The notes beneath the pieces were generated by a model. The model made no database searches. It saw nothing but the letters and a program-made list of their open reading frames with translations, and was not told the origin of the DNA. From Actinopolyspora lacussalsi (lineage in GTDB: Bacteria > Actinomycetota > Actinomycetes > Mycobacteriales > Pseudonocardiaceae): a DNA stretch of 64,000 nt. Positions 1-64,000 of the stretch are shown piece by piece. The stretch is taken from the NCBI GenBank assembly GCA_030803735.1, contig JAURUC010000001.1:4588001-4652000 (forward strand), given 5' to 3'. Made by a program: the position numbers and the translations under genes. How positions within the stretch are numbered: position 1 is the stretch's first letter; every line of letters begins with the position of its first letter.

Positions 1-213
1 AGCAGGGTCGCGGTGACGCTCATGGGGGCAGGGTAACCCACCAGGGAGGTGCCTACTCGATGATCGCTACTCGAGGTGCCCTCCAACGCAGCAAGGCGCC
101 GACTCACGTGACGGCTACCCGACCGGCTACGCAAAGTTCCGTTATGAGTTATGAGAGAGCTGCCCCGGAAGGGAGTCACGCGCTCTCCGCCGTGCCGGGG
201 AGGGAAGCCGTCG
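1..213. other. left-edge stretch without a convincing gene
   Basis: No reading frame here looks coding: the short open frames are arginine-rich low-complexity translations and none has a recognisable motif or a good ribosome binding site. The stretch lies downstream of the leftward LCP gene and may hold its terminator or the end of something outside the window. I see no RNA gene. Confidence 0.4.
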
Positions 214-1683
214 TCAGTGGACGCAGGGAATCCCTTCAGCGGTGATCTCCCGCTGCGTGGATACCGCCGGAGCGGCCCGCACGCCGTCCAGCCGTACCAG
301 CGGATTCCCCGTCATCCGATGCGTCGGTTCGGTCGAACCGGGTTGGGAGGGGGTGGAGCCGGGTTGCTGCTGGGTCGAACCGGGTTGGGACGACGCGCCG
401 GGTGAACCGTTGTTCGAGTCCGAAGTGGTCCCGGCGACGTCGTGGCCGAAGTCCGCGACGAACTCGTGCACCCGTTCCTCGTCGACACTGACGATGCTGC
501 GTCCCGCGGAGTTGCGCGCCGTGGTGTCCTCGACCGGGATGGTCACGAAGCCGATGTCGCCGGAGGCCAGTGACTGCATCCTTCGCACGAAGTCCAGCAC
601 TCGCCAGTCGTTGTCCAGCACCACCGACTTGCGGGCCGCGGCCATCAGGTCGCGGAGCTTGCCGGTGTCCGTCAGGGTTCCGCTGGAGAGCACCTTGTCC
701 GCGACGGCGGCCATGAACACCTGCTGCCGCACGATCCGGTCCAGGTCGCCGTTGGGCAGGCCGTGCCGCTGCCGGACGAACGAGAGCGCGTCCCCACCGG
801 AGATCGTCTGCTCGCCCGCGGGGAACTCGGCGCCGGAGTTCTCGTCGCTGGTCGCGTGCTTCAGACAGACCCTCACCCCGCCGAGTGCCTTGGTGACCTC
901 GTAGAACCCCAGCAGGTTCACCTCGGAGTAGTGATCCACCCCGACGCCCGTCAACGACTCCACGGCGCTGGTCAACGCGCGGATCCCCGCCCGCTTGGAC
1001 CGTTTCTCGATCTCCGCGGCGGTGTGGTCACCGGTGGCGCGCAGCTCGTCCTCCCTGGCGGCCTTGGTGAGCCCGTAAATCCCGTTGATCTTCCTGGCCT
1101 CCCCATCGCGCTGTACCGCCGTGTCGCGGGGTATCGAGATGGCGGTGGAGGCCGTTCCGTCGTCGGGCACTCGCAGCAGGATGATCGTGTCCGTGTTCAG
1201 CCCGCTGGCCGACTCGGTGCGCAGCATGTCCAGCACCTCGTCCGGCAGCGGGTTGCCCTGGGCATCGGTCCGGCTGTCGCTGCCCACGAGCAGGATGTCG
1301 GTCGCGGTGTCCTCCGGCATCCGCCGGGCCGAGTCACCGCTTCGCAGGTCGACCTTGTTGGACTGGTTCTCCAGCATTCCCAGCGCGGCCCAGCCCAGTC
1401 CGGTACCGGCCAGTGTCACCACCGAGGCGAGTACCAGCAGGGAACGCATCGTGATCCGGACCGTGCCGCGCAGCACACGGCTGCCGCGGCCACCGGCGGT
1501 TGCCGTTCCCCCGACCGAGGTGGCGGCCTCGGGAGCATTCGAGGCCGCCGCTTTCCCGCCGGTGTCCGAACCGCTCTCCGTCTCGTTCTCCGGGAGGCCC
1601 GAGTCCGACTCCGCCTTACCGGACGCCCCGGCCTCGTCGCGCGGCTCCTCCGACGACGTCTCGTGCGTGTCGGGCTCGTCCAC
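214..1683 (-). CDS. LCP (LytR-CpsA-Psr) family cell-wall glycopolymer ligase
   Basis: Membrane-anchored LCP protein of 489 aa, expected to transfer lipid-linked glycopolymers (arabinogalactan-type in this order) to peptidoglycan outside the membrane. The acidic cytoplasmic N-terminus (1-75) is followed by one TM segment (about 80-101) and an LCP domain (about 125-370) with the pyrophosphate-binding signatures DILLVGSDSRTD, SIPRDT and FVRQRHG...DRIVRQQ. There is no LytR_C domain; the tail is Ser/Pro-rich with QPGST repeats and ends ITAEGIPCVH. GTG start chosen because AGGAGG lies 6 nt upstream. It follows a second LCP gene on the same strand, as in cpsA-type loci beside rmlD and wbbL. Family call is firm; the substrate is inferred from neighbours. 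Confidence 0.9.
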   Translation of the reverse strand: MDEPDTHETSSEEPRDEAGASGKAESDSGLPENETESGSDTGGKAAASNAPEAATSVGGTATAGGRGSRVLRGTVRITMRSLLVLASVVTLAGTGLGWAALGMLENQSNKVDLRSGDSARRMPEDTATDILLVGSDSRTDAQGNPLPDEVLDMLRTESASGLNTDTIILLRVPDDGTASTAISIPRDTAVQRDGEARKINGIYGLTKAAREDELRATGDHTAAEIEKRSKRAGIRALTSAVESLTGVGVDHYSEVNLLGFYEVTKALGGVRVCLKHATSDENSGAEFPAGEQTISGGDALSFVRQRHGLPNGDLDRIVRQQVFMAAVADKVLSSGTLTDTGKLRDLMAAARKSVVLDNDWRVLDFVRRMQSLASGDIGFVTIPVEDTTARNSAGRSIVSVDEERVHEFVADFGHDVAGTTSDSNNGSPGASSQPGSTQQQPGSTPSQPGSTEPTHRMTGNPLVRLDGVRAAPAVSTQREITAEGIPCVH

Positions 1684-1918
1684 TTGGGTCCTCCTGGAAA
1701 GCGGCCGTTTTCCCTTCGGTGGTCACGTCGGGGCCGCGACACGCCACACCGCACTCGGGACAGTGGCGCACACCGAACTCCGGATCAGCGTGTGGAACCG
1801 GGAGTCCAAGGTTAACGTGCGAAGGCCGAGCTCATGTGAGGATATTTCGATTATCGTTGCCGTGTCGGCATTGCTCGCCGGATCGCGGCCGACCACGGTA
1901 TCCGTCGAAACAGTTCGG

Positions 1919-3649
1919 TCAGTTCACGCAGCGAACTCCTCCCGCCGTGATCGGCTGTTCGTCGGTGCTCGGGTCGGTTTCCGAACCCTGCGCCCGCGCC
2001 GTGCCGTCCAGCCGCACAGCACCTTCGCCGGTGAACCGGCGGGTGCCGGGGCCGGTGTAGTCGTCCCCCAGATACACCGAGACGGTGCCCGCTGCCACGT
2101 CCTCGCCCGCTTCCACCGGTACGTCTCCCAGGTCCGAGGCGGCCAGCTTCGCGGCCCGCTCGGTCCCGGAGGTGTAGCGCACCACCGAGTCCGACATCAT
2201 GCTCTCCGCGTTGGCCGCGACTCCGCTGTCGAACCCTTGATCGGCGAGGTCGTCCAGTACGCGTCCGGCCAGGCCCGAAACGCCCGAGGCGTTGTAGACG
2301 TTGACCTCGGTGTCGGCGCGCAACTCCTCGGCCTGCTCGGCATCCTGTTGCGCCTGTTCGCGCTTGCGCTGTGACAGCAGCAGGTCGTCGACGAACCGTT
2401 TCACCTCATCAGGGTCGGCGAGCAGTCCCGAGCTGGGGCCGTCCATCTCCACGGGGATGGTGTAGAACTCGATGTCACCGGCGGCCATTCCCTGCATCTG
2501 CTCCGCGAAGGACAGCACGTCCCAGTTCTTGTCCAGTGTGATCGAGTCCTGCAACGCCTTGATCAGATCGTTCAGCTTGCCGGGGTTGCTGAGCATGTTC
2601 GCCGAGAGCATCTTCTTGGCCAGGCCCGACATGAAAACCTGCTGTCGCACTATCCGATCGAGATCGTTCCGGGGCAGCCCGTGCCGCTGTCGGACGAAGG
2701 CCAGCGCGTCCCCCCCGGAGAGGGTGTGGACCCCGGCGGAGAAGTCGGCACCGGAGTACGGGTCGTCCACCGGGTTCTTCAGACACACCTTGACGCCACC
2801 CACCACTTCGGTGAGCTTGTGGAAACCGAGCAGGTTCACTTCCGCGTAGTGTTCGATCGTCACGCCCGCGAAGTCCTCGATGGTCTCCATCAGGAACTCC
2901 TTGCCGGCCTTCTCGGACAAGCTGCTCAGTTTCTTCTCGTCGGTGATCCCCTGCGCCTCCAGCTCCTCCCGCTTCGCCACGCGCTTTCGGTTCAGCGCGG
3001 AGTTGAGCTTGTGCTCGCCGAACTCGCCCATGTCGACCATGGTGTCGCGCGGGAAGGAGACCGCGCGGGCGCGTTTGCTGTTGTCGGGGATCCGCAGCAG
3101 GATCATCGTGTCGGTCAGGTTCCCGCCCCCTTCGCTCGCGCGGAGTTCGCGCAGCACCTCGTCCGGAAGTGGGTTGCCCTGGGCGTCGGTGCGGCTGTCG
3201 TTGCCGATCAGCAGGATGTCGGTGGCGCCGTCCGGCGAGTCGCGTTCGTTGTTGATGTCGATGTTGCCCCGCAGGCCGGAATCGAGCTGACTCACCTTGC
3301 CCCAGCCGTAGCCGGTGGTGCTCAGCACGACGAGCGAGAGCAGCAGCACCAGAATCCGGGGAGCGATCCGGGCACGGCCCCCGCGACCACCTCCCCGGCC
3401 GCCTCGCCGGTCCCACACGTCGTTCGGCGGCGGGGGCTGTCGGGAGTCACGCGGTTGGCCCTGTCGCTGTTCCCGCTGGCTACCGTGCGTACTTCTCGTT
3501 TCGTGCTGCCGTCCCGGTCGTGCGGCGGAACGCCCTCCGGCCTCGGGACGCCTGCCGTCAGCGCGGTCGCCGGTGTCGCGGAGCCGGCGGGAATCGGGCC
3601 TTCCGGCGCGCCCGCTCGGGCCACCCGCTCGTCGTGGCCGGTTGTTCAC
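1919..3649 (-). CDS. LCP family ligase with C-terminal LytR_C domain
   Basis: 576-aa paralogue of the neighbouring LCP protein. An Arg/Gly/Pro-rich cytoplasmic N-terminus (1-95) precedes one TM segment (about 98-114) and the LCP domain (about 143-390) with DILLIGNDSRTD, SFPRDT and FVRQRHGLPRNDLDRIVRQQ. Unlike its neighbour it has a LytR_C domain (about 447-540; NVYNASGVSGLAGRV). Its extreme C-terminus (RLDG...ITAGGVRCVN) resembles that of the shorter LCP protein, so the two look like paralogues that kept the same tail. Starts with GTG; a 235-bp gap separates it from the downstream gene, so separate promoters are possible. M. tuberculosis has an LCP gene (Rv3267) beside rmlD and wbbL, matching this context. 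Confidence 0.9.
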   Translation of the reverse strand: MNNRPRRAGGPSGRAGRPDSRRLRDTGDRADGRRPEAGGRSAARPGRQHETRSTHGSQREQRQGQPRDSRQPPPPNDVWDRRGGRGGGRGGRARIAPRILVLLLSLVVLSTTGYGWGKVSQLDSGLRGNIDINNERDSPDGATDILLIGNDSRTDAQGNPLPDEVLRELRASEGGGNLTDTMILLRIPDNSKRARAVSFPRDTMVDMGEFGEHKLNSALNRKRVAKREELEAQGITDEKKLSSLSEKAGKEFLMETIEDFAGVTIEHYAEVNLLGFHKLTEVVGGVKVCLKNPVDDPYSGADFSAGVHTLSGGDALAFVRQRHGLPRNDLDRIVRQQVFMSGLAKKMLSANMLSNPGKLNDLIKALQDSITLDKNWDVLSFAEQMQGMAAGDIEFYTIPVEMDGPSSGLLADPDEVKRFVDDLLLSQRKREQAQQDAEQAEELRADTEVNVYNASGVSGLAGRVLDDLADQGFDSGVAANAESMMSDSVVRYTSGTERAAKLAASDLGDVPVEAGEDVAAGTVSVYLGDDYTGPGTRRFTGEGAVRLDGTARAQGSETDPSTDEQPITAGGVRCVN

Positions 3650-3913
3650 GCCGAATCCCCCTTGAGCTCTGAGCGGGGCAGTGCCGTCGGCGGAGGTCCG
3701 CCGTCCTTGCCGCTGTGTGTAGGTTAACGCTGATCACGGCAGTACGTGGTCCGTAGCGGGAAAAAGTGGCCTATACCCTTCCGGGGGACGTATGGCGTTC
3801 ACGTTGGGTTGCGTATCAGCTGAGTTCACCCGCCGAACCGCATGGCAGACTCGAATGGCCGCGGCGGCCCCGGGCTCGTGCCGCGGACGGAACACCGTGA
3901 TGGGAAAGGTGCC

Positions 3914-4888
3914 ATGAAAGTCCTGGTCACCGGCGGAGCCGGTTTCATCGGTTCGCACTACGTGCGGCAGCTGCTCACGGGCGGGTATCCGGCTTTCGAC
4001 GGTGCCGAGGTAGTCGTCCTGGACAAGCTCACCTACGCGGGCAACCCCGAGAACCTGGCCGAAGTGGCCGATCACCCCCGGTTGCGGTTCGTGCGGGGCG
4101 ATGTCCGCGATCCGGAACTGCTCGCGGAGTGGCTGCCGGGGACCGACGTGGTGGTGCACTTCGCCGCCGAATCCCACGTGGACCGTTCCATCACGGCGGG
4201 TGGCGACTTCGTGCTGACCAACGTCGTCGGAACCGAGAACCTGCTGCGCGCGGCGGTATCGGCCGAGGTCACCAGGTTCGTGCACGTCTCCACCGACGAG
4301 GTCTACGGCTCCATAGCCGAGGGCTCCTGGTCCGAGGACCATCCGCTGGAACCGAACTCGCCGTACTCCGCCTCCAAAGCCGGGGCGGACCTGCTGGCCA
4401 GGGCCTATCATCGAACCCACGAACTGCCGGTCTGCGTCACACGCTGCTCCAACAACTACGGCCCCTACCAGTACCCCGAGAAAATGATCCCACTGTTCGT
4501 GACCAACCTCCTGGACGGCAAGGAGGTTCCGCTCTACGGCGACGGTGGCAACGTCCGCGACTGGTTGCACGTGGCCGATCACTGCAGGGGGATACAACTG
4601 GTAGCCGAATCCGGTGAGCCGGGCGAGGTCTACAACATCGGCGGCGGTACCGAACTGAGCAATTCCGAGCTGACTTCCAGGCTGCTCGAAGCAGTGGGTG
4701 CGGACTGGTCGATGGTGCGGCCGGTGACCGACCGCAAGGGGCACGACCGCCGTTACTCGTTGCGCCACGACAAGATCAGCACCGAGCTCGGCTACAGTCC
4801 CACGGTTTCGCTGCGGGAGGGGCTCGCCGAGACGGTGGAGTGGTACCGGCGGAACCGTGCCTGGTGGGAACCGCTCAAGCACGCCTGA
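3914..4888 (+). CDS. rfbB: dTDP-glucose 4,6-dehydratase
   Basis: Extended short-chain dehydrogenase of 324 aa that converts dTDP-glucose to dTDP-4-keto-6-deoxyglucose, the second step of dTDP-rhamnose synthesis in the cytoplasm. Seen: the NAD-binding GGAGFIG (residues 7-13), the family motif STDEVYG and the catalytic YSASK. An in-frame ATG exists 72 nt upstream, but the ATG at 3914 begins exactly at the Rossmann strand (MKVLVTGG) and has AAAGGTG just upstream, so I use it. The rhamnose pathway is completed by rmlD downstream, and a rhamnosyltransferase (wbbL) is in the same block; rmlA and rmlC are not in view. The location argues for cell-wall rhamnose rather than a secondary metabolite. Confidence 0.93.
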   Translation: MKVLVTGGAGFIGSHYVRQLLTGGYPAFDGAEVVVLDKLTYAGNPENLAEVADHPRLRFVRGDVRDPELLAEWLPGTDVVVHFAAESHVDRSITAGGDFVLTNVVGTENLLRAAVSAEVTRFVHVSTDEVYGSIAEGSWSEDHPLEPNSPYSASKAGADLLARAYHRTHELPVCVTRCSNNYGPYQYPEKMIPLFVTNLLDGKEVPLYGDGGNVRDWLHVADHCRGIQLVAESGEPGEVYNIGGGTELSNSELTSRLLEAVGADWSMVRPVTDRKGHDRRYSLRHDKISTELGYSPTVSLREGLAETVEWYRRNRAWWEPLKHA

Positions 4889-5011
4889 CGGCCGAGCACA
4901 CCCTGCCGTCCCCGCTGCCGAAGCCTTCCGCATGGTTTCCCAGAAGTGGGATTTCGCCGGTGCTCCCGGCGCGGCAGCGCCGCAACGACCACCTACGCGG
5001 CTCGACCACCA

Positions 5012-5113
5012 GCGGGTTCTCTCGTGTGTGCTCTCGCGAGTACGGCCCGACGTGGCGTAGCTACTACTCGATGTCGGTCCGCACGGAGCGAGAGCCCGCG
5101 AGAGGTTCCGCCA
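5012..5113 (-). repeat. dispersed intergenic hairpin element, copy A
   Basis: On the minus strand this reads GTGGCGGAACCT, then arm GCTCTCGC, a centre with GACATCGAGTAG, arm GCGAGAGC, and ends GAGAACCCGC. The same ordered blocks recur at 17383, 45094, 49064 and 56580. It lies in the 284-bp gap between rfbB and rmlD, ending 59 bp before the rmlD start. Confidence 0.75.
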
Positions 5114-5172
5114 CCCGAGTTCCGCCGAAACCGAGTTGACAAGAATCCCTCCGAACGACGAGGAGAAAGTCG

Positions 5173-6084
5173 ATGCCGCCACCCGCACTGCTGATCCCGG
5201 GAGGACGTGGCCAGCTCGGCGCCGACCTGGCGGCCGGTCGGGGCTCGTCGGGGCTGCTGCACGCCCCCGGCTCCGCTGAACTCGACATCACCGACTCCGG
5301 GATGCTCGCCGACGCGGTCGACTCGTTCGCCGACGCCGCGAGCGACGCGGGGCTGCGGCCGGTGGTCATCAACCTGGCGGCCTACACCGCGGTCGACGAC
5401 GCCGAGTCCGACCGCGCGACGGCGGAGCGGGTCAACACGCGCGCTCCGGCCGAGCTCGCCAAGCTGTGCCGTGACCGCGGGATGCCGCTGCTGCACGTGT
5501 CCACCGACTACGTTTTCGCCGGTGACGCCGTCGAACCCTACGAGCCGACCGACGAGACCGGCCCGCGAAGCGTGTACGGCAGTACCAAGCTGGCGGGTGA
5601 ACAGGCCGTGCTGGCCGCTCATCCCCGCGCCTGGGTGGTGCGCACCGCGTGGCTCTACGGCGCGCGGGGAGCGAACTTCGTCAGCGCGATGGCCCGGTTG
5701 TGCGCCGAACGTGAGACCGTCTCGGTTGCCGAGGATCAGATCGGCTCACCGACCTGGACCGTCGACCTGGCCAGTGGGCTGCTGGAACTGGCCGACTCGG
5801 TCGCGCGTCGGGACGAGCCCGCGGCGCGGGTGCTGCACTGCACCAACACCGGCAGCGTGAGCCGCTACGAGTTCGCCAGGGCGGTCTTCGAGGAGCTGGG
5901 CGCCGATCCCGACCGAGTGCGTCCGGTCACCACGGCCGATGTTCCCCGGCCCGCACCCCGGCCCGCGTTCTCGGTGCTGTCCGATCGGCGGTGGACCGAG
6001 GGCGGTCTCACTCCGCTGCGGCACTGGCGAGAAGCGCTGCGCGCGGCTTTCGAGCGGCACGGTGCCGTCTGGGGCGCGAGCTGA
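5173..6084 (+). CDS. rmlD: dTDP-4-dehydrorhamnose reductase
   Basis: 303-aa RmlD-type reductase, final NADPH-dependent step to dTDP-L-rhamnose, which in actinobacteria supplies the arabinogalactan linker. Seen: glycine-rich GGRGQLG near the N-terminus, NLAAYTAVDDAE (the RmlD family signature), HVSTDYVF, the YGSTKLAGE catalytic Tyr/Lys motif and the substrate-side DQIGSPTWT. ATG start with GAGGAG about 9 nt upstream. It lies downstream of rfbB, separated by a repeat element rather than in a tight operon. It ends 47 bp before the end of the convergent VTT-like gene. M. tuberculosis rmlD (Rv3266c) sits between wbbL and an LCP gene, and the same neighbours are present here. Confidence 0.93.
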   Translation: MPPPALLIPGGRGQLGADLAAGRGSSGLLHAPGSAELDITDSGMLADAVDSFADAASDAGLRPVVINLAAYTAVDDAESDRATAERVNTRAPAELAKLCRDRGMPLLHVSTDYVFAGDAVEPYEPTDETGPRSVYGSTKLAGEQAVLAAHPRAWVVRTAWLYGARGANFVSAMARLCAERETVSVAEDQIGSPTWTVDLASGLLELADSVARRDEPAARVLHCTNTGSVSRYEFARAVFEELGADPDRVRPVTTADVPRPAPRPAFSVLSDRRWTEGGLTPLRHWREALRAAFERHGAVWGAS

Positions 6085-6131
6085 GTTCCGGGCACACGCG
6101 GGGCTGTCGCGGCCGTGACGGCTGATCGTGC

Positions 6132-6620
6132 TCAGGAGGGTGGAGCACCCGCCAACGGGGTTCCGAACCACAGCAGTTCCGGAAGCGCCGCCAGCAGGCA
6201 GAATCGTGCCACTCGGCCGGTGGCGGCGCTGGGCAGCCACACCGGCCACGGAACTCGCAGCATCCCGGCCGCTAGAACGACGGCGGCGAACGGTGGCACG
6301 CCGATCAGGCCGCTGAGCAGCACCGTGCTCGCCCCGACGACGGGGTGTCGTCGGCACAACTCGCCCAATCGGCGCGGCCATCGCCACCCCTCGCGGCGAT
6401 CGTCGCGGTTCAGCAGCCTCGGCAGCCGTACGGCACCCCGAGCGGCGAGATAGTGCACCGCCTTGCCCAGCAGCTGTCCCACCGCCGCCACCGGCCCCAG
6501 CACCCACCACGGTGGGCCGTGCTGGGTCAGCACCACCGAAACCAGGTACACCTCGGCGCTGAACACCGGTACCACCGCGGTACCCGCGCTCATCGCGAAC
6601 ACGCTCAGCGCCCAGAGCAC
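6132..6620 (-). CDS. small VTT/DedA-like membrane protein
   Basis: Predicted 162-aa integral membrane protein with several hydrophobic segments, resembling the VTT (SNARE-associated/DedA) fold: a segment of the type GPVAAVGQLLGKAVHYLAARG followed by a basic loop and another hydrophobic pair with GLIGVPPFAAVVLAAGML. The GTG at 6620 is preferred over an ATG 63 nt further upstream because GGAGGAACG directly precedes it. Such proteins are implicated in lipid scrambling or membrane homeostasis; the role here is unknown. It lies between the rhamnose genes and a leftward glycosyltransferase pair. The family call is by general pattern, so moderate confidence. Confidence 0.6.
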   Translation of the reverse strand: MLWALSVFAMSAGTAVVPVFSAEVYLVSVVLTQHGPPWWVLGPVAAVGQLLGKAVHYLAARGAVRLPRLLNRDDRREGWRWPRRLGELCRRHPVVGASTVLLSGLIGVPPFAAVVLAAGMLRVPWPVWLPSAATGRVARFCLLAALPELLWFGTPLAGAPPS

Positions 6621-6750
6621 CGTTCCTCCGCGAAGCGGATCCACCCGGTGTCCCGCCGAACCGTGCCGACACCCGGGGTTCACTACTGACCACCTTCGGT
6701 GATCCTATCCGGCCCGAAGTCGTCGCGGTGCCGAATGTCGTGAGATCCAG

Positions 6751-7824
6751 TCAGGACCGCGCCAGTCGATAGGCCCGCATCGTGGCTTCGGCGCATCCCC
6801 GCCAGGTGAACCCGGCGGCGTGCCCGCGCGCCGCTTCCCGGGATTCGTGGTCCTCGGCCGACTCCACGGCCCGACGCAGTGCCGCGCGCAGTGCCGTGGC
6901 ACGTCCGTACGGAAACAGGTGGGCGTGACCCGCCGTTACTTCACGCAGCGCGGCGATGTCGCTGCACACCACGGGAACTCCGGCGGCCATCGCCTCCAGG
7001 ACCGGCAGACCGAACCCCTCGTCGCGCGAGGGGAGTACCAGTGCGGTGGCACCCGCCACCACACCGCGCAGCTCCTCCTCCGGCAGATAGCCGGTGCGCG
7101 TCACGCGCTCGGACGGCAGCGGGTTCTCCCCTCCAGTGCCGCTCGGACCCGCCACGACGAGTGGCGGCAGCGTCGGATCCAGTGCTTCCAGCAGTGTGGA
7201 CAGTCCCTTGCGTGGACCGTCCTCGCCCACGAAGAGCAGGTAGTTCTCCGGCAGTCCGTACTGTCGCCGTACCCGCGGGTCCGGTGGTCGCGACTCGAAC
7301 CACTCCGGATCCACCCCCAGCGGGGTCACCACCGTGCGCCGCGCACTGATCCCGAAACGTGCCACGACACGCTCGGCGACCGCCGAGGTCGGGGTGCACA
7401 CCACCCTCGCCCGTCGCACGGAGCGGGCCACCAGTCTCTCCCGTCCGTCACCGCTCACCCCGTTCGCGGATGTGTCCAGGAAGTCGAGATCGTGAACCGT
7501 GACGACCCCCGGCGTGCGTACCGTGGCGGGCTGTACGAAGTTCGTGCCGTGCACCACGTCGCCGCGCCCACCCAGTGGTTCGATCGGCGGGAACTCCGAA
7601 CGCGACCAGCACGCCGCCAGCATCCTGGCGGGAAGCGGCGGGCCGATCGCCCGGGTTCCCGCCGGGGCCGCCCCGCGCAGCGCGTACCAGCCACGAGCGG
7701 TCAGTCCCAGCAGCCGCACCCGTGTCTCGGGAAGCTCGGCCAGCGCCTCGCTCAGGCGGGCGGTGTAGCGCCCGATCCCGGTGCGCGTTCCCAGCAGTGG
7801 AGTTCCGTCCAGCACTATCCGCAC
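6751..7824 (-). CDS. GT4-type glycosyltransferase
   Basis: 357-aa GT-B glycosyltransferase. Seen: N-terminal GIGRYT loop, HGTNFVQP, VVTVHDLDF, the acceptor-side region and the GT4 nucleotide-sugar signature around FGLPVLEAMAAGVPVVCSD with the EGFGLP Glu motif. The GTG at 7824 follows the stop of the upstream fusion glycosyltransferase by one base (TGA-C-GTG), with AGGGGA upstream, so the two genes are translationally coupled and probably act on the same glycan. An in-frame GTG at 7842 is an alternative. Donor and acceptor cannot be read from sequence; a mannosyl- or rhamnosyltransferase of the envelope is the likely class. Confidence 0.85.
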   Translation of the reverse strand: MRIVLDGTPLLGTRTGIGRYTARLSEALAELPETRVRLLGLTARGWYALRGAAPAGTRAIGPPLPARMLAACWSRSEFPPIEPLGGRGDVVHGTNFVQPATVRTPGVVTVHDLDFLDTSANGVSGDGRERLVARSVRRARVVCTPTSAVAERVVARFGISARRTVVTPLGVDPEWFESRPPDPRVRRQYGLPENYLLFVGEDGPRKGLSTLLEALDPTLPPLVVAGPSGTGGENPLPSERVTRTGYLPEEELRGVVAGATALVLPSRDEGFGLPVLEAMAAGVPVVCSDIAALREVTAGHAHLFPYGRATALRAALRRAVESAEDHESREAARGHAAGFTWRGCAEATMRAYRLARS

Positions 7825-7825
7825 G

Positions 7826-10351
7826 TCAGGAGTTTCCCCTGCCACGCAGCCGTTGTGCGGCGACTCGTCGCAGCCTGCCCGCCGCACGTTTGGTGACCTC
7901 GCGTATCCCGCCCCGATCCAGGTACTCGCGCAGCAGTCCGACATCCTCGCGCAGCGCCGCCGTCCTCGACTTCCGGGGTGTTCGCGTCAGCGGAGCACTG
8001 GCCGGTAGGCGGTCCGGAGCCGGACGCGGATCGCGGCAGAACTCCGTCAGCGGTCGCAGCGCCGTCTCCCAGGTGAACCGCTCGCGCACCCCGGCGATCC
8101 GCTCCTCACACCCCTGGATGAACGGCTCGTCGTAGAGCACCCGTTCCAGGGCGTTCGCCAGGGCATCCGGATCCTCGGCGGGGACCACCACGCCGAGCCG
8201 CTCGTCCCGCACCAGGTCGGCGAACGAGTCGCCGTCGGTGGTGACCACCGGCAGCCCCGCCCAGAGGTAGTCCAGCATCCTGGTGCGGAACGCGAAGGTG
8301 GTCTCGACGTGTTCGAAGTGCGTGGTGACTCCGCAGTCGGCGTCCAACAGGTAGTTCTGGCGCTGCTCGTACGGAACCCAGGTCTCGTTGAAGAAGACGT
8401 GCTTGTCGGTGAGCCCCAACCGATCGGACAGTTCCCTGGTCCGGTCCGCCATGCCCATCTCCGGGACGTCGGGATTGGGATGCCGCATCCCGAGGAAGAA
8501 CAACCGCAGTTCGGGGTGGTGCTCCGACAGCCGGTGCACCGCGTGCAGCAGGGTGAGCGGGTCGAACCAGCTGTAAACCCCACCCGCCCACAGCACGATC
8601 TTGTCCTCGGCCCCGATGCCCTCCCGCTGCCCGCGGATGCCCGGCCCGGTGCGAGTCGGCGGCCTGTTCGGCAGTCCGAACGGCACCACCGAGATCATCG
8701 ATCGCATGGTCGGATCGTCGTCGTAGACCGAGGGCGTGATTCTGCCCAGTGCGGCGAGGTGGCCCAGCCAGAAGTGCCGTTGCCGCTGCGAGGCGCAGAG
8801 GAAGAAGTCGCCGCGCCGCAGCTGCTTGTTGAGCACCTCGGTGGTGCCGCGCAGATCCGCGTCCCTGCGCTGCTCGTCGGTGTCCCTGCCCTGCTCCAGC
8901 AGTTCCAGGTGCATCGGATCGTAGATGTCGCAGACGACGATCGTGCCGGAGTCCTGCCGCCGAAGCGCGGGCACCATCTCCAGCACGTGCCCCTGCACCA
9001 CCACGATGTCCGCCCAGTCCACGTGCGACGGCAGGTCGCGCGGCGCGGCGCGCAGCACCGTGAAGTCCGCATCGACGGGGGCGACCTCGGCGTTGACGCT
9101 GATCAGCCGCACCTCGTGCTCCACGGCGAGCGCTTCCGCCGTGTGCCAGGCCCGGATGGCGGGACCCGCCATCCGTTCGGTGATCGCGTCCCCGGTCAGC
9201 ACCGCGATCCGGCGCGAGCCCCCGAAGACGGTTTCCAGTTCGAAGGCCTCCACCAGCGCGTCGTGCGCCGCGAGGTAACGCGGTAGCGGATAGGCGGGTT
9301 CCATCGCTTTGCGCAGCAGCGGAACCAGGTCGGCGTCCGAGCGGACCCGCTCGCGCTGCTCGACCTCGCGGGCGCGGTTGAACTCGGGCAGCAGATCGAC
9401 GAACCGGTCGATGGCCAGCACCCCGGCCAGGGCCTGTCGGTCGACGGGGACGGGTGTTTCGTCCTCGCGCGGATCGGCGGGCCTGCGGTCCAGTTCCAAC
9501 TGGTGCGGATCCAGTTCGCCGCGCGCGGTCGACCTGCGCACGCTCAACGCGAGCGCGGCGGGCAGCGCACGCGCCAGGGTCGCCTCGGAGACGTTCTTGT
9601 ACAGCGCGGCCAGGGCGTTGCGTTCCAGCAGGTAGTGCTCGCGTGCCGAACTCACCGCGGCCATCGACTCGTGGTGCCGGTGGTAGGCCACCGAGGTCGG
9701 TTCGTAGCGCACCCGCCAGCCGCGCAGGTTCAGCCGCCACCCCAGGTCCACGTCCTCGTAGAACATGAAGAACCGCTCGTCGAACCCGCCGAGCGCTCGG
9801 AAGAGCTCGGCGCGCACGAACAGCGAGGAACCGGTGCCGAACAGCACGTCGCGGGCGCCGTCGTGACTGCCGTCGTCGAGCTCGCCCGCGTGGCGCTTGT
9901 AGCCCATGCCGAACCAGGTCAGCCCCCCGTCGACGAAGTCGATCCGGCTGCCCTGCCAATCCAGCACCTTGCCCGCCACGGCCCCCACCGTCGGTTCGGC
10001 TCGCAGCACCTCGACCGCCGCGCGCGACCACTTCGGGTCCGGTACCGCGTCGTTGTTGAGGAACGCCAGCACGGTGCCGTTCGCTTCCCGGGCTCCCAGG
10101 TTGCAGCCGCCCGCGAATCCCAGGTTCTCCCGGGAGGTCAGCAGTTTCACCCCGTCGAGAGCACCGAGCCGTTCCGCGTTCTCGGTCGAACTCTCGTTGT
10201 CCACGCAGATGAGTTCGAGTCTGTCGGGTGGGTAGTCCAGTTCCCGTGCCGCGTTCAGGCAGGTGATGGTGCTCTCGGTGCCGTGGTAGTTGACGGTGAT
10301 CACCGACACCATTGGCAGCTCGGCACTGTTCCCGGGGTCAGCCACGTCCAC
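7826..10351 (-). CDS. bifunctional GT2-GT4 fusion glycosyltransferase
   Basis: 841-aa protein carrying two glycosyltransferase domains. Residues about 10-280 are a GT-A family 2 domain (VSVITVNYHG, ICVDNESS, FLNNDAVPD with the DxD-like site, and FMFYEDVDLGWRL typical of rhamnosyltransferase-like GT2). After a linker with basic and acidic stretches, residues about 365-800 form a GT-B family 4 domain ending in a motif region with GLPVVTTDGDS. Starts at GTG 10351 and is coupled to the GT4 gene downstream. A single chain adding two successive sugars is the natural reading (inference). No signal peptide or clear TM segments, so it acts on the cytoplasmic face. Confidence 0.87.
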   Translation of the reverse strand: MDVADPGNSAELPMVSVITVNYHGTESTITCLNAARELDYPPDRLELICVDNESSTENAERLGALDGVKLLTSRENLGFAGGCNLGAREANGTVLAFLNNDAVPDPKWSRAAVEVLRAEPTVGAVAGKVLDWQGSRIDFVDGGLTWFGMGYKRHAGELDDGSHDGARDVLFGTGSSLFVRAELFRALGGFDERFFMFYEDVDLGWRLNLRGWRVRYEPTSVAYHRHHESMAAVSSAREHYLLERNALAALYKNVSEATLARALPAALALSVRRSTARGELDPHQLELDRRPADPREDETPVPVDRQALAGVLAIDRFVDLLPEFNRAREVEQRERVRSDADLVPLLRKAMEPAYPLPRYLAAHDALVEAFELETVFGGSRRIAVLTGDAITERMAGPAIRAWHTAEALAVEHEVRLISVNAEVAPVDADFTVLRAAPRDLPSHVDWADIVVVQGHVLEMVPALRRQDSGTIVVCDIYDPMHLELLEQGRDTDEQRRDADLRGTTEVLNKQLRRGDFFLCASQRQRHFWLGHLAALGRITPSVYDDDPTMRSMISVVPFGLPNRPPTRTGPGIRGQREGIGAEDKIVLWAGGVYSWFDPLTLLHAVHRLSEHHPELRLFFLGMRHPNPDVPEMGMADRTRELSDRLGLTDKHVFFNETWVPYEQRQNYLLDADCGVTTHFEHVETTFAFRTRMLDYLWAGLPVVTTDGDSFADLVRDERLGVVVPAEDPDALANALERVLYDEPFIQGCEERIAGVRERFTWETALRPLTEFCRDPRPAPDRLPASAPLTRTPRKSRTAALREDVGLLREYLDRGGIREVTKRAAGRLRRVAAQRLRGRGNS

Positions 10352-10544
10352 CAGACTGCCCTATCGGGTGAGTACCGCTTCGCGCAGGCACCCGGTGGCG
10401 GGTGTCCGCTGTCGGGCGTCCGCTGTCCGGAATGACTCGTTCCGCCCAACACGGCGTCACTCGTCTGGTGTCATGTCGCTGTGAACCGCTCCGTAGTATC
10501 CGAACGACTTCGGAGCACGACCGGGTGAAAGGACGACGGGAAAA

Positions 10545-11002
10545 GTGAGCACACCTTCCGATCCGGACGAGATGCTGGCCGGCTTCCGGCAGCAGATCCA
10601 GGACAAGATGCAGCAGGCGCAGCGCATCCAGGACGCGGCTTCGGCGGTGTCGGGCGAGGCGAGCAGTGGGACGGTTCGGTGCGGGTGACCGTCGACCAGA
10701 ACGGCAACATGTCCGATCTGCGGCTGGAGGACGATGCGCTGCGACAGCGCCCCGAGCAGCTGTCCGAGACGATCCTGACCACGGTGCGTTCGGCGCAGGC
10801 GCAGCTCACGGATCGGATGCGGGAAGCGATGGAACCCGTGCTGGGGCAGGACAGCGAGACGATGGATTCGGTGCTGTCCGGGATGCGCGACCGGTTTCCG
10901 GTGGAACCGGAGCAGGGGGACGCCGCGTCCACTCGTGGCGGACGGGGCTCCGGCGAGGAGCAGTACGACGAGTACGACTGGCTGAACCAGCGCAGGAGGT
11001 GA
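10545..11002 (+). pseudogene. YbaB/EbfC-like protein gene, split by a one-base frameshift
   Basis: From GTG 10545 the frame encodes a YbaB-type N-terminus (DEMLAGFRQQIQDKMQQAQ) but stops at about 10688. The rest (VRVTVDQNGNMSDLRL, LTDRMREAMEPVLG and an acidic tail) continues in another frame to 11002. Adding one G to the GGG at 10668-10670 would join them as SSGDGSVRVTVDQNG, the expected YbaB strand. So either a G was lost from a GGGG run or the assembly has a homopolymer error. YbaB/EbfC-like proteins bind DNA or accompany type VII-associated genes in actinobacteria. The downstream EspC-like and WXG genes are intact and closely spaced, so the gene is probably needed or only recently broken. 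Confidence 0.8.
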
Positions 11003-11005
11003 ACC

Positions 11006-11338
11006 TTGGGAGAACAGCGTTTCGACGTCAACACCGACGAGATGCGCGCGCACGCGCAGCACCTGCAGCAGGTGACCGACCGGATCGGCACGGCGCAGGA
11101 CGCCGCTGGTGAGGTCTCGCTGAACGGCACGGACGCGTACGGGCTGCTGTGCAGCCCCATCCTCACCCCGTTGATCGGTGCGATCGAGGTGCAGGGCATG
11201 GCGACCATCGCGACCGCCAACGCGGCGGTGGAGGCCACGGCCGCCGGGATCGAGGGAGCGGCGGAGACCTACGACGCCGTGGATCAGCACGTCTCCGAAC
11301 TGCTGGAATCGGTGCGCAACGAGTTGGGGGAGATCTGA
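11006..11338 (+). CDS. EspC-like (DUF2580-type) type VII secretion-associated protein
   Basis: 110-aa helical protein starting at TTG 11006, chosen because AGGAGG lies 6 nt upstream and no better start exists. The opening FDVNTDEMRAHAQHL resembles the EspC/DUF2580 family (f-V-d-x-x-x-l-r-x-h-a), with a central AYGLL segment and a second long helix ending in SELLESVRNEL. Such proteins are small helical-hairpin substrates or partners of ESX/type VII secretion. It lies between a YbaB-like gene and a WXG-motif protein, the usual arrangement of actinobacterial accessory type VII sets. No ESX membrane components are in the window, so the secretion route is inferred. Confidence 0.65.
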   Translation: MGEQRFDVNTDEMRAHAQHLQQVTDRIGTAQDAAGEVSLNGTDAYGLLCSPILTPLIGAIEVQGMATIATANAAVEATAAGIEGAAETYDAVDQHVSELLESVRNELGEI

Positions 11339-11339
11339 C

Positions 11340-12272
11340 GTGAGCCAGGACAACCCGCTGGTCGAGGCGGAGCCGGATTCCCAGATGTGGGAGGACGGCC
11401 TCATGGTCGTCGATTTCGCCGTCGATTCCTGGCGCGCGGTAAAGAATGAGGACTGGGGCGAAGCCGCCATCACCGGCGGCGCCGCCGCTGTGGACGCTCT
11501 CGCCACCGTGGCCAATCCGTTCGACGCGCTGTTGACCTCCACCTTCGCCTGGATGATGGAACACGTCTGGCCGTTACCGGACATGCTGGACTCGCTGGCG
11601 GGCAACCACGACCAGGTGCAGGCCAACGCCCACACCTGGGCCAACATCTCGGACGAATTGCAGCAGGCAGCGACGGAGATGCAACAGGCGGTCGACACCG
11701 ACACGGCAGGCTGGCAGGGACCGGCCGCCGAGTCGTACCGGATGTTCGGCTCCGGCGAGGCCAAGCTCATCGAGGGAGCCGCGGAATCGGCCAGGGCGGT
11801 TGGCGCGGCGGTTTCCGGCGCTGGAACGGCCATCCTGATCGTCCGCACCACCGTGCGGGACATGATCGCCTCGGCCATGTCCGAACTGGTCACCTATCTG
11901 GTGCGGTCCTCGGCCGCAGCCGGTCTCTCGCTCGGTGCGCTCACCCCGCTGCTCATCGCCGACGGCATCCGGATCGTCGCGAAGTGGGCCAGCAGGGTCT
12001 CCGAATGGCTGGACAAGATCGTCCGGGCCTTCCGGCAGCTGGCCGAGATCGTGGGCAAGGTCAAACCACTGCTGACCAAGGTGGACGAGTTGTTGCAGCT
12101 GGATTCGCGGATCGGGGGTGGTATCCAGAAGTGGGCGAGAAACCGTTCGTTGTCCGATCTGACCCGTGGGCAGGAGATCGCTCGCAACACCGCCGCGATC
12201 GGTGCCACGGCTGACGATCAGGACTACGCGGAGCACGAGATGGGCAAGCACGATCACACCGACGGTGCGTGA
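11340..12272 (+). CDS. WXG-motif type VII secretion-associated protein
   Basis: 310-aa protein beginning at GTG 11340, one base after the upstream stop. The N-terminal third carries hydrophobic stretches (DALATVANPFDALL, FAWMMEHVW). The middle holds the helix-turn-helix typical of WXG100 proteins, with AGWQGPAAESYR. A glycine/alanine-rich hydrophobic region (AVGAAVSGAGTAILIV, LSLGALTPLLIADGI) follows, then an amphipathic C-terminus rich in His/Asp. Together with the EspC-like gene it resembles secreted or surface WXG effectors, but no enzymatic toxin motif is visible. The function is unknown. Confidence 0.65.
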   Translation: MSQDNPLVEAEPDSQMWEDGLMVVDFAVDSWRAVKNEDWGEAAITGGAAAVDALATVANPFDALLTSTFAWMMEHVWPLPDMLDSLAGNHDQVQANAHTWANISDELQQAATEMQQAVDTDTAGWQGPAAESYRMFGSGEAKLIEGAAESARAVGAAVSGAGTAILIVRTTVRDMIASAMSELVTYLVRSSAAAGLSLGALTPLLIADGIRIVAKWASRVSEWLDKIVRAFRQLAEIVGKVKPLLTKVDELLQLDSRIGGGIQKWARNRSLSDLTRGQEIARNTAAIGATADDQDYAEHEMGKHDHTDGA

Positions 12273-12348
12273 GATGTGAAGCTTTCATCGGCCGTGGTGG
12301 TTCTTCGCAGCTCAAGGAAAAGTCACCCGGCCAGTTCTGGGAGAAATC

Positions 12349-12867
12349 GTGCGTGTTGTTCGTTTCGTCCGTGACGTGTTGCTGGTGCCGATCGGGGTGG
12401 CGCTGCTTCTGTCGGTGATTTTCGTGGTGATCCCGTTGTTCGGCATCGGGGTTGCCGGTTCGGAGGTGACGGCTCGTGGTACGGCTGTGGCGCAGCAGTG
12501 CCGGTTCGCCGGTCCGATCACGGAGTCGGACGCTCCGGAGCGGGGCAGCATCGTCGGTTTCGGTTACATCTGTCAGGCGCGGGTGACCTGGCGGGACGGC
12601 ACCACGGAGATGTGGGAGGTCTCGGGTTCGCAGCTCAAGCCCGGCGATGTCGGTGAGGAGGTCGCGGTGGTCCGGCGGGCCATCGCCGACGGTGGTGCCG
12701 GTACCACCAGCACTCGTCCGGAGGTGTTCCGGGCCGATTACGAGCCGAACAGGTGGCTCGGGGTGCCTGTGATGCTGGCCGTGGGCATGCTCGGATTCAT
12801 GGTGGGAGTGCCCGCCTGTGTCCGGCTCTACCGGATGTTCAGTTCCAAGGAGCCCGCCGAAACCTGA
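12349..12867 (+). CDS. two-TM hypothetical protein (DUF6346-like)
   Basis: 172-aa predicted membrane protein with TM segments near residues 8-32 and 135-155 enclosing an extracytoplasmic domain with two cysteines (QQCRFAG and GYICQARVTWRDG) that could form a disulfide. The topology and the Cys-containing VTWRDGTTE strand recall small DUF6346-type proteins of Pseudonocardiales (from memory, unverified). Starts at GTG 12349, 76 nt after the WXG gene, so it may be the last gene of that set. A palindrome follows directly after the stop. Function not known. Confidence 0.55.
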   Translation: MRVVRFVRDVLLVPIGVALLLSVIFVVIPLFGIGVAGSEVTARGTAVAQQCRFAGPITESDAPERGSIVGFGYICQARVTWRDGTTEMWEVSGSQLKPGDVGEEVAVVRRAIADGGAGTTSTRPEVFRADYEPNRWLGVPVMLAVGMLGFMVGVPACVRLYRMFSSKEPAET

Positions 12868-12868
12868 T

Positions 12869-12882
12869 TTCCCGGCCGGGAA
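12869..12882. terminator. perfect palindrome between convergent genes
   Basis: TTCCCGGCCGGGAA is a perfect 14-bp palindrome located 2 bp after the stop of the rightward gene and 17 bp before the end of the leftward GT2 gene. The position suggests a shared bidirectional terminator, although there is no T-tract and, as a perfect palindrome, it has no loop. Confidence 0.4.
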
Positions 12883-12898
12883 GGCGGGCCTCCGTCCC

Positions 12899-13864
12899 TC
12901 ACTTCCCGGCCCAGCTCCGCCAGATGTGGCGGCGAGCGACGGCACACACCTCGGTGATCCTGCGTCGCTGCCGCAGGGTCGTCGGTGCCCGCGCGGCCAC
13001 TTCCGCCAGCACTCCCAGCCGCAGCGACACCCGGAAGTTCGCCGCGTGCGGGACTGGCCGCTGTCGCAGTCCGCGCCAGGGCAGCGCGAGGGTGATCGCG
13101 CCGAACCGCAGCAGTTCCCGCAGGGCGATCTCCACGGGCGCACAGCGCAGCAGCGTCAGCAGCCGGTTGCGCTCGTTCCAGCGGTGGAACCGTGCCGACC
13201 CCGGTGCTGATGAGCAACCGTGCCAGTGCTCGCAGCTCGCGGCGGTCCGCGTGATCCCGTACCCGGCCAGCCGCAGGCGCCAGGAGGTGTCGGTGTCCTC
13301 GTAGTAGCAGAAGTAGTCGGCCGGGATGCCGCCGACCGTCGAGAGCGCCGAGGCGCGCAGCAGGGCCGCCCCGCCGCAGAACCCGAACACCTCGTCCCCG
13401 GTACCGACGTTGTCCGCTGCCACGGTGCTGTCCTCCGCCACGGTGTCGGCGCCGTACCCCGTGCCGGTCAGCCGCACCCCTTGGGAGAGGGGACCTCGCC
13501 GGTTCCACAACCGGCTCGTCGCCGCACCGACACCCGCATCGCGGTCCAACGAATCCTCCAGTGTGGACAGCCAGTCCGCTTCCGGTGCGGCGTCGTCGTT
13601 GAGCCAGCCGAAGTAGGGTGTCCGCACCAGCGGGAAGGCAGCCGCGAGACCGCCCGCATAGCCGAGGTTGCGGGGTAGCCGGAGAACCTCGGGAGCCGAG
13701 GGGTGCCGGGCCAGCAGTTCGCTCGTGCCGTCGTCGGAGGCGTTGTCCACCACCAGCAGCCGGTGGTTGCGCTGCCGGGAGAGCGCGTCCAGGCACGCTC
13801 CGATGTGCTCGGCACCGCGCCAGGTCACCACCACGATCGTGCTGCGGGCCTGCTCCACGGTCAT
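12899..13864 (-). CDS. GT2 family glycosyltransferase (rhamnosyltransferase-like)
   Basis: 321-aa GT-A enzyme with STIVVVTWRG at the N-terminus, LLVVDNASDDGT, LPRNLGYAGG, the DxD-type WLNDDAAPE, and CYYEDTDTSWRLRLAG followed by the catalytic-base region. This set is typical of actinobacterial GT2 rhamnosyl- or galactofuranosyltransferases. The C-terminal 80 residues hold two hydrophobic or amphipathic helices that may dock on the membrane. It is transcribed divergently from a GT4 gene with only 85 bp between starts. Likely part of the envelope glycan pathway; donor unknown. Confidence 0.85.
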   Translation of the reverse strand: MTVEQARSTIVVVTWRGAEHIGACLDALSRQRNHRLLVVDNASDDGTSELLARHPSAPEVLRLPRNLGYAGGLAAAFPLVRTPYFGWLNDDAAPEADWLSTLEDSLDRDAGVGAATSRLWNRRGPLSQGVRLTGTGYGADTVAEDSTVAADNVGTGDEVFGFCGGAALLRASALSTVGGIPADYFCYYEDTDTSWRLRLAGYGITRTAASCEHWHGCSSAPGSARFHRWNERNRLLTLLRCAPVEIALRELLRFGAITLALPWRGLRQRPVPHAANFRVSLRLGVLAEVAARAPTTLRQRRRITEVCAVARRHIWRSWAGK

Positions 13865-13949
13865 GTCCGCAGCCTATCGCCTCGGTCCGATCACGGATGT
13901 GGTTGTCTGACGGGCAGCGGTCGGTGAAACGTGCGGACTGGGGGCGGCT

Positions 13950-15092
13950 GTGCCGAAGTTGGTTGTCGTGGCCGAGCAGTTGCTCGCGCCGGTACCGGGC
14001 GGCACCGGGCGTTACACCCGCGAGCTGCTGCGCTCGTTGGCGGCCACGGCTCCGGCCGGGTGGGAAGTGAGTACGGTCGTCAGCTCCGACGGTGATCCGG
14101 CCCGCGCCGAGGTCGACGGTGTGGGCGGCCCGGAAGTGCTGCCGCTGCCACGGCGGGCGTTGACCCTGGCCTGGCAGTACGGCCGGTGGCCCCGCGTCTC
14201 CGCCGATTCGGTGCACGCCCCCACGCCGCTGTTCCCGTCGGTCGCGCCCGGCCGTGGGCTGGTCGTGACCGTGCACGACACGGTTCCCTGGACCCACCCC
14301 GAGACGCTCACCGCGCGCGGCGCGGTCTGGCACCGGCGAGCCGTGACCAGGGCGGCGCGAAAGGCGGACTCGCTGGTGGTGCCCACCGAGGCGGTCGCCG
14401 TTGACCTGCGGCGACATGTCCCGGACGCCACGCGGATCGAGGTGATCGGCGAAGGGGTCAGCACCGCCGTGCTCTCCCCCGGCACAGCGGAGGCGGAGAA
14501 GGCAGCACGTCGGCTGCGGCTGCCCCCGAGATACCTGCTCGCCGTGGGCACGATCGAGCCCCGCAAGGGCTACGAGTGGCTGATCCGCGCGTTGGCCGAG
14601 CCGGAAGCTCCGGACATTCCGCTGCTGGTCGTGGGCGCGCCCGGCTGGGGTGGCGTCTCGTTGTCGGATCTCGCGGCTCGCCACGGGCTCCCGCCCGGCA
14701 GGCTCCGGAATCTCGGTCCCGTCGCGGACAGCGACCTGGCCGTGCTGCTGCGCCGCTCGGCCGCGCTCGTGGCGCCGAGCATGGCCGAGGGGTTCGGGCT
14801 GCCGGTGTTGGAGGCGATGGCGGCCGGAACCCCGGTGGTGCATTCCGACGCTCCCGCGCTCGTGGAACTCGCCGACGGAGCGGGCATCACAGTGCCCAGG
14901 ACGGACGCGGGCGCGCTGGCGCTGGCACTGCGTGAGGTGCTCGACGATCGACGTCGCTCGGCCGGGATGATCGAAGCCGGCAGGTCGCGGGCGAGCCGCT
15001 TCGACTGGCGCGAGACCGCCCGCCGCGTCTGGAGCCTGCACACCGGTGCGGCGAACGTGGCGAACCACTCCCGGAACCCCGACGCTCGGTGA
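13950..15092 (+). CDS. GT4-type glycosyltransferase
   Basis: 380-aa GT-B enzyme with GGTGRYTRELLR near the N-terminus, the segment VVTVHDTVPW, the hinge VGTIEPRKGYEWLI and the donor-binding EGFGLPVLEAMAAGTPV. The same GT4 subfamily as the genes at 6751 and 15218 (mannosyltransferase-like, PimB/WbdC style), suggesting duplicated enzymes acting in one glycan. GTG start; the divergent GT2 gene begins 85 bp upstream, so a bidirectional promoter is likely. The cytoplasmic location is inferred from the lack of TM segments. Confidence 0.87.
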   Translation: MPKLVVVAEQLLAPVPGGTGRYTRELLRSLAATAPAGWEVSTVVSSDGDPARAEVDGVGGPEVLPLPRRALTLAWQYGRWPRVSADSVHAPTPLFPSVAPGRGLVVTVHDTVPWTHPETLTARGAVWHRRAVTRAARKADSLVVPTEAVAVDLRRHVPDATRIEVIGEGVSTAVLSPGTAEAEKAARRLRLPPRYLLAVGTIEPRKGYEWLIRALAEPEAPDIPLLVVGAPGWGGVSLSDLAARHGLPPGRLRNLGPVADSDLAVLLRRSAALVAPSMAEGFGLPVLEAMAAGTPVVHSDAPALVELADGAGITVPRTDAGALALALREVLDDRRRSAGMIEAGRSRASRFDWRETARRVWSLHTGAANVANHSRNPDAR

Positions 15093-15217
15093 ACGATCCC
15101 CGCGACGGGTGGGACCGCTGTCACATTTCGGAGTTCGCGACCATGGATTTCACCATCCCGCCACAATGACCGATGCCTACCTCCTAGGCTGCTCGCGTGC
15201 ACCGAGGAGATCCACAC

Positions 15218-16357
15218 GTGCTTATCGACGCCACCGCCGTGCCCGCGGACCGAGGTGGCGTCGGCAGATACGTCGATTCCCTGCTCGCCGCGCTGGACAC
15301 CGCCGGAACACCGATGAGCGTGGCCTGCCAGCCACGCGACGCCGAGCTCTACGGCAGGATCGCGCCGCACACCCGGATAGCGCCCGCCGCCGAATCGGTC
15401 GTCACCCGCACCGCCCGGCTCTCCTGGGAGCAGACCACCCTGCCGAGGCTGGCCAGGCGCCTGAACGCCCGTGTGGTGCACTCCCCGCACTACACCGTTC
15501 CGCTGGCCAACACCAGCGCCTCGGTGGTGACCCTGCACGACGCGACGTTCTTCTCCGACGCGCCGCTGCACTCGCCGGTCAAGGCGCGGTTCTTCCGCGC
15601 CTGGACCAGGGCGGCGCTGCGTCGCGCCACGGTTTGCGTGGTGCCCAGCAGAGCGACCTCCGACGAACTCGTACGTGCGGCCGGAGCCAACGCCGCGCGA
15701 CTGCGGGTGATGTATCACGGGGTGGACCCGGAGCGGTTCCACCCGCCCGCCCCCGAGGAGGTCACCGCCGTTCGACGATCCCTCGGACTGGGCGATCAGC
15801 CCTATGTGGCCTTTCTGGGAGCGTTGGAGCCGCGCAAGAACGTCCCGGCGCTGATCCGCGGTTTCGCCCGCGCGGTCGCCGACCGCCGCGATTCCCCCGC
15901 CCTGGTGCTGGCCGGACAGGCCGGGTGGGACACCGAGGTGGAAAACGCGCTCGAATCGGTGCCGCACCGTGTTCGGGTGATTCGTGCTGGTTATCAACCC
16001 TTCGAGCGATTGGCCGGTTTTCTCGGCGGCGCGGCCCTGGTGGCTTATCCGAGCATCGGGGAGGGGTTCGGGCTTCCGGTGCTGGAAGCCATGGCCTGCG
16101 GTGCGGCCGTTCTCACCACCCGAAGACTCAGCCTGCCGGAAGTGGGCGGAGACGCGGTGGCCTACTGCGGTGTGGCGGAACGAGGGATCGCGCACGGAAT
16201 AAGTGAGCTGCTCGATGATCCGGTGCGTCGTTCCGAACTGTCCAGCGCGGCGCAACAGCGTGCCAAGGAGTTCACCTGGGCCGACTGCGCGGACAGGCAC
16301 CGCGCCGCCTACGAGCACGCCGAGTACCTGCACCGGCGCAACCGGCGCAACCGGTGA
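15218..16357 (+). CDS. GT4-type glycosyltransferase
   Basis: 379-aa GT-B enzyme: GGVGRYVDSLLAAL, VHSPHYTVPL, VVTLHDATFF, LGALEPRKNVPALI and EGFGLPVLEAMACGAAV, the canonical GT4 order. GTG 15218 is preferred over an in-frame GTG at 15197 because GAGGAGA lies 7 nt before it. It ends about 100 bp before wbbL on the same strand, so these genes are probably co-transcribed. In comparable Pseudonocardiales loci such GT4 enzymes sit beside wbbL, but substrate assignment is not possible from sequence. Confidence 0.87.
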   Translation: MLIDATAVPADRGGVGRYVDSLLAALDTAGTPMSVACQPRDAELYGRIAPHTRIAPAAESVVTRTARLSWEQTTLPRLARRLNARVVHSPHYTVPLANTSASVVTLHDATFFSDAPLHSPVKARFFRAWTRAALRRATVCVVPSRATSDELVRAAGANAARLRVMYHGVDPERFHPPAPEEVTAVRRSLGLGDQPYVAFLGALEPRKNVPALIRGFARAVADRRDSPALVLAGQAGWDTEVENALESVPHRVRVIRAGYQPFERLAGFLGGAALVAYPSIGEGFGLPVLEAMACGAAVLTTRRLSLPEVGGDAVAYCGVAERGIAHGISELLDDPVRRSELSSAAQQRAKEFTWADCADRHRAAYEHAEYLHRRNRRNR

Positions 16358-16457
16358 AACCGCTCCGGACCGACGCGCCGTGCGGCGCGGTCGCGACCGA
16401 GTCGTCCCGGACCGCGCGTTCCGGTGGGCGGCTCCCGGAGCCGATCGGTTCGCCGCC

Positions 16458-17345
16458 ATGCGTGAGAATGACGACGTGCGCGACTCCCACAGTTACGGCG
16501 AGGGGCTCGCCGTCGTCACCGTTACCTATTCGCCCGGCAACACGCTGGACCGTTTCCTGGAGACCCTGCCCAAGGCCACCGATCGGCAACTCAGCGTGAT
16601 CCTCGCCGACAACGGTTCCACCGACGGTTCCCCGGAACGCGCCGCACTGCGCCCCGGTGTGGAGCTCGCGAGGATGGGCGCCAATCTGGGTTACGGTTCG
16701 GCCGCGAACCGCGGCATCGCCGAGTTGAGCGACGACATCGGTTGGGTGGTGGTCGCCAATCCCGACGTCGAGTGGAGCGCGGGCAGCCTCGACGAGTTGC
16801 TGGCGGCCACCGAACGCTGGCCGCGCGGCGGTGCGTTCGGCCCGTTGATCCGGGAACCGGACGGCAGCGTCTACCCCTCGGCCCGATCGCTGCCCTCACT
16901 GGGACGAGGTGCCGGGCACGCCCTGCTGGGTGGGATATGGCCCGACAATCCGTTCAGCCGCGCCTACCGGCAGTCCACCGACAGCTCCGCGGAGCGCACG
17001 GCCGGGTGGTTGTCCGGCTCCTGCCTGTTGCTGCGGCGAGCCGCGCTGGATTCGGTGACCGGTTTCGATCCGCGCTACTTCATGTACTTCGAGGACGTCG
17101 ACCTCGGGGACCGGTTGGGCCGAGCGGGCTGGCTCAACGTGTACGTGCCCGCCAGTGAGGTGACGCACATCGGTGGGCACGCCACCGCGCGTTCCTCGGG
17201 ACGGATGCTGCACGAACACCACCGCAGTGCCTACCGGTACCTCGCCGACCGGAATGCCGGGCCGACCCGGGCGCCGTTGCGGATCGCGCTGCGGGCCGCG
17301 CTGGGCGCGCGCGCCAGGTTCGTCGCGCGCAACTCCGACCGTTAG
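16458..17345 (+). CDS. wbbL: rhamnosyltransferase WbbL (GlcNAc-PP-decaprenol alpha-3-L-rhamnosyltransferase)
   Basis: 295-aa GT2 enzyme that adds rhamnose from dTDP-Rha to GlcNAc-PP-decaprenol, building the linker between peptidoglycan and arabinogalactan. Many blocks match what I recall of mycobacterial WbbL: VTYSPGNTLDRFL, LADNGSTDGSP, GANLGYGSAANR, VVANPDVEWS, GPLIREPDGSVYPSAR, GWLSGSCLLLRR, FMYFEDVDLGDRLGRAGWL. The length is close to the mycobacterial enzyme (about 300 aa). ATG 16458 chosen; GTG 16476 is an alternative, and neither has a strong Shine-Dalgarno sequence. It has rmlD, LCP and nucleotidyltransferase neighbours as in M. tuberculosis Rv3264c-Rv3267. Confidence 0.92.
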   Translation: MRENDDVRDSHSYGEGLAVVTVTYSPGNTLDRFLETLPKATDRQLSVILADNGSTDGSPERAALRPGVELARMGANLGYGSAANRGIAELSDDIGWVVVANPDVEWSAGSLDELLAATERWPRGGAFGPLIREPDGSVYPSARSLPSLGRGAGHALLGGIWPDNPFSRAYRQSTDSSAERTAGWLSGSCLLLRRAALDSVTGFDPRYFMYFEDVDLGDRLGRAGWLNVYVPASEVTHIGGHATARSSGRMLHEHHRSAYRYLADRNAGPTRAPLRIALRAALGARARFVARNSDR

Positions 17346-17382
17346 TAGCAGAGCGTTCCACGTCAGCTGCTGGGATGGTTCC

Positions 17383-17488
17383 GTGGCGGAACCTCCCGCG
17401 CGGCTCTCGCTGCGGGTCCGGCGACATCGGGTAGCGACCTACACAACGTCTCCGGCGTCCTCGCGAGAGCCGCACGGGAGAACCCGCG
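17383..17488 (+). repeat. dispersed intergenic hairpin element, copy B
   Basis: Reads GTGGCGGAACCTCCC, then arms GCGGCTCTCGC and GCGAGAGCCGC (11 bp, perfect) around a centre with GACATCGGGTAG, ending GAGAACCCGC. A tail of the form GAGCTCGGCCTGCGGGAG (17513-17530) is shared with copy D. It fills the gap between convergent wbbL and the leftward gene ending at 17619. Confidence 0.8.
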
Positions 17489-17618
17489 GCGGTGCCGACT
17501 GCCGGGGTGGTTGGAGCTCGGCCTGCGGGAGTGGTCGGGGTTCGGCTCGGGAGCGCTGCGGCGCACGACCGTCCGGTGAGCTTCTTTCCCGAGCGAGGGA
17601 TTCTGCCGGGACGCCGAG

Positions 17619-18062
17619 TCAGTCGAACCGCTGTGGACCGCGCCTGGGATCGTGCTGGTAGGCGGCGTTGTCGATCCGGTGCGGTGTGGTGGGGACGTCG
17701 GCGTCGTAGGTGGGCCAGGCTCGCTGTTCGGCCGCGGGCTGTTCGGCTGTTGGTTGTTCCGACGGGGGATACGACTCGGGCCGTTGCGGCTCCGACTGCC
17801 GGGGGCTCTCCTGCTCCCCTTGACCGGATCGCTGGTCCCACTGGGGGTTCTGCTGTTCCCGCTGGGGAGGCCGTCCCGTCGAGTCCTGGATGAGCTGCGT
17901 GGAGTTCGGATCGTCCCGCTCCACGTCACGCACCGAGTCGCGCGGGATGCGCACGGTCTGCGCCGCGTCCATCGGTGAGGTGGCGCTGTCCGGTGTGACG
18001 ACGAACGCACCCCGTGCCCGCGCACGAGCAAGTGTTTCGTCGGCTCGGTTGCGGGGGTCCAT
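17619..18062 (-). CDS. conserved hypothetical protein with disordered Q/P-rich tail
   Basis: 147-aa protein whose first 45 residues are ordered and conserved-looking (MDPRNRADETLARARARG, VVTPDSATSPMDAAQTVRIPR), followed by a long Gln/Pro/Glu-rich, probably disordered tail. Small proteins with this opening are widespread in Pseudonocardiales as far as I recall; no function is assigned. ATG at 18062 chosen since upstream in-frame sequence is low complexity. It converges on wbbL across repeat copy B and is divergent from the nucleotidyltransferase gene. No TM segment or signal peptide. Confidence 0.7.
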   Translation of the reverse strand: MDPRNRADETLARARARGAFVVTPDSATSPMDAAQTVRIPRDSVRDVERDDPNSTQLIQDSTGRPPQREQQNPQWDQRSGQGEQESPRQSEPQRPESYPPSEQPTAEQPAAEQRAWPTYDADVPTTPHRIDNAAYQHDPRRGPQRFD

Positions 18063-18399
18063 GGTCCCTCTCAATGCTGGCCGGTGGATTTTCAGCCGCA
18101 GCGTGGCCCGTCCGTCCGGTGGATTAGCCGGTCCCGAGTCGGCCGGCCTCGCGGCTCGACCCCGTGGTGGCAGGTCCATCGTGACAGAGTGTTCGACACC
18201 GCGTGGTTTCGCATTGGCGGACCGTGCCGACCAGGGGCGCCATACCAGGTGGGTGCTGCTACTGCCAGAGTATTCCTCATGGATTCCTACGTCAGGGTGA
18301 TGAGTTGGTCGAATTCGACGACCGAATGAAATCGCCCTGTCGTAGGCGACGACCACCCGTGCGAGTCGTATCGAGCGGACCCTCGGTCCGGGGAGGTGC
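18063..18399. promoter_or_regulatory. divergent intergenic region with a 12-bp palindrome
   Basis: 337 bp between divergent genes, so promoters for both should lie here. The only distinct structure I see is the perfect palindrome GTCGAATTCGAC at 18308-18319, about 80 bp before the nucleotidyltransferase start, which could be an operator. No gene is evident. Confidence 0.35.
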
Positions 18400-19503
18400 A
18401 TGGCGATGACGAGTCCCGACGACCACGCGCCGACGAGCGGTGCGGAGGCCGTGGTGCTCGTGGGAGGCCGAGGTACGCGGTTGCGGCCGCTGACCTTGTC
18501 CGCACCCAAACCGATGCTGCCCACCGCCGGAGTGCCGTTCCTGACCCACCTGCTCTCGCGGATCCGCGCCGCGGGGATCACCAGGGTGATACTCAGCACC
18601 TCCTACCGGGCCGAGACCTTCACCGAGTACTTCGGTGACGGTTCCGGAATGGGGCTGGAGCTGGAGTACGTGGTGGAGCACGAGCCGCTGGACACCGCCG
18701 GTGCGATTCGCAACGTGGCGGACCGGCTGCGGGAACCCGATGTGCTGGTGTTCAACGGGGACATCCTCTCGGGAGTGGACCTGCCCGCGCTGCTGGGCGA
18801 GCACCGCGCGGATGCGGCCGACGTCACACTGCATCTGGTCAGGGTGGATGATCCCGGCCGGTTCGGTTGCGTGCCCACCGACGAGGACGGCAGGGTGACC
18901 GCTTTCCTGGAGAAGACGCCGAATCCTCCGGTGGACCAGGTCAACGCGGGGTGTTACGTCTTCCGTCGTGAGGTGATCGACGGGATTCCCGGGGGCCGTC
19001 CCGTCTCGGTGGAACGCGAGACGTTCCCCGGGCTGCTGGAGTCCGGAGCGCGGTTGCACGGGTACGTGGACTCCAGCTACTGGCTGGACCTGGGCACGCC
19101 CGCCGCTTTCGCGCGCGGCTCGGCGGATCTGGTCCGGGGCGTCGCTCCCACGGAGGCGCTCGACGGCCGGGTGGGGGAGTCACTGGTGCTGCCCGGCGCC
19201 TCGATCGCCGAGAGCGCCTCACTGGGAGGAGGTACCACGGTCGGTGCGGACTGCGTCGTGTCCGAACGGGCCGCGCTCTCGGCGGCCACGCTGTTCGACG
19301 GAGCCCGGGTGGAGGCCGGCGCCGAGATCACCGACAGCGTCGTGGGGGCGGGTGCCGTGATCGGGGCGGGCACGGTGCTGCGTGGTGCCGTGGTCGCCGA
19401 CGGTGCCGTGGTCGGCGCGGGCTGCGAACTGCTCGAAGGCGTCCGGGTCTGGCCCGGCGTGGAACTGCCCGCCGGTGGGGTGCGCTTCTCGCACGACTGC
19501 TGA
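18400..19503 (+). CDS. sugar-1-phosphate nucleotidyltransferase (probable mannose-1-phosphate guanylyltransferase)
   Basis: 367-aa enzyme with an N-terminal nucleotidyltransferase domain (VVLVGGRGTRLRPLT, APKPMLP, VFNGDILSG, FLEKTPNPP, NAGCYVF) and a C-terminal left-handed beta-helix of hexapeptide repeats (IGAGTVLRGAVVADGAVVGAG region, about 250-350). It makes an NDP-sugar from the sugar-1-phosphate; by position beside wbbL it matches M. tuberculosis Rv3264c, annotated as a GDP-mannose pyrophosphorylase. GGGGAGG precedes ATG 18400; ATG 18406 is also possible. With manA and manB elsewhere in the window it would complete the route from fructose-6-P to GDP-mannose. Specificity is inferred. Confidence 0.85.
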   Translation: MAMTSPDDHAPTSGAEAVVLVGGRGTRLRPLTLSAPKPMLPTAGVPFLTHLLSRIRAAGITRVILSTSYRAETFTEYFGDGSGMGLELEYVVEHEPLDTAGAIRNVADRLREPDVLVFNGDILSGVDLPALLGEHRADAADVTLHLVRVDDPGRFGCVPTDEDGRVTAFLEKTPNPPVDQVNAGCYVFRREVIDGIPGGRPVSVERETFPGLLESGARLHGYVDSSYWLDLGTPAAFARGSADLVRGVAPTEALDGRVGESLVLPGASIAESASLGGGTTVGADCVVSERAALSAATLFDGARVEAGAEITDSVVGAGAVIGAGTVLRGAVVADGAVVGAGCELLEGVRVWPGVELPAGGVRFSHDC

Positions 19504-19715
19504 ACTCCGGGGCGACGTGGTTCAGGCCCGCTTGCCGTTCCGGGGCCCTTCGTCCTTCATCGTCGATGAGTTCGTTTCCGACGGGTTGACCGGCCTCTCG
19601 AACCACACAGTGGGACGTGAGGGTTCGGGCGTAGCCGAAACCACCTGCCGGTTCGTCGGGTTTCGTTCCGATCTGTGCAGGAGAGAGGCTCAGTGCTCCG
19701 GTCGGTTTTCAACCC

Positions 19716-19743
19716 AAAAAAACATACTGTTAAGTATTTTTTT
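19716..19743. terminator. A/T-flanked hairpin, likely bidirectional terminator
   Basis: Stem ATACT (19724-19728) and AGTAT (19733-19737) around loop GTTA, preceded by a run of seven A and followed by a run of T to 19743. This is a classic intrinsic-terminator layout and is unusual for a high-GC actinomycete. It lies 210 bp after the nucleotidyltransferase stop. Confidence 0.55.
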
Positions 19744-19916
19744 CTTGTGGTTCATCTTCGGGTAACTCTTGACGTCGGTTCGCGCGCGGAGTGCCTGCTA
19801 TAGCTTTTTTTGCTGGTAATTCCGCTGGTATGTGGCGTCGACGCAGGCTCGTGGGGCGTTCTTCGCAGCTCACTGGAAGCTGTAGTGAATAGTGATTTAT
19901 GTTACATTTTTTTGCC

Positions 19917-19946
19917 TTGAACAAACAAACTGGGCGGTTTTATTTT
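19917..19946 (+). promoter_or_regulatory. possible sigma70-type promoter for the cyclitol cluster
   Basis: TTGAAC (19917-19922), an 18-bp spacer, then TATTTT (19941-19946), about 225 bp upstream of the cyclase start and in the AT-rich gap. The match is moderate, and in AT-rich sequence it could be chance. Confidence 0.3.
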
Positions 19947-20170
19947 TGTTGAGGCGGTGCGGCAGCCGGAAACCCCGGAGGCGGCCGCGAGGGTGTCCGC
20001 GGTAACGGGAGCGAAGCCCGTTCTCCCGTGGAGCCCACCGGACGAGCGATGGGGGACTGATCCGCTCCGTTACCTGTCTCGCCCGTGTTCGCGGGTCGAG
20101 CGCGTGCGGGGTGAGTACCCCGTGATCGGACAGTTGTACGAATCGACTTTCAACGGATTGTGAGCTCTCG

Positions 20171-21400
20171 ATGTCCATTCCCACTGTCAATCCAACACCG
20201 ACGAGCATCACCGCCGCGTTCGACCTTCCCAAGCCCCCGGGGGTCAGCTGGCGCGTCCGGTCCCAGCAGGTGGTGGATTACGAAGTGAGCATGACCCGTG
20301 GACTGCTGTCCACATCGAACTCCACGTTCGCCCATGCCTGCGGTGCCGATGGAAAGCGCAGGACTCGCTGTCTGGTGGTGGTGGACGATGCCGTGGAGCA
20401 GCTCTACGGCGAACGGTTACGTGCCTACTTCTCGGCTTGGCGGATAGCGCACAATTGGAGAGTCGTCCCCGGCGACGAGAACACGAAGCAACTCGACACG
20501 GCTCTCGGGCTCGTGGACGACATGAGTTCGATGGGCATACTCCGCCGTGCCGAGAAGATCGTGGCGATCGGCGGCGGAGTGGTGCTCGACGTGGTCGGTA
20601 TGACCGCGAGCCTGTACCGCCGAGGTATTCCCTACATTCGGGTTCCCACCACTCTGATCGGCCAGGTCGACGCGGGAATCGGCGTCAAGACCGGCATAAA
20701 TCACGGGCAGCACAAGAATCGACTCGGAACGTACTGTGCGCCGGAAACAGCTCTCATCGACCCCGAGTTCCTGCGCACCGTGGATCGTAGGCACATCAAC
20801 AACGGGCTGGCCGAGATCATCAAGATGGCTTTGATCAAGGACTCCCAGCTGTTCGATCTGCTCGAAGCCACCGTCGCGTCGATCGATCCGGAAACGCTCG
20901 CCGACTGCGGTCCGGCCGGTGGTGAGATCCTGTCCCGTTCGATCGCGGGAATGTTGGACGAACTCGAGCCGAACCTGTGGGAGAAGGTACTCGAAAGGGC
21001 CGTCGACTACGGCCACACTTTCAGTCCCTCGCTCGAACTCCGTGCCGACCCTCCGCTGCTGCACGGGGAAGCGGTGGCCGTGGACATGGCCATCTGCGTC
21101 GCTTTGGCCCGCAACCGCGGCCTGCTGTCGGAGCAGGACGCCGACCGGGCACTCACGCTCATGAACGCGGCGGGATTGCCGCTCACTCATCCCGTATTCA
21201 CCGCGGAGTTGTTGGAACGTGCGCTGGAGGACGCCGTCAAACACAGGGATGGCTACCAGCGCATGCCGCTGACGGCAGGTATCGGTTCAGCGGTGTTCGT
21301 GAACGACATCACTGCCGACGAGCTGCGAGCGGCGTTGTCGTTCGTGGCCCATCGCGATCATCGAGCGGCTGACTCGCATGTGCTGGAGAGCGCGCGATGA
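20171..21400 (+). CDS. 2-epi-5-epi-valiolone synthase-type sugar phosphate cyclase (AcbC/ValA-like)
   Basis: 409-aa member of the dehydroquinate-synthase superfamily that cyclises sedoheptulose 7-phosphate to a C7 cyclitol using NAD+ and a divalent metal. Seen: NAD-binding AIGGGVVLD (132-140), VPTTLIGQVDAGIGVKTGIN (158-177), NRLGTY, GLAEIIK (212-218; metal Glu and Lys), YGHTFSP (His282), LLHGE (His298) and KHRDGYQRMPL (357-367). The last block, GVKTGIN and GHTFSP fit EEVS/EVS enzymes rather than DHQ synthase or 2-deoxy-scyllo-inosose synthase. First gene of a rightward run; its stop overlaps the kinase start by 4 bp (ATGA). 2-epi-valiolone synthase is the main alternative. Partner genes strongly support a C7-cyclitol route. 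Confidence 0.88.
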   Translation: MSIPTVNPTPTSITAAFDLPKPPGVSWRVRSQQVVDYEVSMTRGLLSTSNSTFAHACGADGKRRTRCLVVVDDAVEQLYGERLRAYFSAWRIAHNWRVVPGDENTKQLDTALGLVDDMSSMGILRRAEKIVAIGGGVVLDVVGMTASLYRRGIPYIRVPTTLIGQVDAGIGVKTGINHGQHKNRLGTYCAPETALIDPEFLRTVDRRHINNGLAEIIKMALIKDSQLFDLLEATVASIDPETLADCGPAGGEILSRSIAGMLDELEPNLWEKVLERAVDYGHTFSPSLELRADPPLLHGEAVAVDMAICVALARNRGLLSEQDADRALTLMNAAGLPLTHPVFTAELLERALEDAVKHRDGYQRMPLTAGIGSAVFVNDITADELRAALSFVAHRDHRAADSHVLESAR

Positions 21401-22488
21401 GGGTGCCGGAGACGTTCCAGGACGAACATACGGGCGCCGCGAGTGCCGCGCGTGAGGCCGTGGTGTTCGACATCGGTGGTACTCACTTCCGGTGTGCCCG
21501 TTGGTCTCCCGAATCGGGAGTGCGTCGGATGTGGTCCAAGCCTTCGCCGAGCGTTCTCGTTCACCCGGACGCGGGCGCCGACGAACTTCGAACGCGGCTG
21601 ATCGACGAGATATGCGCCGGGGTGGGCCAGGAAAAGGGCACCACAGCCGGTATCTCGTTGGGAGCGGCGCTGGATCAGCGCAGTGGTGTGGTCTATGCTT
21701 CCGCTCCGCTCTGGGGTGACAGCGTGACTCGGTTCGACCTGCTGGCCGGGTTGCGAGAGCGAAGGCCGGACGTCGATTGGCACCTGGTCAACGACGTGAC
21801 AGCGGCACTGCTCGGACTGGGGGAGACGCCGCGGTTCGACGGGTTTCGTCGGCTCCTCCTCGTTACGGTGAGCAGTGGTATCGCGTGCAGGTTGGTGGAT
21901 CGTCGACTGCGAACCATCCCGGTCGACGTCTGCGGTCTCCAGGGGGAGATCGGTCATATCCCCTCCGGCACCACTCTCGCGGGAAACCGGGTGGAGCTGA
22001 ACTGTGACTGCGGGAGCCCGGACCATCTGGCCGCCTTCGCCTCGGGGCCCGGCATCCGCCGGCTGGCCGAACGACTCCGCGAGCTGGAACCGCGACGCTG
22101 TGCCGTCTCACCGCTGTTCGACGAGGACATCGAGTTCGAAAGTACGTTCCGCCGACTCCTGGACGACGATGATCCGCTCGCTCGGGAGATCCTCGACGCG
22201 GCCACGTCGCCGTTGGCGGATGTACTGCGAACTGCCTGGTGCCTGGACCCCTCCATAGATCGGATCGCGCTCACCGGGGGAGTCGTGGACGGTCTCGGCG
22301 AGCACTATCACCGCGCGCTGGCTGAGCGGTTGACCAGGGACGGTGTCTACCTGACGAGTCGATTCCACCCGGAATGGCTAGCCGAGCGCCTCGTGCGCTG
22401 CGACAGTTCCGAGGCCGATGGCCTGGTGGGAGCCGGTGTCGCCGCGGTCGGATCCGGACGTTCGGCCAGGATCGGGGTGGAATCGTGA
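21397..22488 (+). CDS. ROK-family C7-cyclitol kinase (AcbM/ValC-like)
   Basis: 363-aa ROK/glucokinase-type protein with the ATP phosphate-binding loop DIGGTHFRCA (25-34), a substrate segment VNDVTAALLG, GEIGHIP, and a zinc-motif-like NCDCGSPDHLAAF reduced from the usual CxCGxxGC. In the acarbose and validamycin pathways kinases of this family phosphorylate the cyclase product at O-7, and the position right after the cyclase fits that. It overlaps the cyclase by 4 bp and the next gene by 4 bp (GTGA), so expression is coupled. A plain glucokinase is possible from sequence alone, but context makes it unlikely. Confidence 0.8.
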   Translation: MRVPETFQDEHTGAASAAREAVVFDIGGTHFRCARWSPESGVRRMWSKPSPSVLVHPDAGADELRTRLIDEICAGVGQEKGTTAGISLGAALDQRSGVVYASAPLWGDSVTRFDLLAGLRERRPDVDWHLVNDVTAALLGLGETPRFDGFRRLLLVTVSSGIACRLVDRRLRTIPVDVCGLQGEIGHIPSGTTLAGNRVELNCDCGSPDHLAAFASGPGIRRLAERLRELEPRRCAVSPLFDEDIEFESTFRRLLDDDDPLAREILDAATSPLADVLRTAWCLDPSIDRIALTGGVVDGLGEHYHRALAERLTRDGVYLTSRFHPEWLAERLVRCDSSEADGLVGAGVAAVGSGRSARIGVES

Positions 22489-23621
22489 CGGGAAACGCAC
22501 AACCCCGCAACAACGCACTCGTCCGAGCGGGAGCTCGCGTCACGGTACGGCAACGTCCGACCCCGGTCCCGGCCGCGGGCGAGTTGGTGGTGGCCACCGA
22601 GGTCGCGGGACTCTGCGGCACCGATATCCAGATACTGCGCGGTTCGCGGAAGGAATCGGCCTCCGTGCTGGGGCACGAAGGGATAGCGACGGTGGTCTCG
22701 GTCGGAGAGGGGATCCGGGACTCGTTCTCGCCGGGGGATGCTGTCGTGATCAACCCCACCCATCCGAACGATCCGGGTTTCCTCCTCGGACACAACGTGG
22801 ACGGGTTGTTGCAGCGACGGACCCTCGTGCCCGCCACCGCGATACGAGCGGGCTTGGTCCTCGGACTGGATCGGCGCCCCGAAGCCGAGCTCGCCGCGCT
22901 GGTGGAGCCACTGGCGGTGGTCAACTACGCGCTACGGGCGCTGAGCCGGTTTCGGCCGTCGACACTGCTGGTGGTCGGGGACGGAACCATCGGGCAGCTG
23001 GCCGTTCGCTCAGCCGCAAGATGGGCGACGACCGTGAAGCGGACCGTGTTGGTGCACCACGGTGAATCGGGCAGGCAGTGGACACTGCGCTCCGGACTTC
23101 CACCCGATGACTCTCTCGTGGACGGCGAGGATATGACGGGGATGCTGCGCGAGGGGCCGGTCGGAGTCCTACTGGCCACCCCGAGGGAGAGCACGGGGCC
23201 TTGCCTGGAACGAGTGCTGCGTTCCGTCGGAGACGGTTCGGTCATCGACGTCATCGGCGGAGTACCCCCCGGACTTACCGTGAAAAGCCTTCCCGGAACC
23301 GATCTGGCGGGAATCCGGGCGGCGAACCTCGCCGGGCGACCCGATGTCCCCTTGACTGCCGAACGCACCGCGACAACGGGAAGTCGGATCAACTTGTTCG
23401 GCCATCGGGGGGTGTCCAACGCTCACCTCGGCACGGCTGTCTCCGAACTGGTCCGCAGTCCGGAGCGGTACCGGGAGCTGATCACCCATATCGGGGATCT
23501 CGAATACGCGTCACGAATCATGAGCGACCTCGCCCGCGGCAACGAGCGAATCGCCGATGGCCGAAGAGTGATCAAGCTGGCTGTCCGGGTGACACCGACC
23601 TGTCGAAAAGGAGACGACTGA
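22485..23621 (+). CDS. zinc-type medium-chain dehydrogenase, AcbL-like cyclitol oxidoreductase
   Basis: 378-aa MDR enzyme starting at GTG 22485 in the kinase stop. GLCGTD (catalytic Cys44) and GHEG (His64-Glu65) supply the catalytic zinc ligands, and LVEPLAVV is the usual third-ligand region. The four-Cys structural-zinc loop is missing, replaced by a short NPTHPNDPGF segment. The Rossmann region holds VVGDGTIGQLA. In the acarbose route AcbL, a sorbitol-dehydrogenase-like enzyme encoded after the kinase, works on the phosphorylated cyclitol; the order here is the same. Expected reaction: NAD(P)-dependent oxidation or reduction at a ring carbon. The exact step is inferred. Confidence 0.75.
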   Translation: MTGNAQPRNNALVRAGARVTVRQRPTPVPAAGELVVATEVAGLCGTDIQILRGSRKESASVLGHEGIATVVSVGEGIRDSFSPGDAVVINPTHPNDPGFLLGHNVDGLLQRRTLVPATAIRAGLVLGLDRRPEAELAALVEPLAVVNYALRALSRFRPSTLLVVGDGTIGQLAVRSAARWATTVKRTVLVHHGESGRQWTLRSGLPPDDSLVDGEDMTGMLREGPVGVLLATPRESTGPCLERVLRSVGDGSVIDVIGGVPPGLTVKSLPGTDLAGIRAANLAGRPDVPLTAERTATTGSRINLFGHRGVSNAHLGTAVSELVRSPERYRELITHIGDLEYASRIMSDLARGNERIADGRRVIKLAVRVTPTCRKGDD

Positions 23622-24388
23622 TGACGCAGTCCGATGACGAATCCCCCGCGGGGAAGCGCGCCCTGGTTGTCGGCGGCTCCACCGGTATCGGCAGGGGAAT
23701 AGCCGACGCCTGGGCCGCCGAAGGAATGGATGTCGTCGTACTCAGCCGAAGTGAACCCTCCGACGCGTCGAGCTCGAACCTTCGCTGGGAACCGTTGGAT
23801 CTCCTCGATGCCGCGAAGACGAAGGAGCGGCTCGCCGACCTCGCGGTCGATCCGTTGTTGGCGGTGTGTTTCTCCGCCGTCGACTACGGGGCGAAGCGCG
23901 CTCCGCTCGGCGAGGTCACCGAAGCGGAATGGCGAACCCAGTTCGAGATAAACCTCCACGGGTTGTGGCTGACCCTGAGCGCGACGCTGCCCGCGTTGCG
24001 TGCCTCAGCTCCGGGGCTCTTCGTGGGGGTTTCCTCCGAAGTCGTCCACAACGCCGGACCGATGCGGTCCGGCTACGCCGCGACGAAGGCGGCAGGGTCG
24101 GCCCTGCTCGATTCGGTTCGGTTGGAGGAGAGCACGGACGAGATCCGGATCGTTCAGGTGCTGCCCGAGGGGATGGTGGACACCCCCGGCATACGCCGCA
24201 GGCGGTCCTCGGATTTCGACTTCAGCTCCTACATGACTCCCGACACCTTCGCGCCGCTCGCCGCTGAGCTCGTGCGAACCAGGGGAGCCGAATTCCAGGG
24301 AGACAGCCTCGTGGTCGGTTCCGGAGGCGACTGGCGTTCGCTGTCCTCGGGGACTCCCGTCTCGCAGAGTCGGAGAGCGGGATCGTGA
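23621..24388 (+). CDS. short-chain dehydrogenase/reductase, AcbN-like
   Basis: 255-aa classical SDR: cofactor loop GGSTGIG (18-24), NAG-equivalent region altered (FSAVDYG), catalytic Ser138/139 (GVSSE), Tyr152 and Lys156 (GYAATK). TGATG links its start to the previous stop (1-bp overlap), and its own stop overlaps the next start by 4 bp. It occupies the place of AcbN between the MDR enzyme and the epimerase in the acarbose module, where an SDR reduces the cyclitol ketone (known for the pathway; inferred here). LSRSEPSDASS after the second strand suggests NADP preference (weak). Confidence 0.78.
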   Translation: MTQSDDESPAGKRALVVGGSTGIGRGIADAWAAEGMDVVVLSRSEPSDASSSNLRWEPLDLLDAAKTKERLADLAVDPLLAVCFSAVDYGAKRAPLGEVTEAEWRTQFEINLHGLWLTLSATLPALRASAPGLFVGVSSEVVHNAGPMRSGYAATKAAGSALLDSVRLEESTDEIRIVQVLPEGMVDTPGIRRRRSSDFDFSSYMTPDTFAPLAAELVRTRGAEFQGDSLVVGSGGDWRSLSSGTPVSQSRRAGS

Positions 24389-25218
24389 CCGGCGGGAATC
24401 CAGCGATCGGGCTGGCCGAGTGGCGTCTGCCGGTTCGTGGGGCCGAAGCGGTCGAGCTGGCCGCCTCCTACGGTGTCCGGGGGATCCAACTCGACTTCGG
24501 AGGTTCGGGGCGTGGGGTGCCGCTGGACACCCCCGGTAGGGCGCGCTCGCTTCGCCGGGAAGCCAACGGTTCGGGAGTCGAGTTGTTGGCGGTGGCGGGA
24601 AACCTGCTCAACGACATCGGCCTCACCGCGCCGGAGAGAAGCCGGGCGGCACGGAGTGCCCGCGGTGCGGTGATCGCGTTGCTCGACTCGGCCGTGTCTC
24701 TCGGCGTGCGACTGGTCCTTGTGCCGAGCTTTCGTGCCAGCACGATCGACGGTCCGGAAGAGTTGGAGCGGACGGTCAGCGTACTGCGGTGGGCGGCCGA
24801 GGAGGCTCGGACCCGGAACCTGGTGCTGGCCAACGAGAACGTGCTGTCGCCCACGACGGCGGTCGAACTGTTCGAGCGGGTCGGATCGGACTCGTTCAGG
24901 CTCGTGCTGGACACCGGGAACCCGGACGTGGAAGGGACGGACGTACCGGGACTCGTCCGAACCCTGGGGCCGCGTATCGCGGACCAGGTTCACCTGAAGG
25001 ACGGGCCGCTCGGACTCGGAGACGAGTGGCGTGGTTCCGGAGAAATCCGCGCCACTGAACTGTCGCGCGCATTCGCGCGAAGCGGGATATCGGTGAACTG
25101 GCTGATTCTCGAGAACGACTATCGCGTCGCCGATCCCCGTGTGATCGGCCTCGATGTAGCGGCCGCTCGTCGGTTCGCGGATCGGATTGTTCCAACCAAG
25201 ACCGGAGACAGCGGGTGA
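24385..25218 (+). CDS. AcbO-like cyclitol-phosphate 2-epimerase (xylose-isomerase-like TIM barrel)
   Basis: 277-aa sugar phosphate isomerase/epimerase fold. Blocks such as GLAEWRLP, IQLDFGGSGRGVPLD, AVAGNLLNDIGLT, ANENVLSP, DTGNPDVEG, HLKDGP and LILENDYR carry the barrel metal ligands (Glu, Asp, His, Glu). They closely resemble what I remember of AcbO (2-epi-5-epi-valiolone-7-phosphate 2-epimerase), including a GIQLDFGG...GNLLNDIGL layout. GTG 24385 overlaps the SDR stop; the stop overlaps the phosphatase start. This gene is the strongest pointer to an acarbose-type rather than a validamycin-type route. The reaction is by homology; a database comparison would settle it. Confidence 0.8.
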   Translation: MTGGNPAIGLAEWRLPVRGAEAVELAASYGVRGIQLDFGGSGRGVPLDTPGRARSLRREANGSGVELLAVAGNLLNDIGLTAPERSRAARSARGAVIALLDSAVSLGVRLVLVPSFRASTIDGPEELERTVSVLRWAAEEARTRNLVLANENVLSPTTAVELFERVGSDSFRLVLDTGNPDVEGTDVPGLVRTLGPRIADQVHLKDGPLGLGDEWRGSGEIRATELSRAFARSGISVNWLILENDYRVADPRVIGLDVAAARRFADRIVPTKTGDSG

Positions 25219-25871
25219 TGCACGTGTTTCTGAGTTTCTCCGCCCTGTTGTTCGACATGGACGGTACGTTGGTCGACTCAACGGTCGTGGTCGAACGCAC
25301 TTGGCGACGTTTCGCCCGTAGGCACGGTATCGACGCCTCGGAAGTGCTGGCCGACGCGCATGGGCGCCCCACCGGTGAGACCGTGCTGCGTTTCGCCCCC
25401 GACGGGGTGGACGTGGCGCGTGAGACCGCGACCCTCGTGGCCGAGGAAGTCGAGGACATCGAGGGTGTGGTTCAGGTGCCGGGGGCGGCGGAGTTCCTTC
25501 GCCGCGTTCCCGAATCCCGCATGGCGGTGGTTACTTCAGCCAGCCGCGAGCTGGCCGTACGGCGAATGGAGGCAGCGGGTGTACCACTCCCGAGCGTACT
25601 GGTGACCGCCGACGACATCTCCTCCGGAAAACCGGACCCCGAGGGCTACCTCAAGGCGGCGGAACTGCTGGGAGTGCCGCCGTCCTCCACGGTCGTGTTC
25701 GAGGACGCCGAATCCGGCCTGTTGGCAGCGGAGGCGGCCGGCGCGACTCCGGTGGTCGTGGGATCCCACGACCGCGCCTCCGCCGCGGGACGTATCGGAA
25801 TAAGGGATTTCCACGCGATAAGTGTCGCCGGATTCGACGAGGACGAGCGGGTCGGAATATCGTTCGAATGA
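25215..25871 (+). CDS. HAD-superfamily phosphatase
   Basis: 218-aa HAD subfamily IA phosphatase: nucleophile motif FDMDGTLVDS (Asp14, acid/base Asp16), motif II VVTSASR, motif III Lys in GKPDPEGY, motif IV FEDAESG. A cap domain of helices lies between residues 20 and 90. It is the last of six overlapping genes, so it should act on the same intermediates. The simplest role is removal of the 7-phosphate from the finished cyclitol, releasing the free compound. Because no nucleotidyltransferase follows, release rather than NDP-activation is the expected fate (inference). Confidence 0.8.
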   Translation: MMHVFLSFSALLFDMDGTLVDSTVVVERTWRRFARRHGIDASEVLADAHGRPTGETVLRFAPDGVDVARETATLVAEEVEDIEGVVQVPGAAEFLRRVPESRMAVVTSASRELAVRRMEAAGVPLPSVLVTADDISSGKPDPEGYLKAAELLGVPPSSTVVFEDAESGLLAAEAAGATPVVVGSHDRASAAGRIGIRDFHAISVAGFDEDERVGISFE

Positions 25872-25973
25872 TTACTCGAATTCTGCCTGTTCGGTTCCGC
25901 TGAGTCGGACCGATCGTTGAGGTCGGTGACGATTCTTCGCATGGATTGACTCGTAAACCCTTTGTGGGGAGAC

Positions 25974-27023
25974 ATGACCCAAAAAACATCTTCCGGTCGG
26001 CTGCCGACTGCCACGGTTTCTCTCGTGTTGGAATCTCCGGGACGGCTCGCGCATCGCAGTTTGCCAGTGCACGAGCCCGCGCCGGGCCATTGTCTCGTCG
26101 CGGTGGAACACGTCGGTCTCTGCGGCACGGATCTGGGTTTCTACACGGGTACCAGTAGCTACCTGCACACTGGTCGCAAGAGCTATCCGTTCGTACTCGG
26201 CCACGAGTGGAGCGGAGAAGTCGTCCTCACCGGCGAGGGCGTTACCGGCCTGCGGGAAGGCGATCGGGTGTCCGGGCACAACTTCAGACGTTGTGGAAGC
26301 TGTGCCGTTTGTGCGGCGGGCGGGACCTTTCACTGCCCGTACCGCACCGAGATGGGGGTTGTCGGCGAGGAGCCGGGCGCCGCCTCGGAGTATCTCTCCG
26401 TGCCCGCCGAGACGGTCCACCGGATCCCGGACGGAGTCGGTAATCGTGCTGCTGCCCTGCTGGAGCCGTGCTCCGCATCGGTACACGCCCTGCGACGGCT
26501 CGCGGTTTCCGGAGCGGACAGCGTCGCGATCCTCGGAGCCGGAACACTCGGCTTGGCGGCCGCCCAGTTGGCCGTTTCGCGAGGCGCGAGTGTGACGGTT
26601 CTCGACCCCAACCCCCGGCTCGCCTCCCTGGCAGCCGAACTGGGGACAGACCGCGTCGCGGATCCCGACGAGGTGCGCAGCGGTAACTACGACGTGGTTG
26701 TCGAGGCATCCGGTGCGAGCGAGGCGGTGCGTCAAGCGATCCGGCTCTGCGGCCAGAACGCCCGGTTGGCGCAACTCGGTACGCCCCACGGGCCGGTCGA
26801 TGCCGTCCCCGTCGACGAAGCGGTGGGGAAGAACCTGGTGACGCACAATGTTCTGTCCGGCGCGGACCACTGGCCGCAATTACTGGAAGAGGTCGCTTCG
26901 GGAAATCTCCGGTTGGAACCGATGGTAGATCGAGAGTTCTCTTTCCACGAAGCGGACAAGGCATTCGAAAGGCTGAACGACAGCGGGCGGGACCGTCCGA
27001 AAGTTCTGCTGAATATCCGTTGA
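25974..27023 (+). CDS. zinc-dependent medium-chain alcohol dehydrogenase
   Basis: 349-aa MDR enzyme related to threonine, sorbitol or galactitol dehydrogenases. Catalytic zinc: Cys50 (GLCGTD), His77-Glu78 (GHEW). Unlike the earlier MDR gene it keeps the structural-zinc cysteines (Cys107, 110, 113, 121). Cofactor loop ILGAGTLGLAAAQ, then VLDPNPR, an acidic residue after the second strand favouring NAD. ATG 25974 with GGGGA upstream; an in-frame TTG at 25962 is less likely. A 102-bp gap separates it from the six-gene coupled block. It may oxidise a ring or side-chain hydroxyl as a tailoring step; substrate unknown. Confidence 0.83.
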   Translation: MTQKTSSGRLPTATVSLVLESPGRLAHRSLPVHEPAPGHCLVAVEHVGLCGTDLGFYTGTSSYLHTGRKSYPFVLGHEWSGEVVLTGEGVTGLREGDRVSGHNFRRCGSCAVCAAGGTFHCPYRTEMGVVGEEPGAASEYLSVPAETVHRIPDGVGNRAAALLEPCSASVHALRRLAVSGADSVAILGAGTLGLAAAQLAVSRGASVTVLDPNPRLASLAAELGTDRVADPDEVRSGNYDVVVEASGASEAVRQAIRLCGQNARLAQLGTPHGPVDAVPVDEAVGKNLVTHNVLSGADHWPQLLEEVASGNLRLEPMVDREFSFHEADKAFERLNDSGRDRPKVLLNIR

Positions 27024-27048
27024 AATGCATATCACGAACGGGGCTGAA

Positions 27049-27951
27049 ATGCGTGCGGTAAGAATCGAGGAAACCGGGGATCCGGAGGTTGTCGGTATCG
27101 AGCGGGTCGAGGACCCCGCTGTCGGTGCCGGTGACGTTCTGATCGAGGTGGTAGCCGCCGGGGTGAACCCGATAGATGTGGCGACGCGAAACGGCACGGT
27201 GCCGACCGACCTCCCGGCCGTGCTGGGGTGGGACGTCTCCGGGACGGTGCGCGATGCGGGTGAGGACGTGACGCGGTTCGGCGTGGGGGATCCGGTCATA
27301 GCCATGTCCGCGCAGGCAGCCACCGGACGGGGAACCCACGCCGAGTACGTGGCGCTGCCCGAGAGTCTCCTGGCGCCCGCACCACGTGAGCTCGATCAGG
27401 TGGAAGCGGCTGCCTTGCCGTTGGCGGGACTGACCGCTTCCCAGACCGTGACCGAGCTCGGTTCTCCCTCCAACGGCGCGGAGGAATTGCTGGTGGTGGG
27501 GGCACAGGGCGCGGTGGGCAGCCTCGTGGTTCAACTGGCCCGGCTGAACGGCTGGCGGATCTCGACCTTCGTGCGGCCGAGCGACGTGACCCGGAAGCCG
27601 CCCCGGGGTGTGCTGCGCCAGTACTCCGAGGAACATCCACCACCTCCCGCCGGTTTCTCCGCGGTCGTCGACACCGCGGGAGTCCCGGAACACCTCCGGT
27701 CGGTGTGCGACGAGGGGAGGTACCTCACGACGACACCGTTCGCGCAACCGGAACCGAGTCGAGGAGTGCGGATCGTGCTGATCGGTGTGGAACAGGACGG
27801 TGACGAACTCGCCCGACTCGGAACTCTCGTCGACGAGGGAAGTATCGAACCGGGTAAACCCTCGGCTGTCGTCGACTTCGAGCGAGCGGACTGGGCGCAT
27901 CGGACACTCGAAAACGGTGGAACCAGGGGAAAACTGATTCTGGTCCCCTGA
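27049..27951 (+). CDS. zinc-free quinone-oxidoreductase-like MDR enzyme
   Basis: 300-aa NADPH:quinone reductase/enoyl-reductase-type MDR protein lacking zinc ligands: AVRIEETGDPEVV, GVNPIDVATRNG, LPAVLGWDVSGTV and the cofactor loop VVGAQGAVGSLVVQLA. ATG 27049 has CGGGG about 7 nt upstream; an in-frame ATG at 27025 almost abuts the previous stop and is the alternative. Such enzymes reduce activated C=C bonds (enones), which would suit saturation of a valienone-type double bond in a cyclitol pathway. That role is inference. It belongs to the closely spaced rightward gene run. Confidence 0.8.
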   Translation: MRAVRIEETGDPEVVGIERVEDPAVGAGDVLIEVVAAGVNPIDVATRNGTVPTDLPAVLGWDVSGTVRDAGEDVTRFGVGDPVIAMSAQAATGRGTHAEYVALPESLLAPAPRELDQVEAAALPLAGLTASQTVTELGSPSNGAEELLVVGAQGAVGSLVVQLARLNGWRISTFVRPSDVTRKPPRGVLRQYSEEHPPPPAGFSAVVDTAGVPEHLRSVCDEGRYLTTTPFAQPEPSRGVRIVLIGVEQDGDELARLGTLVDEGSIEPGKPSAVVDFERADWAHRTLENGGTRGKLILVP

Positions 27952-28000
27952 GAAACCCCGGGCGGGGCTCCTGGAATTACTACACGAAAGAAGTGAAATT

Positions 28001-29257
28001 ATGACGGTTGTGGAAGAAAAAGCCAAGTCGGAATCGGATCGGCGCAGATCTCGATTACCCTCCTTGACCGGGATGCGCTTCCTCGCGGCGCTGGCGGTTT
28101 TCGGATTTCATTCCTCACTACAGATACCCGCCAATTCGGTGTTCGCGCACGACGGTGTGGCCGACACGTACCAGAAGATCATGTCCCAGGCCGGTGCGGC
28201 GGGCGTCACGTTCTTCTTCGTGTTGAGCGGCTTCGTGATGACCTGGTCGTACAAGCCGCACGACCGCAACGTGGACTTCTGGCGCCGCAGGCTGGTCAAG
28301 ATCTACCCGAATCACGTGGTGACGTGGGCTGTTGCGCTGCTGCTGTTCGCGGCCGTCTACACGCACCCCTACCAGGCCGTGGCCAACCTGTTTCTCGTGC
28401 AGGCGTGGATCCCGGAGTACGACACCTACCTCAGCGTCAATCCGCCGAGCTGGTCGTTGTCCACCGAAGTGGCCTTCTACCTGCTCTTTCCGCTGGTGTT
28501 CGCGGTAGCGCGCAAAATTCGCGAGCAGTATCTGTGGTGGTTTGTCTGGCTGACCGTGGCGCTGGTGGCGATCACCGCCCTGGTGGCCTACGTCCTGTTG
28601 CCGGAGCATCCGCGTCCACCGGACGGCCTCCCGATCTCCACTTACCAGTACTGGGTGAACTACGTCTTTCCACCGCTGCGGCTGTTCGATTTCTTCCTCG
28701 GCATACTGCTGGCCCGCATCGTGCTGGCCGGAAGGTGGGTGCGTCTCGGGATCGGTCCACTGGTGTTGGCGCTGCTCGGTTGCTATACCGTTTCCCTGTT
28801 CGTGCCTTACCTCTACGGCATGCGCGCGGTGTGCATCGTTCCGCTGGCACTGCTGATCCCCGCGATCGCGACGTCCGATGTTCGAGGTGAGCGTTCGTTC
28901 CTCCGTGGCCGCACCATGGTATGGCTCGGTGAGATCTCCTTCGCCTTCTACCTGGTGCACGCCATAGTGCTCGTCACGGGACGCGAGCTGCTGGGAGACA
29001 GTTATTTCGGGACTCCGTTGGCAACCGGAGTTCTCCTGCTTTATCTGGTGCTGAGTATTCTGCTCGCCTGGGCGCTGTACGAGTTCGTGGAAAAGCCCAC
29101 GACGAAACACTGGTCGAAACCGAAGAAGAAGGGTTCCGGAAAGAGGAACTCAGCTGCCACGGAAAACTTGGGGGCTGGGGGTTCCCGGAACGACAGGGCA
29201 GTGGATTCCGCTGTCGGAGAAAACGAGAGCAGGAGCTCGGCGACCGCGGATCGGTGA
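28001..29257 (+). CDS. membrane O-acyltransferase, acyltransferase-3 family
   Basis: 418-aa integral membrane protein of the OafA/acyltransferase-3 family with about ten TM segments. Seen: the family motif LTGMRFLAALAVFGFHS with the conserved Arg and His, FFFVLSGFVMTW, FWRRRLVKIYPNHVVTW and NPPSWSLSTEVAFYLLFP. A long hydrophilic Lys/Ser-rich C-terminus follows the last TM. Such proteins move acetyl or other acyl groups onto hydroxyls of sugars, glycans or antibiotics (for example macrolide 3-O- or 4''-O-acylation). It is a paralogue of the gene at 30575; together they suggest a di-acylated cyclitol or two-step modification coupled to export. Confidence 0.85.
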   Translation: MTVVEEKAKSESDRRRSRLPSLTGMRFLAALAVFGFHSSLQIPANSVFAHDGVADTYQKIMSQAGAAGVTFFFVLSGFVMTWSYKPHDRNVDFWRRRLVKIYPNHVVTWAVALLLFAAVYTHPYQAVANLFLVQAWIPEYDTYLSVNPPSWSLSTEVAFYLLFPLVFAVARKIREQYLWWFVWLTVALVAITALVAYVLLPEHPRPPDGLPISTYQYWVNYVFPPLRLFDFFLGILLARIVLAGRWVRLGIGPLVLALLGCYTVSLFVPYLYGMRAVCIVPLALLIPAIATSDVRGERSFLRGRTMVWLGEISFAFYLVHAIVLVTGRELLGDSYFGTPLATGVLLLYLVLSILLAWALYEFVEKPTTKHWSKPKKKGSGKRNSAATENLGAGGSRNDRAVDSAVGENESRSSATADR

Positions 29258-29335
29258 CCGGGCGGAAATTCGGTTGTCGGCTGAATCGCCTCGGCTGTTC
29301 TCGTGGAACGTTACGAGATGCGACAAGGGGACCTC

Positions 29336-30535
29336 GTGTATCTGCGGATAGTCGGTCTGATCGTGGCCATCTTCGGGGTGGGTACGTCGGAACTAATGCC
29401 GAGCGGAATGCTCGAACAGTTGGCGGGAGGACTCGACATCAGTCTGGCGACCGCCGGACTGTCCGTGACCGTTTATGCCCTGACGATGGCTGTCGGTGGT
29501 CCGCTGGTATCGGCGGCCACCACGGCGATGACGCGGAAGAGGATCCTGCTGTTCCTACTCGGGATCTTCGTGCTCGGCAACGGCATCATCGCCGCGGCCC
29601 CCGGATACGCGGTGGTCCTGGTCGGCCGAGTGCTGACGGCTCTCACCCATGGAACCTTCATGGCCGTCAGCGTCGTCACCGCGGGCAGCATGGTTCCGGC
29701 TCACAAGTCCGGAAGCGCCGTGGCCGGGGTGCAGCTGGGCATCAATCTGGCAACCGTGCTGGGGGTTCCGTTCGGGACGCTGCTGGCACAACGGCTCAGT
29801 TGGCGTTCGAGTTTCGCGGCGGTGTGCGTCATAGCGGTGCTGGCCGCCGTGCTCATCATGATCACGGTACCGGACTCGGGCACGCCCGAGTCCTCGAGCG
29901 TGCGGTCCGAGGTCCGGGCATTCAGCAGGTGGAACGTCGTCACCACGGTGGTCGCGACCGTGCTGTGCTCAGCCGGGATGTTCACGATCATCACGTACTT
30001 GGCTCCGTTGTTGACCAGGGGAACGGGGTTTCCGGCCGAGGTGGTCCCCCTACTGTTGCTGGGTTACGGGGCCGGTTCCGTGATCGGCAACTCCGTCGGA
30101 GGCAAGCTGGCGGACAAGTCCCTGTCCGCGGCGACGGCGGTTCTGTCGGGGTCGCTGACACTGACCTGCCTCCTCTGCTGGCTGGGAACCTTCTCGCGAA
30201 GTGCCATGATTCCGGTGCTGCTGGTGTTCGCGCTGGTGACGTTCGCGCTGATTCCGTGCCTGCAGACGAGAGTGGTGAAAACTGCGGAGGAGGCTCCGAC
30301 CCTTTCGTTGACCGTGAACATGTCGGCATTCGGTCTGGGTGCCGCGATCGGTTCCTGGTACGGCGGAAAGATAATCGAGCTCGGTGTCGGTGTGCGGACC
30401 GTTCCGATCGGTGCCGCGGTTCTCGCGATCGCGGGAATGTCGGTGATCGTGATAACCGTACTTCTGGAGCGCAGGAAAACCGACGCCTCTCGTGCCGATT
30501 CGCGAAACAGGACGGCGGAAAAAGAAGTAATTTGA
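29336..30535 (+). CDS. MFS transporter (DHA1-type drug or sugar efflux)
   Basis: About 399-aa major facilitator with 12 predicted TM segments. The opening VGLIVAIFGVGTSELMPSGML is the TM1 motif of DHA1/AraJ-CmlA-like exporters, and GRVLTALTHGTF is motif C-like. GTG 29336 is used because AAGGGG lies 5 nt upstream and TM1 follows at once; GTG 29303 and ATG 29318 are in frame upstream. It lies between the two acyltransferases and probably exports the acylated product. A second exporter of the same family (32784) suggests either two products or import/export of precursor and product. Confidence 0.83.
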   Translation: MYLRIVGLIVAIFGVGTSELMPSGMLEQLAGGLDISLATAGLSVTVYALTMAVGGPLVSAATTAMTRKRILLFLLGIFVLGNGIIAAAPGYAVVLVGRVLTALTHGTFMAVSVVTAGSMVPAHKSGSAVAGVQLGINLATVLGVPFGTLLAQRLSWRSSFAAVCVIAVLAAVLIMITVPDSGTPESSSVRSEVRAFSRWNVVTTVVATVLCSAGMFTIITYLAPLLTRGTGFPAEVVPLLLLGYGAGSVIGNSVGGKLADKSLSAATAVLSGSLTLTCLLCWLGTFSRSAMIPVLLVFALVTFALIPCLQTRVVKTAEEAPTLSLTVNMSAFGLGAAIGSWYGGKIIELGVGVRTVPIGAAVLAIAGMSVIVITVLLERRKTDASRADSRNRTAEKEVI

Positions 30536-30574
30536 TTTGGTTCGAGTCGCAGGAAATATTGAAAAGGGAGCGAT

Positions 30575-31777
30575 ATGTCGTCCTCGGTAATTGGTGAGAG
30601 AGCCTACTCGGCTTATTCGAGGTTACCCTCGCTCACCGGGATGAGATTCATAGCGGCGGCTATGGTGTTTTTCTTCCATGCCTCGCTGACGGATCCGCCG
30701 CAGAACCCTTATGCGGACCCGTTCGCGTCCGATCTCTATCAGACGCTCTTCAGTAAAGCGGGTTGGATGGGAGTGTCCTTCTTCTTCGTGCTCAGTGGCT
30801 TCGTGCTGACGTGGTCAGCGCGTTCCACCGACACGATGGGAGGATTCTGGCGAAGGCGGCTGGTGAAGATCTTCCCGGCGCACGTGGTCACCTGGGCGCT
30901 GGCCATGATCCTGTTCGCCGCCGCTGCCTCCGATCCGCACCAGTGGTTGCCGAACCTCTTCCTGATCCACTCCTGGTTCCCGCAGCACGAGATCTTCATC
31001 AGCGTGAATCCGCCGAGCTGGTCGTTGTGCAGCGAGCTGCTCTTCTACATGTGCTTCCCGTTCATCATCAAGGGTGTCGTGCGGATCAAGCAGGAACGTC
31101 TCTGGTCGTACGCTGGACTGATGATCCTGGGGATGGTGGGTGTCCAGGTTTTCACCCAGTTCGTGCTTCCCGACACCCCGCAGACCCCCGAAGGGTTCCC
31201 GGTGTCGGTCTGGCAGTTCTGGTTCGGTTACAACTTCCCTCCCGTGCGACTTTTCGAATTCGTGCTGGGGATGCTGCTGGCGCGAATCGTGATGTCCGGA
31301 ATGTGGTTCCGCTCGCTCGGATTCGTTCACGCGACGGTACTGGCGGTTGCCGGATATGCGCTCGCCATGGTCGTGCCGTGGTTGTACGGGCTCAACGTGG
31401 CCACCATCGTTCCGATCGTCGTACTGGTGTGTACCGCCGCGACCGCGGACATCGAGGGGCGGCCGAGCGTGTTGCGCAGTCGCACCATGATTTGGCTCGG
31501 TGAGGTTTCCTTCGGTTTTTATCTCGCGCAGTACGTTGTGATATATTATCTTCGGCAGCAGATGGATGCCCGTCTGTTCAGCACTCCCTTGGGTACTCTC
31601 GTCCTATTGGGTCTCTTCTTCGTCACGCTGTTGGTCGGGTGGCTGGTGCACAAATTCGTGGAGAAGCCCGCCATGCGTCGTTGGGGACGTCCTCGTGGCG
31701 GCGGCGGGAGTTTTCTCGCCAAGCCCATGGTGGGACAGGAATCGACTTCCCCTGCCGGGGAGAAAGCACGGCTCTGA
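30575..31777 (+). CDS. membrane O-acyltransferase, acyltransferase-3 family (second copy)
   Basis: 400-aa paralogue of the acyltransferase at 28001: LTGMRFIAAAMVFFFHA, FFFVLSGFVLTW, FWRRRLVKIFPAHVVTWALAM, NPPSWSLCSELLFYM. The two are alike along the whole length, so the pair arose by duplication and the MFS gene separates them. ATG with AAGGGAG upstream, 40 bp after the exporter gene. Family members need the Arg/His pair in TM1, present here. Possible roles are acylation at a second hydroxyl or a different acyl donor (inference). Confidence 0.85.
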   Translation: MSSSVIGERAYSAYSRLPSLTGMRFIAAAMVFFFHASLTDPPQNPYADPFASDLYQTLFSKAGWMGVSFFFVLSGFVLTWSARSTDTMGGFWRRRLVKIFPAHVVTWALAMILFAAAASDPHQWLPNLFLIHSWFPQHEIFISVNPPSWSLCSELLFYMCFPFIIKGVVRIKQERLWSYAGLMILGMVGVQVFTQFVLPDTPQTPEGFPVSVWQFWFGYNFPPVRLFEFVLGMLLARIVMSGMWFRSLGFVHATVLAVAGYALAMVVPWLYGLNVATIVPIVVLVCTAATADIEGRPSVLRSRTMIWLGEVSFGFYLAQYVVIYYLRQQMDARLFSTPLGTLVLLGLFFVTLLVGWLVHKFVEKPAMRRWGRPRGGGGSFLAKPMVGQESTSPAGEKARL

Positions 31778-31857
31778 CGTAGGTTTTACGCCTGCCAGTG
31801 TTTCGTGACACGTCTTTTGCGGACGATTGAACTCTGTTTCTCTAGGAGGTTTTGGAA

Positions 31858-32640
31858 ATGAACGTGCAGTACGTTGAAGCGGCTGGTAAGCGGGTGCCGG
31901 TGCGTATCGAGGGGGAAGGCCCCGGTCTGCTGTTGGTGCACGGCACCGGAGCGACGGGGGATGCCAACTTCGGACACCTGCTGGAAAGTTTCACCCCCGA
32001 TCACACCACGATCGTGCCGGACTACGCCGGAAGCGATGACGACACTGCCGATCCGGGGGAATTCGCTCTGGATCAGCTGGTGGAACAGGTTGTGGCCGCG
32101 GCCCGCGCGGCAGAACTCGACGAACCCGTGGACGTGGTGGGGTATTCGCTGGGCGCTGTTGTCACCGCGGCAGCGGCTGCCAAGTACCCGAACCTGTTCC
32201 GCCGAGTAGTTCTCGTCGCGGGATGGGTCACCATGGACCCGAGGCAGCGGCTGGTCTTCGACCTGTGGCGCAGGCTGGCCGACACCGATCCGCAAGCGTA
32301 CTCGCGGTTCGTGACCATGCTGCTTTTCACCAGGTCGTTCATGAACGGTCTCGGCGACGCGGGGCTGGAGGAAGCGGCTTCCGGTACCGGTTTCACTCCG
32401 GCGACACTGCGGCAGATCGACCTGAACAGCAGGATCGACATCAGTGATTCGGTGGGAGACGTGGTCGCTCCCACACTGGTCATCGGCTGTTCACACGATC
32501 AGCTCATCCCCGTCGAACACGCGAGGCAGCTGCACCAGGCCATCGGACAAAGTGACTACGTCGAGCTGGAGAGTGGGCATCTGGTCGTGGTGGAAAAATC
32601 CGACGAACTCGTCAAGCACATTTCCGAGTTCCTCAAGTGA
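31858..32640 (+). CDS. alpha/beta-fold hydrolase
   Basis: 260-aa hydrolase with oxyanion-region LLVHGTGATG, nucleophile elbow GYSLG (Ser97), acid in GCSHDQLIP and catalytic His in ESGHLVVVEK, the MhpC/BioH-like order. No signal peptide, so cytoplasmic. Excellent Shine-Dalgarno TAGGAGG 8-14 nt before ATG 31858. In a cluster with two O-acyltransferases an esterase that removes the acyl group is the obvious role, either as tailoring or to reverse a protective acylation. A perfect-stem terminator follows directly. Confidence 0.82.
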   Translation: MNVQYVEAAGKRVPVRIEGEGPGLLLVHGTGATGDANFGHLLESFTPDHTTIVPDYAGSDDDTADPGEFALDQLVEQVVAAARAAELDEPVDVVGYSLGAVVTAAAAAKYPNLFRRVVLVAGWVTMDPRQRLVFDLWRRLADTDPQAYSRFVTMLLFTRSFMNGLGDAGLEEAASGTGFTPATLRQIDLNSRIDISDSVGDVVAPTLVIGCSHDQLIPVEHARQLHQAIGQSDYVELESGHLVVVEKSDELVKHISEFLK

Positions 32641-32658
32641 CGGACCGGCTCGGTGGAC

Positions 32659-32692
32659 GGGTGGGGCGGTGTCTCCGAACGCCGCCCCACCC
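32659..32692 (+). terminator. strong GC hairpin after the hydrolase gene
   Basis: Perfect 11-bp stem GGGTGGGGCGG (32659-32669) and CCGCCCCACCC (32682-32692) with a 12-nt loop, 18 bp after the hydrolase stop and 91 bp before the last exporter gene. No T-tract. It probably terminates or attenuates the main transcript so the second exporter is expressed at a different level. Confidence 0.6.
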
Positions 32693-32783
32693 GATCGAAG
32701 CGGCAGTCCGGGCCGGCCCGCGGTCGGCCCCGCCTCCTTCGGACCTATCGTACGAACGACCTGGTGGGAGTTGAATCGCGGAG

Positions 32784-34007
32784 ATGTCTTTCGCCGTCCT
32801 CGCCCTGATGCTCTGTGTGTTCTGTTTGGGAACCGCGGAAGTAGCGCTCTCGGGCATCCTCCCCGAGGTGGCCGCTGACCTCTCGGTCTCGATTCCGTCG
32901 GCCGGGTTGCTCGTGACGGCCTACGCCGTGGGTGTGGCCGTCTTCGGCCCACTGGTCACGCTCGGTACCCTGAAGGTGTCCAGCAGAAAGCTCATGCTCG
33001 GACTGATGGGGGTTTTCCTGGTCGGCAACGCCCTCTCCGCGTTCGCCGCCAACTACGAACTACTCATCGGGGCGCGACTCCTAACGGCCCTCAGCCACGG
33101 GACGTTCGTCGCGATGGCCGGTTTCGTCGCCGCAGGGATGGCGCCGCCGGGCAAGGAGGCCTCCGCGATAGCCAACATATCGCTGGGGTTCAACCTGGCG
33201 AACGTGCTGGGCGTCCCGTTGACGACGATGATCGGGCAGGCGTTCGGCTGGCGAATGACCTTCGCCGCCATCACGCTGGCGGCGGTGCTGGCCACTGGTC
33301 TGGTCGCCTGGCAGGTTCCTCGGAAGGACGTGCGTGGCGGCTCCACCGAGTTGGCAGCGGGCGGCGTGAAAGCCGAGACACGGGTGTTGCTTCGTCCCGT
33401 CGTGCTCGGCACGGTCCTGGTGACGGTGCTCGCCCAGGGGTCGGTTTTCGCCGTGTCCACCTACATATCCCCCCTGCTTCGGTTCGTCGCGGATTACCCG
33501 GCGTCCTCGGTGAGTCTGCTGCTTCTGGTGTTCGGCGCCGGGTCGGTCTGCGGAAACTTTCTCGGCGGACGTGTCACCGACCGCAGTACCAGCGTGGGAG
33601 TTTTCGGCAGTCTCGGAGTGCTCACCGTCATGCTCGTGGTGTTCTGGGGTTTCCTGCCGGTGTCACCGGCCGTTCCCGTTGTGCTTTTCCTGTTCGGAGC
33701 GGCGGGATTCGCGATCATACCGGCGCTGCAGACTCGTATCCTGCGGTTGTCGGCAGCCGCTCCGATCCTCGCCCTCTCGGCCAACGTCTCGGCCTTCAAC
33801 CTCGGTAACGGGTTCGGCGCCTGGATGGGCGGAACCGTGATCGAGCTGGAGTGGGGTGTGCGAAACGTGCTTCTCGTGGCCGGAGCGATCACCCTGGTGG
33901 CGCTTTCGCTGGCCTGGATCATCGATCGGTTGAGCAGAACCTCGGGCTCGGCACCAGCGGCGCACCGAACCGCCGAGTCGGAGCTTTCCGTCGGCGAGGC
34001 CGGTTGA
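32784..34007 (+). CDS. MFS transporter (DHA1-type efflux), second copy
   Basis: 407-aa, 12-TM exporter whose TM1 (FCLGTAEVALSGILPEV) and RLLTALSHGTFVAM mirror the exporter at 29336, marking them as paralogues. ATG with CGGAG close upstream. Lies behind a strong hairpin and may have its own promoter in the 143-bp gap. Last gene of the cluster; a palindrome follows its stop. Self-resistance or export of the cyclitol is likely; the related family includes chloramphenicol and sugar-efflux proteins, so the substrate is open. Confidence 0.85.
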   Translation: MSFAVLALMLCVFCLGTAEVALSGILPEVAADLSVSIPSAGLLVTAYAVGVAVFGPLVTLGTLKVSSRKLMLGLMGVFLVGNALSAFAANYELLIGARLLTALSHGTFVAMAGFVAAGMAPPGKEASAIANISLGFNLANVLGVPLTTMIGQAFGWRMTFAAITLAAVLATGLVAWQVPRKDVRGGSTELAAGGVKAETRVLLRPVVLGTVLVTVLAQGSVFAVSTYISPLLRFVADYPASSVSLLLLVFGAGSVCGNFLGGRVTDRSTSVGVFGSLGVLTVMLVVFWGFLPVSPAVPVVLFLFGAAGFAIIPALQTRILRLSAAAPILALSANVSAFNLGNGFGAWMGGTVIELEWGVRNVLLVAGAITLVALSLAWIIDRLSRTSGSAPAAHRTAESELSVGEAG

Positions 34008-34033
34008 GAAGCCGCTCCCCGCTACGACCGTCG

Positions 34034-34049
34034 GACGGTCCGGACCGTC
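34034..34049. terminator. 16-bp perfect palindrome ending the cyclitol cluster
   Basis: GACGGTCCGGACCGTC lies 26 bp after the exporter stop and before the end of the convergent effector locus. It suits a shared terminator; no T-tract. Confidence 0.45.
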
Positions 34050-34129
34050 GTCAACCCCTTGTCCGTTCCCGAGCGCCGCGGCCCGGCTACCTCGTGGGAA
34101 ATCGACGCCCGCGCCGGAAACCGCGCCGC

Positions 34130-34759
34130 TCACTCTCCCCGGAACCGCAGCGGGTTGTCGAGGTCGAGGAAGGTTCGGGCGAGCTTGTTGGTCTCGGTTC
34201 CGTTGCCGCGCACCGAGTGCAGGATGCCGTTGTAGACGAGGTCCCACAGCTCGCGGTTCCGCTGGAGATCGTTGAGCTGTGCGGAAAGCTCCCGTCCCGC
34301 TGCGTCGGTCAGCTGCAGTACTCGGGAAGCGCCTTCCGTGGTTACCTTCACCGAGGTGAGCTCGTACGTTCCGACGAATCCGTTCTTCCCGTAACGAAGC
34401 CAGTCGGCTCCCGCTGACATGCGCGTGTTGCGCCCTGTCAGCAACGTGATGAACGGCCACGGAACTATGAACAACCAGAGCCACCACGTCGTCATCCATC
34501 CGAACCCGCTGTCTCTGATGACGCCGAATACGAAGACGATGACCGATATCGCCAGTCCGATACCGAAGGATTGGCCACGGGCCGGGTAGAACCACTCGAG
34601 TACGGGGGACTCACCTTCCGGAGCTTGCGGGGCCTTGTTCTCCCCACCCGAACGTTTCTTCTCGGCTCGTTTCCACTCGGGCTCCAGCGGTGCGCGTGGT
34701 GGGCGTGGTTGCCCGGTTCGGGGGTCGGGTTTTGGTGGCAGTCCGGCTGTGTGGCTCAT
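34130..34759 (-). CDS. two-TM, PH-like partner protein 2 (putative immunity-type)
   Basis: 209-aa protein: Pro-rich N-terminus (MSHTAGLPPKPDPRTGQPR), a hydrophobic pair (about 85-125, GLAISVIVFVFGVI and WWLWLFIVPWPFITLL), then a PH-like beta domain (WLRYGKNGFVGTYELTS, LQLTDAAGRELSAQL) and the tail ELWDLVYNGILHSVRGNG. Paralogue of the proteins at 35004 and 39805. It lies 11 bp behind an orphan copy of the effector tail, exactly as its sister lies behind the full effector. That pairing, and the membrane location, are why I suggest an immunity or anchoring role; no known immunity family is recognised. Confidence 0.6.
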   Translation of the reverse strand: MSHTAGLPPKPDPRTGQPRPPRAPLEPEWKRAEKKRSGGENKAPQAPEGESPVLEWFYPARGQSFGIGLAISVIVFVFGVIRDSGFGWMTTWWLWLFIVPWPFITLLTGRNTRMSAGADWLRYGKNGFVGTYELTSVKVTTEGASRVLQLTDAAGRELSAQLNDLQRNRELWDLVYNGILHSVRGNGTETNKLARTFLDLDNPLRFRGE

Positions 34760-34977
34760 TGGTGCTCGTTTCAGAAGATGTCGCCGACGAAGTCGCCGAC
34801 CGCGCCTGCGGCGTCGCCGAGCTTGTCGCCGGTCCAGCTCGCGGCGTCGCCCACCGCGTCCACGGCGTCGTCGCCCCATTCGTCGATGGCGAAGCCGACA
34901 CCGACGCTGACCACGACGCCGCCTGCCACGGCCCAGCCGACCGGGGTGCTCATGGCGAGCAACCCGGCGGTGGCAGC
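34130..34977 (-). repeat. tandem duplication, second unit (effector tail + partner)
   Basis: Second copy of a block whose first copy is 35004-35851; every landmark (partner stop, partner start, tail stop) is offset by exactly 874 bp. In the tail part I count only two base differences in about 205 bp. In the partner gene both ends are nearly identical and the middle is strongly diverged. Confidence 0.9.
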
Positions 34978-35007
34978 GAACGGTATCGAGACGACCGCGC
35001 CGCTCAC
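34771..35007 (-). CDS. orphan effector C-terminal tail (truncated WXG-protein copy)
   Basis: 78-aa open frame whose last 68 residues equal the end of the 415-aa WXG protein (from AATAGLLAMSTP to GDFVGDIF). The N-terminal 350 residues are absent. It can start at GTG 35007, overlapping the upstream partner stop by 4 bp (GTGA) with GGGGA just before, so it may be translated by coupling rather than being a dead fragment. The tail has a glycine-zipper hydrophobic stretch (GWAVAGGVVVSVGVGFA) and a repetitive acidic amphipathic end (DAVGDAASWTGDKLGDAAG). Orphan toxin tips beside partner genes are typical of polymorphic toxin loci. Confidence 0.65.
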   Translation of the reverse strand: MSGAVVSIPFAATAGLLAMSTPVGWAVAGGVVVSVGVGFAIDEWGDDAVDAVGDAASWTGDKLGDAAGAVGDFVGDIF

Positions 35008-35633
35008 TCTCCCCGGAACCGCAGCGGGTTGTCGAGGTCGAGGAAGGTCCGGGCGAGCTTGTTGGTCTCGGCGCCGTTGCCGCGCACCGAGTGCAGGATG
35101 CCGTTGTAGACGAGGTCCCACAGCTCGCGGTTCATCTGGAGGTTGTGCAGCGGAGCGTACGCGCTGTTTCCGTGTTCGTCCGTGAGCTCCAGATAACGTG
35201 ATGCTCCACCGGTCGTGATCTTTGCCGTGGTGAGCTCGTAGGTACTGACGAATCCGGTTTTTCCGTAACGTAGCCAATCAGCGCCTGCGGATATGCGGAT
35301 GGCTCTCCCCACGAACAGGAACGGTAGCGGTGAAAGAACGACGAACAGCCACAACCACCACGTCGTCATCCAGCTGAATCCGGTGTCCCTGACGCAGAAG
35401 AAGACGAACATGACGGTCGCCATGATCGCACCGAGTGTCACCGAGAAACCTCGTGTGGGACGGAACCATTCGAGTACGGGGCCGTATCCGTCGGGTGGTT
35501 GAGGTACTTGGTGCTCACCTCCGGGACGTTTGTCCTCGGCACGCTTCCAATCCGGTTCGAGTGGCGCGCGTGGTGGGCGTGGTTGCCCGGTTCGGGGGTC
35601 GGGTTTTGGTGGCAGTCCGGCTGTGTGGCTCAT
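35004..35633 (-). CDS. two-TM, PH-like partner protein 1 (putative immunity-type)
   Basis: 209-aa protein with the same build and exactly the same length as the one at 34130: Pro-rich N-terminus, hydrophobic pair (GAIMATVMFVFFCV and WLWLFVVLSPLPFLFV), PH-like domain (WLRYGKTGFVSTYELTT) and the NRELWDLVYNGILHSVRGNG tail. It starts 11 bp behind the stop of the full-length WXG effector, in the place expected for a cognate immunity or chaperone gene. The ends are near-identical to the second copy, but the segment from about 30 to 175 differs strongly, as if under diversification. Function unproven. Confidence 0.62.
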   Translation of the reverse strand: MSHTAGLPPKPDPRTGQPRPPRAPLEPDWKRAEDKRPGGEHQVPQPPDGYGPVLEWFRPTRGFSVTLGAIMATVMFVFFCVRDTGFSWMTTWWLWLFVVLSPLPFLFVGRAIRISAGADWLRYGKTGFVSTYELTTAKITTGGASRYLELTDEHGNSAYAPLHNLQMNRELWDLVYNGILHSVRGNGAETNKLARTFLDLDNPLRFRGE

Positions 35634-35851
35634 TGGTGCTCGTTTCAGAAGATGTCGCCGACGAAGTCGCCGACCGCGCCTGCGGCGTCGCCGAGCTTGT
35701 CGCCGGTCCAGCTCGCGGCGTCGCCCACCGCGTCCACGGCGTCGTCGCCCCATTCGTCGATGGCGAAGCCGACGCCGACGCTGACCACGACGCCGCCTGC
35801 CACGGCCCAGCCGACCGGGGTGCTCATGGCGAGCAGCCCGGCGGTGGCAGC
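35004..35851 (-). repeat. tandem duplication, first unit (effector tail + partner)
   Basis: Contains the last 68 codons of the WXG effector plus partner gene 1. Duplicated at 34130-34977 with an 874-bp period and a 26-bp non-homologous join (34978-35003). Confidence 0.9.
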
Positions 35852-36892
35852 GGAACCGGCAGCGTAGCCGCCGAGGTTGATGGCGGCGCTCTCGCCCACC
35901 GATTTGTCCGAGGTTTGGACGTCGTAGGCGATGCTGCCACCGGTTATGAGCAACCCGGCGACGGGAAGTTTGCTCGCCACCCGGACGCTGCCACGTAACA
36001 GTGGATTGGCTGCCCTGTTCGGGTTCGCTCCGAAACTGAGGTTCGCGCCGAGCAGGGCTTTGGTTCTCGGACTCAGCTTGTCGACCAGCCGCGCGGTCCG
36101 GGTAGCGGTGGCCTTGTTCTCCATCGCCGTCTTGTTCAGCTGGTTGCGGACGTGGATGGCGGCGGCGCGGGTCTGGTTGCGCAGTCCCAGGTTGGGGCTG
36201 TGCATCAGCTTCTCCGCCCGCGCGATCTTGCCACTGTCGGCGATCTCGACCGCCGCTGCCCGCATCGCGCTGGTGCTTCCGGCCACCGCACCCGCCAGCC
36301 CGGTGGTGAAGTCGGTGATGGTGAAGGGGCTCTTCTCCACGAGCCCGGAGACGAACCTGTTGAGCACGCCGAGTGCACTGTTGTGCTGCTCGCGGGCTTC
36401 GGTGACGATCTGGCTGCACTCCTGGTACGCGCGGACCTTGCGCGCGTAGGCGGCCTGCGCCTGGGTGGCCGAGGCATGGGCCTGCTGTTCCGCCGGAGTG
36501 GCCGGGCGGTCTTCAGGCAGCGGTTTCGGGGCGTCCGGTTCCGGTCCCGGCTCCATGATGCGTCGCTCGGTCACCGTCAGACCGGCTTCTCGCGCGGTCT
36601 CGCGAGCACGCCGCATCCGTTTCTGGGCGGTCTCCAGTTCGTCCGCGTACTTGTTCAGTTCCCGGCACATCGCCGCGTGGTCCTCGGCGACCTCGTCGAC
36701 CTCGGGGCCAACCTTGCTCATCACAGCGCGGAACGAGTCCCCGGCCTCGCCGGACCAGGCGCTCTCCGAGCCGTTGCGAGCGCGAGTTACCTGCGTACCG
36801 GTCTCGTGAACGGACTCGGACACGGTGTTCATCCAGCGGGCGCTTTCCCGAATGCTCGACGGGTTTCCCCGAATCTCCAGGTCGAGTGGCAT
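35645..36892 (-). CDS. WXG-fold type VII effector-like protein with glycine-zipper tail
   Basis: 415-aa protein. Residues 1-110 form the long WXG-like helical hairpin (ESAWSG, Trp46; ELNKYADELETAQKRMRRARE), then a Pro/Glu linker (about 115-140), a helical middle region (AYARKVRAYQECSQIV, LNRFVSGLVEKSPFTI), and a C-terminal region with hydrophobic stretches (VAGLLITGGSIAYDV; GWAVAGGVVVSVGVGFA) ending in a repetitive acidic amphipathic helix. ATG 36892 begins right at the fold; 19 bp separate it from the EspC-like gene. The layout fits LXG/WXG polymorphic toxins with a membrane-active tip; no nuclease or other enzyme motif is visible. The tail is duplicated downstream. Confidence 0.68.
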   Translation of the reverse strand: MPLDLEIRGNPSSIRESARWMNTVSESVHETGTQVTRARNGSESAWSGEAGDSFRAVMSKVGPEVDEVAEDHAAMCRELNKYADELETAQKRMRRARETAREAGLTVTERRIMEPGPEPDAPKPLPEDRPATPAEQQAHASATQAQAAYARKVRAYQECSQIVTEAREQHNSALGVLNRFVSGLVEKSPFTITDFTTGLAGAVAGSTSAMRAAAVEIADSGKIARAEKLMHSPNLGLRNQTRAAAIHVRNQLNKTAMENKATATRTARLVDKLSPRTKALLGANLSFGANPNRAANPLLRGSVRVASKLPVAGLLITGGSIAYDVQTSDKSVGESAAINLGGYAAGSAATAGLLAMSTPVGWAVAGGVVVSVGVGFAIDEWGDDAVDAVGDAASWTGDKLGDAAGAVGDFVGDIF

Positions 36893-36911
36893 GTGTGTCG
36901 CTCCCCAGTGG

Positions 36912-37190
36912 TCAGCCTGGTTGCTCGTCGAACCGCTCGGCGTTGGAACGATCCGTCTCCTCGTAGAGATCGCGTCCCTCGGCGACGGCGTCACCGGCCG
37001 CGCCGAGCCCCTCGACGATTCCCGCGGTGGAACTGGTCAGCAGCGCCATCGCGCCCGCGACCGCCTCGGTCGCCTCGCCCACGTCGGGTGCGGGCGGGGG
37101 CGACGAAGTGTCGTCCAGACTCGTCGCGGCGTTGCGCAGCTTGTTGGCCACTCCGGTGAGTTCTTCCGGATCCACGTGCGTCCCGCTCAC
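36912..37190 (-). CDS. EspC-like (DUF2580-type) type VII secretion-associated protein
   Basis: 92-aa helical protein opening with HVDPEELTGVANKLRNAA, the EspC/DUF2580 pattern, then a Pro/Ala linker and a second helix (GAMALLTSSTAGIVEGL). No WXG motif. Its ATG overlaps the stop of the SseB-like gene by 4 bp, and the WXG gene follows after 19 bp, so all three are one transcript. Probably a helical partner or adaptor for the WXG protein's export. Parallels the EspC-like gene at 11006. Confidence 0.65.
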   Translation of the reverse strand: MSGTHVDPEELTGVANKLRNAATSLDDTSSPPPAPDVGEATEAVAGAMALLTSSTAGIVEGLGAAGDAVAEGRDLYEETDRSNAERFDEQPG

Positions 37191-37558
37191 TGCCGAGCCT
37201 CCTCCTCGCCGTCGTTGCGCTGCTCGTCGGGAAGCAGAGCGTCCCAGATCACCAGGTCCGCCCCGCTGCGTCGCTGTATCTCCTCGACCTTGTCCATCGG
37301 CAACGAGGCCCAGGGCTGCAGCTCGCCGCAGCAGGCGACCAGCGAGTCCAGCGAGGAGTAGGCCAGCACCGCCAGCCTCCCGTCGGCCAGCCTGCGCAGG
37401 TCGAGGGTGACCTCGGTGTCCTGTTTCAGCACCCGCTTCGACGGGAGATAGGCGGTAGTCGGTTCCACGCCTTCGCGTTCGGCGATGTAGTCCGCGCCGA
37501 TTACCGCAGGAGCCTCCGACTCGTGCTGCCGAAACACGTGTTCGTCGCCGATCGCCAA
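37187..37558 (-). CDS. SseB-like / SAV_915-family protein
   Basis: 123-aa cytoplasmic protein with the pattern LPSKRVLKQDTEVTLDLRRL then ADGRLAVLAYSSLDSLVACCGELQPWASLP, which resembles the SAV_915/SseB N-terminal domain found with actinobacterial type VII genes. The acidic C-terminus (DEQRNDGEEEARQ) overlaps the EspC-like start. First gene of the six-gene leftward effector run; a 315-bp gap lies upstream. Role unknown; in other loci such proteins precede EspC-like and WXG genes, which is the arrangement here. Confidence 0.65.
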   Translation of the reverse strand: MAIGDEHVFRQHESEAPAVIGADYIAEREGVEPTTAYLPSKRVLKQDTEVTLDLRRLADGRLAVLAYSSLDSLVACCGELQPWASLPMDKVEEIQRRSGADLVIWDALLPDEQRNDGEEEARQ

Positions 37559-37873
37559 CGGTCCTCCCCAGCCGGCCGAAAGTGAATCATTCGGCAGGGT
37601 GTCACTCTGAAGGGCGAGATCGACAGGGTGGGACTACTCAGGATGAGCGGTTTCGTGTGGCGTGTCACAGCGAGATGGCGGCACGAATCGAGTCGTGCCG
37701 CCACGCGCGGGATCATTCCTCGAATCGTCGTTCCGGTTCGGTGCGTTCGGGCGCTGTGGTGCTCTCGGCACTGCCCGAAGTGGTTCGGTGCCCGACCCCG
37801 GTGGTCTCCGGCGAGATCCACACACGCACCTGAACGGGTTCGCCGATGAGCCGGTGTTCCTCCCGGTGCGCGC
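37559..37873. other. 315-bp gap with a strong hairpin, no gene seen
   Basis: Between the effector run and the zinc-ribbon gene, both leftward. It should hold the effector-run promoter (right of 37558). It contains one strong hairpin (37675-37702). The open frames across it are arginine-rich and unconvincing. Confidence 0.4.
37675..37702. terminator. perfect 11-bp stem hairpin
   Basis: TGGCGGCACGA (37675-37685), loop ATCGAG, TCGTGCCGCCA (37692-37702). It lies about 170 bp beyond the stop of the leftward zinc-ribbon gene and about 120 bp before the effector run, so it could end the first transcript or regulate the second. Confidence 0.5.
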
Positions 37874-38170
37874 TCATTCACTCTCACCTGTCAGACGACG
37901 GATCGCGGCTCGGCGTCGCGCTTGTTCGTCCTCGTTCAGGCGTCGTTGCTCCATCCGGTCGCAGGCCAGTGACATGCAGGTGTCGCAGGTGGGCATCAGC
38001 CAGTCCACCTCGGTCGGATCGATCAGTTCGACGTCCTCGCCGCACAGCGTCGTTCGTCGCTGACCAGGTCTGGGACGTAGTTCCGGCGACAGCGCGTGTC
38101 GCCAACCCGCCACCGGCTGCCACCACACCACCGGTCCCCGCCAACGCAGCGTTTCCTCGGGAAGCGTCAT
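37874..38170 (-). CDS. small zinc-ribbon-like protein beside an XRE regulator
   Basis: 98-aa protein with WRGPVVWWQPVAGWRHAL, then one Cys (TTLCGEDVEL) and a CxxC (PTCDTCMSLAC), which together with a His could bind zinc, and a basic C-terminal helix (EQRRLNEDEQARRRAAIRRL). ATG 38170 chosen over an upstream GTG frame because AAAGGAACG lies just before it. It is divergent from the XRE/DUF5753 gene, sharing an AT-rich intergenic operator region; such small zinc proteins often accompany these regulators in Pseudonocardiales (recollection). Confidence 0.6.
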   Translation of the reverse strand: MTLPEETLRWRGPVVWWQPVAGWRHALSPELRPRPGQRRTTLCGEDVELIDPTEVDWLMPTCDTCMSLACDRMEQRRLNEDEQARRRAAIRRLTGESE

Positions 38171-38250
38171 GGTCGTTCCTTTCCTGCCATTGGAACGGCG
38201 GCACGGAACTCCGTTGCCGTGCTCACCAGACATCGGATTGCACTGGTTAA

Positions 38251-38280
38251 AGTATTAGTTATAGATAACTGATCCAATAC
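38251..38280. promoter_or_regulatory. AT-rich divergent operator/promoter with nested palindromes
   Basis: Inner inverted repeat AGTTAT-AG-ATAACT (38257-38270), with an outer pair GTATT (38252-38256) and AATAC (38276-38280). It sits about 85 bp from both the zinc-ribbon and XRE starts and is strikingly AT-rich, so it is a good candidate for XRE autoregulation. Confidence 0.55.
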
Positions 38281-38365
38281 CACGATCTGATGAAAGGCCG
38301 AGCAGGACGACCTCGTTTGCCTGAGAGACTGAAGCTTGAAACTCGCGAGCTCAGGAGGCGACCAG

Positions 38366-39205
38366 GTGACTGACCGTGGCGATGCCAGCGCCCTTCGGTG
38401 GCTGATCGGCAACGAGCTACGGCTGGCGCGTGAACGTGCGGGGAAGAGACAGGGCGAAGCGGGTTCTTTGCTCGGGTGCAGCCAGGCGAAGATCAACTAC
38501 CTGGAAACGGGCCGCAATAAGCAGCAGCCGGACGAAGTCAGCAAACTGCTGCACTTCTACGAAGCAGGAGCCGCGAAAGCCGACCGGCTCGCCGCCATCG
38601 CCGGGCATCCCGATCAGGGAACCTGGTGGGCCGATTTCGAGGACGTGGTACCGGACTGGTTCGCGACATTCGTGGGGCTCGAAGGATTGGCCTCACGAGA
38701 GTTCGTCTACGAGACCATGACGATTCCCGGACTGCTGCAGACCCGCGAGTACGCGACAGCGCTGCTGAACGGGCATCTCCGTGTTCCCGTGATCGATATC
38801 GAGCAGGTGGTGAACCTGCGAATCGCCAGGCAACAGTCCCTCCATAGTTCGCCTCCCCTGCACTTCGAGGTGGTGGTCGAGGAAAGCGTCCTGGACCGCG
38901 CCGTGGGCGGGCACGATGTCATGCAGGCTCAGCTACGTCACACCCTGGAGCTCTGCGAGCGGGAGAACATCACGCTGCGCGTGATGCCGCTCTCGGTTCC
39001 GGTGCACGACGGCATCGAAGGGGAGTTCATGCTGCTCGACTTCGAGCAGGCCCAGAGCATCGGATACATCGAGTACCCCAGCGGAGCCATCTACATCCAG
39101 AATCAGGAACAGGTCGCCGGTTACACCAAGGCCGCTCAGCGGCTGAACGAAGCCGCGCTCACTCCGGAACAGTCGTTGCGGGCGGTCGCCGCCCGTCTCG
39201 CATGA
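38366..39205 (+). CDS. XRE-family regulator with DUF5753 (WhiJ-like)
   Basis: 279-aa protein with an N-terminal helix-turn-helix (about 12-65; LRLARERAGKRQGEAGSLLGCSQAKINYLETG region) and a DUF5753 sensory domain (about 90-270; ASREFVYETMTIPGLLQTREYA, HFEVVVEESVLDRAVGG, VMPLSVPVHDGIEGEF). GTG 38366 is preferred over ATG 38336 because CAGGAGG lies 8 nt upstream. It is followed after 24 bp by a DUF397 gene, the standard WhiJ/AbaA-type pair in which the small protein modulates the DNA-binding partner. Probably controls the divergent zinc-ribbon gene and itself. Confidence 0.88.
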   Translation: MTDRGDASALRWLIGNELRLARERAGKRQGEAGSLLGCSQAKINYLETGRNKQQPDEVSKLLHFYEAGAAKADRLAAIAGHPDQGTWWADFEDVVPDWFATFVGLEGLASREFVYETMTIPGLLQTREYATALLNGHLRVPVIDIEQVVNLRIARQQSLHSSPPLHFEVVVEESVLDRAVGGHDVMQAQLRHTLELCERENITLRVMPLSVPVHDGIEGEFMLLDFEQAQSIGYIEYPSGAIYIQNQEQVAGYTKAAQRLNEAALTPEQSLRAVAARLA

Positions 39206-39229
39206 GCCGCAACCAGCAAGGAGAGCGAA

Positions 39230-39424
39230 ATGGTCGATGAGGAACGGGTTTTCCGGGTGTCTTCCTACTCGGGAAACGGCGCGAACTGCGTCGAGGTGGG
39301 ACTGGGCGGCGACGCGGTGGCCGTGCGGGACTCGAAGGCTCCCGAACACGGGACGCTGCGCTTCACCGAGGCACGGTGGCTCGACTTCCTGGGAACACTG
39401 CGCGGTGCGGTGAACGACCGCTGA
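39230..39424 (+). CDS. DUF397 small protein
   Basis: 64-aa DUF397 protein with the family signatures FRVSSYSGNGANCVEV, VAVRDSKAP and a C-terminal WLDFLGTLR. Shine-Dalgarno AAGGAGAG lies just before ATG. It is encoded with the XRE/DUF5753 regulator and is expected to act with it in developmental or stress control (family knowledge). A second DUF397 gene lies on the opposite strand 120 bp away. Confidence 0.9.
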   Translation: MVDEERVFRVSSYSGNGANCVEVGLGGDAVAVRDSKAPEHGTLRFTEARWLDFLGTLRGAVNDR

Positions 39425-39441
39425 AGTAGTACCCGGCCGCG

Positions 39442-39512
39442 GCCCCGATCGGGCGTCAATTTCTCGCGAAATCGCCGCCCAGGCGGGAGGACGCGGCCGT
39501 CACCAGCGGCGT
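39442..39512. repeat. 71-bp direct repeat, left copy
   Basis: Near-identical (three differences by eye) to 40479-40549, offset 1037 bp. It contains the ATTTC-TCGC-GAAAT hairpin (39459-39472) and a copy of the last codons of the NUDIX gene (translating as [15 protein letters not shown]). Together the two copies bracket a 966-bp segment holding a DUF397 gene and partner paralogue 3. Confidence 0.85.
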
Positions 39513-39544
39513 TGGATCATCGTTGTCCGGGGTTTCCCCGGTGC

Positions 39545-39742
39545 TTACCCGCGCAGGCCGCGCAGGAAGTTCCGCCACTGTTGGTGGTCGAAGGTCAGTA
39601 CCGCGCCCTGGCGGTCCTTGGAGTCGCGGGCGGCGACCGCGCCGGGCAGCGCGGCGACCTCGACGCAGTTGGCCCCGTTGTCGCTGTAGCTGGATACCCG
39701 CCAGTCGAGACGGTGGTCCTTGCCGGGGTTGTTGCCGGTCAT
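39545..39742 (-). CDS. DUF397 small protein (second copy)
   Basis: 65-aa DUF397 protein: WRVSSYSDNGANCVEV, VAARDSKDRQG, FDHQQWRNFLRGLR. It shares the family core with the protein at 39230 but is on the opposite strand and has no adjacent XRE gene of its own; the nearest is the one at 38366. It lies 62 bp downstream of partner paralogue 3 and inside the segment bracketed by the 71-bp repeats, so it may have arrived with that cassette. Confidence 0.88.
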   Translation of the reverse strand: MTGNNPGKDHRLDWRVSSYSDNGANCVEVAALPGAVAARDSKDRQGAVLTFDHQQWRNFLRGLRG

Positions 39743-39804
39743 CGTTCACCTCTCGCTCGGCGGTTCGGTGTGCGGCGGCAGGGAAGCGCAGGGAACCGCG
39801 CCGC

Positions 39805-40431
39805 TCACTCTCCCCGAAAGCGCAGCGGGTCGTCGAGTTCGAGTGAATCGCGGGCCGATTGGCTGATCGTGGCGCCGTTGACATGCACCGAGTGCAGGAT
39901 GCCGTTGTAGACGAGGTCCCACAACTCGGTGTTCCGCTGCGGATCGTCGAGATAGGAGGAGAACTCGTTGCCGTGGACGTCGACGAGCCGCAGCGACTGG
40001 TGCAGCTTCGTTCCGGCCACTTCGACCGAAGCGAGCTGATAGGTCAGCACGAAGTCCCCGTTCTCGTGGGCCAACCAGTCGACCCCGGCGGACAGGTTCG
40101 GATTGTGCTTCCGTAGCCCGGAAATCAACGCCCAGGAGCCCAGCGTGCCCCAGAAAACCAGCACTCGTGGCAGGTCGACCCCGCCCATGAAGACACCGAT
40201 CACGAAGATGACGGCTACCAGGGTCAATCTGGCCAGCAGGGAGCGTAACCGGGAGTGGTGGAACCACTCGACCATCGGAGAAACCTCGTGCGGCGGCCGT
40301 GGTGCGTTGTGCTGCTTGCCCCGTTCGGTGGGCGCGTTCGGGTTGCGGTCTCTGACCAGCGGTGCGCGCGGTGGACGAGGCTGCCCGGTGCGCGGGTCGG
40401 GGCAGGGCGGCAGTGTGGCCGGGTGGTTCAT
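39805..40431 (-). CDS. two-TM, PH-like partner protein 3 (putative immunity-type paralogue)
   Basis: 208-aa paralogue of the proteins at 34130 and 35004: same DPRTGQPRPPRAPL N-terminus, hydrophobic pair (LTLVAVIFVIGVFMGG; VLVFWGTLGSWALI), PH-like strand region (WLAHENGDFVLTYQLAS) and tail ELWDLVYNGILHSVHVNG ending DPLRFRGE. No effector or effector tail precedes it; upstream is the NUDIX gene. It lies between 71-bp direct repeats, suggesting it was copied or moved here as a cassette. A solitary immunity-like copy could protect against kin effectors (inference). Confidence 0.6.
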   Translation of the reverse strand: MNHPATLPPCPDPRTGQPRPPRAPLVRDRNPNAPTERGKQHNAPRPPHEVSPMVEWFHHSRLRSLLARLTLVAVIFVIGVFMGGVDLPRVLVFWGTLGSWALISGLRKHNPNLSAGVDWLAHENGDFVLTYQLASVEVAGTKLHQSLRLVDVHGNEFSSYLDDPQRNTELWDLVYNGILHSVHVNGATISQSARDSLELDDPLRFRGE

Positions 40432-40478
40432 GGGTGCTCGTTCCGGTCGGCGTGGTCCGAGTGTTCGGTTATCGATCC

Positions 40479-40549
40479 GCCCCGATCGGCCGTCAATTTC
40501 TCGCGAAATCGCCGCCCAGCCGGGAGGACGCGGCCGTCACCAGCGGCGT
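40479..40549. repeat. 71-bp direct repeat, right copy, overlapping the NUDIX 3' end
   Basis: Holds the last codons and stop of the NUDIX gene and the ATTTC-TCGC-GAAAT hairpin (40496-40509). Pairs with 39442-39512. A repeat covering the 3' end of a gene is what site-specific or homologous integration of a cassette can leave. Confidence 0.85.
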
Positions 40550-41071
40550 GAGATCGCCCCCGCCGGGCAGCGAGCCCAGCGGCCACCAGCGCAGGTCCAC
40601 CGACTCCTCGCTGCGGCGCGGCACGGCACCGGAGGGCGCGCGCACCACGAACCGCACGTCGAAGTGCCGCGTCGGCTTGCCCAGCGAGCAGGTGACCGGG
40701 TGCACGTCCAGGTGCACCGGGTCGGGATTAACCACCAGCCCCTCGATGCCGGACTCCTCGGTGGCTTCCCGCAGCGCCGCGGCGGCCAGCGTCTCGTCGG
40801 CGGGCTCGCAGTGTCCGCCCAGCTGCAACCAGCGTCCGACCCTGGGGTGCAGCGTCAACATGGTGTGCTCGCCGCTGTCGTCCAGCACCAGCGCCGAGGA
40901 GGTCACGTGCCCCGGCTCACACTCGCGCAGGCAGGCGTCGCCACGCGCCCGCAGCAGCCCCACGAAGGCGTGCCGCAGCGCCTCCTGCCCCGAATCGGGT
41001 GCCCCGCCGGCCAGTGTGGGCGGTGTCCAGTCCTCCAGCGTGTGCAGCGCGTCGGTGTGCGGCCCGTTCAA
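40493..41071 (-). CDS. NUDIX hydrolase
   Basis: 192-aa NUDIX protein; the box reads [24 protein letters not shown] with the REATEESG core. The family cleaves nucleoside-diphosphate-linked compounds. The TTG at 41071 overlaps the fbiB stop (TTGA), so it is coupled to the F420 genes, and no other good start exists. A NUDIX gene next to fbiB is common in Pseudonocardiales as I recall, but its F420-related role is not established. The last codons lie in the 71-bp repeat, so the C-terminus [11 protein letters not shown] may be repeat-derived. Confidence 0.83.
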
Positions 41072-42411
41072 AGCTCCACCAACCCCTCTTCCGGATCGCG
41101 CGGTTCCCGCGGCCCCTCGTGCGGCTCGGCCGGATACCCCACGGCCACCGCCCCCAGCGGCTCCCAGTGCTCGGGTAGCTCCAACGCGTTCCGCACCACC
41201 TCGGGGCAGAACAGCGTGGAGGATACCCAGCAGGAGCCGAGGTCCTCGGCGGCCAGCGAGACCAGCAGGTTCTGCACGGCGGCCCCGCCCGCGACCACGA
41301 ACATCGAACGTTCGGCGTCGGTGCGGCGCTCGTCCGGGTAGTCGTGCGCGCCGTCCCGGAGCAGGAACGGCACCACCAGCTCCGGCGCCTCGTAGAGCAG
41401 ATCGCCCCGGCCGACCCTGCGGCGGGCCCGCTCCTCGGCGAGCCCGTCCACGCGCAGGTCCTCCAGCCACGCGGTTCGCATCGCGTCCAGCAGTTTGCCG
41501 CGCAGCGCGCGGTCCCGCAGCCACACGAACCGCACCGGCCGGGTGTGGTGCGGGGCGGGCGCGGTCAGCGCCGCACCGACCGCCCGGCGCAGCGCCGCGG
41601 CGTCCACCGGTGTGTCGGCGAACTCGCGCACCGAGCGGCGCAGCAGCACCGCCTCGCCGCGTCCCTGCGCGATCGCCTCGGCGGTTCCCAGCCGGAACAG
41701 GTCCTCCTCGACGGTGCGCACCAGGTCACCCGCTCGCGAACCGTCGGCGCGCTCGTCGATCCCGCGAACCACCGCGACCGGGGTCCTGCCCAGCTTGCCC
41801 TTGACCAGGTCGGCGGCCCCCGCGATCTCGTCGGCCACCGCCACTTCGGTGACCTCCAGCTCGTTGCCGAGCGAGTCGGTGGAGCCCGCGTAGCGGTGCA
41901 GCACCGCCACGCCCGCCGAACCGATCGCCACGTCGGTCTGGCCGAGCCGCCAGGCTCGCCCCATCGTGTCGGTGATCACCACGGCGACCCGTACCCCGGC
42001 CCGCTCGGCCAGCTCGGCGCGCAACCGCTCCGCCGTGGCGTCGGGGTCGCGGGGCAGCAGCGCGATCCGATCGGTGGCCACGTTGGACGCGTCCACCCCG
42101 GACGCGGCCTGCACTATGCCGAGCTTGTTCTGTGTGATCAGTGTCCTGCCCTTGCGGGCCAGCACGTGGTCGGCCTCGGCCAGTACCTGTTCCCGTCGCA
42201 GCCTGTCCCGCTCCTCGGGATCCGGCGGCGTGTCCATGACCCGTCCCTCGATCTTGGACACGATCTTGCTGGTGATCACCAGGACGTCGTCGTCGCGCAA
42301 CCAGGGTGCTGCCGTCAGCAACGCACCCGCGAGATCGTCGCCCTCCGCGAACTCCGGCAGTCCCGGAACGGAGTGGACCCGCAGTTCCTCGTCTGCGGCG
42401 TGGTCGTTCAT
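41068..42411 (-). CDS. fbiB: bifunctional F420 biosynthesis protein FbiB
   Basis: 447-aa fusion. The N-terminal half is the F420-0:gamma-glutamyl ligase ([34 protein letters not shown]), adding glutamates. The C-terminal half is a nitroreductase-like FMN domain ([27 protein letters not shown]) that reduces dehydro-F420-0. ATG 42411 overlaps the fbiA stop by 4 bp, and its stop overlaps the NUDIX start. Length matches the mycobacterial two-domain enzyme. Cytoplasmic; supplies F420 for oxidoreductases. Confidence 0.95.
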
Positions 42412-43418
42412 GCGGTCACCTCCGGAGCGGCCACCCCGCCGATGTCGAAGGCCGCTCGCGCCATCTCCGCGCTCGCCGCGGTGTCCGACATGAGCAGCGG
42501 CACCGAACGGGTCGCCACGCCCGGCACCTGGGCGGTGTCGGTGCTGTGGACCAGCCAGGCGTCCAGGATGCCCTCCCCGGAGGTGGAACGGGAACCGTAG
42601 TGCTCGCCTACTGCCTGGGCGGTGCTGCTCACCCCGATCGCGCGCAGGCAGGCGTCGGCCATGCCGCGCACCGCCCCGCCGCTGATGATCGGGGAGAGTC
42701 CGACCACGGCCGCCGTCGTCTCGCGCAGCGCCGCACGCACCCCCGGTACGGCCAGCATCGTCCCGATGCTGACCACCGGGTTGGACGGCGCCACCAGCAC
42801 GATGTCGGCCTCGTTGATCGCCTCGGTGGCCCCCTCGTGGGCGGTCGCCTCGTCCGCGCCGACCGGAACGATCGCGTTGGCCTCGGGCCTGGCGCCGTAG
42901 CGCACCCACCACTCCTGGAAGTGCACCGCTCGCGCGCCCGAGCCGGAGGGGTCCTCGATCGCCACGTGCGTCTCGACGCGGTCGTCGGTCACCGGCAGCA
43001 GCCGCACGCCCGGTCGCCACCGGTCGCACAGCGCCTCGGTGACCTCCGAGAGCGGATACCCGGCCCGCAGCATCCTGGTGCGGATCAGGTGGGTGGCGAT
43101 GTCGCGGTCACCCAGCCCGAACCAGGTGGGCTCGGCCTCGTAGGCGGCCAGCTCCTCCGCGACCGACCAGGTCTCCGCCTCGCGGCCCCACCCCTTGGCG
43201 GTGTCGATGCCACCACCGAGGGTGTACATGCAGGTGTCCAGGTCCGGGCACACCCGCAGACCGTGCATCCAGACGTCGTCGGCGATGTTGACTATCGCGG
43301 AGACCTCGTGCGGTGCGGATCCCTCGGGTTCGCCGACCGGGGGTAGCCCCAGGGCCTTCTTGACGCCGAGCAGGAACTGCGCTCCACCGACTCCGCCGAC
43401 CAGTACTGCGACCTTCAC
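42408..43418 (-). CDS. fbiA: 2-phospho-lactate/phosphoenolpyruvate transferase FbiA (CofD)
   Basis: 336-aa CofD-family enzyme joining the Fo chromophore to the phospho-organic-acid moiety to give (dehydro-)F420-0; in actinobacteria the donor derives from phosphoenolpyruvate. Seen: [14 protein letters not shown] at the N-terminus, [37 protein letters not shown] and [13 protein letters not shown], all family landmarks. Coupled to fbiB by an ATGA overlap. Lies near whiB2 as in M. tuberculosis Rv3260c-Rv3262. Confidence 0.95.
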
Positions 43419-43549
43419 GTCCCGAATCCTCCCACGGGGCGAAGCGGGGGTTGTCCCGCGGCTCGGTGAACTCCGCGCGCGACAACCGGTGCCGGTCGGA
43501 GCGCCGAGCCGTCCGGCGTGTTCGCCCGTGGCGGGTCACGCGAGGAGCG

Positions 43550-44299
43550 TCACTCCCAGAAGCGGAAGTACAGGTTGCCGTACCCGTAGAGGCGGGTGCT
43601 ACCGCCGACCGCGTTGAACAACGCGTCCGCGCCGTTGAAGAAGACGTAGCTCGCTCCGGGGATCACGAACAGGATCAGCACGATCCCCAGCGGCGCCCAC
43701 GGCCGGGCCTGTTCCCCGAAGTGCCGTGCCTTGGGCGAGAGCCAGGGCTCGATGGCGCCGTAGCCGTCCAGCCCGGGAACCGGCAGGATGTTGAGCACGA
43801 AGGCGATCACCTGCAGGAAGGCCAGGTAGGACAGCCCGGCGGCCAGCCCGAGCGGCATCTCGATCGTGGCCACCGAGGCGGTGAGACCGATTCCCAGCAG
43901 CAGGTTCATCGCCGGACCGGCCAGTGAGACGTTCGCCTCGTCCCGTTTGGACCGCAGCGCCGCGTGGTTGATCCACACCGCGCCGCCCGGCAGCGGGATG
44001 CCGCCGATGAGCACGAACAGGATCGGCAGCAACAGGCTCAACACCGGATCGGTGTAGCGCCTCGGGTCGAGGGTGAGATAGCCCTTCTCCCGCACCTCGC
44101 GGTCACCGCCGCGCAGTGCGGCGACGGCGTGCCCGAACTCGTGCAGGCACAGCGAGGTGGCCCAGCCACCGAGCACGAGGAGCACGACTCCGGTGATGAT
44201 CAGCGCCCGGTTGTCCGAGGTGGCCAGCACGCCGCCGAGGACTGTGACCGCCAGCAGGGCGAGGAACAGTGGGCTGATACGCGTCGGGGTGTTTCGCAC
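43550..44299 (-). CDS. site-2-protease-type M50 membrane metalloprotease
   Basis: 249-aa multi-pass membrane protein with the zinc motif HEFGH (residues 53-57) and the third-ligand segment NILPVPGLDGYG, plus the NVSLAGPAMNLLLG segment of rhomboid-unrelated S2P-like proteases. GTG 44299 used (ATG 44341 is upstream in frame). Likely cleaves within membranes; the substrate is unknown, and anti-sigma factors are typical for the class. It lies between fbiA and the divergent whiB2 promoter region. Confidence 0.85.
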   Translation of the reverse strand: MRNTPTRISPLFLALLAVTVLGGVLATSDNRALIITGVVLLVLGGWATSLCLHEFGHAVAALRGGDREVREKGYLTLDPRRYTDPVLSLLLPILFVLIGGIPLPGGAVWINHAALRSKRDEANVSLAGPAMNLLLGIGLTASVATIEMPLGLAAGLSYLAFLQVIAFVLNILPVPGLDGYGAIEPWLSPKARHFGEQARPWAPLGIVLILFVIPGASYVFFNGADALFNAVGGSTRLYGYGNLYFRFWE

Positions 44300-44748
44300 C
44301 CCACCAGTCTCCCGGTCGCTCGCCGGGCGTCGTCGCCGCATCGGTGGTATCCCTGTGTCCGAGGATCTTGAGCGGTCCGGACGGGGGATCCCCGTTGGAC
44401 TGTTCCGGTTACCCCGTTCTGCTCCTTCGGTAGGTGGAACCGTCCCTCTACGGGATGGTCTCCGCTTGACCGTGGCGGGCTACACGGGTGTAATCACATT
44501 GGTGTTATTTACCGCTGGAAAGATTGATCGGTTGACTCGGTGGGATGGGGAAACCGATCACCTGATCCGGCGGTGCCGGGTAACGGGAGGCCCGGTTAGT
44601 GCACGGTCGGAGGAACCGCGATGGCGTGATCGCGATTTCGTCCGGCGGTCGGTATTCCGGCCACGCCGAACCGGTTGTCCGGTTCATCACGTCCCGTGAG
44701 TCCTGGGGAGGGCCGCGGGAACGGAAAAATTTAACGGGGGAGGTTCAA
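44300..44748 (+). promoter_or_regulatory. whiB2 upstream region with a long inverted repeat
   Basis: 449 bp without a gene. It holds an inverted repeat GATCGGTT (44526-44533) and AACCGATC (44552-44559), separated by 18 bp and lying about 190 bp before the whiB2 start, and an AT-rich patch just left of it (44490-44525) that could carry the promoter. whiB genes are typically under complex developmental control, so an operator is plausible. Confidence 0.4.
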
Positions 44749-45060
44749 ATGTTGCGGACCGAGCAGGAAGGTCTGACAGCGGGGGAGGACGCTCGCGTCG
44801 CCGAGATCGACATTCTGGCCGGGCTGATCGAGGCGGAGGAAGATCAGGACTGGCAGGAACGCGCGCTGTGCGCCCAAACCGATCCGGAAGCGTTCTTTCC
44901 GGAAAAAGGTGGTTCCACTCGCGAGGCGAAACGTATTTGCGCCGGATGTGAAGTACGTTCGGAATGTCTCGAATACGCCCTGGAGCACGATGAAAGGTTC
45001 GGTATTTGGGGCGGACTTTCCGAACGGGAACGGCGCAGGCTCAAACGGCAGGCCAGTTGA
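44749..45060 (+). CDS. whiB2: WhiB-family iron-sulfur regulator (WhiB2/WhmD type)
   Basis: 103-aa [4Fe-4S] transcription factor partner of the principal sigma factor, controlling septation and development in actinobacteria. Four cluster cysteines: Cys41, Cys64, Cys67, Cys73; the turn GIWGG (85-89) and the basic C-terminus ERRRLKRQ are typical. ATG 44749 has GGGGGAGG 5 nt upstream. M. tuberculosis whiB2 (Rv3260c) is likewise divergent from fbiA and close to an Rv3259-type gene, so I use that name. Confidence 0.92.
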   Translation: MLRTEQEGLTAGEDARVAEIDILAGLIEAEEDQDWQERALCAQTDPEAFFPEKGGSTREAKRICAGCEVRSECLEYALEHDERFGIWGGLSERERRRLKRQAS

Positions 45061-45093
45061 TCGAACTCTTCGGTTCCGGTCGTCGAGGGGTCG

Positions 45094-45197
45094 GGTGGCG
45101 GGGGCTCCCGCGAGCTCTCACTTCGGGAGTCTCTGACGCTGAACAGGTACTGTCTCACGTTGGGGCCGTCCTCGGGAGCGCACGCGGGAGAACCCGC
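45094..45197 (+). repeat. dispersed intergenic hairpin element, copy E (degenerate)
   Basis: Aligns block by block with the other copies (GTGGCGG, CTCCCGCG, AGCTCTC, then CACGTTGGGGCCGTCCTCG and GAGAACCCGC) but with many substitutions, and the arms no longer pair well. It lies between whiB2 and the large glycosyltransferase gene. Confidence 0.6.
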
Positions 45198-45391
45198 CGC
45201 GGTGGCGGCTGCTCGGGCGGTTTCCGCTGCTGTCACACCGAGGACACCGCCATCCGATGATCAACTCGATCGTTCGCCGCGTCGTCCGCTGCGGTAACGA
45301 ATTCCTACTCGTCGGTAAGAGCATGTCCCGGAACGCGTGGCCGTCCATTACCGTCGTGCGGTGATCGGACCACGGCACGCGGGAGGACACG

Positions 45392-48300
45392 GTGGCCGCA
45401 TTACGTTCCGCCGGGGAAACGGGCGGTGAACACCACCCGAGCACGGCACCGGTGCTGGCGGTGCTGGTGTGTCATCGGGGCGCGGAGTGGTTGCCGGAGG
45501 CGCTGACGGCGCTGCGGCGCCTGACGGTGTTACCGCGCCACTTCTTGGCGGTGGAGGTCGGGTCGGACGAGGAAACCGTCGAACCGTTCGCGGCGGAGGC
45601 GGCGCTGTCGGCGACCGACGGTGTCGCTGTGGAGAGTGCCACTCCGGACGGTGCTGATCCGACCGGTGCTGGTCCGGACGTTCCCGCGGCCGACGTCGCG
45701 GAGTTGCTGGACGGTGTGCTCACCGTCGGAAGCGACACCGGTTTCGGCGCGGCAGTGGCGCACGCCGTGGAGTACGCCGAGCAGCGCTGGGGCGATCCCG
45801 GTAACTGGCTGTGGCTGCTGCGCGACGACGCCGCTCCCGAGCCCGACTGCTTGGACACGCTGCTGCGGGTGGCCGACAACGATTCCTCGGCGGCCGTGCT
45901 CGGCCCGCTGGGACTCGACCGGGACGATCCGCGGCTGATCGTCGACGCGGGACTGTCGATGGACACATCGGGCCGGGTGCGTACCGGTTCCCGGTCCCCG
46001 GGACTCGATCCGGCGCTCGGCGACGCCCCGGGCGGTGCGGGCTCCGCGTTGCAGGTGTCCGAGGTGTTGGCGGTCTCCGGGGCGTGTGCGCTGGTGCGGC
46101 GCGAGGTCTTCGACGAGCTCGATGGATTCGACGAGCGACTGCCACCGGGCTGCGCGGAGGTCGACCTGGGTTGGCGAGCCAACGCCGCGGGACACCTCGT
46201 GCTGTGCGTGCCGGAGGCCCGCATGCGGCGCGTGGCCGCCGCGCGCACCGGCGAGCGGGGTGAACCACGGCACGAGGGGGCGGACTCCGTCACCGCCGCC
46301 ACCGTTCGGCGCCGGGGCGAGGTACTCACCTACCTCGCCAATGTGGGCAACCGCGCCTACCGGTTCGGCGTACCGCGGCTGGTGCTGCTGGCGCTGCCTC
46401 GGAGCTTCGTACGGCTCGTGACCGGACGGGCACCGGAGGCGTTCGCGGAGCTCGTGGTGGGACTCCGACTGCTCACGGGAAGACTGCGGCTCCGTGACGC
46501 ACGAGTCGGCCACGGCAGAGCCGCCACGGCGGGCAGTGGGGTCGACGGCTTGTTGACCGGCAGGGGCGACCGGATGCGCGACCTCGTGCTGAGCGGATAT
46601 GCCCGGTTGGTGCGTAACCGGGTGCGGCACGACGCCCGGATCGGCCTCGACCGGTCGAGTGCCTCGCCCGCCCGGGTGCCCGACGTGCCGAATCCCGCCA
46701 AGCACGGACCGGACGCGTTGCCGAGCGGAGCCCTGGGGCACGCGGGTGCCCGCCGACGCTCCGCGATGGGGCTGCGCAGACCCACCGATCCGGTGGTGAT
46801 CGCCGTGCCCGAACACCACTCCGCCGCCGCACGGGAGAGCGAGGCCGAGGCTGACGAGGCCGGCGACGGAACCGAAGCGCGAGCACGCCCCACCCCGGCC
46901 CCCCGCGACGGCGCCGCCGACACCTCGCCGCCGGCGGAACTGCTGTTCGTGCCGGTCGACCGTCGGCGAGTGCTGCGCGAGCTGCTGCTGAACCCGCCGC
47001 TCGTGCTGTTCGTCGGGCTGGTCCTGCTGGCCCTGCTCGCGCACGGCCCGTTCGCCGAGACCTCCCGGCTGGGGACGGAACTGCACGGTGGCAGGCTGCT
47101 GCCCGCGGCGGGGCTCGAGCAGACGTGGTCGAGCTACCTCGCCGCGTGGCACCCGAGCCACGGCGGAACCGGATCCCCCGCACCGCCGACCCTGCTGGTG
47201 CTGGGGTTGTTGGGCGGGCTGCTGGCCCCCTTCGGCGGTCCACCCGCCGCGGTCGCCCTGTTGCTGCTGGCACAGTTGCCCGCCGCCGGGCTGTCCGCCT
47301 ACCTGGCGGGCCGCTCGATTCCGGTTCCCCGGAGTTGGCTGGCGGTGGCCGCCGCGGCCTACGCGCTGCTCCCGGTCGCGATGGCGGGGGCCGTGCAGGG
47401 ACGTCTCGACGCGGTACTGGCTCATGTACTGCTTCCGCCGGTGCTGGCGGGCCTGGCCGGGTTGTTGGGACTGGTGCCGCGATACCGGGGCGGGCGGCCC
47501 AACTGGTTGGGCACGGCGTGCCGTACCGCGCTCGCGGCGGCGGTGCTGGCCGCGTTCGCCCCCGGCGTGTACGTACTGCTGGTACTGCTCGCGGTGGTGG
47601 GGTTCCTCTGCCCGCCCTTCGCACCGGCGGGCGCGGTGCGCAGGCTGGCCGGGCTGGCCTCCTTCGTGCTGCTTCCCGTCGCCTGTCTGCTGCCGTGGCC
47701 GGTGGTGGCGCTGCGGCATCCGGAGCTGCTGTTGCACGGTCCCGGCGTCCCGGTGACCGAGCATCCCGCCGGACTCTCGCTGCTGGCGTTGCACCCCGGA
47801 GACACCGCGTGGGGTTGGGTCGCCGTTTCACTGCCGGTGGGCGCGGCGCTGCTCCTGTTGTTCCGGGTTCCCGGTCGTGCCGCGTTGCCCGGCTTGGTGG
47901 TGGCCTGCTTCGGCTGGGGCGCGAGTCTGCTGGTCGCACGAATCTCCCTCCCCCCGCTGCTCGGTGGGACCGAGAGCGTCGGGTGGGCCGGTGGAGCGTT
48001 GCTGCTGACGGCGTGCGGCCTGCTCTGGGTCGTGCTGGCGTGCCTGGCCGGGCCTCGAAGGTGGTCGGCGGGTGTGCCGTCTCGGCGACCGATGGGAGCC
48101 GTCGCTGTCGTGGTGCTGCTGTCACTGGCGCTCGGGACGCTTTCCACGGCACGGTCCGGCCCGCTGCGTCCGGTCCCCGAGACGTCGACCGCGGCGGGCG
48201 ACACCGGCTACTGGCTGACCCTGCGCCCCGATTCCGGAGTGCCGCGGCTCACGCCCCGGCCGCGGCCCCGGTTCGGAAGTGCTTCGCTGGCGCCTGCTCC

Positions 48301-48919
48301 CGGCGCCGTCGCGGCGCTCTCGCGTATCCAGGCCGATCTGCTGTCGGGGGAGGCGGAGCGGGTGCGTTCCGGGGTGGCCGCCGCAGCTTCCAGGGGAGCG
48401 GGGCGCATCGCGATTCCCGGTGACACCGACTCGGGGGAGTTCGTGGAACTCTCGGGCCGAACCGTCGCGGCCAACGGGGACTCCGTGCGCGGGCGACGGG
48501 TGTTCCGGGTTCTGCTGCCCCACACCCCCGTGACGCTGCTCGGCCCCGCGCTGGCGCGCAACGCCCGGGAGGACGTCTCACCGCGCCCCAGAACCCGACC
48601 GATAGGGGTATCCACCCGGTTGCCGCACGTGACGATTCGGGTGTCCAAGGGCGGTCCCGGAAGGGTGCTGTTGCTCGCGGCCCAGCGGGAGTCCGGGTGG
48701 CGGGCGTACATCGACGGTTCGAGCGTGGGCCTCGCCACTGGTTGGGGCGAGCAGGTGGCCGTGCCGTTGCCCGAGACGGGTGGGCAGGTGAGGATCGGTT
48801 TCACCGCCGTGCCGCGTACCAGTCTGCTCGCCTTCCAGGCCGCCGCGATCCTGTTCACACTGATCGGTGCGTTCCCCGGTCGCGGTCGACGGCAGCGGGA
48901 CGACTCCCCGGAACACTGA
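45392..48919 (+). CDS. very large GT2 glycosyltransferase with polytopic membrane domain
   Basis: 1175-aa protein. Residues about 20-300 form a GT2 domain (VLVCHRGAEWLPEALTAL, WLWLLRDDAAPEPDCL with the DxD-like site, DELDGFDERLPPGCAEVDLGW). A charged linker (about 400-515) leads to roughly 12 hydrophobic segments (525-930), then an extracytoplasmic soluble region (950-1140) and a final TM helix. GTG with GGGAGG upstream. Such proteins are conserved beside whiB2 in Pseudonocardiales (recollection) and may use lipid-linked donors or flip their product, but the first DxD-type site suggests a cytosolic nucleotide sugar. Acceptor unknown. Confidence 0.8.
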   Translation: MAALRSAGETGGEHHPSTAPVLAVLVCHRGAEWLPEALTALRRLTVLPRHFLAVEVGSDEETVEPFAAEAALSATDGVAVESATPDGADPTGAGPDVPAADVAELLDGVLTVGSDTGFGAAVAHAVEYAEQRWGDPGNWLWLLRDDAAPEPDCLDTLLRVADNDSSAAVLGPLGLDRDDPRLIVDAGLSMDTSGRVRTGSRSPGLDPALGDAPGGAGSALQVSEVLAVSGACALVRREVFDELDGFDERLPPGCAEVDLGWRANAAGHLVLCVPEARMRRVAAARTGERGEPRHEGADSVTAATVRRRGEVLTYLANVGNRAYRFGVPRLVLLALPRSFVRLVTGRAPEAFAELVVGLRLLTGRLRLRDARVGHGRAATAGSGVDGLLTGRGDRMRDLVLSGYARLVRNRVRHDARIGLDRSSASPARVPDVPNPAKHGPDALPSGALGHAGARRRSAMGLRRPTDPVVIAVPEHHSAAARESEAEADEAGDGTEARARPTPAPRDGAADTSPPAELLFVPVDRRRVLRELLLNPPLVLFVGLVLLALLAHGPFAETSRLGTELHGGRLLPAAGLEQTWSSYLAAWHPSHGGTGSPAPPTLLVLGLLGGLLAPFGGPPAAVALLLLAQLPAAGLSAYLAGRSIPVPRSWLAVAAAAYALLPVAMAGAVQGRLDAVLAHVLLPPVLAGLAGLLGLVPRYRGGRPNWLGTACRTALAAAVLAAFAPGVYVLLVLLAVVGFLCPPFAPAGAVRRLAGLASFVLLPVACLLPWPVVALRHPELLLHGPGVPVTEHPAGLSLLALHPGDTAWGWVAVSLPVGAALLLLFRVPGRAALPGLVVACFGWGASLLVARISLPPLLGGTESVGWAGGALLLTACGLLWVVLACLAGPRRWSAGVPSRRPMGAVAVVVLLSLALGTLSTARSGPLRPVPETSTAAGDTGYWLTLRPDSGVPRLTPRPRPRFGSASLAPAPGAVAALSRIQADLLSGEAERVRSGVAAAASRGAGRIAIPGDTDSGEFVELSGRTVAANGDSVRGRRVFRVLLPHTPVTLLGPALARNAREDVSPRPRTRPIGVSTRLPHVTIRVSKGGPGRVLLLAAQRESGWRAYIDGSSVGLATGWGEQVAVPLPETGGQVRIGFTAVPRTSLLAFQAAAILFTLIGAFPGRGRRQRDDSPEH

Positions 48920-48943
48920 TACGGCGCGACCCCGCGTGGTTTC

Positions 48944-48959
48944 GATTTCTCGCGAAATC
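48944..48959. repeat. short hairpin GATTTC-TCGC-GAAATC
   Basis: Six-bp perfect stem with TCGC loop, 25 bp after the giant glycosyltransferase stop. Same hairpin (five- or six-bp stem) recurs at 39459, 40496, 56766 and 56834. Probably a terminator-like or repetitive extragenic element. Confidence 0.6.
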
Positions 48960-48982
48960 GCCGCGCGGGGTGCGGCACGAGA

Positions 48983-49050
48983 GCCGGACTCCCACCACCC
49001 CGTGGGCCGGACTCCCACCACCCCGCGGGCCGGACCCCTACCACTCACGC
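48983..49050. repeat. 23-bp tandem repeat, about 2.9 units
   Basis: Unit GCCGGACTCCCACCACCCCG plus TGG or CGG at 48983-49005 and 49006-49028, and a degraded third from 49029. It lies directly between the short hairpin and repeat copy C, in the gap between convergent genes. Confidence 0.7.
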
Positions 49051-49063
49051 AGCTCGACCGACC

Positions 49064-49164
49064 GCGGGTTCTCCGGTGCGGCTCTCGCGAGGAAGGTCCG
49101 ACGTTGTGTAGTGACTACCCGATGTCGGGCCTCCCGCAGCGAGAGCCGTGCCAGAGGTTCCGCC
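49064..49164 (-). repeat. dispersed intergenic hairpin element, copy C
   Basis: Minus-strand order: GGCGGAACCTC, arm GGCTCTCGC, GACATCGGGTAG, arm GCGAGAGCC, ending GAGAACCCGC. Located between convergent gene ends (giant glycosyltransferase and Rv3259-type gene). Confidence 0.8.
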
Positions 49165-49205
49165 AAGTGAGTGGCTCACCAGAGGGCGGATCGGCACCAC
49201 ACAAC

Positions 49206-49679
49206 TCAGTTGCCGTCGATCACTCCGGGATCGAGCCCGAGATAGCTGGCGATCTGCTCCACGAGCACGTCGTGTATCAGGTCCGTCATGTCCGTGCCGT
49301 TGCCGGCCCTGGCCTCCAGCGGACGCCGGTACAGCACGATTCGCGCCCTGGTGGGGTTGCCGCGCCGGTCGGTGCTCTCCGGGACGAGGCGCGCCAGTGG
49401 CACATTGGAGTCCACGACCATGTCGTCGCCCCACACCACGGACTCGGGTGACGTCACATCGACTTCCGGTACCTCGTCGACCGCCACGTCGAGCTGGGTG
49501 AGTTCGGTGTGCCACCGCTGCTCGATCGGTTCGAGGGCATCGAGCACCAGCGCGTCGAAGCGCTGCGAGCGGCTCCGGGCGGCAGGGACCGAGGACGGGT
49601 AGAGCGGACCGCGCATGCCGCGGCCACGTCGGTCCCGTCGCTTTCCGGTTCGCTGTCGAGCCTGCCGTGTGGTCACCAC
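49206..49679 (-). CDS. Rv3259-type zincin-like conserved protein
   Basis: 157-aa protein matching what I recall of M. tuberculosis Rv3259: RRDRRGRGMRGPLYPSSVP, then RSRSQRFDALVLDALEPIE, VAVDEVPEV, RARIVLYRRPLEARA and LIHDVLVEQIASYLGLDPGVID. The family is annotated as metallopeptidase-like, but the usual HExxH is here HDVLVEQ, with Asp in place of Glu, so activity is doubtful. GTG 49679 gives an N-terminus of about mycobacterial length; an upstream start at 49727 is possible. Divergent from DUF3499, as Rv3259 and Rv3258c are neighbours in mycobacteria. Confidence 0.8.
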   Translation of the reverse strand: MVTTRQARQRTGKRRDRRGRGMRGPLYPSSVPAARSRSQRFDALVLDALEPIEQRWHTELTQLDVAVDEVPEVDVTSPESVVWGDDMVVDSNVPLARLVPESTDRRGNPTRARIVLYRRPLEARAGNGTDMTDLIHDVLVEQIASYLGLDPGVIDGN

Positions 49680-49932
49680 GCGGTGAGGATACTCCGCCCG
49701 AAACGGGATACGGAATCGTGCCCGCACCAGTAGCTACCGAACGTGTTCGTGCGATACGTTTCGGATAATTCGTCCGCGTAGTTTCGCTATCGTGCGCAAC
49801 TTCACCAACAGGATGATCAATGCAGCGCAACGGATCGCCATGTCCGGATGAACGCCGGACGGCAGTTCCCACATCGGGTTATTCCGCCCGATTTTTCCGC
49901 GTGCCGTCGAGTACCGACGTGACAAGAGCGCT

Positions 49933-50301
49933 ATGGTGCCAGGCGTGCGGAGCGTGAGGCGTTGCTCTCGAACCGGGTGCACCGACCCGGCGGTAGCGAC
50001 GCTGACCTATGCCTATGCGGATTCGACCGCGGTGGTCGGCCCGCTGGCCACTTATGCCGAACCCCACAGTTACGACCTGTGCGAGGAACACGCACTCCGG
50101 CTGACGGTTCCCAAGGGCTGGCACGTCGTACGGCACGAGGGAGAGTTCAGCGCCGACCAGCCTTCCGGCGATGACCTCACGGCGCTCGCCGAGGCGGTTC
50201 GGGAGGCGGGCCGTGCCGATCCCGCCGATTCACCCGGGTTCCACGGCGGCGGAAGCAAACGAGGCCACCTGCGTGCGCTGCCCGACCCGGGCAACGAGTA
50301 G
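49933..50301 (+). CDS. DUF3499 conserved protein (Rv3258c-type)
   Basis: 122-aa protein with VRRCSRTGCTDPAVATLTYAYADSTAVVGPLA and YDLCEEHALRLTVPKGWHVVR, the DUF3499 signature; the two CxxxxC/C...H groups could bind a metal. Sits before manB as in M. tuberculosis Rv3258c-Rv3257c. ATG 49933 taken; GTG 49945 is another possible start because homologues I recall begin close to VRSVRRC. Function unknown. Confidence 0.85.
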   Translation: MVPGVRSVRRCSRTGCTDPAVATLTYAYADSTAVVGPLATYAEPHSYDLCEEHALRLTVPKGWHVVRHEGEFSADQPSGDDLTALAEAVREAGRADPADSPGFHGGGSKRGHLRALPDPGNE

Positions 50302-50441
50302 CACTCGGCGAACTCGTCGTTGCCACGTTCCCGTCTTTCCCACTGAATCCCGATGGCAGTCGGCGGACACCACGACCGAGCCGTTCGCGGGTAAGCTGCG
50401 GCACGCAGGCAAGGGATGCCGTCATTACGGGAGAGTGCAGC

Positions 50442-51791
50442 GTGCGGGACCTGTCGGGGATCGTCAAGGCGTATGACATCCGGGGTTTGGTGGGCGATGA
50501 TCTGAACACGGATGTGGCCCGCGAAGTCGGTGCCGCGTTCACGAGACTGGTCGGTGGCCCCGCGGTGGTGGTGGGGCACGACATGCGGGATTCCTCTCCC
50601 GAGCTGGCGGCAGCGTTCTCCGAGGGAGTGACCGGGCAGGGAATCGATGTGATTCACATCGGTCTGGCCGGCACCGACATGCTCTACTTCGCCTCGGGGC
50701 AGCTGGATCTTCCGGGAGCGATGTTCACGGCCAGCCACAACCCGGCCCAGTACAACGGGATCAAGCTGTGCCGTGCCGGAGCCGCTCCCGTCGGGCAGGA
50801 CAGCGGGCTGTCCGAGATCAAGGAGCTCGTGGGGCACGGCGTGCCCGAGTTCCTCGGTGCGCAGGGCACGGTCACCGAACGCGACATGCTCGGCGAGTAC
50901 GCGCACTACCTGCGCGGACTGGTCGACCTCGGCGCGATCCGGCCGCTGAAGATCGTCGTCGACGCGGGCAACGGCATGGCCGGACACACCGTCCCCAGCG
51001 TTTTCGACGGTCTGCCCGTCGAAGTCGTGCCCATGTACTTCGAACTCGACGGTACGTTCCCCAACCACGAGGCGAACCCGTTGGAGCCCGCCAACCTCGT
51101 GGATCTCCAGGCCAAGGTGCGTGAGGTCGGTGCGGACGCGGGGCTGGCCTTCGACGGGGACGCCGACCGGTGCTTCGTGGTCGACGCGGCGGGTGAACCG
51201 GTCTCCCCCAGCGCGATCACCGCTCTGGTCGCCACGCGGGAACTCGCGAAGGAACCCGGCGCCGCCGTCATCCACAACCTGATCACCTCGAAGGCCGTGC
51301 CCGAGATCGTCACCGAACAGGGCGGCAAGCCCGTCCGCACCAGGGTCGGTCACTCCTTCATCAAGCAGACCATGGCCGAGACCGGCGCGATCTTCGGTGG
51401 AGAGCACTCGGCGCACTACTACTTCCGCGACTTCTGGCGCGCCGATTCGGGGATGCTGGCCGCACTGCACGTGTTGGCGGCGCTGGGTGGCCAGTCCGGT
51501 TCTCTCGCGGACCTGATGACGAGCTACACCCGCTACGCGGCTTCCGGGGAGGTCAACTCGACGGTCGACGATCCCGCTGCCCGGATGCGCGCGGTGATCG
51601 AGACGTTTCGCAACCGCAACGGTGCTCGTATCGACGAGCTCGACGGGCTTACCGTGGAGTTGTCGGACGGGTCGTGGTTCAATCTTCGCCCGTCCAACAC
51701 CGAGCCGGTCCTCCGGCTGAACGTGGAGGGCGTCGACTCGACGAGCATGGTCGCGTTGCGCGACGAGGTGCTGGCTGTACTGCGGAAGTGA
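50442..51791 (+). CDS. manB: phosphomannomutase/phosphoglucomutase
   Basis: 449-aa alpha-D-phosphohexomutase interconverting mannose-6-P and mannose-1-P, feeding GDP-mannose for lipoglycans. Catalytic phosphoserine in TASHNPAQYNG (Ser98), metal loop DGDADRCF, sugar-binding GGEHSAHYYF and phosphate-binding RPSNTEP near the C-terminus. GTG start 8 nt after a GAGAG. Located with DUF3499, SIS and manA genes in the order seen in M. tuberculosis Rv3255c-Rv3258c. A strong terminator hairpin begins 2 bp after the stop. Confidence 0.93.
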   Translation: MRDLSGIVKAYDIRGLVGDDLNTDVAREVGAAFTRLVGGPAVVVGHDMRDSSPELAAAFSEGVTGQGIDVIHIGLAGTDMLYFASGQLDLPGAMFTASHNPAQYNGIKLCRAGAAPVGQDSGLSEIKELVGHGVPEFLGAQGTVTERDMLGEYAHYLRGLVDLGAIRPLKIVVDAGNGMAGHTVPSVFDGLPVEVVPMYFELDGTFPNHEANPLEPANLVDLQAKVREVGADAGLAFDGDADRCFVVDAAGEPVSPSAITALVATRELAKEPGAAVIHNLITSKAVPEIVTEQGGKPVRTRVGHSFIKQTMAETGAIFGGEHSAHYYFRDFWRADSGMLAALHVLAALGGQSGSLADLMTSYTRYAASGEVNSTVDDPAARMRAVIETFRNRNGARIDELDGLTVELSDGSWFNLRPSNTEPVLRLNVEGVDSTSMVALRDEVLAVLRK

Positions 51792-51793
51792 TC

Positions 51794-51819
51794 CCGCTCG
51801 CCCCGGGCGGGGCGAGCGG
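51794..51819 (+). terminator. strong hairpin after manB
   Basis: Perfect 11-bp stem CCGCTCGCCCC (51794-51804) and GGGGCGAGCGG (51809-51819) with loop GGGC. No T-tract. Downstream genes start 82 bp later, so it may end or reduce the manB transcript. Confidence 0.7.
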
Positions 51820-51900
51820 TGGCTTCGCCGGTGCGTCTCGGCGTTCCGGCCGGTTGTGGACCGTCCGACCGATGGTGCGGTGTGATTCCAGAGAGGAAGA

Positions 51901-52128
51901 GTGACTGTGGCGATCGATCCCCGACTGCGGGAGATCCTGGTGTGCCCGTGCCCCCGACACGCGCCGCTGCGGGACGGTCTGCCGGATGATCCGGACGCCG
52001 AATATCTGACCTGCACCTCCTGCGGGCGCGGTTTCCCCGTCCGGGAAGGAATTCCCGTCCTCCTGCTGGAGGAGGCGCTTTCCGCCCCCGGGCCCGATCC
52101 CGCCCCCGACGAGCGAGGGGAGGGGTGA
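51901..52128 (+). CDS. Trm112-family small zinc protein
   Basis: 75-aa protein resembling Trm112: RLREILVCPCPRHAPL, then YLTCTSCGRGFPVREGIPVLL. The CxC/CxxC cysteines can bind zinc, although the first pair is CPC rather than CP..C. GAGAGGAA is close to GTG 51901. Its stop overlaps the SIS-protein start by 4 bp (GTGA). Trm112 proteins activate methyltransferases in other organisms, but no methyltransferase is nearby, so its partner may be elsewhere or its role may differ. Confidence 0.82.
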   Translation: MTVAIDPRLREILVCPCPRHAPLRDGLPDDPDAEYLTCTSCGRGFPVREGIPVLLLEEALSAPGPDPAPDERGEG

Positions 52129-53213
52129 AGACGGTGTTGGACGACAGCGTCCTCGATGACCAGCGGCGAATCTTCGAACTGGACACCGGGGGTCTGCTCC
52201 GCATGGCCGCACTGGGGGGCGCGCAGGTTCGCGCGGCCGCCTCGGCCGCCTCGGAGGCGGGTGTGGACGACCTCGCCGGTTACAAACCGCGTGCTCTGGT
52301 GCTGCTGTCCACCTCCGGTGTCGGGCCTGCCACGTGTCGGTCGCTGGCGGCCCTGCTCGGTTCCTCCTGTCCGGTTCCTGTCGTGATCACCGACGTCATG
52401 CCCACCTGGGTCGGCCCTTTGGACGTGGTCTTCGCCTACGGGGCGGACGGTGGGGACACGTTGCTGGCCGAGTCGCTGGAACTGGCCACCAGGCGCGGGG
52501 CGAGCGTGATTCTCGCCGCTCCGGACGAGGGCCCCGTGGGGGCCGCCGCCGCGGGGCGGGCGAGAACGATTTCCCCCAGGATCCCGGTGTCCGAGCCGTT
52601 GAGCCTCGCGCACGCCTTCACAGCGGGGGTGAGGGTTCTCACGGCGTTGGGACTGCTCGACACCGATACCGACGCGTTGGCGGACGCGTTGGACGAACAG
52701 GCGGAGCGTTCCCACCCACGACACGAGATCTCGGAGAATCCCGCCAAGACGTTGGCGTTACGCCTGGCCGACCGTATCCCGCTGCTGTGGGGAGTGGACG
52801 GAACGTCCACGGCGGTCGCCGAACACGGCTCCTTCGTACTCGGGCGTTACGCGGGGATACCGTGCGATGTCACCGACTATCAGCAGGCGGTGCATCGTGC
52901 GGCGCTGTACCGCGCCGCCGCGACGGCCGGCAGCGAGGCGGATCTGTTCGCCGATCCCACGGAGGAAACCACGGCGGGGTGGCGCGTCGTGCTGCTGAGC
53001 ACCCGCGACGGTGAACGGGCACGGTTCACCGAGCGAACCGCCACAGCGGCGCTGCCCGGCGCCGACGTGCTCGCCCCGAACGAGTCCCAGCAGGGGGACG
53101 GGGTCCGGAGTTCGCTGTCCCTCGCTGTCGGGTTCGACATGGCCGCGGTCTACATCGGGTTGGCTTCGGACTCGTTGCACGGGGACGACAGACCGGTGTC
53201 GGCGGTGCGCTGA
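52125..53213 (+). CDS. SIS-domain protein (Rv3256c-type, phosphosugar-isomerase-like)
   Basis: 362-aa protein with two sugar-isomerase (SIS) folds; fragments such as LDTGGLLRMAALGGAQVR, VLLSTSGVGPATCRSLA, ASVILAAPDEGPVG and a second half with LWGVDGTSTAVAEHGSFVLG. It lies between manB/Trm112 and manA as Rv3256c does between manB and manA in M. tuberculosis. Bifunctional phosphoglucose/phosphomannose isomerase activity is found in related proteins, but this group lacks an assigned reaction. GTG overlaps the Trm112-like stop. Confidence 0.8.
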   Translation: MKTVLDDSVLDDQRRIFELDTGGLLRMAALGGAQVRAAASAASEAGVDDLAGYKPRALVLLSTSGVGPATCRSLAALLGSSCPVPVVITDVMPTWVGPLDVVFAYGADGGDTLLAESLELATRRGASVILAAPDEGPVGAAAAGRARTISPRIPVSEPLSLAHAFTAGVRVLTALGLLDTDTDALADALDEQAERSHPRHEISENPAKTLALRLADRIPLLWGVDGTSTAVAEHGSFVLGRYAGIPCDVTDYQQAVHRAALYRAAATAGSEADLFADPTEETTAGWRVVLLSTRDGERARFTERTATAALPGADVLAPNESQQGDGVRSSLSLAVGFDMAAVYIGLASDSLHGDDRPVSAVR

Positions 53214-53370
53214 GGACCTGGGTGCTTCGGCACTCGCATCCCCGGCCGATTCGCACGGAGTTTCCGGTGTTCTCCTGCGAAGCGCGGGCGGGACGCCATT
53301 CGTTGTACTCCCGCCGGGCGGTATCGGTTCCGTCGGGGAAACGCGGTTAGACGAGGAAGCGAGAACGACT

Positions 53371-54654
53371 GTGGAGTTACTGCGCAACGCGGTACGCCCG
53401 TATGCATGGGGGTCCCGGACCGCGATCGCGGAGCTACTCGGCCGTCCCGTCCCCGCGCCACATCCCGAAGCCGAACTCTGGATGGGCGCCCATCCCGGAG
53501 ATTCCTCGCGGTTGCTGTGTCAGGACGGATCGGAGATTTCGCTGGTGCGCTTGTTGGACGCGGAGCCGAGCCACCAGCTGGGGCGGGCGTGCACCGACAT
53601 ATGGGGCAATCGGCTGCCCTACCTGATGAAGGTGCTCGCCGCGGACGAGCCGTTGAGCCTGCAGGCCCACCCCTCCGCCGAGCAGGCGGCCGACGGATTC
53701 GCACGGGAGGAGGCGGACGGGGTCCCGCGCGGTGCCGCCGACCGCAACTATCCGGATCCCACCGCGAAACCCGAGTTGATCTGCGCGCTGACCGAGTTCC
53801 ACGCGCTCGCCGGATTCCGCGCCGCCGAAACCACCGTTCGGTTGCTGCACCAGCTCGACGTGCCGAGTCTGCGGGCGCACACCCGCCTGTTGGCCGATCA
53901 GCCGGATCGGGACGGGCTGCGTGCGTTGTTCACCACGTGGATCACTCTGCCGGAGGACACCCTCCGTGCGCTGATGCCGGATCTGTTGCGGGCGTGTGCC
54001 GAGCACGTGCGTTCCGGGGGTGAATTCACCGAGGAGTGCCGCACGGTTCTCGAACTGGGCGAGGACTACCCGAACGACGCCGGCGTGCTGGCGAGTCTGC
54101 TGCTGAATCGAATCGTGTTGCGGCCGGGGGAGGCCATCTATCTCGCGCCCGGGAACCTGCACGCCTATCTGCGCGGGACCGGCGTGGAGATACTGGCCAA
54201 TTCGGACAACATCCTTCGGTGCGGCCTGACCCCCAAACACGTCGACGTGGCCGAACTGCTGAGGGTTCTCGACTTCGAGAACGGTGAACTGCGAATACTA
54301 AACGGTGAACGGCGCGACACCAATCTGACCGTCTACCGCACCGAGGCCGACGAGTTCGAGTTGTCCAGAGTGGAATGGCAGCACGGTGACCGGTCCGGTG
54401 TCCTGCTCGACTCCGCGGGACCGCAGATCCTGCTGTGCACCGAGGGCGGGGTCAGGTTGTCCCCCTACGCCGCGGGAGCCGGTACCAACGGGAACGGCAG
54501 CCACAACGGTGGCTCCGGTGACGCTCGCGAACTGGAGCTCTCGCGCGGGGACTCGGTCTGGCTCGCCGCTTCGGACCCCTGTGTGCTGGCGCAGCCGCTC
54601 GGTGCGGCGGGCGAAGGGGTGCAGCTGTTCCGGGCGGCCCCCGGCGCTGTCTGA
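53371..54654 (+). CDS. manA: mannose-6-phosphate isomerase
   Basis: 427-aa class I phosphomannose isomerase linking fructose-6-P to mannose-6-P. Seen: YAWGSRTAIAELLG at the N-terminus, zinc-site segments LWMGAHPGDSS, PLSLQAHPS, KPELICALTEFHALAGF and the C-terminal YLAPGNLHAYLRGTGVEI followed by the conserved NSDNILRCGLTPKHVD. GTG 53371 places the start right at the conserved N-terminus. Third sugar gene after manB and the SIS protein. A Gly/Asn-rich insertion (GTNGNGSHNGGSG) near residue 370 is unusual. Confidence 0.93.
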   Translation: MELLRNAVRPYAWGSRTAIAELLGRPVPAPHPEAELWMGAHPGDSSRLLCQDGSEISLVRLLDAEPSHQLGRACTDIWGNRLPYLMKVLAADEPLSLQAHPSAEQAADGFAREEADGVPRGAADRNYPDPTAKPELICALTEFHALAGFRAAETTVRLLHQLDVPSLRAHTRLLADQPDRDGLRALFTTWITLPEDTLRALMPDLLRACAEHVRSGGEFTEECRTVLELGEDYPNDAGVLASLLLNRIVLRPGEAIYLAPGNLHAYLRGTGVEILANSDNILRCGLTPKHVDVAELLRVLDFENGELRILNGERRDTNLTVYRTEADEFELSRVEWQHGDRSGVLLDSAGPQILLCTEGGVRLSPYAAGAGTNGNGSHNGGSGDARELELSRGDSVWLAASDPCVLAQPLGAAGEGVQLFRAAPGAV

Positions 54655-55032
54655 CCTGGGCTTTCCGCCGGGGACATCCCGGCGGGCGTGTTCGGACGGA
54701 CCAGTCGTCCGCTCCCGACCGCGGTGCCCGACATCGAGCGGCCGCACCGCATGCCTCGCCGTCTCGCGGTACGCCCGACTCGCGCTCGGGCCGACTCGCG
54801 CTCGGGCCGACTCGCGCTCCGGGAGAACTCGGTCCCGCGGAGCGGTGCTCGCATTAAAAGAGTATTTTTCACGAGCAATTAGTGGTGTCGCGCAACTTTT
54901 CCGCCCCTCGCGCTCCCGATCCGCGCGGATTCGGCGGCTCGTTAGTAGATTGTGCTCTCAACCACCATCGGCAACGGTCTCGCGCCCGTTATCGTGCGGT
55001 GCCACCAGTAAGCATGATCCGAGGAGGCAGTG
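54655..55032. other. 378-bp gap with a 16-bp tandem repeat and AT-rich promoter patch
   Basis: No gene. Three adjacent 16-bp units CCGACTCGCGCTCGGG lie at 54775-54822 (the third changed at its end). An AT-rich patch at 54853-54891 (GCATTAAAAGAGTATTTTTC) probably carries the promoter of the permease gene. Confidence 0.5.
54775..54822. repeat. 3 x 16-bp tandem repeat
   Basis: Units at 54775-54790, 54791-54806 (identical) and 54807-54822 (differs at the end). Each unit contains CGAC...GGG and could be a copy-number-variable site upstream of the permease promoter. Confidence 0.75.
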
Positions 55033-56538
55033 GTGCCAGGAAACGGAATCTGGCGGACCAAAACGGTCGAACAATCGATCCTGGACACCGATGAACCCGA
55101 CACCAGACTACGGAAGAATCTCGGTACCTGGGATCTGATCGTTTTCGGTGTTTCGGTGGTAATCGGTGCGGGGATCTTCACGCTCACCGCACAGGTAGCG
55201 GGTGACACCACTGGTCCCGCCGTCTCACTCGCCTTCGTGCTCGCCGCGATCGCCTGCGCCCTCGCGGCACTGTGCTACGCCGAATTCGCCTCCACCGTTC
55301 CGGTGGCAGGCAGCGCCTACACGTACTCCTACGCCACGTTCGGCGAGTTCTTAGCCTGGATAATCGGCTGGGACCTGATCCTGGAGTTCTCCATCGCGGC
55401 TTCGGCCGTCGCCAAGAGCTGGTCTTCCTACCTGCAGCAGGTCATGTCCGGCATCGGGGTCTCGCTGGACACCAAGCTCCCGCTGGGCCCGCTCCAGTTC
55501 GACTGGGGAGCCATGCTGCTCGTCGCGGTGCTGGTAGCGGTGCTGATCACCGGCACCAAGCTCTCGGCGCGGGTCAGCATGGTGATCACGGCCATCAAGG
55601 TCGGGGTGGTGCTGTTCATCATCATCGCCGGGATCGCCTACATCAAACCGGACAACTACACCCCGTTCGTTCCGGAGGGGCAAAGCATCTCCGAGGGCGG
55701 TCCCGCCCTGCACCAGTCGCTGCTCTCGCTGCTGCTCGGGGGTGAATCCAGCACGTTCGGCATCTACGGGCTGCTGGCGGGGGCCTCGGTGGTGTTCTTC
55801 GCCTTCATCGGCTTCGACGTGGTGGCGACCACGGCGGAGGAGACCCGCGATCCGCAGCGCAACGCGCCGCGCGGCATCCTCGGTTCGGTGGTGATCACCA
55901 CCGTGCTGTACGTGGGAGTTTCGCTCGTGCTGACCGGCATGGTGCGCTACACCGAGCTGGCCACCGGCCCCGACGGGCAGAGCGCCACCCTCGCGACCGC
56001 CTTCGAGATCAACGGTGTGAACTGGGCGGCCACACTGATCTCGGTGGGAGCACTGATCGGTCTCATCACCGTCGTGATGGTGCTGCTTCTCGGCCAGACC
56101 AGGGTGCTGTTCGCCATGGCCAGGGACGGTCTGCTGCCTCGCGGCCTGGCCAAGACCGACCCGCACCGCGGAACTCCGGTGCGCATCACCGTGCTGGTGG
56201 GAGCGGTGGTGTTCGTCGCTTCCGGCTTCTTCTCGTTCTCCAGCCTGGCCGAGATGGTCAACATCGGTACTCTGTTCGCGTTCGTCCTGGTTTCGGTCGG
56301 CGTGATCGTGCTGCGCCGCAAGCGTCCCGACCTGCCACGCGGCTTCCGCGCGCCGCTGGTTCCGGCGGTTCCGATCCTGGCGGTGCTGGCCTGCCTGTGG
56401 CTGATGATCAACCTGACCGCGTTCACCTGGATCAGGTTCCTCGTGTGGATGCTCGCGGGTGTGATCATCTACGCCCTTTACAGCCGCACCCACTCGGTGC
56501 TCGGGCAGCGGGAGAGGGCCGAGAACCTCCCCGACTGA
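55033..56538 (+). CDS. APC-family amino-acid permease (cationic amino-acid transporter type)
   Basis: About 501-aa transporter with 12 predicted TM segments: DLIVFGVSVVIGAGIFTL (TM1 with the GAG-type unwound helix), ALCYAEFASTVPVAGSAYTYSY, FFAFIGFDVVATTAEETRDPQRN and RVLFAMARDGLLP, the landmarks of the cationic amino-acid transporter group. GAGGAGG lies 5 nt before GTG 55033; GTG 55030 is closer and less likely. Same position as M. tuberculosis Rv3253c, also a cationic amino-acid transporter, between manA and tmk. Repeat copy D follows the stop. Confidence 0.92.
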   Translation: MPGNGIWRTKTVEQSILDTDEPDTRLRKNLGTWDLIVFGVSVVIGAGIFTLTAQVAGDTTGPAVSLAFVLAAIACALAALCYAEFASTVPVAGSAYTYSYATFGEFLAWIIGWDLILEFSIAASAVAKSWSSYLQQVMSGIGVSLDTKLPLGPLQFDWGAMLLVAVLVAVLITGTKLSARVSMVITAIKVGVVLFIIIAGIAYIKPDNYTPFVPEGQSISEGGPALHQSLLSLLLGGESSTFGIYGLLAGASVVFFAFIGFDVVATTAEETRDPQRNAPRGILGSVVITTVLYVGVSLVLTGMVRYTELATGPDGQSATLATAFEINGVNWAATLISVGALIGLITVVMVLLLGQTRVLFAMARDGLLPRGLAKTDPHRGTPVRITVLVGAVVFVASGFFSFSSLAEMVNIGTLFAFVLVSVGVIVLRRKRPDLPRGFRAPLVPAVPILAVLACLWLMINLTAFTWIRFLVWMLAGVIIYALYSRTHSVLGQRERAENLPD

Positions 56539-56579
56539 CGTTTGGAGCGGTCGGCCGTGCCAGCTGCTGAGTTGGTTGC

Positions 56580-56681
56580 GTGGCGGAACCTCACGGGCCG
56601 TCTCGCTGCGGGATCCTCGACATCGAGTAGTTACTACGCCACGTCGAGGCTGTCCTCGCGAGACGACCCGTGAGAACCCGC
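56580..56681 (+). repeat. dispersed intergenic hairpin element, copy D
   Basis: GTGGCGGAACCTC, arm GGGCCGTCTCGC, GACATCGAGTAG, arm GCGAGACGACCC, ending GAGAACCCGC. Relative to copies B and C the arms differ (GTCTCGC with GCGAGAC instead of CTCTCGC with GCGAGAG), a change on both sides that keeps pairing. Confidence 0.8.
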
Positions 56682-56765
56682 GGCGGTGCGGCCCGCTGGG
56701 GTGGTCGGAGCTCGAGCTGCGGGAGTGGTCGGGGCCCGGCTGCTCGTCGGCGCTGGTGTTCCGGC

Positions 56766-56847
56766 GATTTCTTGGGAAATCGACGCCGGGCGGTGCCACA
56801 CCGCCGTATTGGGGGAAGCGTACCGGGGCGTCAATTTCTCGCGAGAT
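56766..56847. repeat. pair of short hairpins of the GATTTC/GAAATC type
   Basis: First GATTTC-TTGG-GAAATC (56766-56781), perfect six-bp stem; second ATTTC-TCGC-GAGAT (56834-56847) with one imperfect pair. Part of the nest after repeat copy D. Confidence 0.6.
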
Positions 56848-56863
56848 CGCCGCGCCTCTCGGC

Positions 56864-59530
56864 TCACTGGCTCGACGGACGCAGGGCGGGGCCGCGTTCC
56901 CAGGGTGGCGTCATCCCGGGCAGGTCGATGATCTCCGGAGGTTCGGCGTGCGGGAGCCGAGAGGGCTGTTCGGTTCCGGTGGTTTCGGCGCTGTGCCCCT
57001 CCTGCTCGCCCGGATCGTCCTCCAGCGTGGGCTCGGTGGCCACGGTGGCGACCCTTTCCTCCCGTCGGACGGTCTCCCCACCCGTGACCGAGTGCGAGCC
57101 CACCTTCGTCGAAGACCCACCGGTGGCACGGTTCGTCGCGCGGTCCTCGGAGGTGTCCGTGCGATGGGTCTTGCCGTTCCGGGAGCTTCCCGCCGGATCG
57201 ACCATCGTCGTGCGCAGCGGGAGGTTCGTGCCGCGTGCCGGAACCTCCAGGGCCGCCGCCATCGACACGGCCCTGTCCCACTCGGGGTCGCCGCTGTACT
57301 CGGAGTGCCGCGACAACCCGGCCGTCCAACGCCGATGCTCGAACGGTCCGCGCTGCGGATCGGGCAACCAGTGATCGTTACCGAGCACCAGCGCACCCGT
57401 GGGACCGCGTGCGGCGGCGTGCAGCGGCCCCTCGCTGCCGTCCGGGCGGAAGCCCACCCCCAGCAGCTTGCCGTCGTGGACCTGCCGGTTCCACGTCCCG
57501 ACCGCACCGCCGATCGGATCAGTCCCTCGGCACAGTGAGCGCCACTGCCCGGCCAGCGAGCCCGCCAGGGAGCGCTGCGCCTCGTGGCCGAGAAAGCCGG
57601 GAAATCCGCGAGCGTACGCCCACTGCAGCTGTGAACCGGCCGTGACCAGGCCGACCCGTTCGTGGTCCTGTTCGTCGAGCCTGCCGAGCAACCTGGCCGC
57701 GGCGACGGAGACGAGCAGGCTGCCCTGGCTGTGACCGGACAACACCACGCGGGTGTTCGGGTCCGCCAGGTGTTCACACGCCCGGTCGACCAGTTCGGGG
57801 ATCACCTTCAGCGCGTAGCACGGCGGCACGATCGGATGAGAATCCCGCGGCCAGAACAGGGTCAGATCGCACAGCAGACTCAACTGCCGCCCCGCGTTCG
57901 GACGACGAACCGCCAGGTGAACCATCCGCAGCAGCGTCGCCACCAGGGTCGCGAGTGCTCCCACGCCCAGCAGCAGCAACCAACGTCCCCAGAAGGGAGG
58001 TTCGGGGCCACCGAGGCGCAGCACCAGAGCCAGGACCGCTCCCACCGTCAGGGCACCCGCCAGCAGCAGCACCAGCCGATGCCCGTGGCTGCGTTGCAGC
58101 TCGGCCCATTTCCACGCGCGTTCGGCGCTGCGTTGATCCGCGGGGCGCCCGGCGTGCAGCAGCTCCACCTCGGGGGATACCCCGTCCGTACGGATCGCGC
58201 GCCACCAGCGCAACCACACCCACGGCACCCCGACGAGCCCCGCGAGTACGAGCACGGCCGTCGCCGCCCCCCACAACAGCGTCACGGTGTCGTAGGAAAC
58301 CGGTAGCAGCAGATCCGTACCGAGCGCCTGCCGCGCACTCAGCGTCAGACCCGCACCGAAACCCGCGCCGAGCAGGCACGCGATCAGCAGTACCGGGGCG
58401 GCGAACCAGCCACCGGCCCACGGGCGCAGTCTCGACGGGAGGCGACGCCACGAGCGACGAGCCAGCAACGCGGCTGGTAGCAGCAGCACCCCGATACAGC
58501 CGCACAGTGCCAGCAGGCCGAGAGTCAGCGAGTCGGTCACCGGTCCCGAGCCGGGGAGCGGGCCGGACATGTGGGCCGGGAAGAGCGCTGTGAGCAGCAA
58601 CAGCAGCCCGCTCGTGCCCAGCAGCAGGATTCGCGCGTAGTGTCCCACCAGCGGGTGCACGGAGCGTCGGAAACCGCTCTCGGACTCTCCCGAACCGGTC
58701 GGATCGTCCAGCAGCAACGTTCCCAGCACGCACAGCGCGGTTACGGCCGCTGCCGCCATCCAGCGCGGGTCAGTGGCGGCGGTCGGTCCGCCGAGAGCCA
58801 GCAGCACCACCGTGCATAGCGCGGCCACCGCGTGCAGCGTCCGCAGGGCGGGGGTGCTCGGATCGCGCACCACTCCGGCCCCCGGCAGTCTCGGTGCCTG
58901 CGCGCTGTGCTCGTTCCCGGCACCACTCGGGTTCCGAACCCGCCAGGACATCGCGGACAGGCGGTACATGCCGAACACGGCGGCCACCACGAAGAGCAGA
59001 GCAGGAACCGAACGCAGCGGTTCGAACGTACGCAGCTCGTCGGGGACGGTGCTCAGACACCCTGTCCCCGCGCGCAGGCACTGGGCCGCCACCAGATCCA
59101 GGCTCAGCACGGTCAGCTGTGCGGTGAACAGCATCGTCAGCAGCAGCCCCGCCAGGCGCAGCCCCGCGCGGAGCAGCGCTCCCAGCGAGCGCGACCAGTG
59201 GCTGTCCCGGTCGACCGGCGGCAGCATCCAGTGTGCCAGGTTAGCCAGCGCGAACGGGAACAGCAGTGCCCACAGCGCCTTGCCGCGTCCGGAGGTCATA
59301 CCGCCCCAGACGTACCCCTCGACCGAACGAGGGACGGTTCGTTCCCCCGCGGTGAGGTCGGGCCCCGGGATCGGGCGCAGCAGTCGGTCAGCGGGGCTGA
59401 CGATTCGTCCGGTGCCGTCGCCTGCCACGTCCACCGAAGCCACCGAATCGGTCAGCTCCCGCGGTTCCGTCCCGAGGACGCCGTGTACCCGCAGCTCGAC
59501 CACGCGAGTGTCCGGCCCGGGTACGTGCAC
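56864..59530 (-). CDS. large polytopic membrane protein with lipase-like serine-hydrolase domain
   Basis: 888-aa protein. The N-terminus carries a VVELRVHGVLG strand (oxyanion-type HG) before about 10-12 TM segments between residues 85 and 540. The following soluble domain has the nucleophile elbow VVLSGHSQGS (Ser near 599) and GLVTAGSQLQWAYARGFPGFLG, an alpha/beta hydrolase arrangement. The last 130 residues are charged and disordered. GTG with AGGAGGAACA just upstream. It could be a membrane esterase or acyl-transferring enzyme; the split with HG at the N-terminus and GHSQG far downstream is odd. Transcribed away from tmk, convergent to the permease. Confidence 0.6.
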   Translation of the reverse strand: MHVPGPDTRVVELRVHGVLGTEPRELTDSVASVDVAGDGTGRIVSPADRLLRPIPGPDLTAGERTVPRSVEGYVWGGMTSGRGKALWALLFPFALANLAHWMLPPVDRDSHWSRSLGALLRAGLRLAGLLLTMLFTAQLTVLSLDLVAAQCLRAGTGCLSTVPDELRTFEPLRSVPALLFVVAAVFGMYRLSAMSWRVRNPSGAGNEHSAQAPRLPGAGVVRDPSTPALRTLHAVAALCTVVLLALGGPTAATDPRWMAAAAVTALCVLGTLLLDDPTGSGESESGFRRSVHPLVGHYARILLLGTSGLLLLLTALFPAHMSGPLPGSGPVTDSLTLGLLALCGCIGVLLLPAALLARRSWRRLPSRLRPWAGGWFAAPVLLIACLLGAGFGAGLTLSARQALGTDLLLPVSYDTVTLLWGAATAVLVLAGLVGVPWVWLRWWRAIRTDGVSPEVELLHAGRPADQRSAERAWKWAELQRSHGHRLVLLLAGALTVGAVLALVLRLGGPEPPFWGRWLLLLGVGALATLVATLLRMVHLAVRRPNAGRQLSLLCDLTLFWPRDSHPIVPPCYALKVIPELVDRACEHLADPNTRVVLSGHSQGSLLVSVAAARLLGRLDEQDHERVGLVTAGSQLQWAYARGFPGFLGHEAQRSLAGSLAGQWRSLCRGTDPIGGAVGTWNRQVHDGKLLGVGFRPDGSEGPLHAAARGPTGALVLGNDHWLPDPQRGPFEHRRWTAGLSRHSEYSGDPEWDRAVSMAAALEVPARGTNLPLRTTMVDPAGSSRNGKTHRTDTSEDRATNRATGGSSTKVGSHSVTGGETVRREERVATVATEPTLEDDPGEQEGHSAETTGTEQPSRLPHAEPPEIIDLPGMTPPWERGPALRPSSQ

Positions 59531-59793
59531 TGTTCCTCCTGTGGGTCGGTGCGGTGCGGGGGAGTCCGCTTTTCCGCGGAGTTCGCGAGTCCACTCACGA
59601 CGGAAGAGCGGCTCCCGCCTCGGTCCTGTGGGAGCTGATTCTCCCGGTTAGATTGTCTCTTCTCGACGGTCTTGTCGCGACCTACTTCCCGGAAATCCTT
59701 TCATCGATACTTTCCCGTCGTCCGGAAGAGGCGTGCGGCCGGGTGGCCCACGCGGTCGCTACTCCGGTGGATGGACTGCGTAGGGTTCGCATC
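59531..59793. other. divergent 263-bp gap before tmk
   Basis: Separates two divergent genes, so it should carry promoters both ways. An AT-containing patch near 59640-59705 is the best place for them. Nothing else noted. Confidence 0.35.
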
Positions 59794-60435
59794 ATGGGGC
59801 GACTGATCGTGATCGAAGGGCTGGACGGCGCGGGAAAGCAGACGCTGACCGACTCGTTGAGCGGCGAGCTGACGGCCAGGGGGCTGTCGGTGGGCCGCGC
59901 GGCCTTTCCGCGCTACGGCCAGGACGTGCACGCCGATCTCGTCGCCGAGGCGTTGCGGGGCGCGCACGGCGACCTAGCCGAGTCCGTGTACGGCATGGCC
60001 GTGCTCTACGCACTGGACCGGCAGCGCGCCGCGGAGTGGCTGCGAGCACGGCTCGCCGAACACGACGTGCTGTTGCTCGACCGGTACGTGGCCTCCAACG
60101 CCGCCTACGGGGCGGCCCGGTTGTGGCAGCACGCCGACGGTGAGTTCGTATCCTGGGCCTACCAGCTCGAGGTCACCCGATTCGGACTGCCGGAGCCGGA
60201 ACTGCAGATCCTGCTCCGCGTGCCCGGTGAAGTCGCCGCGGAGCGGGCCGAACGCAGGGAACGATCCGGCACGGCGGACGGCAGGGACATGTTCGAGTCG
60301 GACTCGGGACTGCAGGACCGCTGTGCGGCGGTTTACCTGGAACTCGCCGAGATGTCGTGGTGGTCCCCCTGGCACGTGGTGGACGACGCCGCCACCACGG
60401 ATCCGGCGGGACTGGCCGACCACGTGCTCGCGTAA
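59794..60435 (+). CDS. tmk: thymidylate kinase
   Basis: 213-aa dTMP kinase making dTDP for DNA synthesis and, relevant here, for dTDP-sugars. P-loop GLDGAGKQT (9-17), DR motif in LLLDRYVASNAAYGAARL and FPRYGQDVHADLV, FGLPEPELQILLRV. ATG 59794. Lies just before mtrA as in mycobacteria (Rv3247c-Rv3246c). The LID region (ERAERRERSGTADGRDMFE) is of the mycobacterial type. Confidence 0.92.
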   Translation: MGRLIVIEGLDGAGKQTLTDSLSGELTARGLSVGRAAFPRYGQDVHADLVAEALRGAHGDLAESVYGMAVLYALDRQRAAEWLRARLAEHDVLLLDRYVASNAAYGAARLWQHADGEFVSWAYQLEVTRFGLPEPELQILLRVPGEVAAERAERRERSGTADGRDMFESDSGLQDRCAAVYLELAEMSWWSPWHVVDDAATTDPAGLADHVLA

Positions 60436-60553
60436 CCTACTCCACCGTAGTGCTCCGTTTGGCGGTACCATAGCCCTGGCGCTGGGCAATGATCCGACGA
60501 CCTGCGGTGATGAGTACCGGGTGGTGCTTGCCCCCGTGGTGCAAAGTGCAACC

Positions 60554-61240
60554 ATGTGGGGCATGAAGTCACGCGTGCTCGTGGTGGACGACGACCCTGC
60601 CCTGGCGGAGATGCTGACCATCGTACTCCGCGGTGAAGGGTTCGATACCGCCGTCGTCAACGACGGCACCAAGGCGATGCCCGCGCTGCGTGAACTCAAA
60701 CCCGATCTGGTGTTGCTCGACCTGATGTTGCCGGGCATGAACGGCATCGACGTGTGCAAGGCCATTCGTGCCGAATCGATGGTCCCCGTCGTCATGCTCA
60801 CCGCGAAGAGTGACACCGTTGACGTCGTCCTCGGCCTGGAGTCCGGTGCCGACGACTACATCGTCAAACCGTTCAAGCCGAAGGAGCTGGTGGCACGGCT
60901 GCGGGTGCGGCTGCGCCGCACGGAGGCGGAACCCGCCGAAGTGCTCTCCATCGGTGACCTTACGGTCGACGTCCCCGGGCACGAGGTCACGCGCGACGGA
61001 GTTCCGATCTCGCTGACGCCGTTGGAGTTCGACCTGCTGGTCGCGCTCGCGCGCAAGCCCCGCCAGGTTTTCACCCGTGAGGTGTTACTCGAGCAGGTGT
61101 GGGGCTACCGGCACGCGGCCGACACCCGGTTGGTCAACGTACACGTACAGCGACTCCGGTCGAAGATCGAGAAGGATCCGGAGCACCCGGAGGTCGTACT
61201 GACGGTTCGGGGCGTCGGGTACAAGGCCGGGCCGCCATGA
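60554..61240 (+). CDS. mtrA: response regulator MtrA
   Basis: 228-aa OmpR-class response regulator with receiver domain (phosphoacceptor Asp56 in VLLDLMLPG, the LTAKSD and YIVKPFKPKEL signatures) and winged-helix output domain (FDLLVALARKPRQVFTREVLLEQVWGYRH, NVHVQRLRSK, TVRGVGYKAGPP). Very close to M. tuberculosis MtrA as I recall it, with Asp at the same position. Essential regulator of DNA replication, cell division and envelope genes. ATG 60554 gives the mycobacterial length. Confidence 0.97.
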   Translation: MWGMKSRVLVVDDDPALAEMLTIVLRGEGFDTAVVNDGTKAMPALRELKPDLVLLDLMLPGMNGIDVCKAIRAESMVPVVMLTAKSDTVDVVLGLESGADDYIVKPFKPKELVARLRVRLRRTEAEPAEVLSIGDLTVDVPGHEVTRDGVPISLTPLEFDLLVALARKPRQVFTREVLLEQVWGYRHAADTRLVNVHVQRLRSKIEKDPEHPEVVLTVRGVGYKAGPP

Positions 61241-61283
61241 TCGCCGAACACGATGATTGTCTCGACACGGCAGGACGGACGGG

Positions 61284-63038
61284 GTGAACGGTGAGCAGCC
61301 TCGTGCCGGCGCCGAGCGCTCCTTCCCGGCCCGGCTCCGGGATGACGTCCGCAGGCGCTGGCACTGGTTCGAATCGACCTGGCGCCGCTCGATGCAGCTG
61401 CGTGTCGTCGTCAGCACCCTGGCGCTGTCCTCGGCCGTGGTCTTCGTACTGGGGATGGTGCTGCAGACGCAGATCACCAACAGACTGCTGCAGAACAAGG
61501 AGGACGCCGCGGTCCGGCAGGTCGAGCAGAACCTGCCGATCCTGGAGTACCAGCTGACGGCGGTCGATCCCAATTCCGGCGATGTCGACGAGCAGCTGGA
61601 AGCCGCGCTGAACCAGCTGACCACCAGCACCGCCGACAATACCGAGACCGACTCGTTCGCCGGGAACTACGAGCCCGCCCTGGTGGACGGCCAAGCCATC
61701 ACCGAGAACGGTGAACAACCTTCCGCGGGGCCGATCGACAGCGTTCCGAACTCGCTGCGCAAGCTCGTCAAGGAGGACAACCTGGCGAGTAAGATCGAGA
61801 CGGTCAGGCGCGACGGCGAGTCGGTCACCATGCTCATCATCGGCAGCCCGGCCGGAACCGCCACCCGACCGTTGCAGGCCTATTTCCTGTTCCCACTGGA
61901 GTCGGAGCGCAAAACACTGGGACTGGTGCAGAGCACCCTGCTGGTGGGCGGTCTGGTGCTGCTCGTGCTGCTCGGCGCCATCACCAATCTCGTCACCCGG
62001 CAGGTGGTGCGTCCCGTCCGGCAGGCCGCCCACACCGCCGAGCGGCTGGCCGCGGGCAATCTCGACGAACGGATGCGGGTCATCGGCGAGGACGACATGG
62101 CCCGGCTCGCGGACTCGTTCAACGAGATGGCCGACAGTCTCAAGCAGCAGATTCAGCAGCTCGAGGAGTTCGGCCAACTCCAGCGGCGCTTCACCTCGGA
62201 CGTCTCGCACGAGCTGCGTACCCCGCTGACCACCGTGCGGATGGCCGCGGATGTGCTGCACGCCTCCCGCGACGATCTGCCGGACGGACTGGAGCGCTCC
62301 GCCGAGCTGCTCGTCGACGAGCTCGACAGGTTCGAGTCGCTGCTCGGTGATCTGCTGGAGATATCCCGGCTCGACGCCGGAGTCGCCGACCTGGCCACCG
62401 AGTCGCTCGACGTGCCGGATCTGGTGCGGCGTGTCATGGATTCGTTGCTGCCCATCGCCAGGACCGGCGGAGTCGAGCTGCGTGGCGACTTCCCCGTCGA
62501 GGAGGTTCACATCCTCGCGGACGCCCGGCGAATCGAACGCATCGTGCGAAACCTGGTCGCCAACGCCGTCGACCACGCGGAGGGCAGGCCGGTGGACATC
62601 AACTTCGCCGCGGACGACCGCTCGGTGGCGGTCACCGTGCGCGACTACGGTGTCGGACTGCGCCCCGGTGAGGCCGAACTCGTGTTCACCAGGTTCTGGC
62701 GCGCCGATCCCTCGCGGGATCGACAGACCGGCGGTACGGGCCTCGGACTCTCCATCGCGGCCGAGGACGCTCGGCTGCACGGTGGCTGGCTCGACGCCTG
62801 GGGCGAACCCGGCAAGGGGTCCTGCTTCCGGCTCACCCTGCCGCGCGACTCGGGCGACCGGGTGGACACGAGCCCGTTGTCGCTGCCGAGCACCCGCAGT
62901 ATCGCCGCCCCCGAAGCACTGCTGGCCGTACCCGGGGACGCGACGGACAACGGTTCCACCCCCTCGGACGAGGGGTACGACCAAAACGATCAGGGACCGA
63001 CCTGGAGCTCCGGTCCCGGCGAGCAGGAGAAACGATGA
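61284..63038 (+). CDS. mtrB: sensor histidine kinase MtrB
   Basis: About 584-aa membrane kinase for MtrA: TM1 (about 38-60), extracytoplasmic sensor domain, TM2 (about 213-235), HAMP (RLAAGNLDERMRVIGEDD), DHp with phosphoacceptor His309 (FTSDVSHELRTPLTT), then the ATPase N, G1 (DYGVGLRP), F and G2 (GGTGLGLSI) boxes. Disordered Ser/Pro/Asp tail. GTG 61284 preferred to the TTG at 61257. Its stop overlaps lpqB by 4 bp. Confidence 0.96.
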   Translation: MNGEQPRAGAERSFPARLRDDVRRRWHWFESTWRRSMQLRVVVSTLALSSAVVFVLGMVLQTQITNRLLQNKEDAAVRQVEQNLPILEYQLTAVDPNSGDVDEQLEAALNQLTTSTADNTETDSFAGNYEPALVDGQAITENGEQPSAGPIDSVPNSLRKLVKEDNLASKIETVRRDGESVTMLIIGSPAGTATRPLQAYFLFPLESERKTLGLVQSTLLVGGLVLLVLLGAITNLVTRQVVRPVRQAAHTAERLAAGNLDERMRVIGEDDMARLADSFNEMADSLKQQIQQLEEFGQLQRRFTSDVSHELRTPLTTVRMAADVLHASRDDLPDGLERSAELLVDELDRFESLLGDLLEISRLDAGVADLATESLDVPDLVRRVMDSLLPIARTGGVELRGDFPVEEVHILADARRIERIVRNLVANAVDHAEGRPVDINFAADDRSVAVTVRDYGVGLRPGEAELVFTRFWRADPSRDRQTGGTGLGLSIAAEDARLHGGWLDAWGEPGKGSCFRLTLPRDSGDRVDTSPLSLPSTRSIAAPEALLAVPGDATDNGSTPSDEGYDQNDQGPTWSSGPGEQEKR

Positions 63039-64000
63039 CGTTGCGATGGCGGCTCGCTCGAGCGGTGACTCTGCTGCTGGTGCTGTCCGTTCCGGTCACC
63101 GGCTGTGCCTCGATACCGGAGGAGACCAATGCCGGCGTGATCCGACAGGTCGAGGAAGCTCCCGAGACCAGCACCGAGGCCCAGCCACCATCCGAGAACC
63201 TCAACGACACGGACCTCGTCCGCAGTTTCCTGGAGGCCACCGCGGAGCCCGCCAACGACTACGCGGCGGCCCGGCTGCACCTGACCGAGCAGGCGGCCGA
63301 CTCGTGGCAGGTTCCCTCGGAACGGTTCATCGTAAACAGCGTCAACACCGTGCCGAAGTCGGAGCCGGAAACCGCCGACTCCGTCAGGATCGTCGGCCTG
63401 GACTTGCACCAGCTCGGCAAGCTGCGGAAGGACCAGTCCTACGTTCCGGAGGAGAAGGACCTCAGTCTGCGGGTCAAGGTCCGGCAGCGTTCCGACGGGC
63501 AGTGGCGGATAGTCGATCCGCCTCGCAAGCTGCTGGTCGCCAGCGACGCCTTCAAGTCCCACTACCGGGCCGTATCGGTCTACTTCCTGGATCACCAGCG
63601 CGAGGGGGTGATCCCCGACATCCGGTGGGTGCGGCAGAACCCGAAGAGCACACTGCCCTCGCGGGTCATCAGCCTGTTGCTGTCGGGCCCCTCCGAGGGC
63701 TTCGACCTGGCGATGAAGACCGCCATACCGGAGGACACCACCACGGCGAGCAACGTGAGCGAGACCGATGACGGTGCGCTGCTCGTCAATCTACGCGACC
63801 TCGGCGATCTGAGCGGCAAGAAGAAGCGGCTGATCGCCGCCCAAGTGGTGCTGACGCTGCGCGGTGTCCGAACCGCCCGGGTGGAACTGCGGGACGAGGG
63901 CGCGTCGTTGCTGTCGAACACCGAGGTGCTGCGTCCCTCCGACGTGAGCGAGTACGAGCAGCAGAACGAGGCTCCCCGGGACGTGAAGCCACTCGCGGTG
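63035..64000 (+). CDS. lpqB: lipoprotein LpqB, 5' part (cut by the window edge)
   Basis: The first 322 residues of a lipoprotein; no stop before the end of the window. Signal peptide with a lipobox VTGC (N-terminal MTLRWRLARAVTLLLVLS). The rest of the visible part holds the LpqB N-terminal and GerMN-like regions (VRSFLEATAEPANDYAAARLHLTEQA, SRVISLLLSGPSEGF). ATG overlaps the mtrB stop (ATGA). In mycobacteria LpqB binds MtrB and modulates its signalling, which matches the coupled order. Real length is expected to be about 580 aa; the rest lies to the right. Confidence 0.95.
   Translation, partial: MTLRWRLARAVTLLLVLSVPVTGCASIPEETNAGVIRQVEEAPETSTEAQPPSENLNDTDLVRSFLEATAEPANDYAAARLHLTEQAADSWQVPSERFIVNSVNTVPKSEPETADSVRIVGLDLHQLGKLRKDQSYVPEEKDLSLRVKVRQRSDGQWRIVDPPRKLLVASDAFKSHYRAVSVYFLDHQREGVIPDIRWVRQNPKSTLPSRVISLLLSGPSEGFDLAMKTAIPEDTTTASNVSETDDGALLVNLRDLGDLSGKKKRLIAAQVVLTLRGVRTARVELRDEGASLLSNTEVLRPSDVSEYEQQNEAPRDVKPLAV

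Follow-up and report, generated by a model that had tools for sequence, protein, structure and literature searches.

The window, a 64,000-nucleotide stretch of Actinopolyspora lacussalsi DNA, contains a run of 13 same-strand genes (20171-34007, Table 1) that is gained or lost as one unit. It is likely, at a probability of roughly 0.7, that this unit directs the synthesis and export of an O-acylated C7 cyclitol with a valienol skeleton and no nitrogen, and that it was acquired horizontally. The predicted product is also ring-oxidised; the acyl group, its position and the ring oxidation are all predictions. The new part is the tailoring set, which recurs in rearranged form in a second actinobacterial family.

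Table 1. Coordinates and supporting evidence for the unit and its genes (positions in the window)
Feature	Position	Strand	Evidence
Unit (island)	19504-34108	.	In 3/10 Actinopolyspora genomes; blastn boundaries
Sedoheptulose 7-phosphate cyclase, EEVS type (AcbC/ValA role)	20171-21400	+	DHQ_synthase; bit scores, residues L/D/H, tree
ROK-family cyclitol 7-kinase (AcbM role)	21397-22488	+	PF00480; syntenic in relatives
MDR, putative AcbL-type 5-epi-valiolone 7-phosphate dehydratase	22485-23621	+	ADH_N; L position in C-M-L-N-O
SDR, putative AcbN-type valienone 7-phosphate reductase	23621-24388	+	adh_short; syntenic in relatives
TIM-barrel 2-epimerase (AcbO role)	24385-25218	+	PF01261 (AP_endonuc_2); AcbO identity
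HAD phosphatase, putative cyclitol 7-phosphate release	25215-25871	+	PF00702/PF13419
Zn-dependent polyol/cyclitol dehydrogenase (MDR2)	25962-27023	+	ADH_N + ADH_zinc_N; Zn motifs
QOR-like MDR, likely enone reductase	27025-27951	+	Pfam scan; best genome match of L150 QOR
AT3 membrane acyltransferase 1	28001-29257	+	PF01757; R-x10-H motif
MFS transporter 1	29303-30535	+	MFS_1
AT3 membrane acyltransferase 2	30575-31777	+	PF01757
Alpha/beta hydrolase, esterase type	31852-32640	+	PF00561; carboxylesterase match
MFS transporter 2	32784-34007	+	MFS_1

Gene run and unit boundaries

The coordinates and gene families of a preliminary description of this DNA were confirmed by ORF coordinates and Pfam scans of the 13 proteins. 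The first six genes (cyclase, ROK, MDR, SDR, TIM barrel and HAD) overlap their neighbors by 1 or 4 bases. The longest ORFs of the MDR (22374-23621) and the SDR (23201-24388) begin too early, and the starts near 22485 and 23621 were set from overlap and homology. The two acyltransferases, hydrolase, two extra dehydrogenases and two exporters described previously are all present by Pfam. The reported lack of aminotransferase, nucleotidyltransferase and (pseudo)glycosyltransferase families also holds across the 13 proteins scanned, setting the run apart from the C7N-aminocyclitol clusters of acarbose, validamycin and salbostatin. The same scans revealed no methyltransferase family, and the run thus differs from mycosporine/gadusol clusters (DDGS plus O-methyltransferase, or EEVS plus MT-Ox), as does its cyclase in having no DDGS residues.

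The island is present in three of ten Actinopolyspora genomes and missing from seven, always whole or not at all; A. alba and A. righensis are among the carriers. In all seven cluster-free genomes, blastn homology ends at approximately 19503 and restarts at 34109-34125. As these genomes match only outside these limits, the run behaves as a single unit of gain and loss, and its presence or absence as a whole makes it more than a chance arrangement. The left boundary coincides with the final base of a nucleotidyltransferase gene (nine bases further on in one genome), and the right end is approximate owing to downstream repeats. The GC content of the island is 0.639, compared with 0.697 and 0.687 in its flanks. 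Upstream by 0.7-6.2 kb, and on the same strand, lie genes for the nucleotidyltransferase (18400-19503), a GT2 (16203-17345) and a GT4 (13950-15092) identified by Pfam, all outside the unit boundary. The nucleotidyltransferase was rejected as a cluster member, being beyond 19503 and present in all ten congeners with or without the cluster.

Acarbose-type core and cyclase identity

The cyclase scores highest against ValA (4p53, 394 bits), followed by 5tpr (240), the best DHQS (144) and DOIS (95.5). Its diagnostic residues, whose use and numbering reportedly go back to Kean 2014, are L/D/H as in ValA, unlike 5tpr and 17 genome rows, which have the DDGS residues E/A/T. These scores and residues bear out the EEVS-type assignment of the preliminary description, which had also proposed a cyclase phylogeny. 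In the resulting tree, the window cyclase falls in a 22-row clade (98/95) of actinobacterial core loci and three protein-only rows, with two DHQS rows and the 17-row DDGS clade set apart (both 100/100); DOIS is separated by bit score only. A DHQS, DOIS or DDGS identity is rejected by scores, residues and tree. Rows removed beforehand were near-copies of the window (L003, L004), broken or partial cyclases (L027, L028, L030) and a second copy from one genome (L118). Treekit flagged long branches for ValA, L035, L036, L103, L121 and others, and the placement of ValA is unsure. At 1e-70 the cyclase is matched in 6 of 396 genomes of the phylum, its own included. In L099, an EEVS-group row, R replaces H360.

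The C, M, L, N and O families are contiguous in the run. The acarbose-like core noted previously agrees with the operon acbVUSRPIJQKMLNOC (PMC7682106) of Actinoplanes sp. SE50/110, with which the run shares all five families and the M-L-N-O order, although the cyclase is first in the window and last in acarbose. The run further differs in its additional genes for two AT3 proteins, an esterase, QOR and MDR2. Over 259 columns, the epimerase and acarbose AcbO (Actinoplanes sp.) share 49% identity, in keeping with the earlier description of the epimerase as AcbO-like; M, L and N were assigned from family and position, without alignment to acarbose sequences. The AcbL-position MDR has the catalytic Zn motif, and motif inspection found no structural Cys motif in it. 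PDB searches with the epimerase and ROK kinase returned no match at 1e-3.

The core cassette is not new, as it is widespread (C, M, L and O together in 24 of 29 loci outside Actinopolyspora, with N as well in 17) and a C7-cyclitol cluster has already been predicted in Streptomyces lincolnensis (SLCG_5038 and SLCG_5041, with a HAD protein and an AcbL-like MDR; PMC10717218), from which four carbasugars are reported (ref. 32 of PMC10717218). The S. lincolnensis cyclase (P0017) is 72% identical to that of the window and groups in the tree with L005, L011 and L008. Unlike the run, these three loci encode a PF00144 protein and a BBE oxidase, and they have no match to MDR2, QOR or AT3. The HAD protein is 62% and 61% identical to its counterparts in L133 and L150, and 57-67% in loci of types B, C and D. 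Type A loci (n = 12) consist of the core, an MFS gene and another MDR; at a tblastn threshold of 1e-12, HAD was unmatched in all 12 and AT3 in 11. A DegT aminotransferase probe from S. clavuligerus (L035) gave, beyond itself, only partial matches, in L124 and L125; this single-sequence probe covered loci other than L030, L149 and L150 and is no proof of absence. Across proteobacteria (some plant-associated) and actinobacteria, the acarbose-type core adjoins very different tailoring genes.

Tailoring genes and a second lineage

MDR2 contains both catalytic and structural Zn motifs. The two AT3 proteins are 48% identical to each other, and the two MFS proteins 40%. In another actinobacterial family, AT3 and MDR2 occupy one open frame in three of three genomes (747, 1012 and 1064 residues, the starts of the last two being unsure), and the window MDR2 is 49-50% identical to the C-terminal part of these fusions. 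Of 197 genomes searched in this family, three encode MDR2 relatives at E ≤ 1e-60, in each case beside core genes.

The two loci that are whole, L133 and L150, also encode a stand-alone AT3, QOR, cyclase, SDR, HAD, ROK, MDR and TIM protein, together with a weak MFS match and a weak hydrolase match (25%, directly behind an AT3 gene in both). The island hydrolase itself matches carboxylesterase 8qzu with an E value of 1.3e-52. The L150 stand-alone AT3 is 42% and 48% identical to AT3 1 and AT3 2, which are its only matches in the window genome at E ≤ 0.001. Similarly, the island QOR is the best match genome-wide of the L150 QOR (3.8e-44; next 7.3e-21). Another transporter of the window genome outscores the island MFS genes as a match for the L150 MFS, leaving orthology of the second-lineage MFS with the island transporters unsupported. 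The second-lineage cyclase (L119) lies outside the clade of the window cyclase, and the ROK, MDR and TIM proteins are only 33-40% identical to those of the window. The gene sets of the two lineages may have been assembled separately or have long been parted. Among seven Pfam-scanned ORFs of L133, the sole aminotransferase is of class IV (ilvE-like), at the edge of the locus, and is present in L150 too.

Close relatives of the window core are mostly without AT3, MDR2 and QOR matches. Near-core counterparts in S. violascens (L010) and S. tricolor (L012) are 54% and 52% identical to MFS 1, and 58% and 60% to AT3 2. In L022 and L026 the core is followed by HAD and then AT3 (27% and 22% matches, that of L022 upheld by Pfam). 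MFS 2 is 49-55% identical to near-core MFS genes in the 12 type A loci; MFS 1 is matched at 1e-90 in 1 of 396 genomes of the phylum, the window's own. No gene set resembling this core and tailoring set was found in the literature searched. Shared by two distant actinobacterial families, in one of which the acyltransferase and the second dehydrogenase are fused, the set is a small, direct target for heterologous expression.

Predicted pathway and alternative readings

For acarbose, the roles of AcbM, AcbO, AcbL, AcbN and AcbJ, and thereby the route to valienol 7-phosphate, are known enzyme by enzyme (PMC7081202). By homology and position relative to these enzymes, the cyclase would convert sedoheptulose 7-phosphate to 2-epi-5-epi-valiolone, the ROK kinase would phosphorylate O7, and the TIM-barrel protein would epimerise C2. 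The first MDR would then dehydrate 5-epi-valiolone 7-phosphate to valienone 7-phosphate, which the SDR would reduce to valienol 7-phosphate. The HAD protein would remove the phosphate, a role corresponding to the in vitro dephosphorylation of cyclitol phosphates by AcbJ (PMC7081202). MDR2 may oxidise a ring hydroxyl, and the QOR-like MDR may act in enone reduction or detoxification. The two AT3 enzymes are predicted to transfer acyl groups from acyl-CoA to hydroxyls, the hydrolase, being of esterase type, may trim or reverse this acylation, and the MFS pair probably exports the product. As sugars of the cell wall and of exopolysaccharides are AT3 substrates too, acylation of the cyclitol is only inferred.

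A nitrogen-free, O-acylated cyclitol, as proposed in the preliminary description, is the best reading of these genes, and is strengthened by the recurrence of the tailoring set in the second lineage. The valiolone type allowed for in that proposal is less likely, because the run has genes at the positions of both the dehydratase AcbL and the reductase AcbN. The view that no described pathway matches is not supported as worded: the acarbose valienol 7-phosphate route, free streptol and the S. lincolnensis prediction are all on record (PMC7081202, PMC10131216, PMC8599487, PMC10717218). Candidatus Burkholderia kirkii makes streptol/valienol and kirkamide, with streptol, attributed to an EEVS route, occurring both free and as a glucoside; streptol is a nitrogen-free C7 cyclitol like the product predicted here, but its acylation is unmentioned in the available parts of the papers (PMC8599487, PMC10131216).

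Nitrogen-free C7 carbasugars, a part of them acylated, are known chemically as gabosines and COTC (2-crotonyloxymethyl-4,5,6-trihydroxycyclohex-2-enone), cyclohexenones of which COTC is O-acylated, and this is the class predicted here. We know of no gene cluster for gabosines or COTC, nor of genes for tailoring nitrogen-free C7 carbasugars, and literature searches recognised no gabosine/COTC cluster (PMC9108482 was discarded as a gabosine source, its mention of them being in the reference list only). The cluster apparently holds instructions for an acylated sugar mimic and makes such a natural product testable. It is tempting to speculate, although the idea is rather doubtful, that the 13 genes are the first set for COTC/gabosine-type acyloxymethyl-cyclohexenones. 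In this scheme, AT3 would acylate the released valienol and MDR2 would oxidise it to a thiol-alkylating enone, which would shed its acyl group as it reacts; QOR and the esterase would shield the producing cell. The AT3 and MDR2 steps would pair as they do in the second-lineage fusion. By hand derivation, C4 oxidation of valienol gives (4S,5S,6R), as against (4R,5R,6R) for COTC according to paper titles.

It is unlikely that the pathway ends at free valienol ((+)-streptol), with the acyltransferases, the hydrolase, MDR2 and QOR merely travelling along and serving, for example, acylated wall or storage sugars. Streptol/valienol is already a known free product (PMC10131216), and the type A loci display a valienol-and-export module without acylation (HAD in 0/12, AT3 in 1/12). 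However, the tailoring genes of the window lie within the unit boundary and recur with the core in the second family, where one is fused to another, and the HAD-AT3 order of L022 and L026 also points to a tailored product. It is very improbable that the product is a cyclitol bearing nitrogen or sugar, for which other parts of the genome, or the upstream nucleotidyltransferase and glycosyltransferases, would supply the enzymes. Acarbose needs such activities and the upstream genes share the strand of the run, but the boundary at 19503, the cluster-independent distribution of the nucleotidyltransferase, the family content of the 13 proteins and the edge position of the class IV aminotransferase of L133 all argue against it. 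Least weight of all is given to a 2-epi-valiolone synthase (EVS) pathway of the kind reportedly found in Actinosynnema mirum. The cyclase comparisons contained no EVS reference sequence; nevertheless, a route derived from 2-epi-5-epi-valiolone is in line with the AcbO-type 2-epimerase and with the genes at the AcbL and AcbN positions, and the cyclase carries all three ValA residues.

Boundaries and gene content of the island

The island combines a known core with an as yet unassigned tailoring set common to two lineages. The Actinopolyspora lacussalsi genome is a single 5.03 Mb contig, of which the window comprises bases 4588001-4652000. The C7-cyclitol cluster noted in the preliminary description is real: all thirteen claimed genes were found, successive genes among the first six overlapping by 1 or 4 bases. 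The longest open reading frames of the core MDR and SDR genes begin too early. Pfam scans of the thirteen proteins bore out the reported lack of aminotransferase, nucleotidyltransferase and glycosyltransferase genes in the run, and detected no methyltransferase.

The cyclase is present at 99-100% identity in three of ten Actinopolyspora genomes and in none of the other seven, the nearest named records being A. righensis (100%) and A. alba (99%). It matches two places in its own genome, the island copy and a DHQS-like gene (30% identity). DNA matching the seven cluster-free genomes ends at position 19503, or nine bases later in one of them, and restarts at 34109-34125. Position 19503 is where a nucleotidyltransferase gene present in all ten genomes ends. 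Between the two breaks, the seven genomes have from 24 bases up to some 1.8 kb of different sequence. These breaks in homology delimit a unit that corresponds to the cyclase-to-transporter run and nothing else, its right end being approximate because of short repeated blocks downstream. In the two other carriers (left parts, loci L003 and L004), the island is unbroken at 97% and 99% identity over the stretches compared. Its GC content of 0.639 is lower than that of the two flanks (0.697 and 0.687). The GT4, GT2 and nucleotidyltransferase genes upstream are likely a housekeeping wall-sugar locus. Downstream (34109-40000), a WXG-like secreted protein gene has near-identical copies of its 3' end nearby, a pattern as in polymorphic secreted-protein loci.

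Positions of the island, its neighbors and the fused frames of the second lineage
Feature	Locus	Position	Strand	Remark
GT4, GT2, nucleotidyltransferase genes	window	13950-19503		upstream of island
Island unit	window	~19504-34108		
Thirteen-gene run	window	20171-34007	+	
Core MDR start	window	near 22485	+	
Core SDR start	window	near 23621	+	
MDR2	window	25962-27023	+	Zn-MDR
WXG-like gene	window	35645-36994	-	
3'-end copy of WXG-like gene	window	34774-34980		example, 99%
AT3-MDR2 fused frame	L133	14894-17137		747 aa
AT3-MDR2 fused frame	L149	9878-13072	-	start unsure
AT3-MDR2 fused frame	L150	13196-16234		start unsure

Cyclase identity and the core pathway

Among solved structures, the window cyclase is closest to ValA (4p53, 394 bits), the validamycin EEVS, followed by 5tpr (240 bits), the A. 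variabilis DDGS, then DHQS (144 bits) and DOIS (95.5 bits). At three positions that differ between 4p53 and 5tpr, the window cyclase has Leu, Asp and His, as does ValA; Glu, Ala and Thr (E/A/T) occupy them in 5tpr and 17 genome rows, and Arg replaces His in another EEVS-group row (L099). The diagnostic use of these positions reportedly goes back to the ValA structure paper. A legend in an eLife 2015 article mentions two fingerprint sites (PMC4426668). In a tree from which six rows had been dropped beforehand, the E/A/T rows and 5tpr form a single clade (17 rows, support 100/100), and the window cyclase lies inside a clade of 22 rows (98/95). The phylogenetic check proposed earlier, run here with DDGS and DHQS rows, sets the enzyme apart from these two.

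In acarbose biosynthesis, AcbM, AcbO, AcbL and AcbN convert 2-epi-5-epi-valiolone to valienol 7-phosphate, the AcbL product is the dehydrated valienone 7-phosphate, and AcbJ dephosphorylates in vitro (PMC7081202; PMC9200736); the operon is acbVUSRPIJQKMLNOC (PMC7682106). The order there is M-L-N-O-C, whereas that of the window is C-M-L-N-O-HAD, with M, L and N assigned by family and position. The AcbO likeness was confirmed, the window epimerase being 49% identical to the SE50 epimerase.

The tailoring set in a second lineage and its predicted product

When a second actinobacterial family was searched with MDR2, matches were obtained at 1e-60 in 3 of 197 genomes, all of one genus, and all three carry, next to core genes, a single open frame that encodes both AT3 and MDR2. 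In L133, the MDR domain of this frame is 49% identical to MDR2, and a partial MFS match (32%) follows. The locus also contains an AT3 gene that is 46% identical to acyltransferase 2, a weak hydrolase match (25%) behind it, a divergent QOR (39%), and core genes at 47% (cyclase), 55% (SDR), 62% (HAD), 37% (ROK), 35% (MDR) and 33% (TIM barrel) identity. L150 has the same gene set; the L149 contig stops inside the core, and the gene-set comparison therefore covers L133 and L150.

Searched against the window genome, the L150 AT3 matches only the two island AT3 genes, and its QOR best matches the island QOR (3.8e-44; next, 7.3e-21). The L150 MFS matches another transporter better than the island ones. 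The second-lineage cyclase (row L119) falls outside the window's clade, which speaks against a simple shared ancestry of the whole unit; the genes may have come together on two occasions or have diverged long ago. Streptomyces sp. SP18CS02 has an MDR2 match (54%), a cyclase (P0021) and an epimerase (P0149), each on a contig of the length 344841.

The sequence itself shows which genes are present, where the unit ends, the ValA-type residues, the likeness to AcbO and the recurrence with fusion; the route to valienol 7-phosphate would follow that of characterized relatives. HAD would then remove the phosphate, and MDR2, most similar to ketose/sorbitol, threonine and inosose-type Zn-dehydrogenases, would oxidize the ring. 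The QOR may reduce an enone, the AT3 enzymes (a family that includes macrolide acyltransferases) may transfer acyl groups, the hydrolase may trim, and the MFS proteins would export the product. Valienol oxidized at C4 would become a 2-(hydroxymethyl)cyclohexenone, which has the gabosine C skeleton; if the primary hydroxyl of this compound were acylated, a COTC-type ester would result. The configuration of COTC is 4R,5R,6R, whereas that of the valienol-derived isomer would be 4S,5S,6R by hand derivation; the predicted compound would therefore not be COTC itself.

No published cluster of this gene content was recognized in a literature search on C7-cyclitols and Actinopolyspora, the scope of which included few subscription journals. 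Earlier work reportedly includes EVS and valienol studies in Actinosynnema mirum, the description of rancinamycins from S. lincolnensis, and a survey of C7-cyclitol synthases published in 2017.

Distribution of the core

The cyclase search gave 31 loci, two of them the Actinopolyspora island itself. Cyclase, kinase, MDR and epimerase occur together in 24 of the other 29 (counting L027 despite its broken ORFs), 17 of these also with an SDR match. The remaining five are L012 and L030, truncated or partial, and L031, L032 and L033, cyclases of Thermoplasmata archaeal MAGs (32-36% to the window cyclase) with the other core genes unmatched. Twelve of the 24 (type A) add an MFS and another MDR to the core; their hosts are Actinokineospora, Saccharothrix, a Nocardia-labelled strain, four Streptomyces and five proteobacteria, one proteobacterial locus being also annotated on an Agrobacterium vitis plasmid. 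Type B (three loci) comprises a BBE oxidase, core, HAD and PF00144, and type C (seven) C-M-L-O, HAD, PF00144 and a branched-chain 2-oxoacid dehydrogenase E1. The type C loci have no SDR match, and many include BBE and aldo-keto reductase genes. Type D, in two gammaproteobacterial MAGs, has C-M-L-N-O-HAD in the window's order, then AT3 (27% and 22% identity, that of L022 backed by Pfam), PF00144 and MFS. AT3 (58%, 60%) and transporter (54%, 52%) matches occur in the type A locus L010 of S. violascens and in L012 of S. tricolor, which is truncated. Nitrogen genes at core loci were probed with a single DegT sequence.

In the tree, P0017, a cyclase whose record names S. lincolnensis, groups with type B loci. 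One source predicts that the region in this species is a C7-cyclitol cluster and refers to four carbasugars isolated earlier (PMC10717218). The order-wide cyclase search matched 26 of 298 genomes at 1e-70, 15 of 27 places being of E/A/T type; at 1e-120, 5 of 392 genomes from a Streptomyces-like genus matched.

Eight Streptomyces loci (L014, L016, L018-L021, L029, L144) carry core, HAD, PF00144 and branched-chain 2-oxoacid dehydrogenase genes and no close SDR. PF00144 is a beta-lactamase fold that includes LovD-like acyltransferases, and these loci perhaps make a further acylated cyclitol, one whose acyl group is branched. A LysR-type regulator precedes core and MFS (and in some cases MDR) in L025, L034 (A. 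vitis plasmid pRvVAR031a), L024, L027, L028 and L030, which are proteobacterial, some plant- or insect-associated, and candidate producers of free valienol or streptol; cyclase or other genes are broken or partial in L027, L028 and L030. In the window's own family, the EEVS-type cyclase of L126 (52%) adjoins a BBE oxidase, AT3 (44%), a cupin-domain ORF and an MFS, with M-L-N-O unmatched, and possibly represents another acylated cyclitol type.
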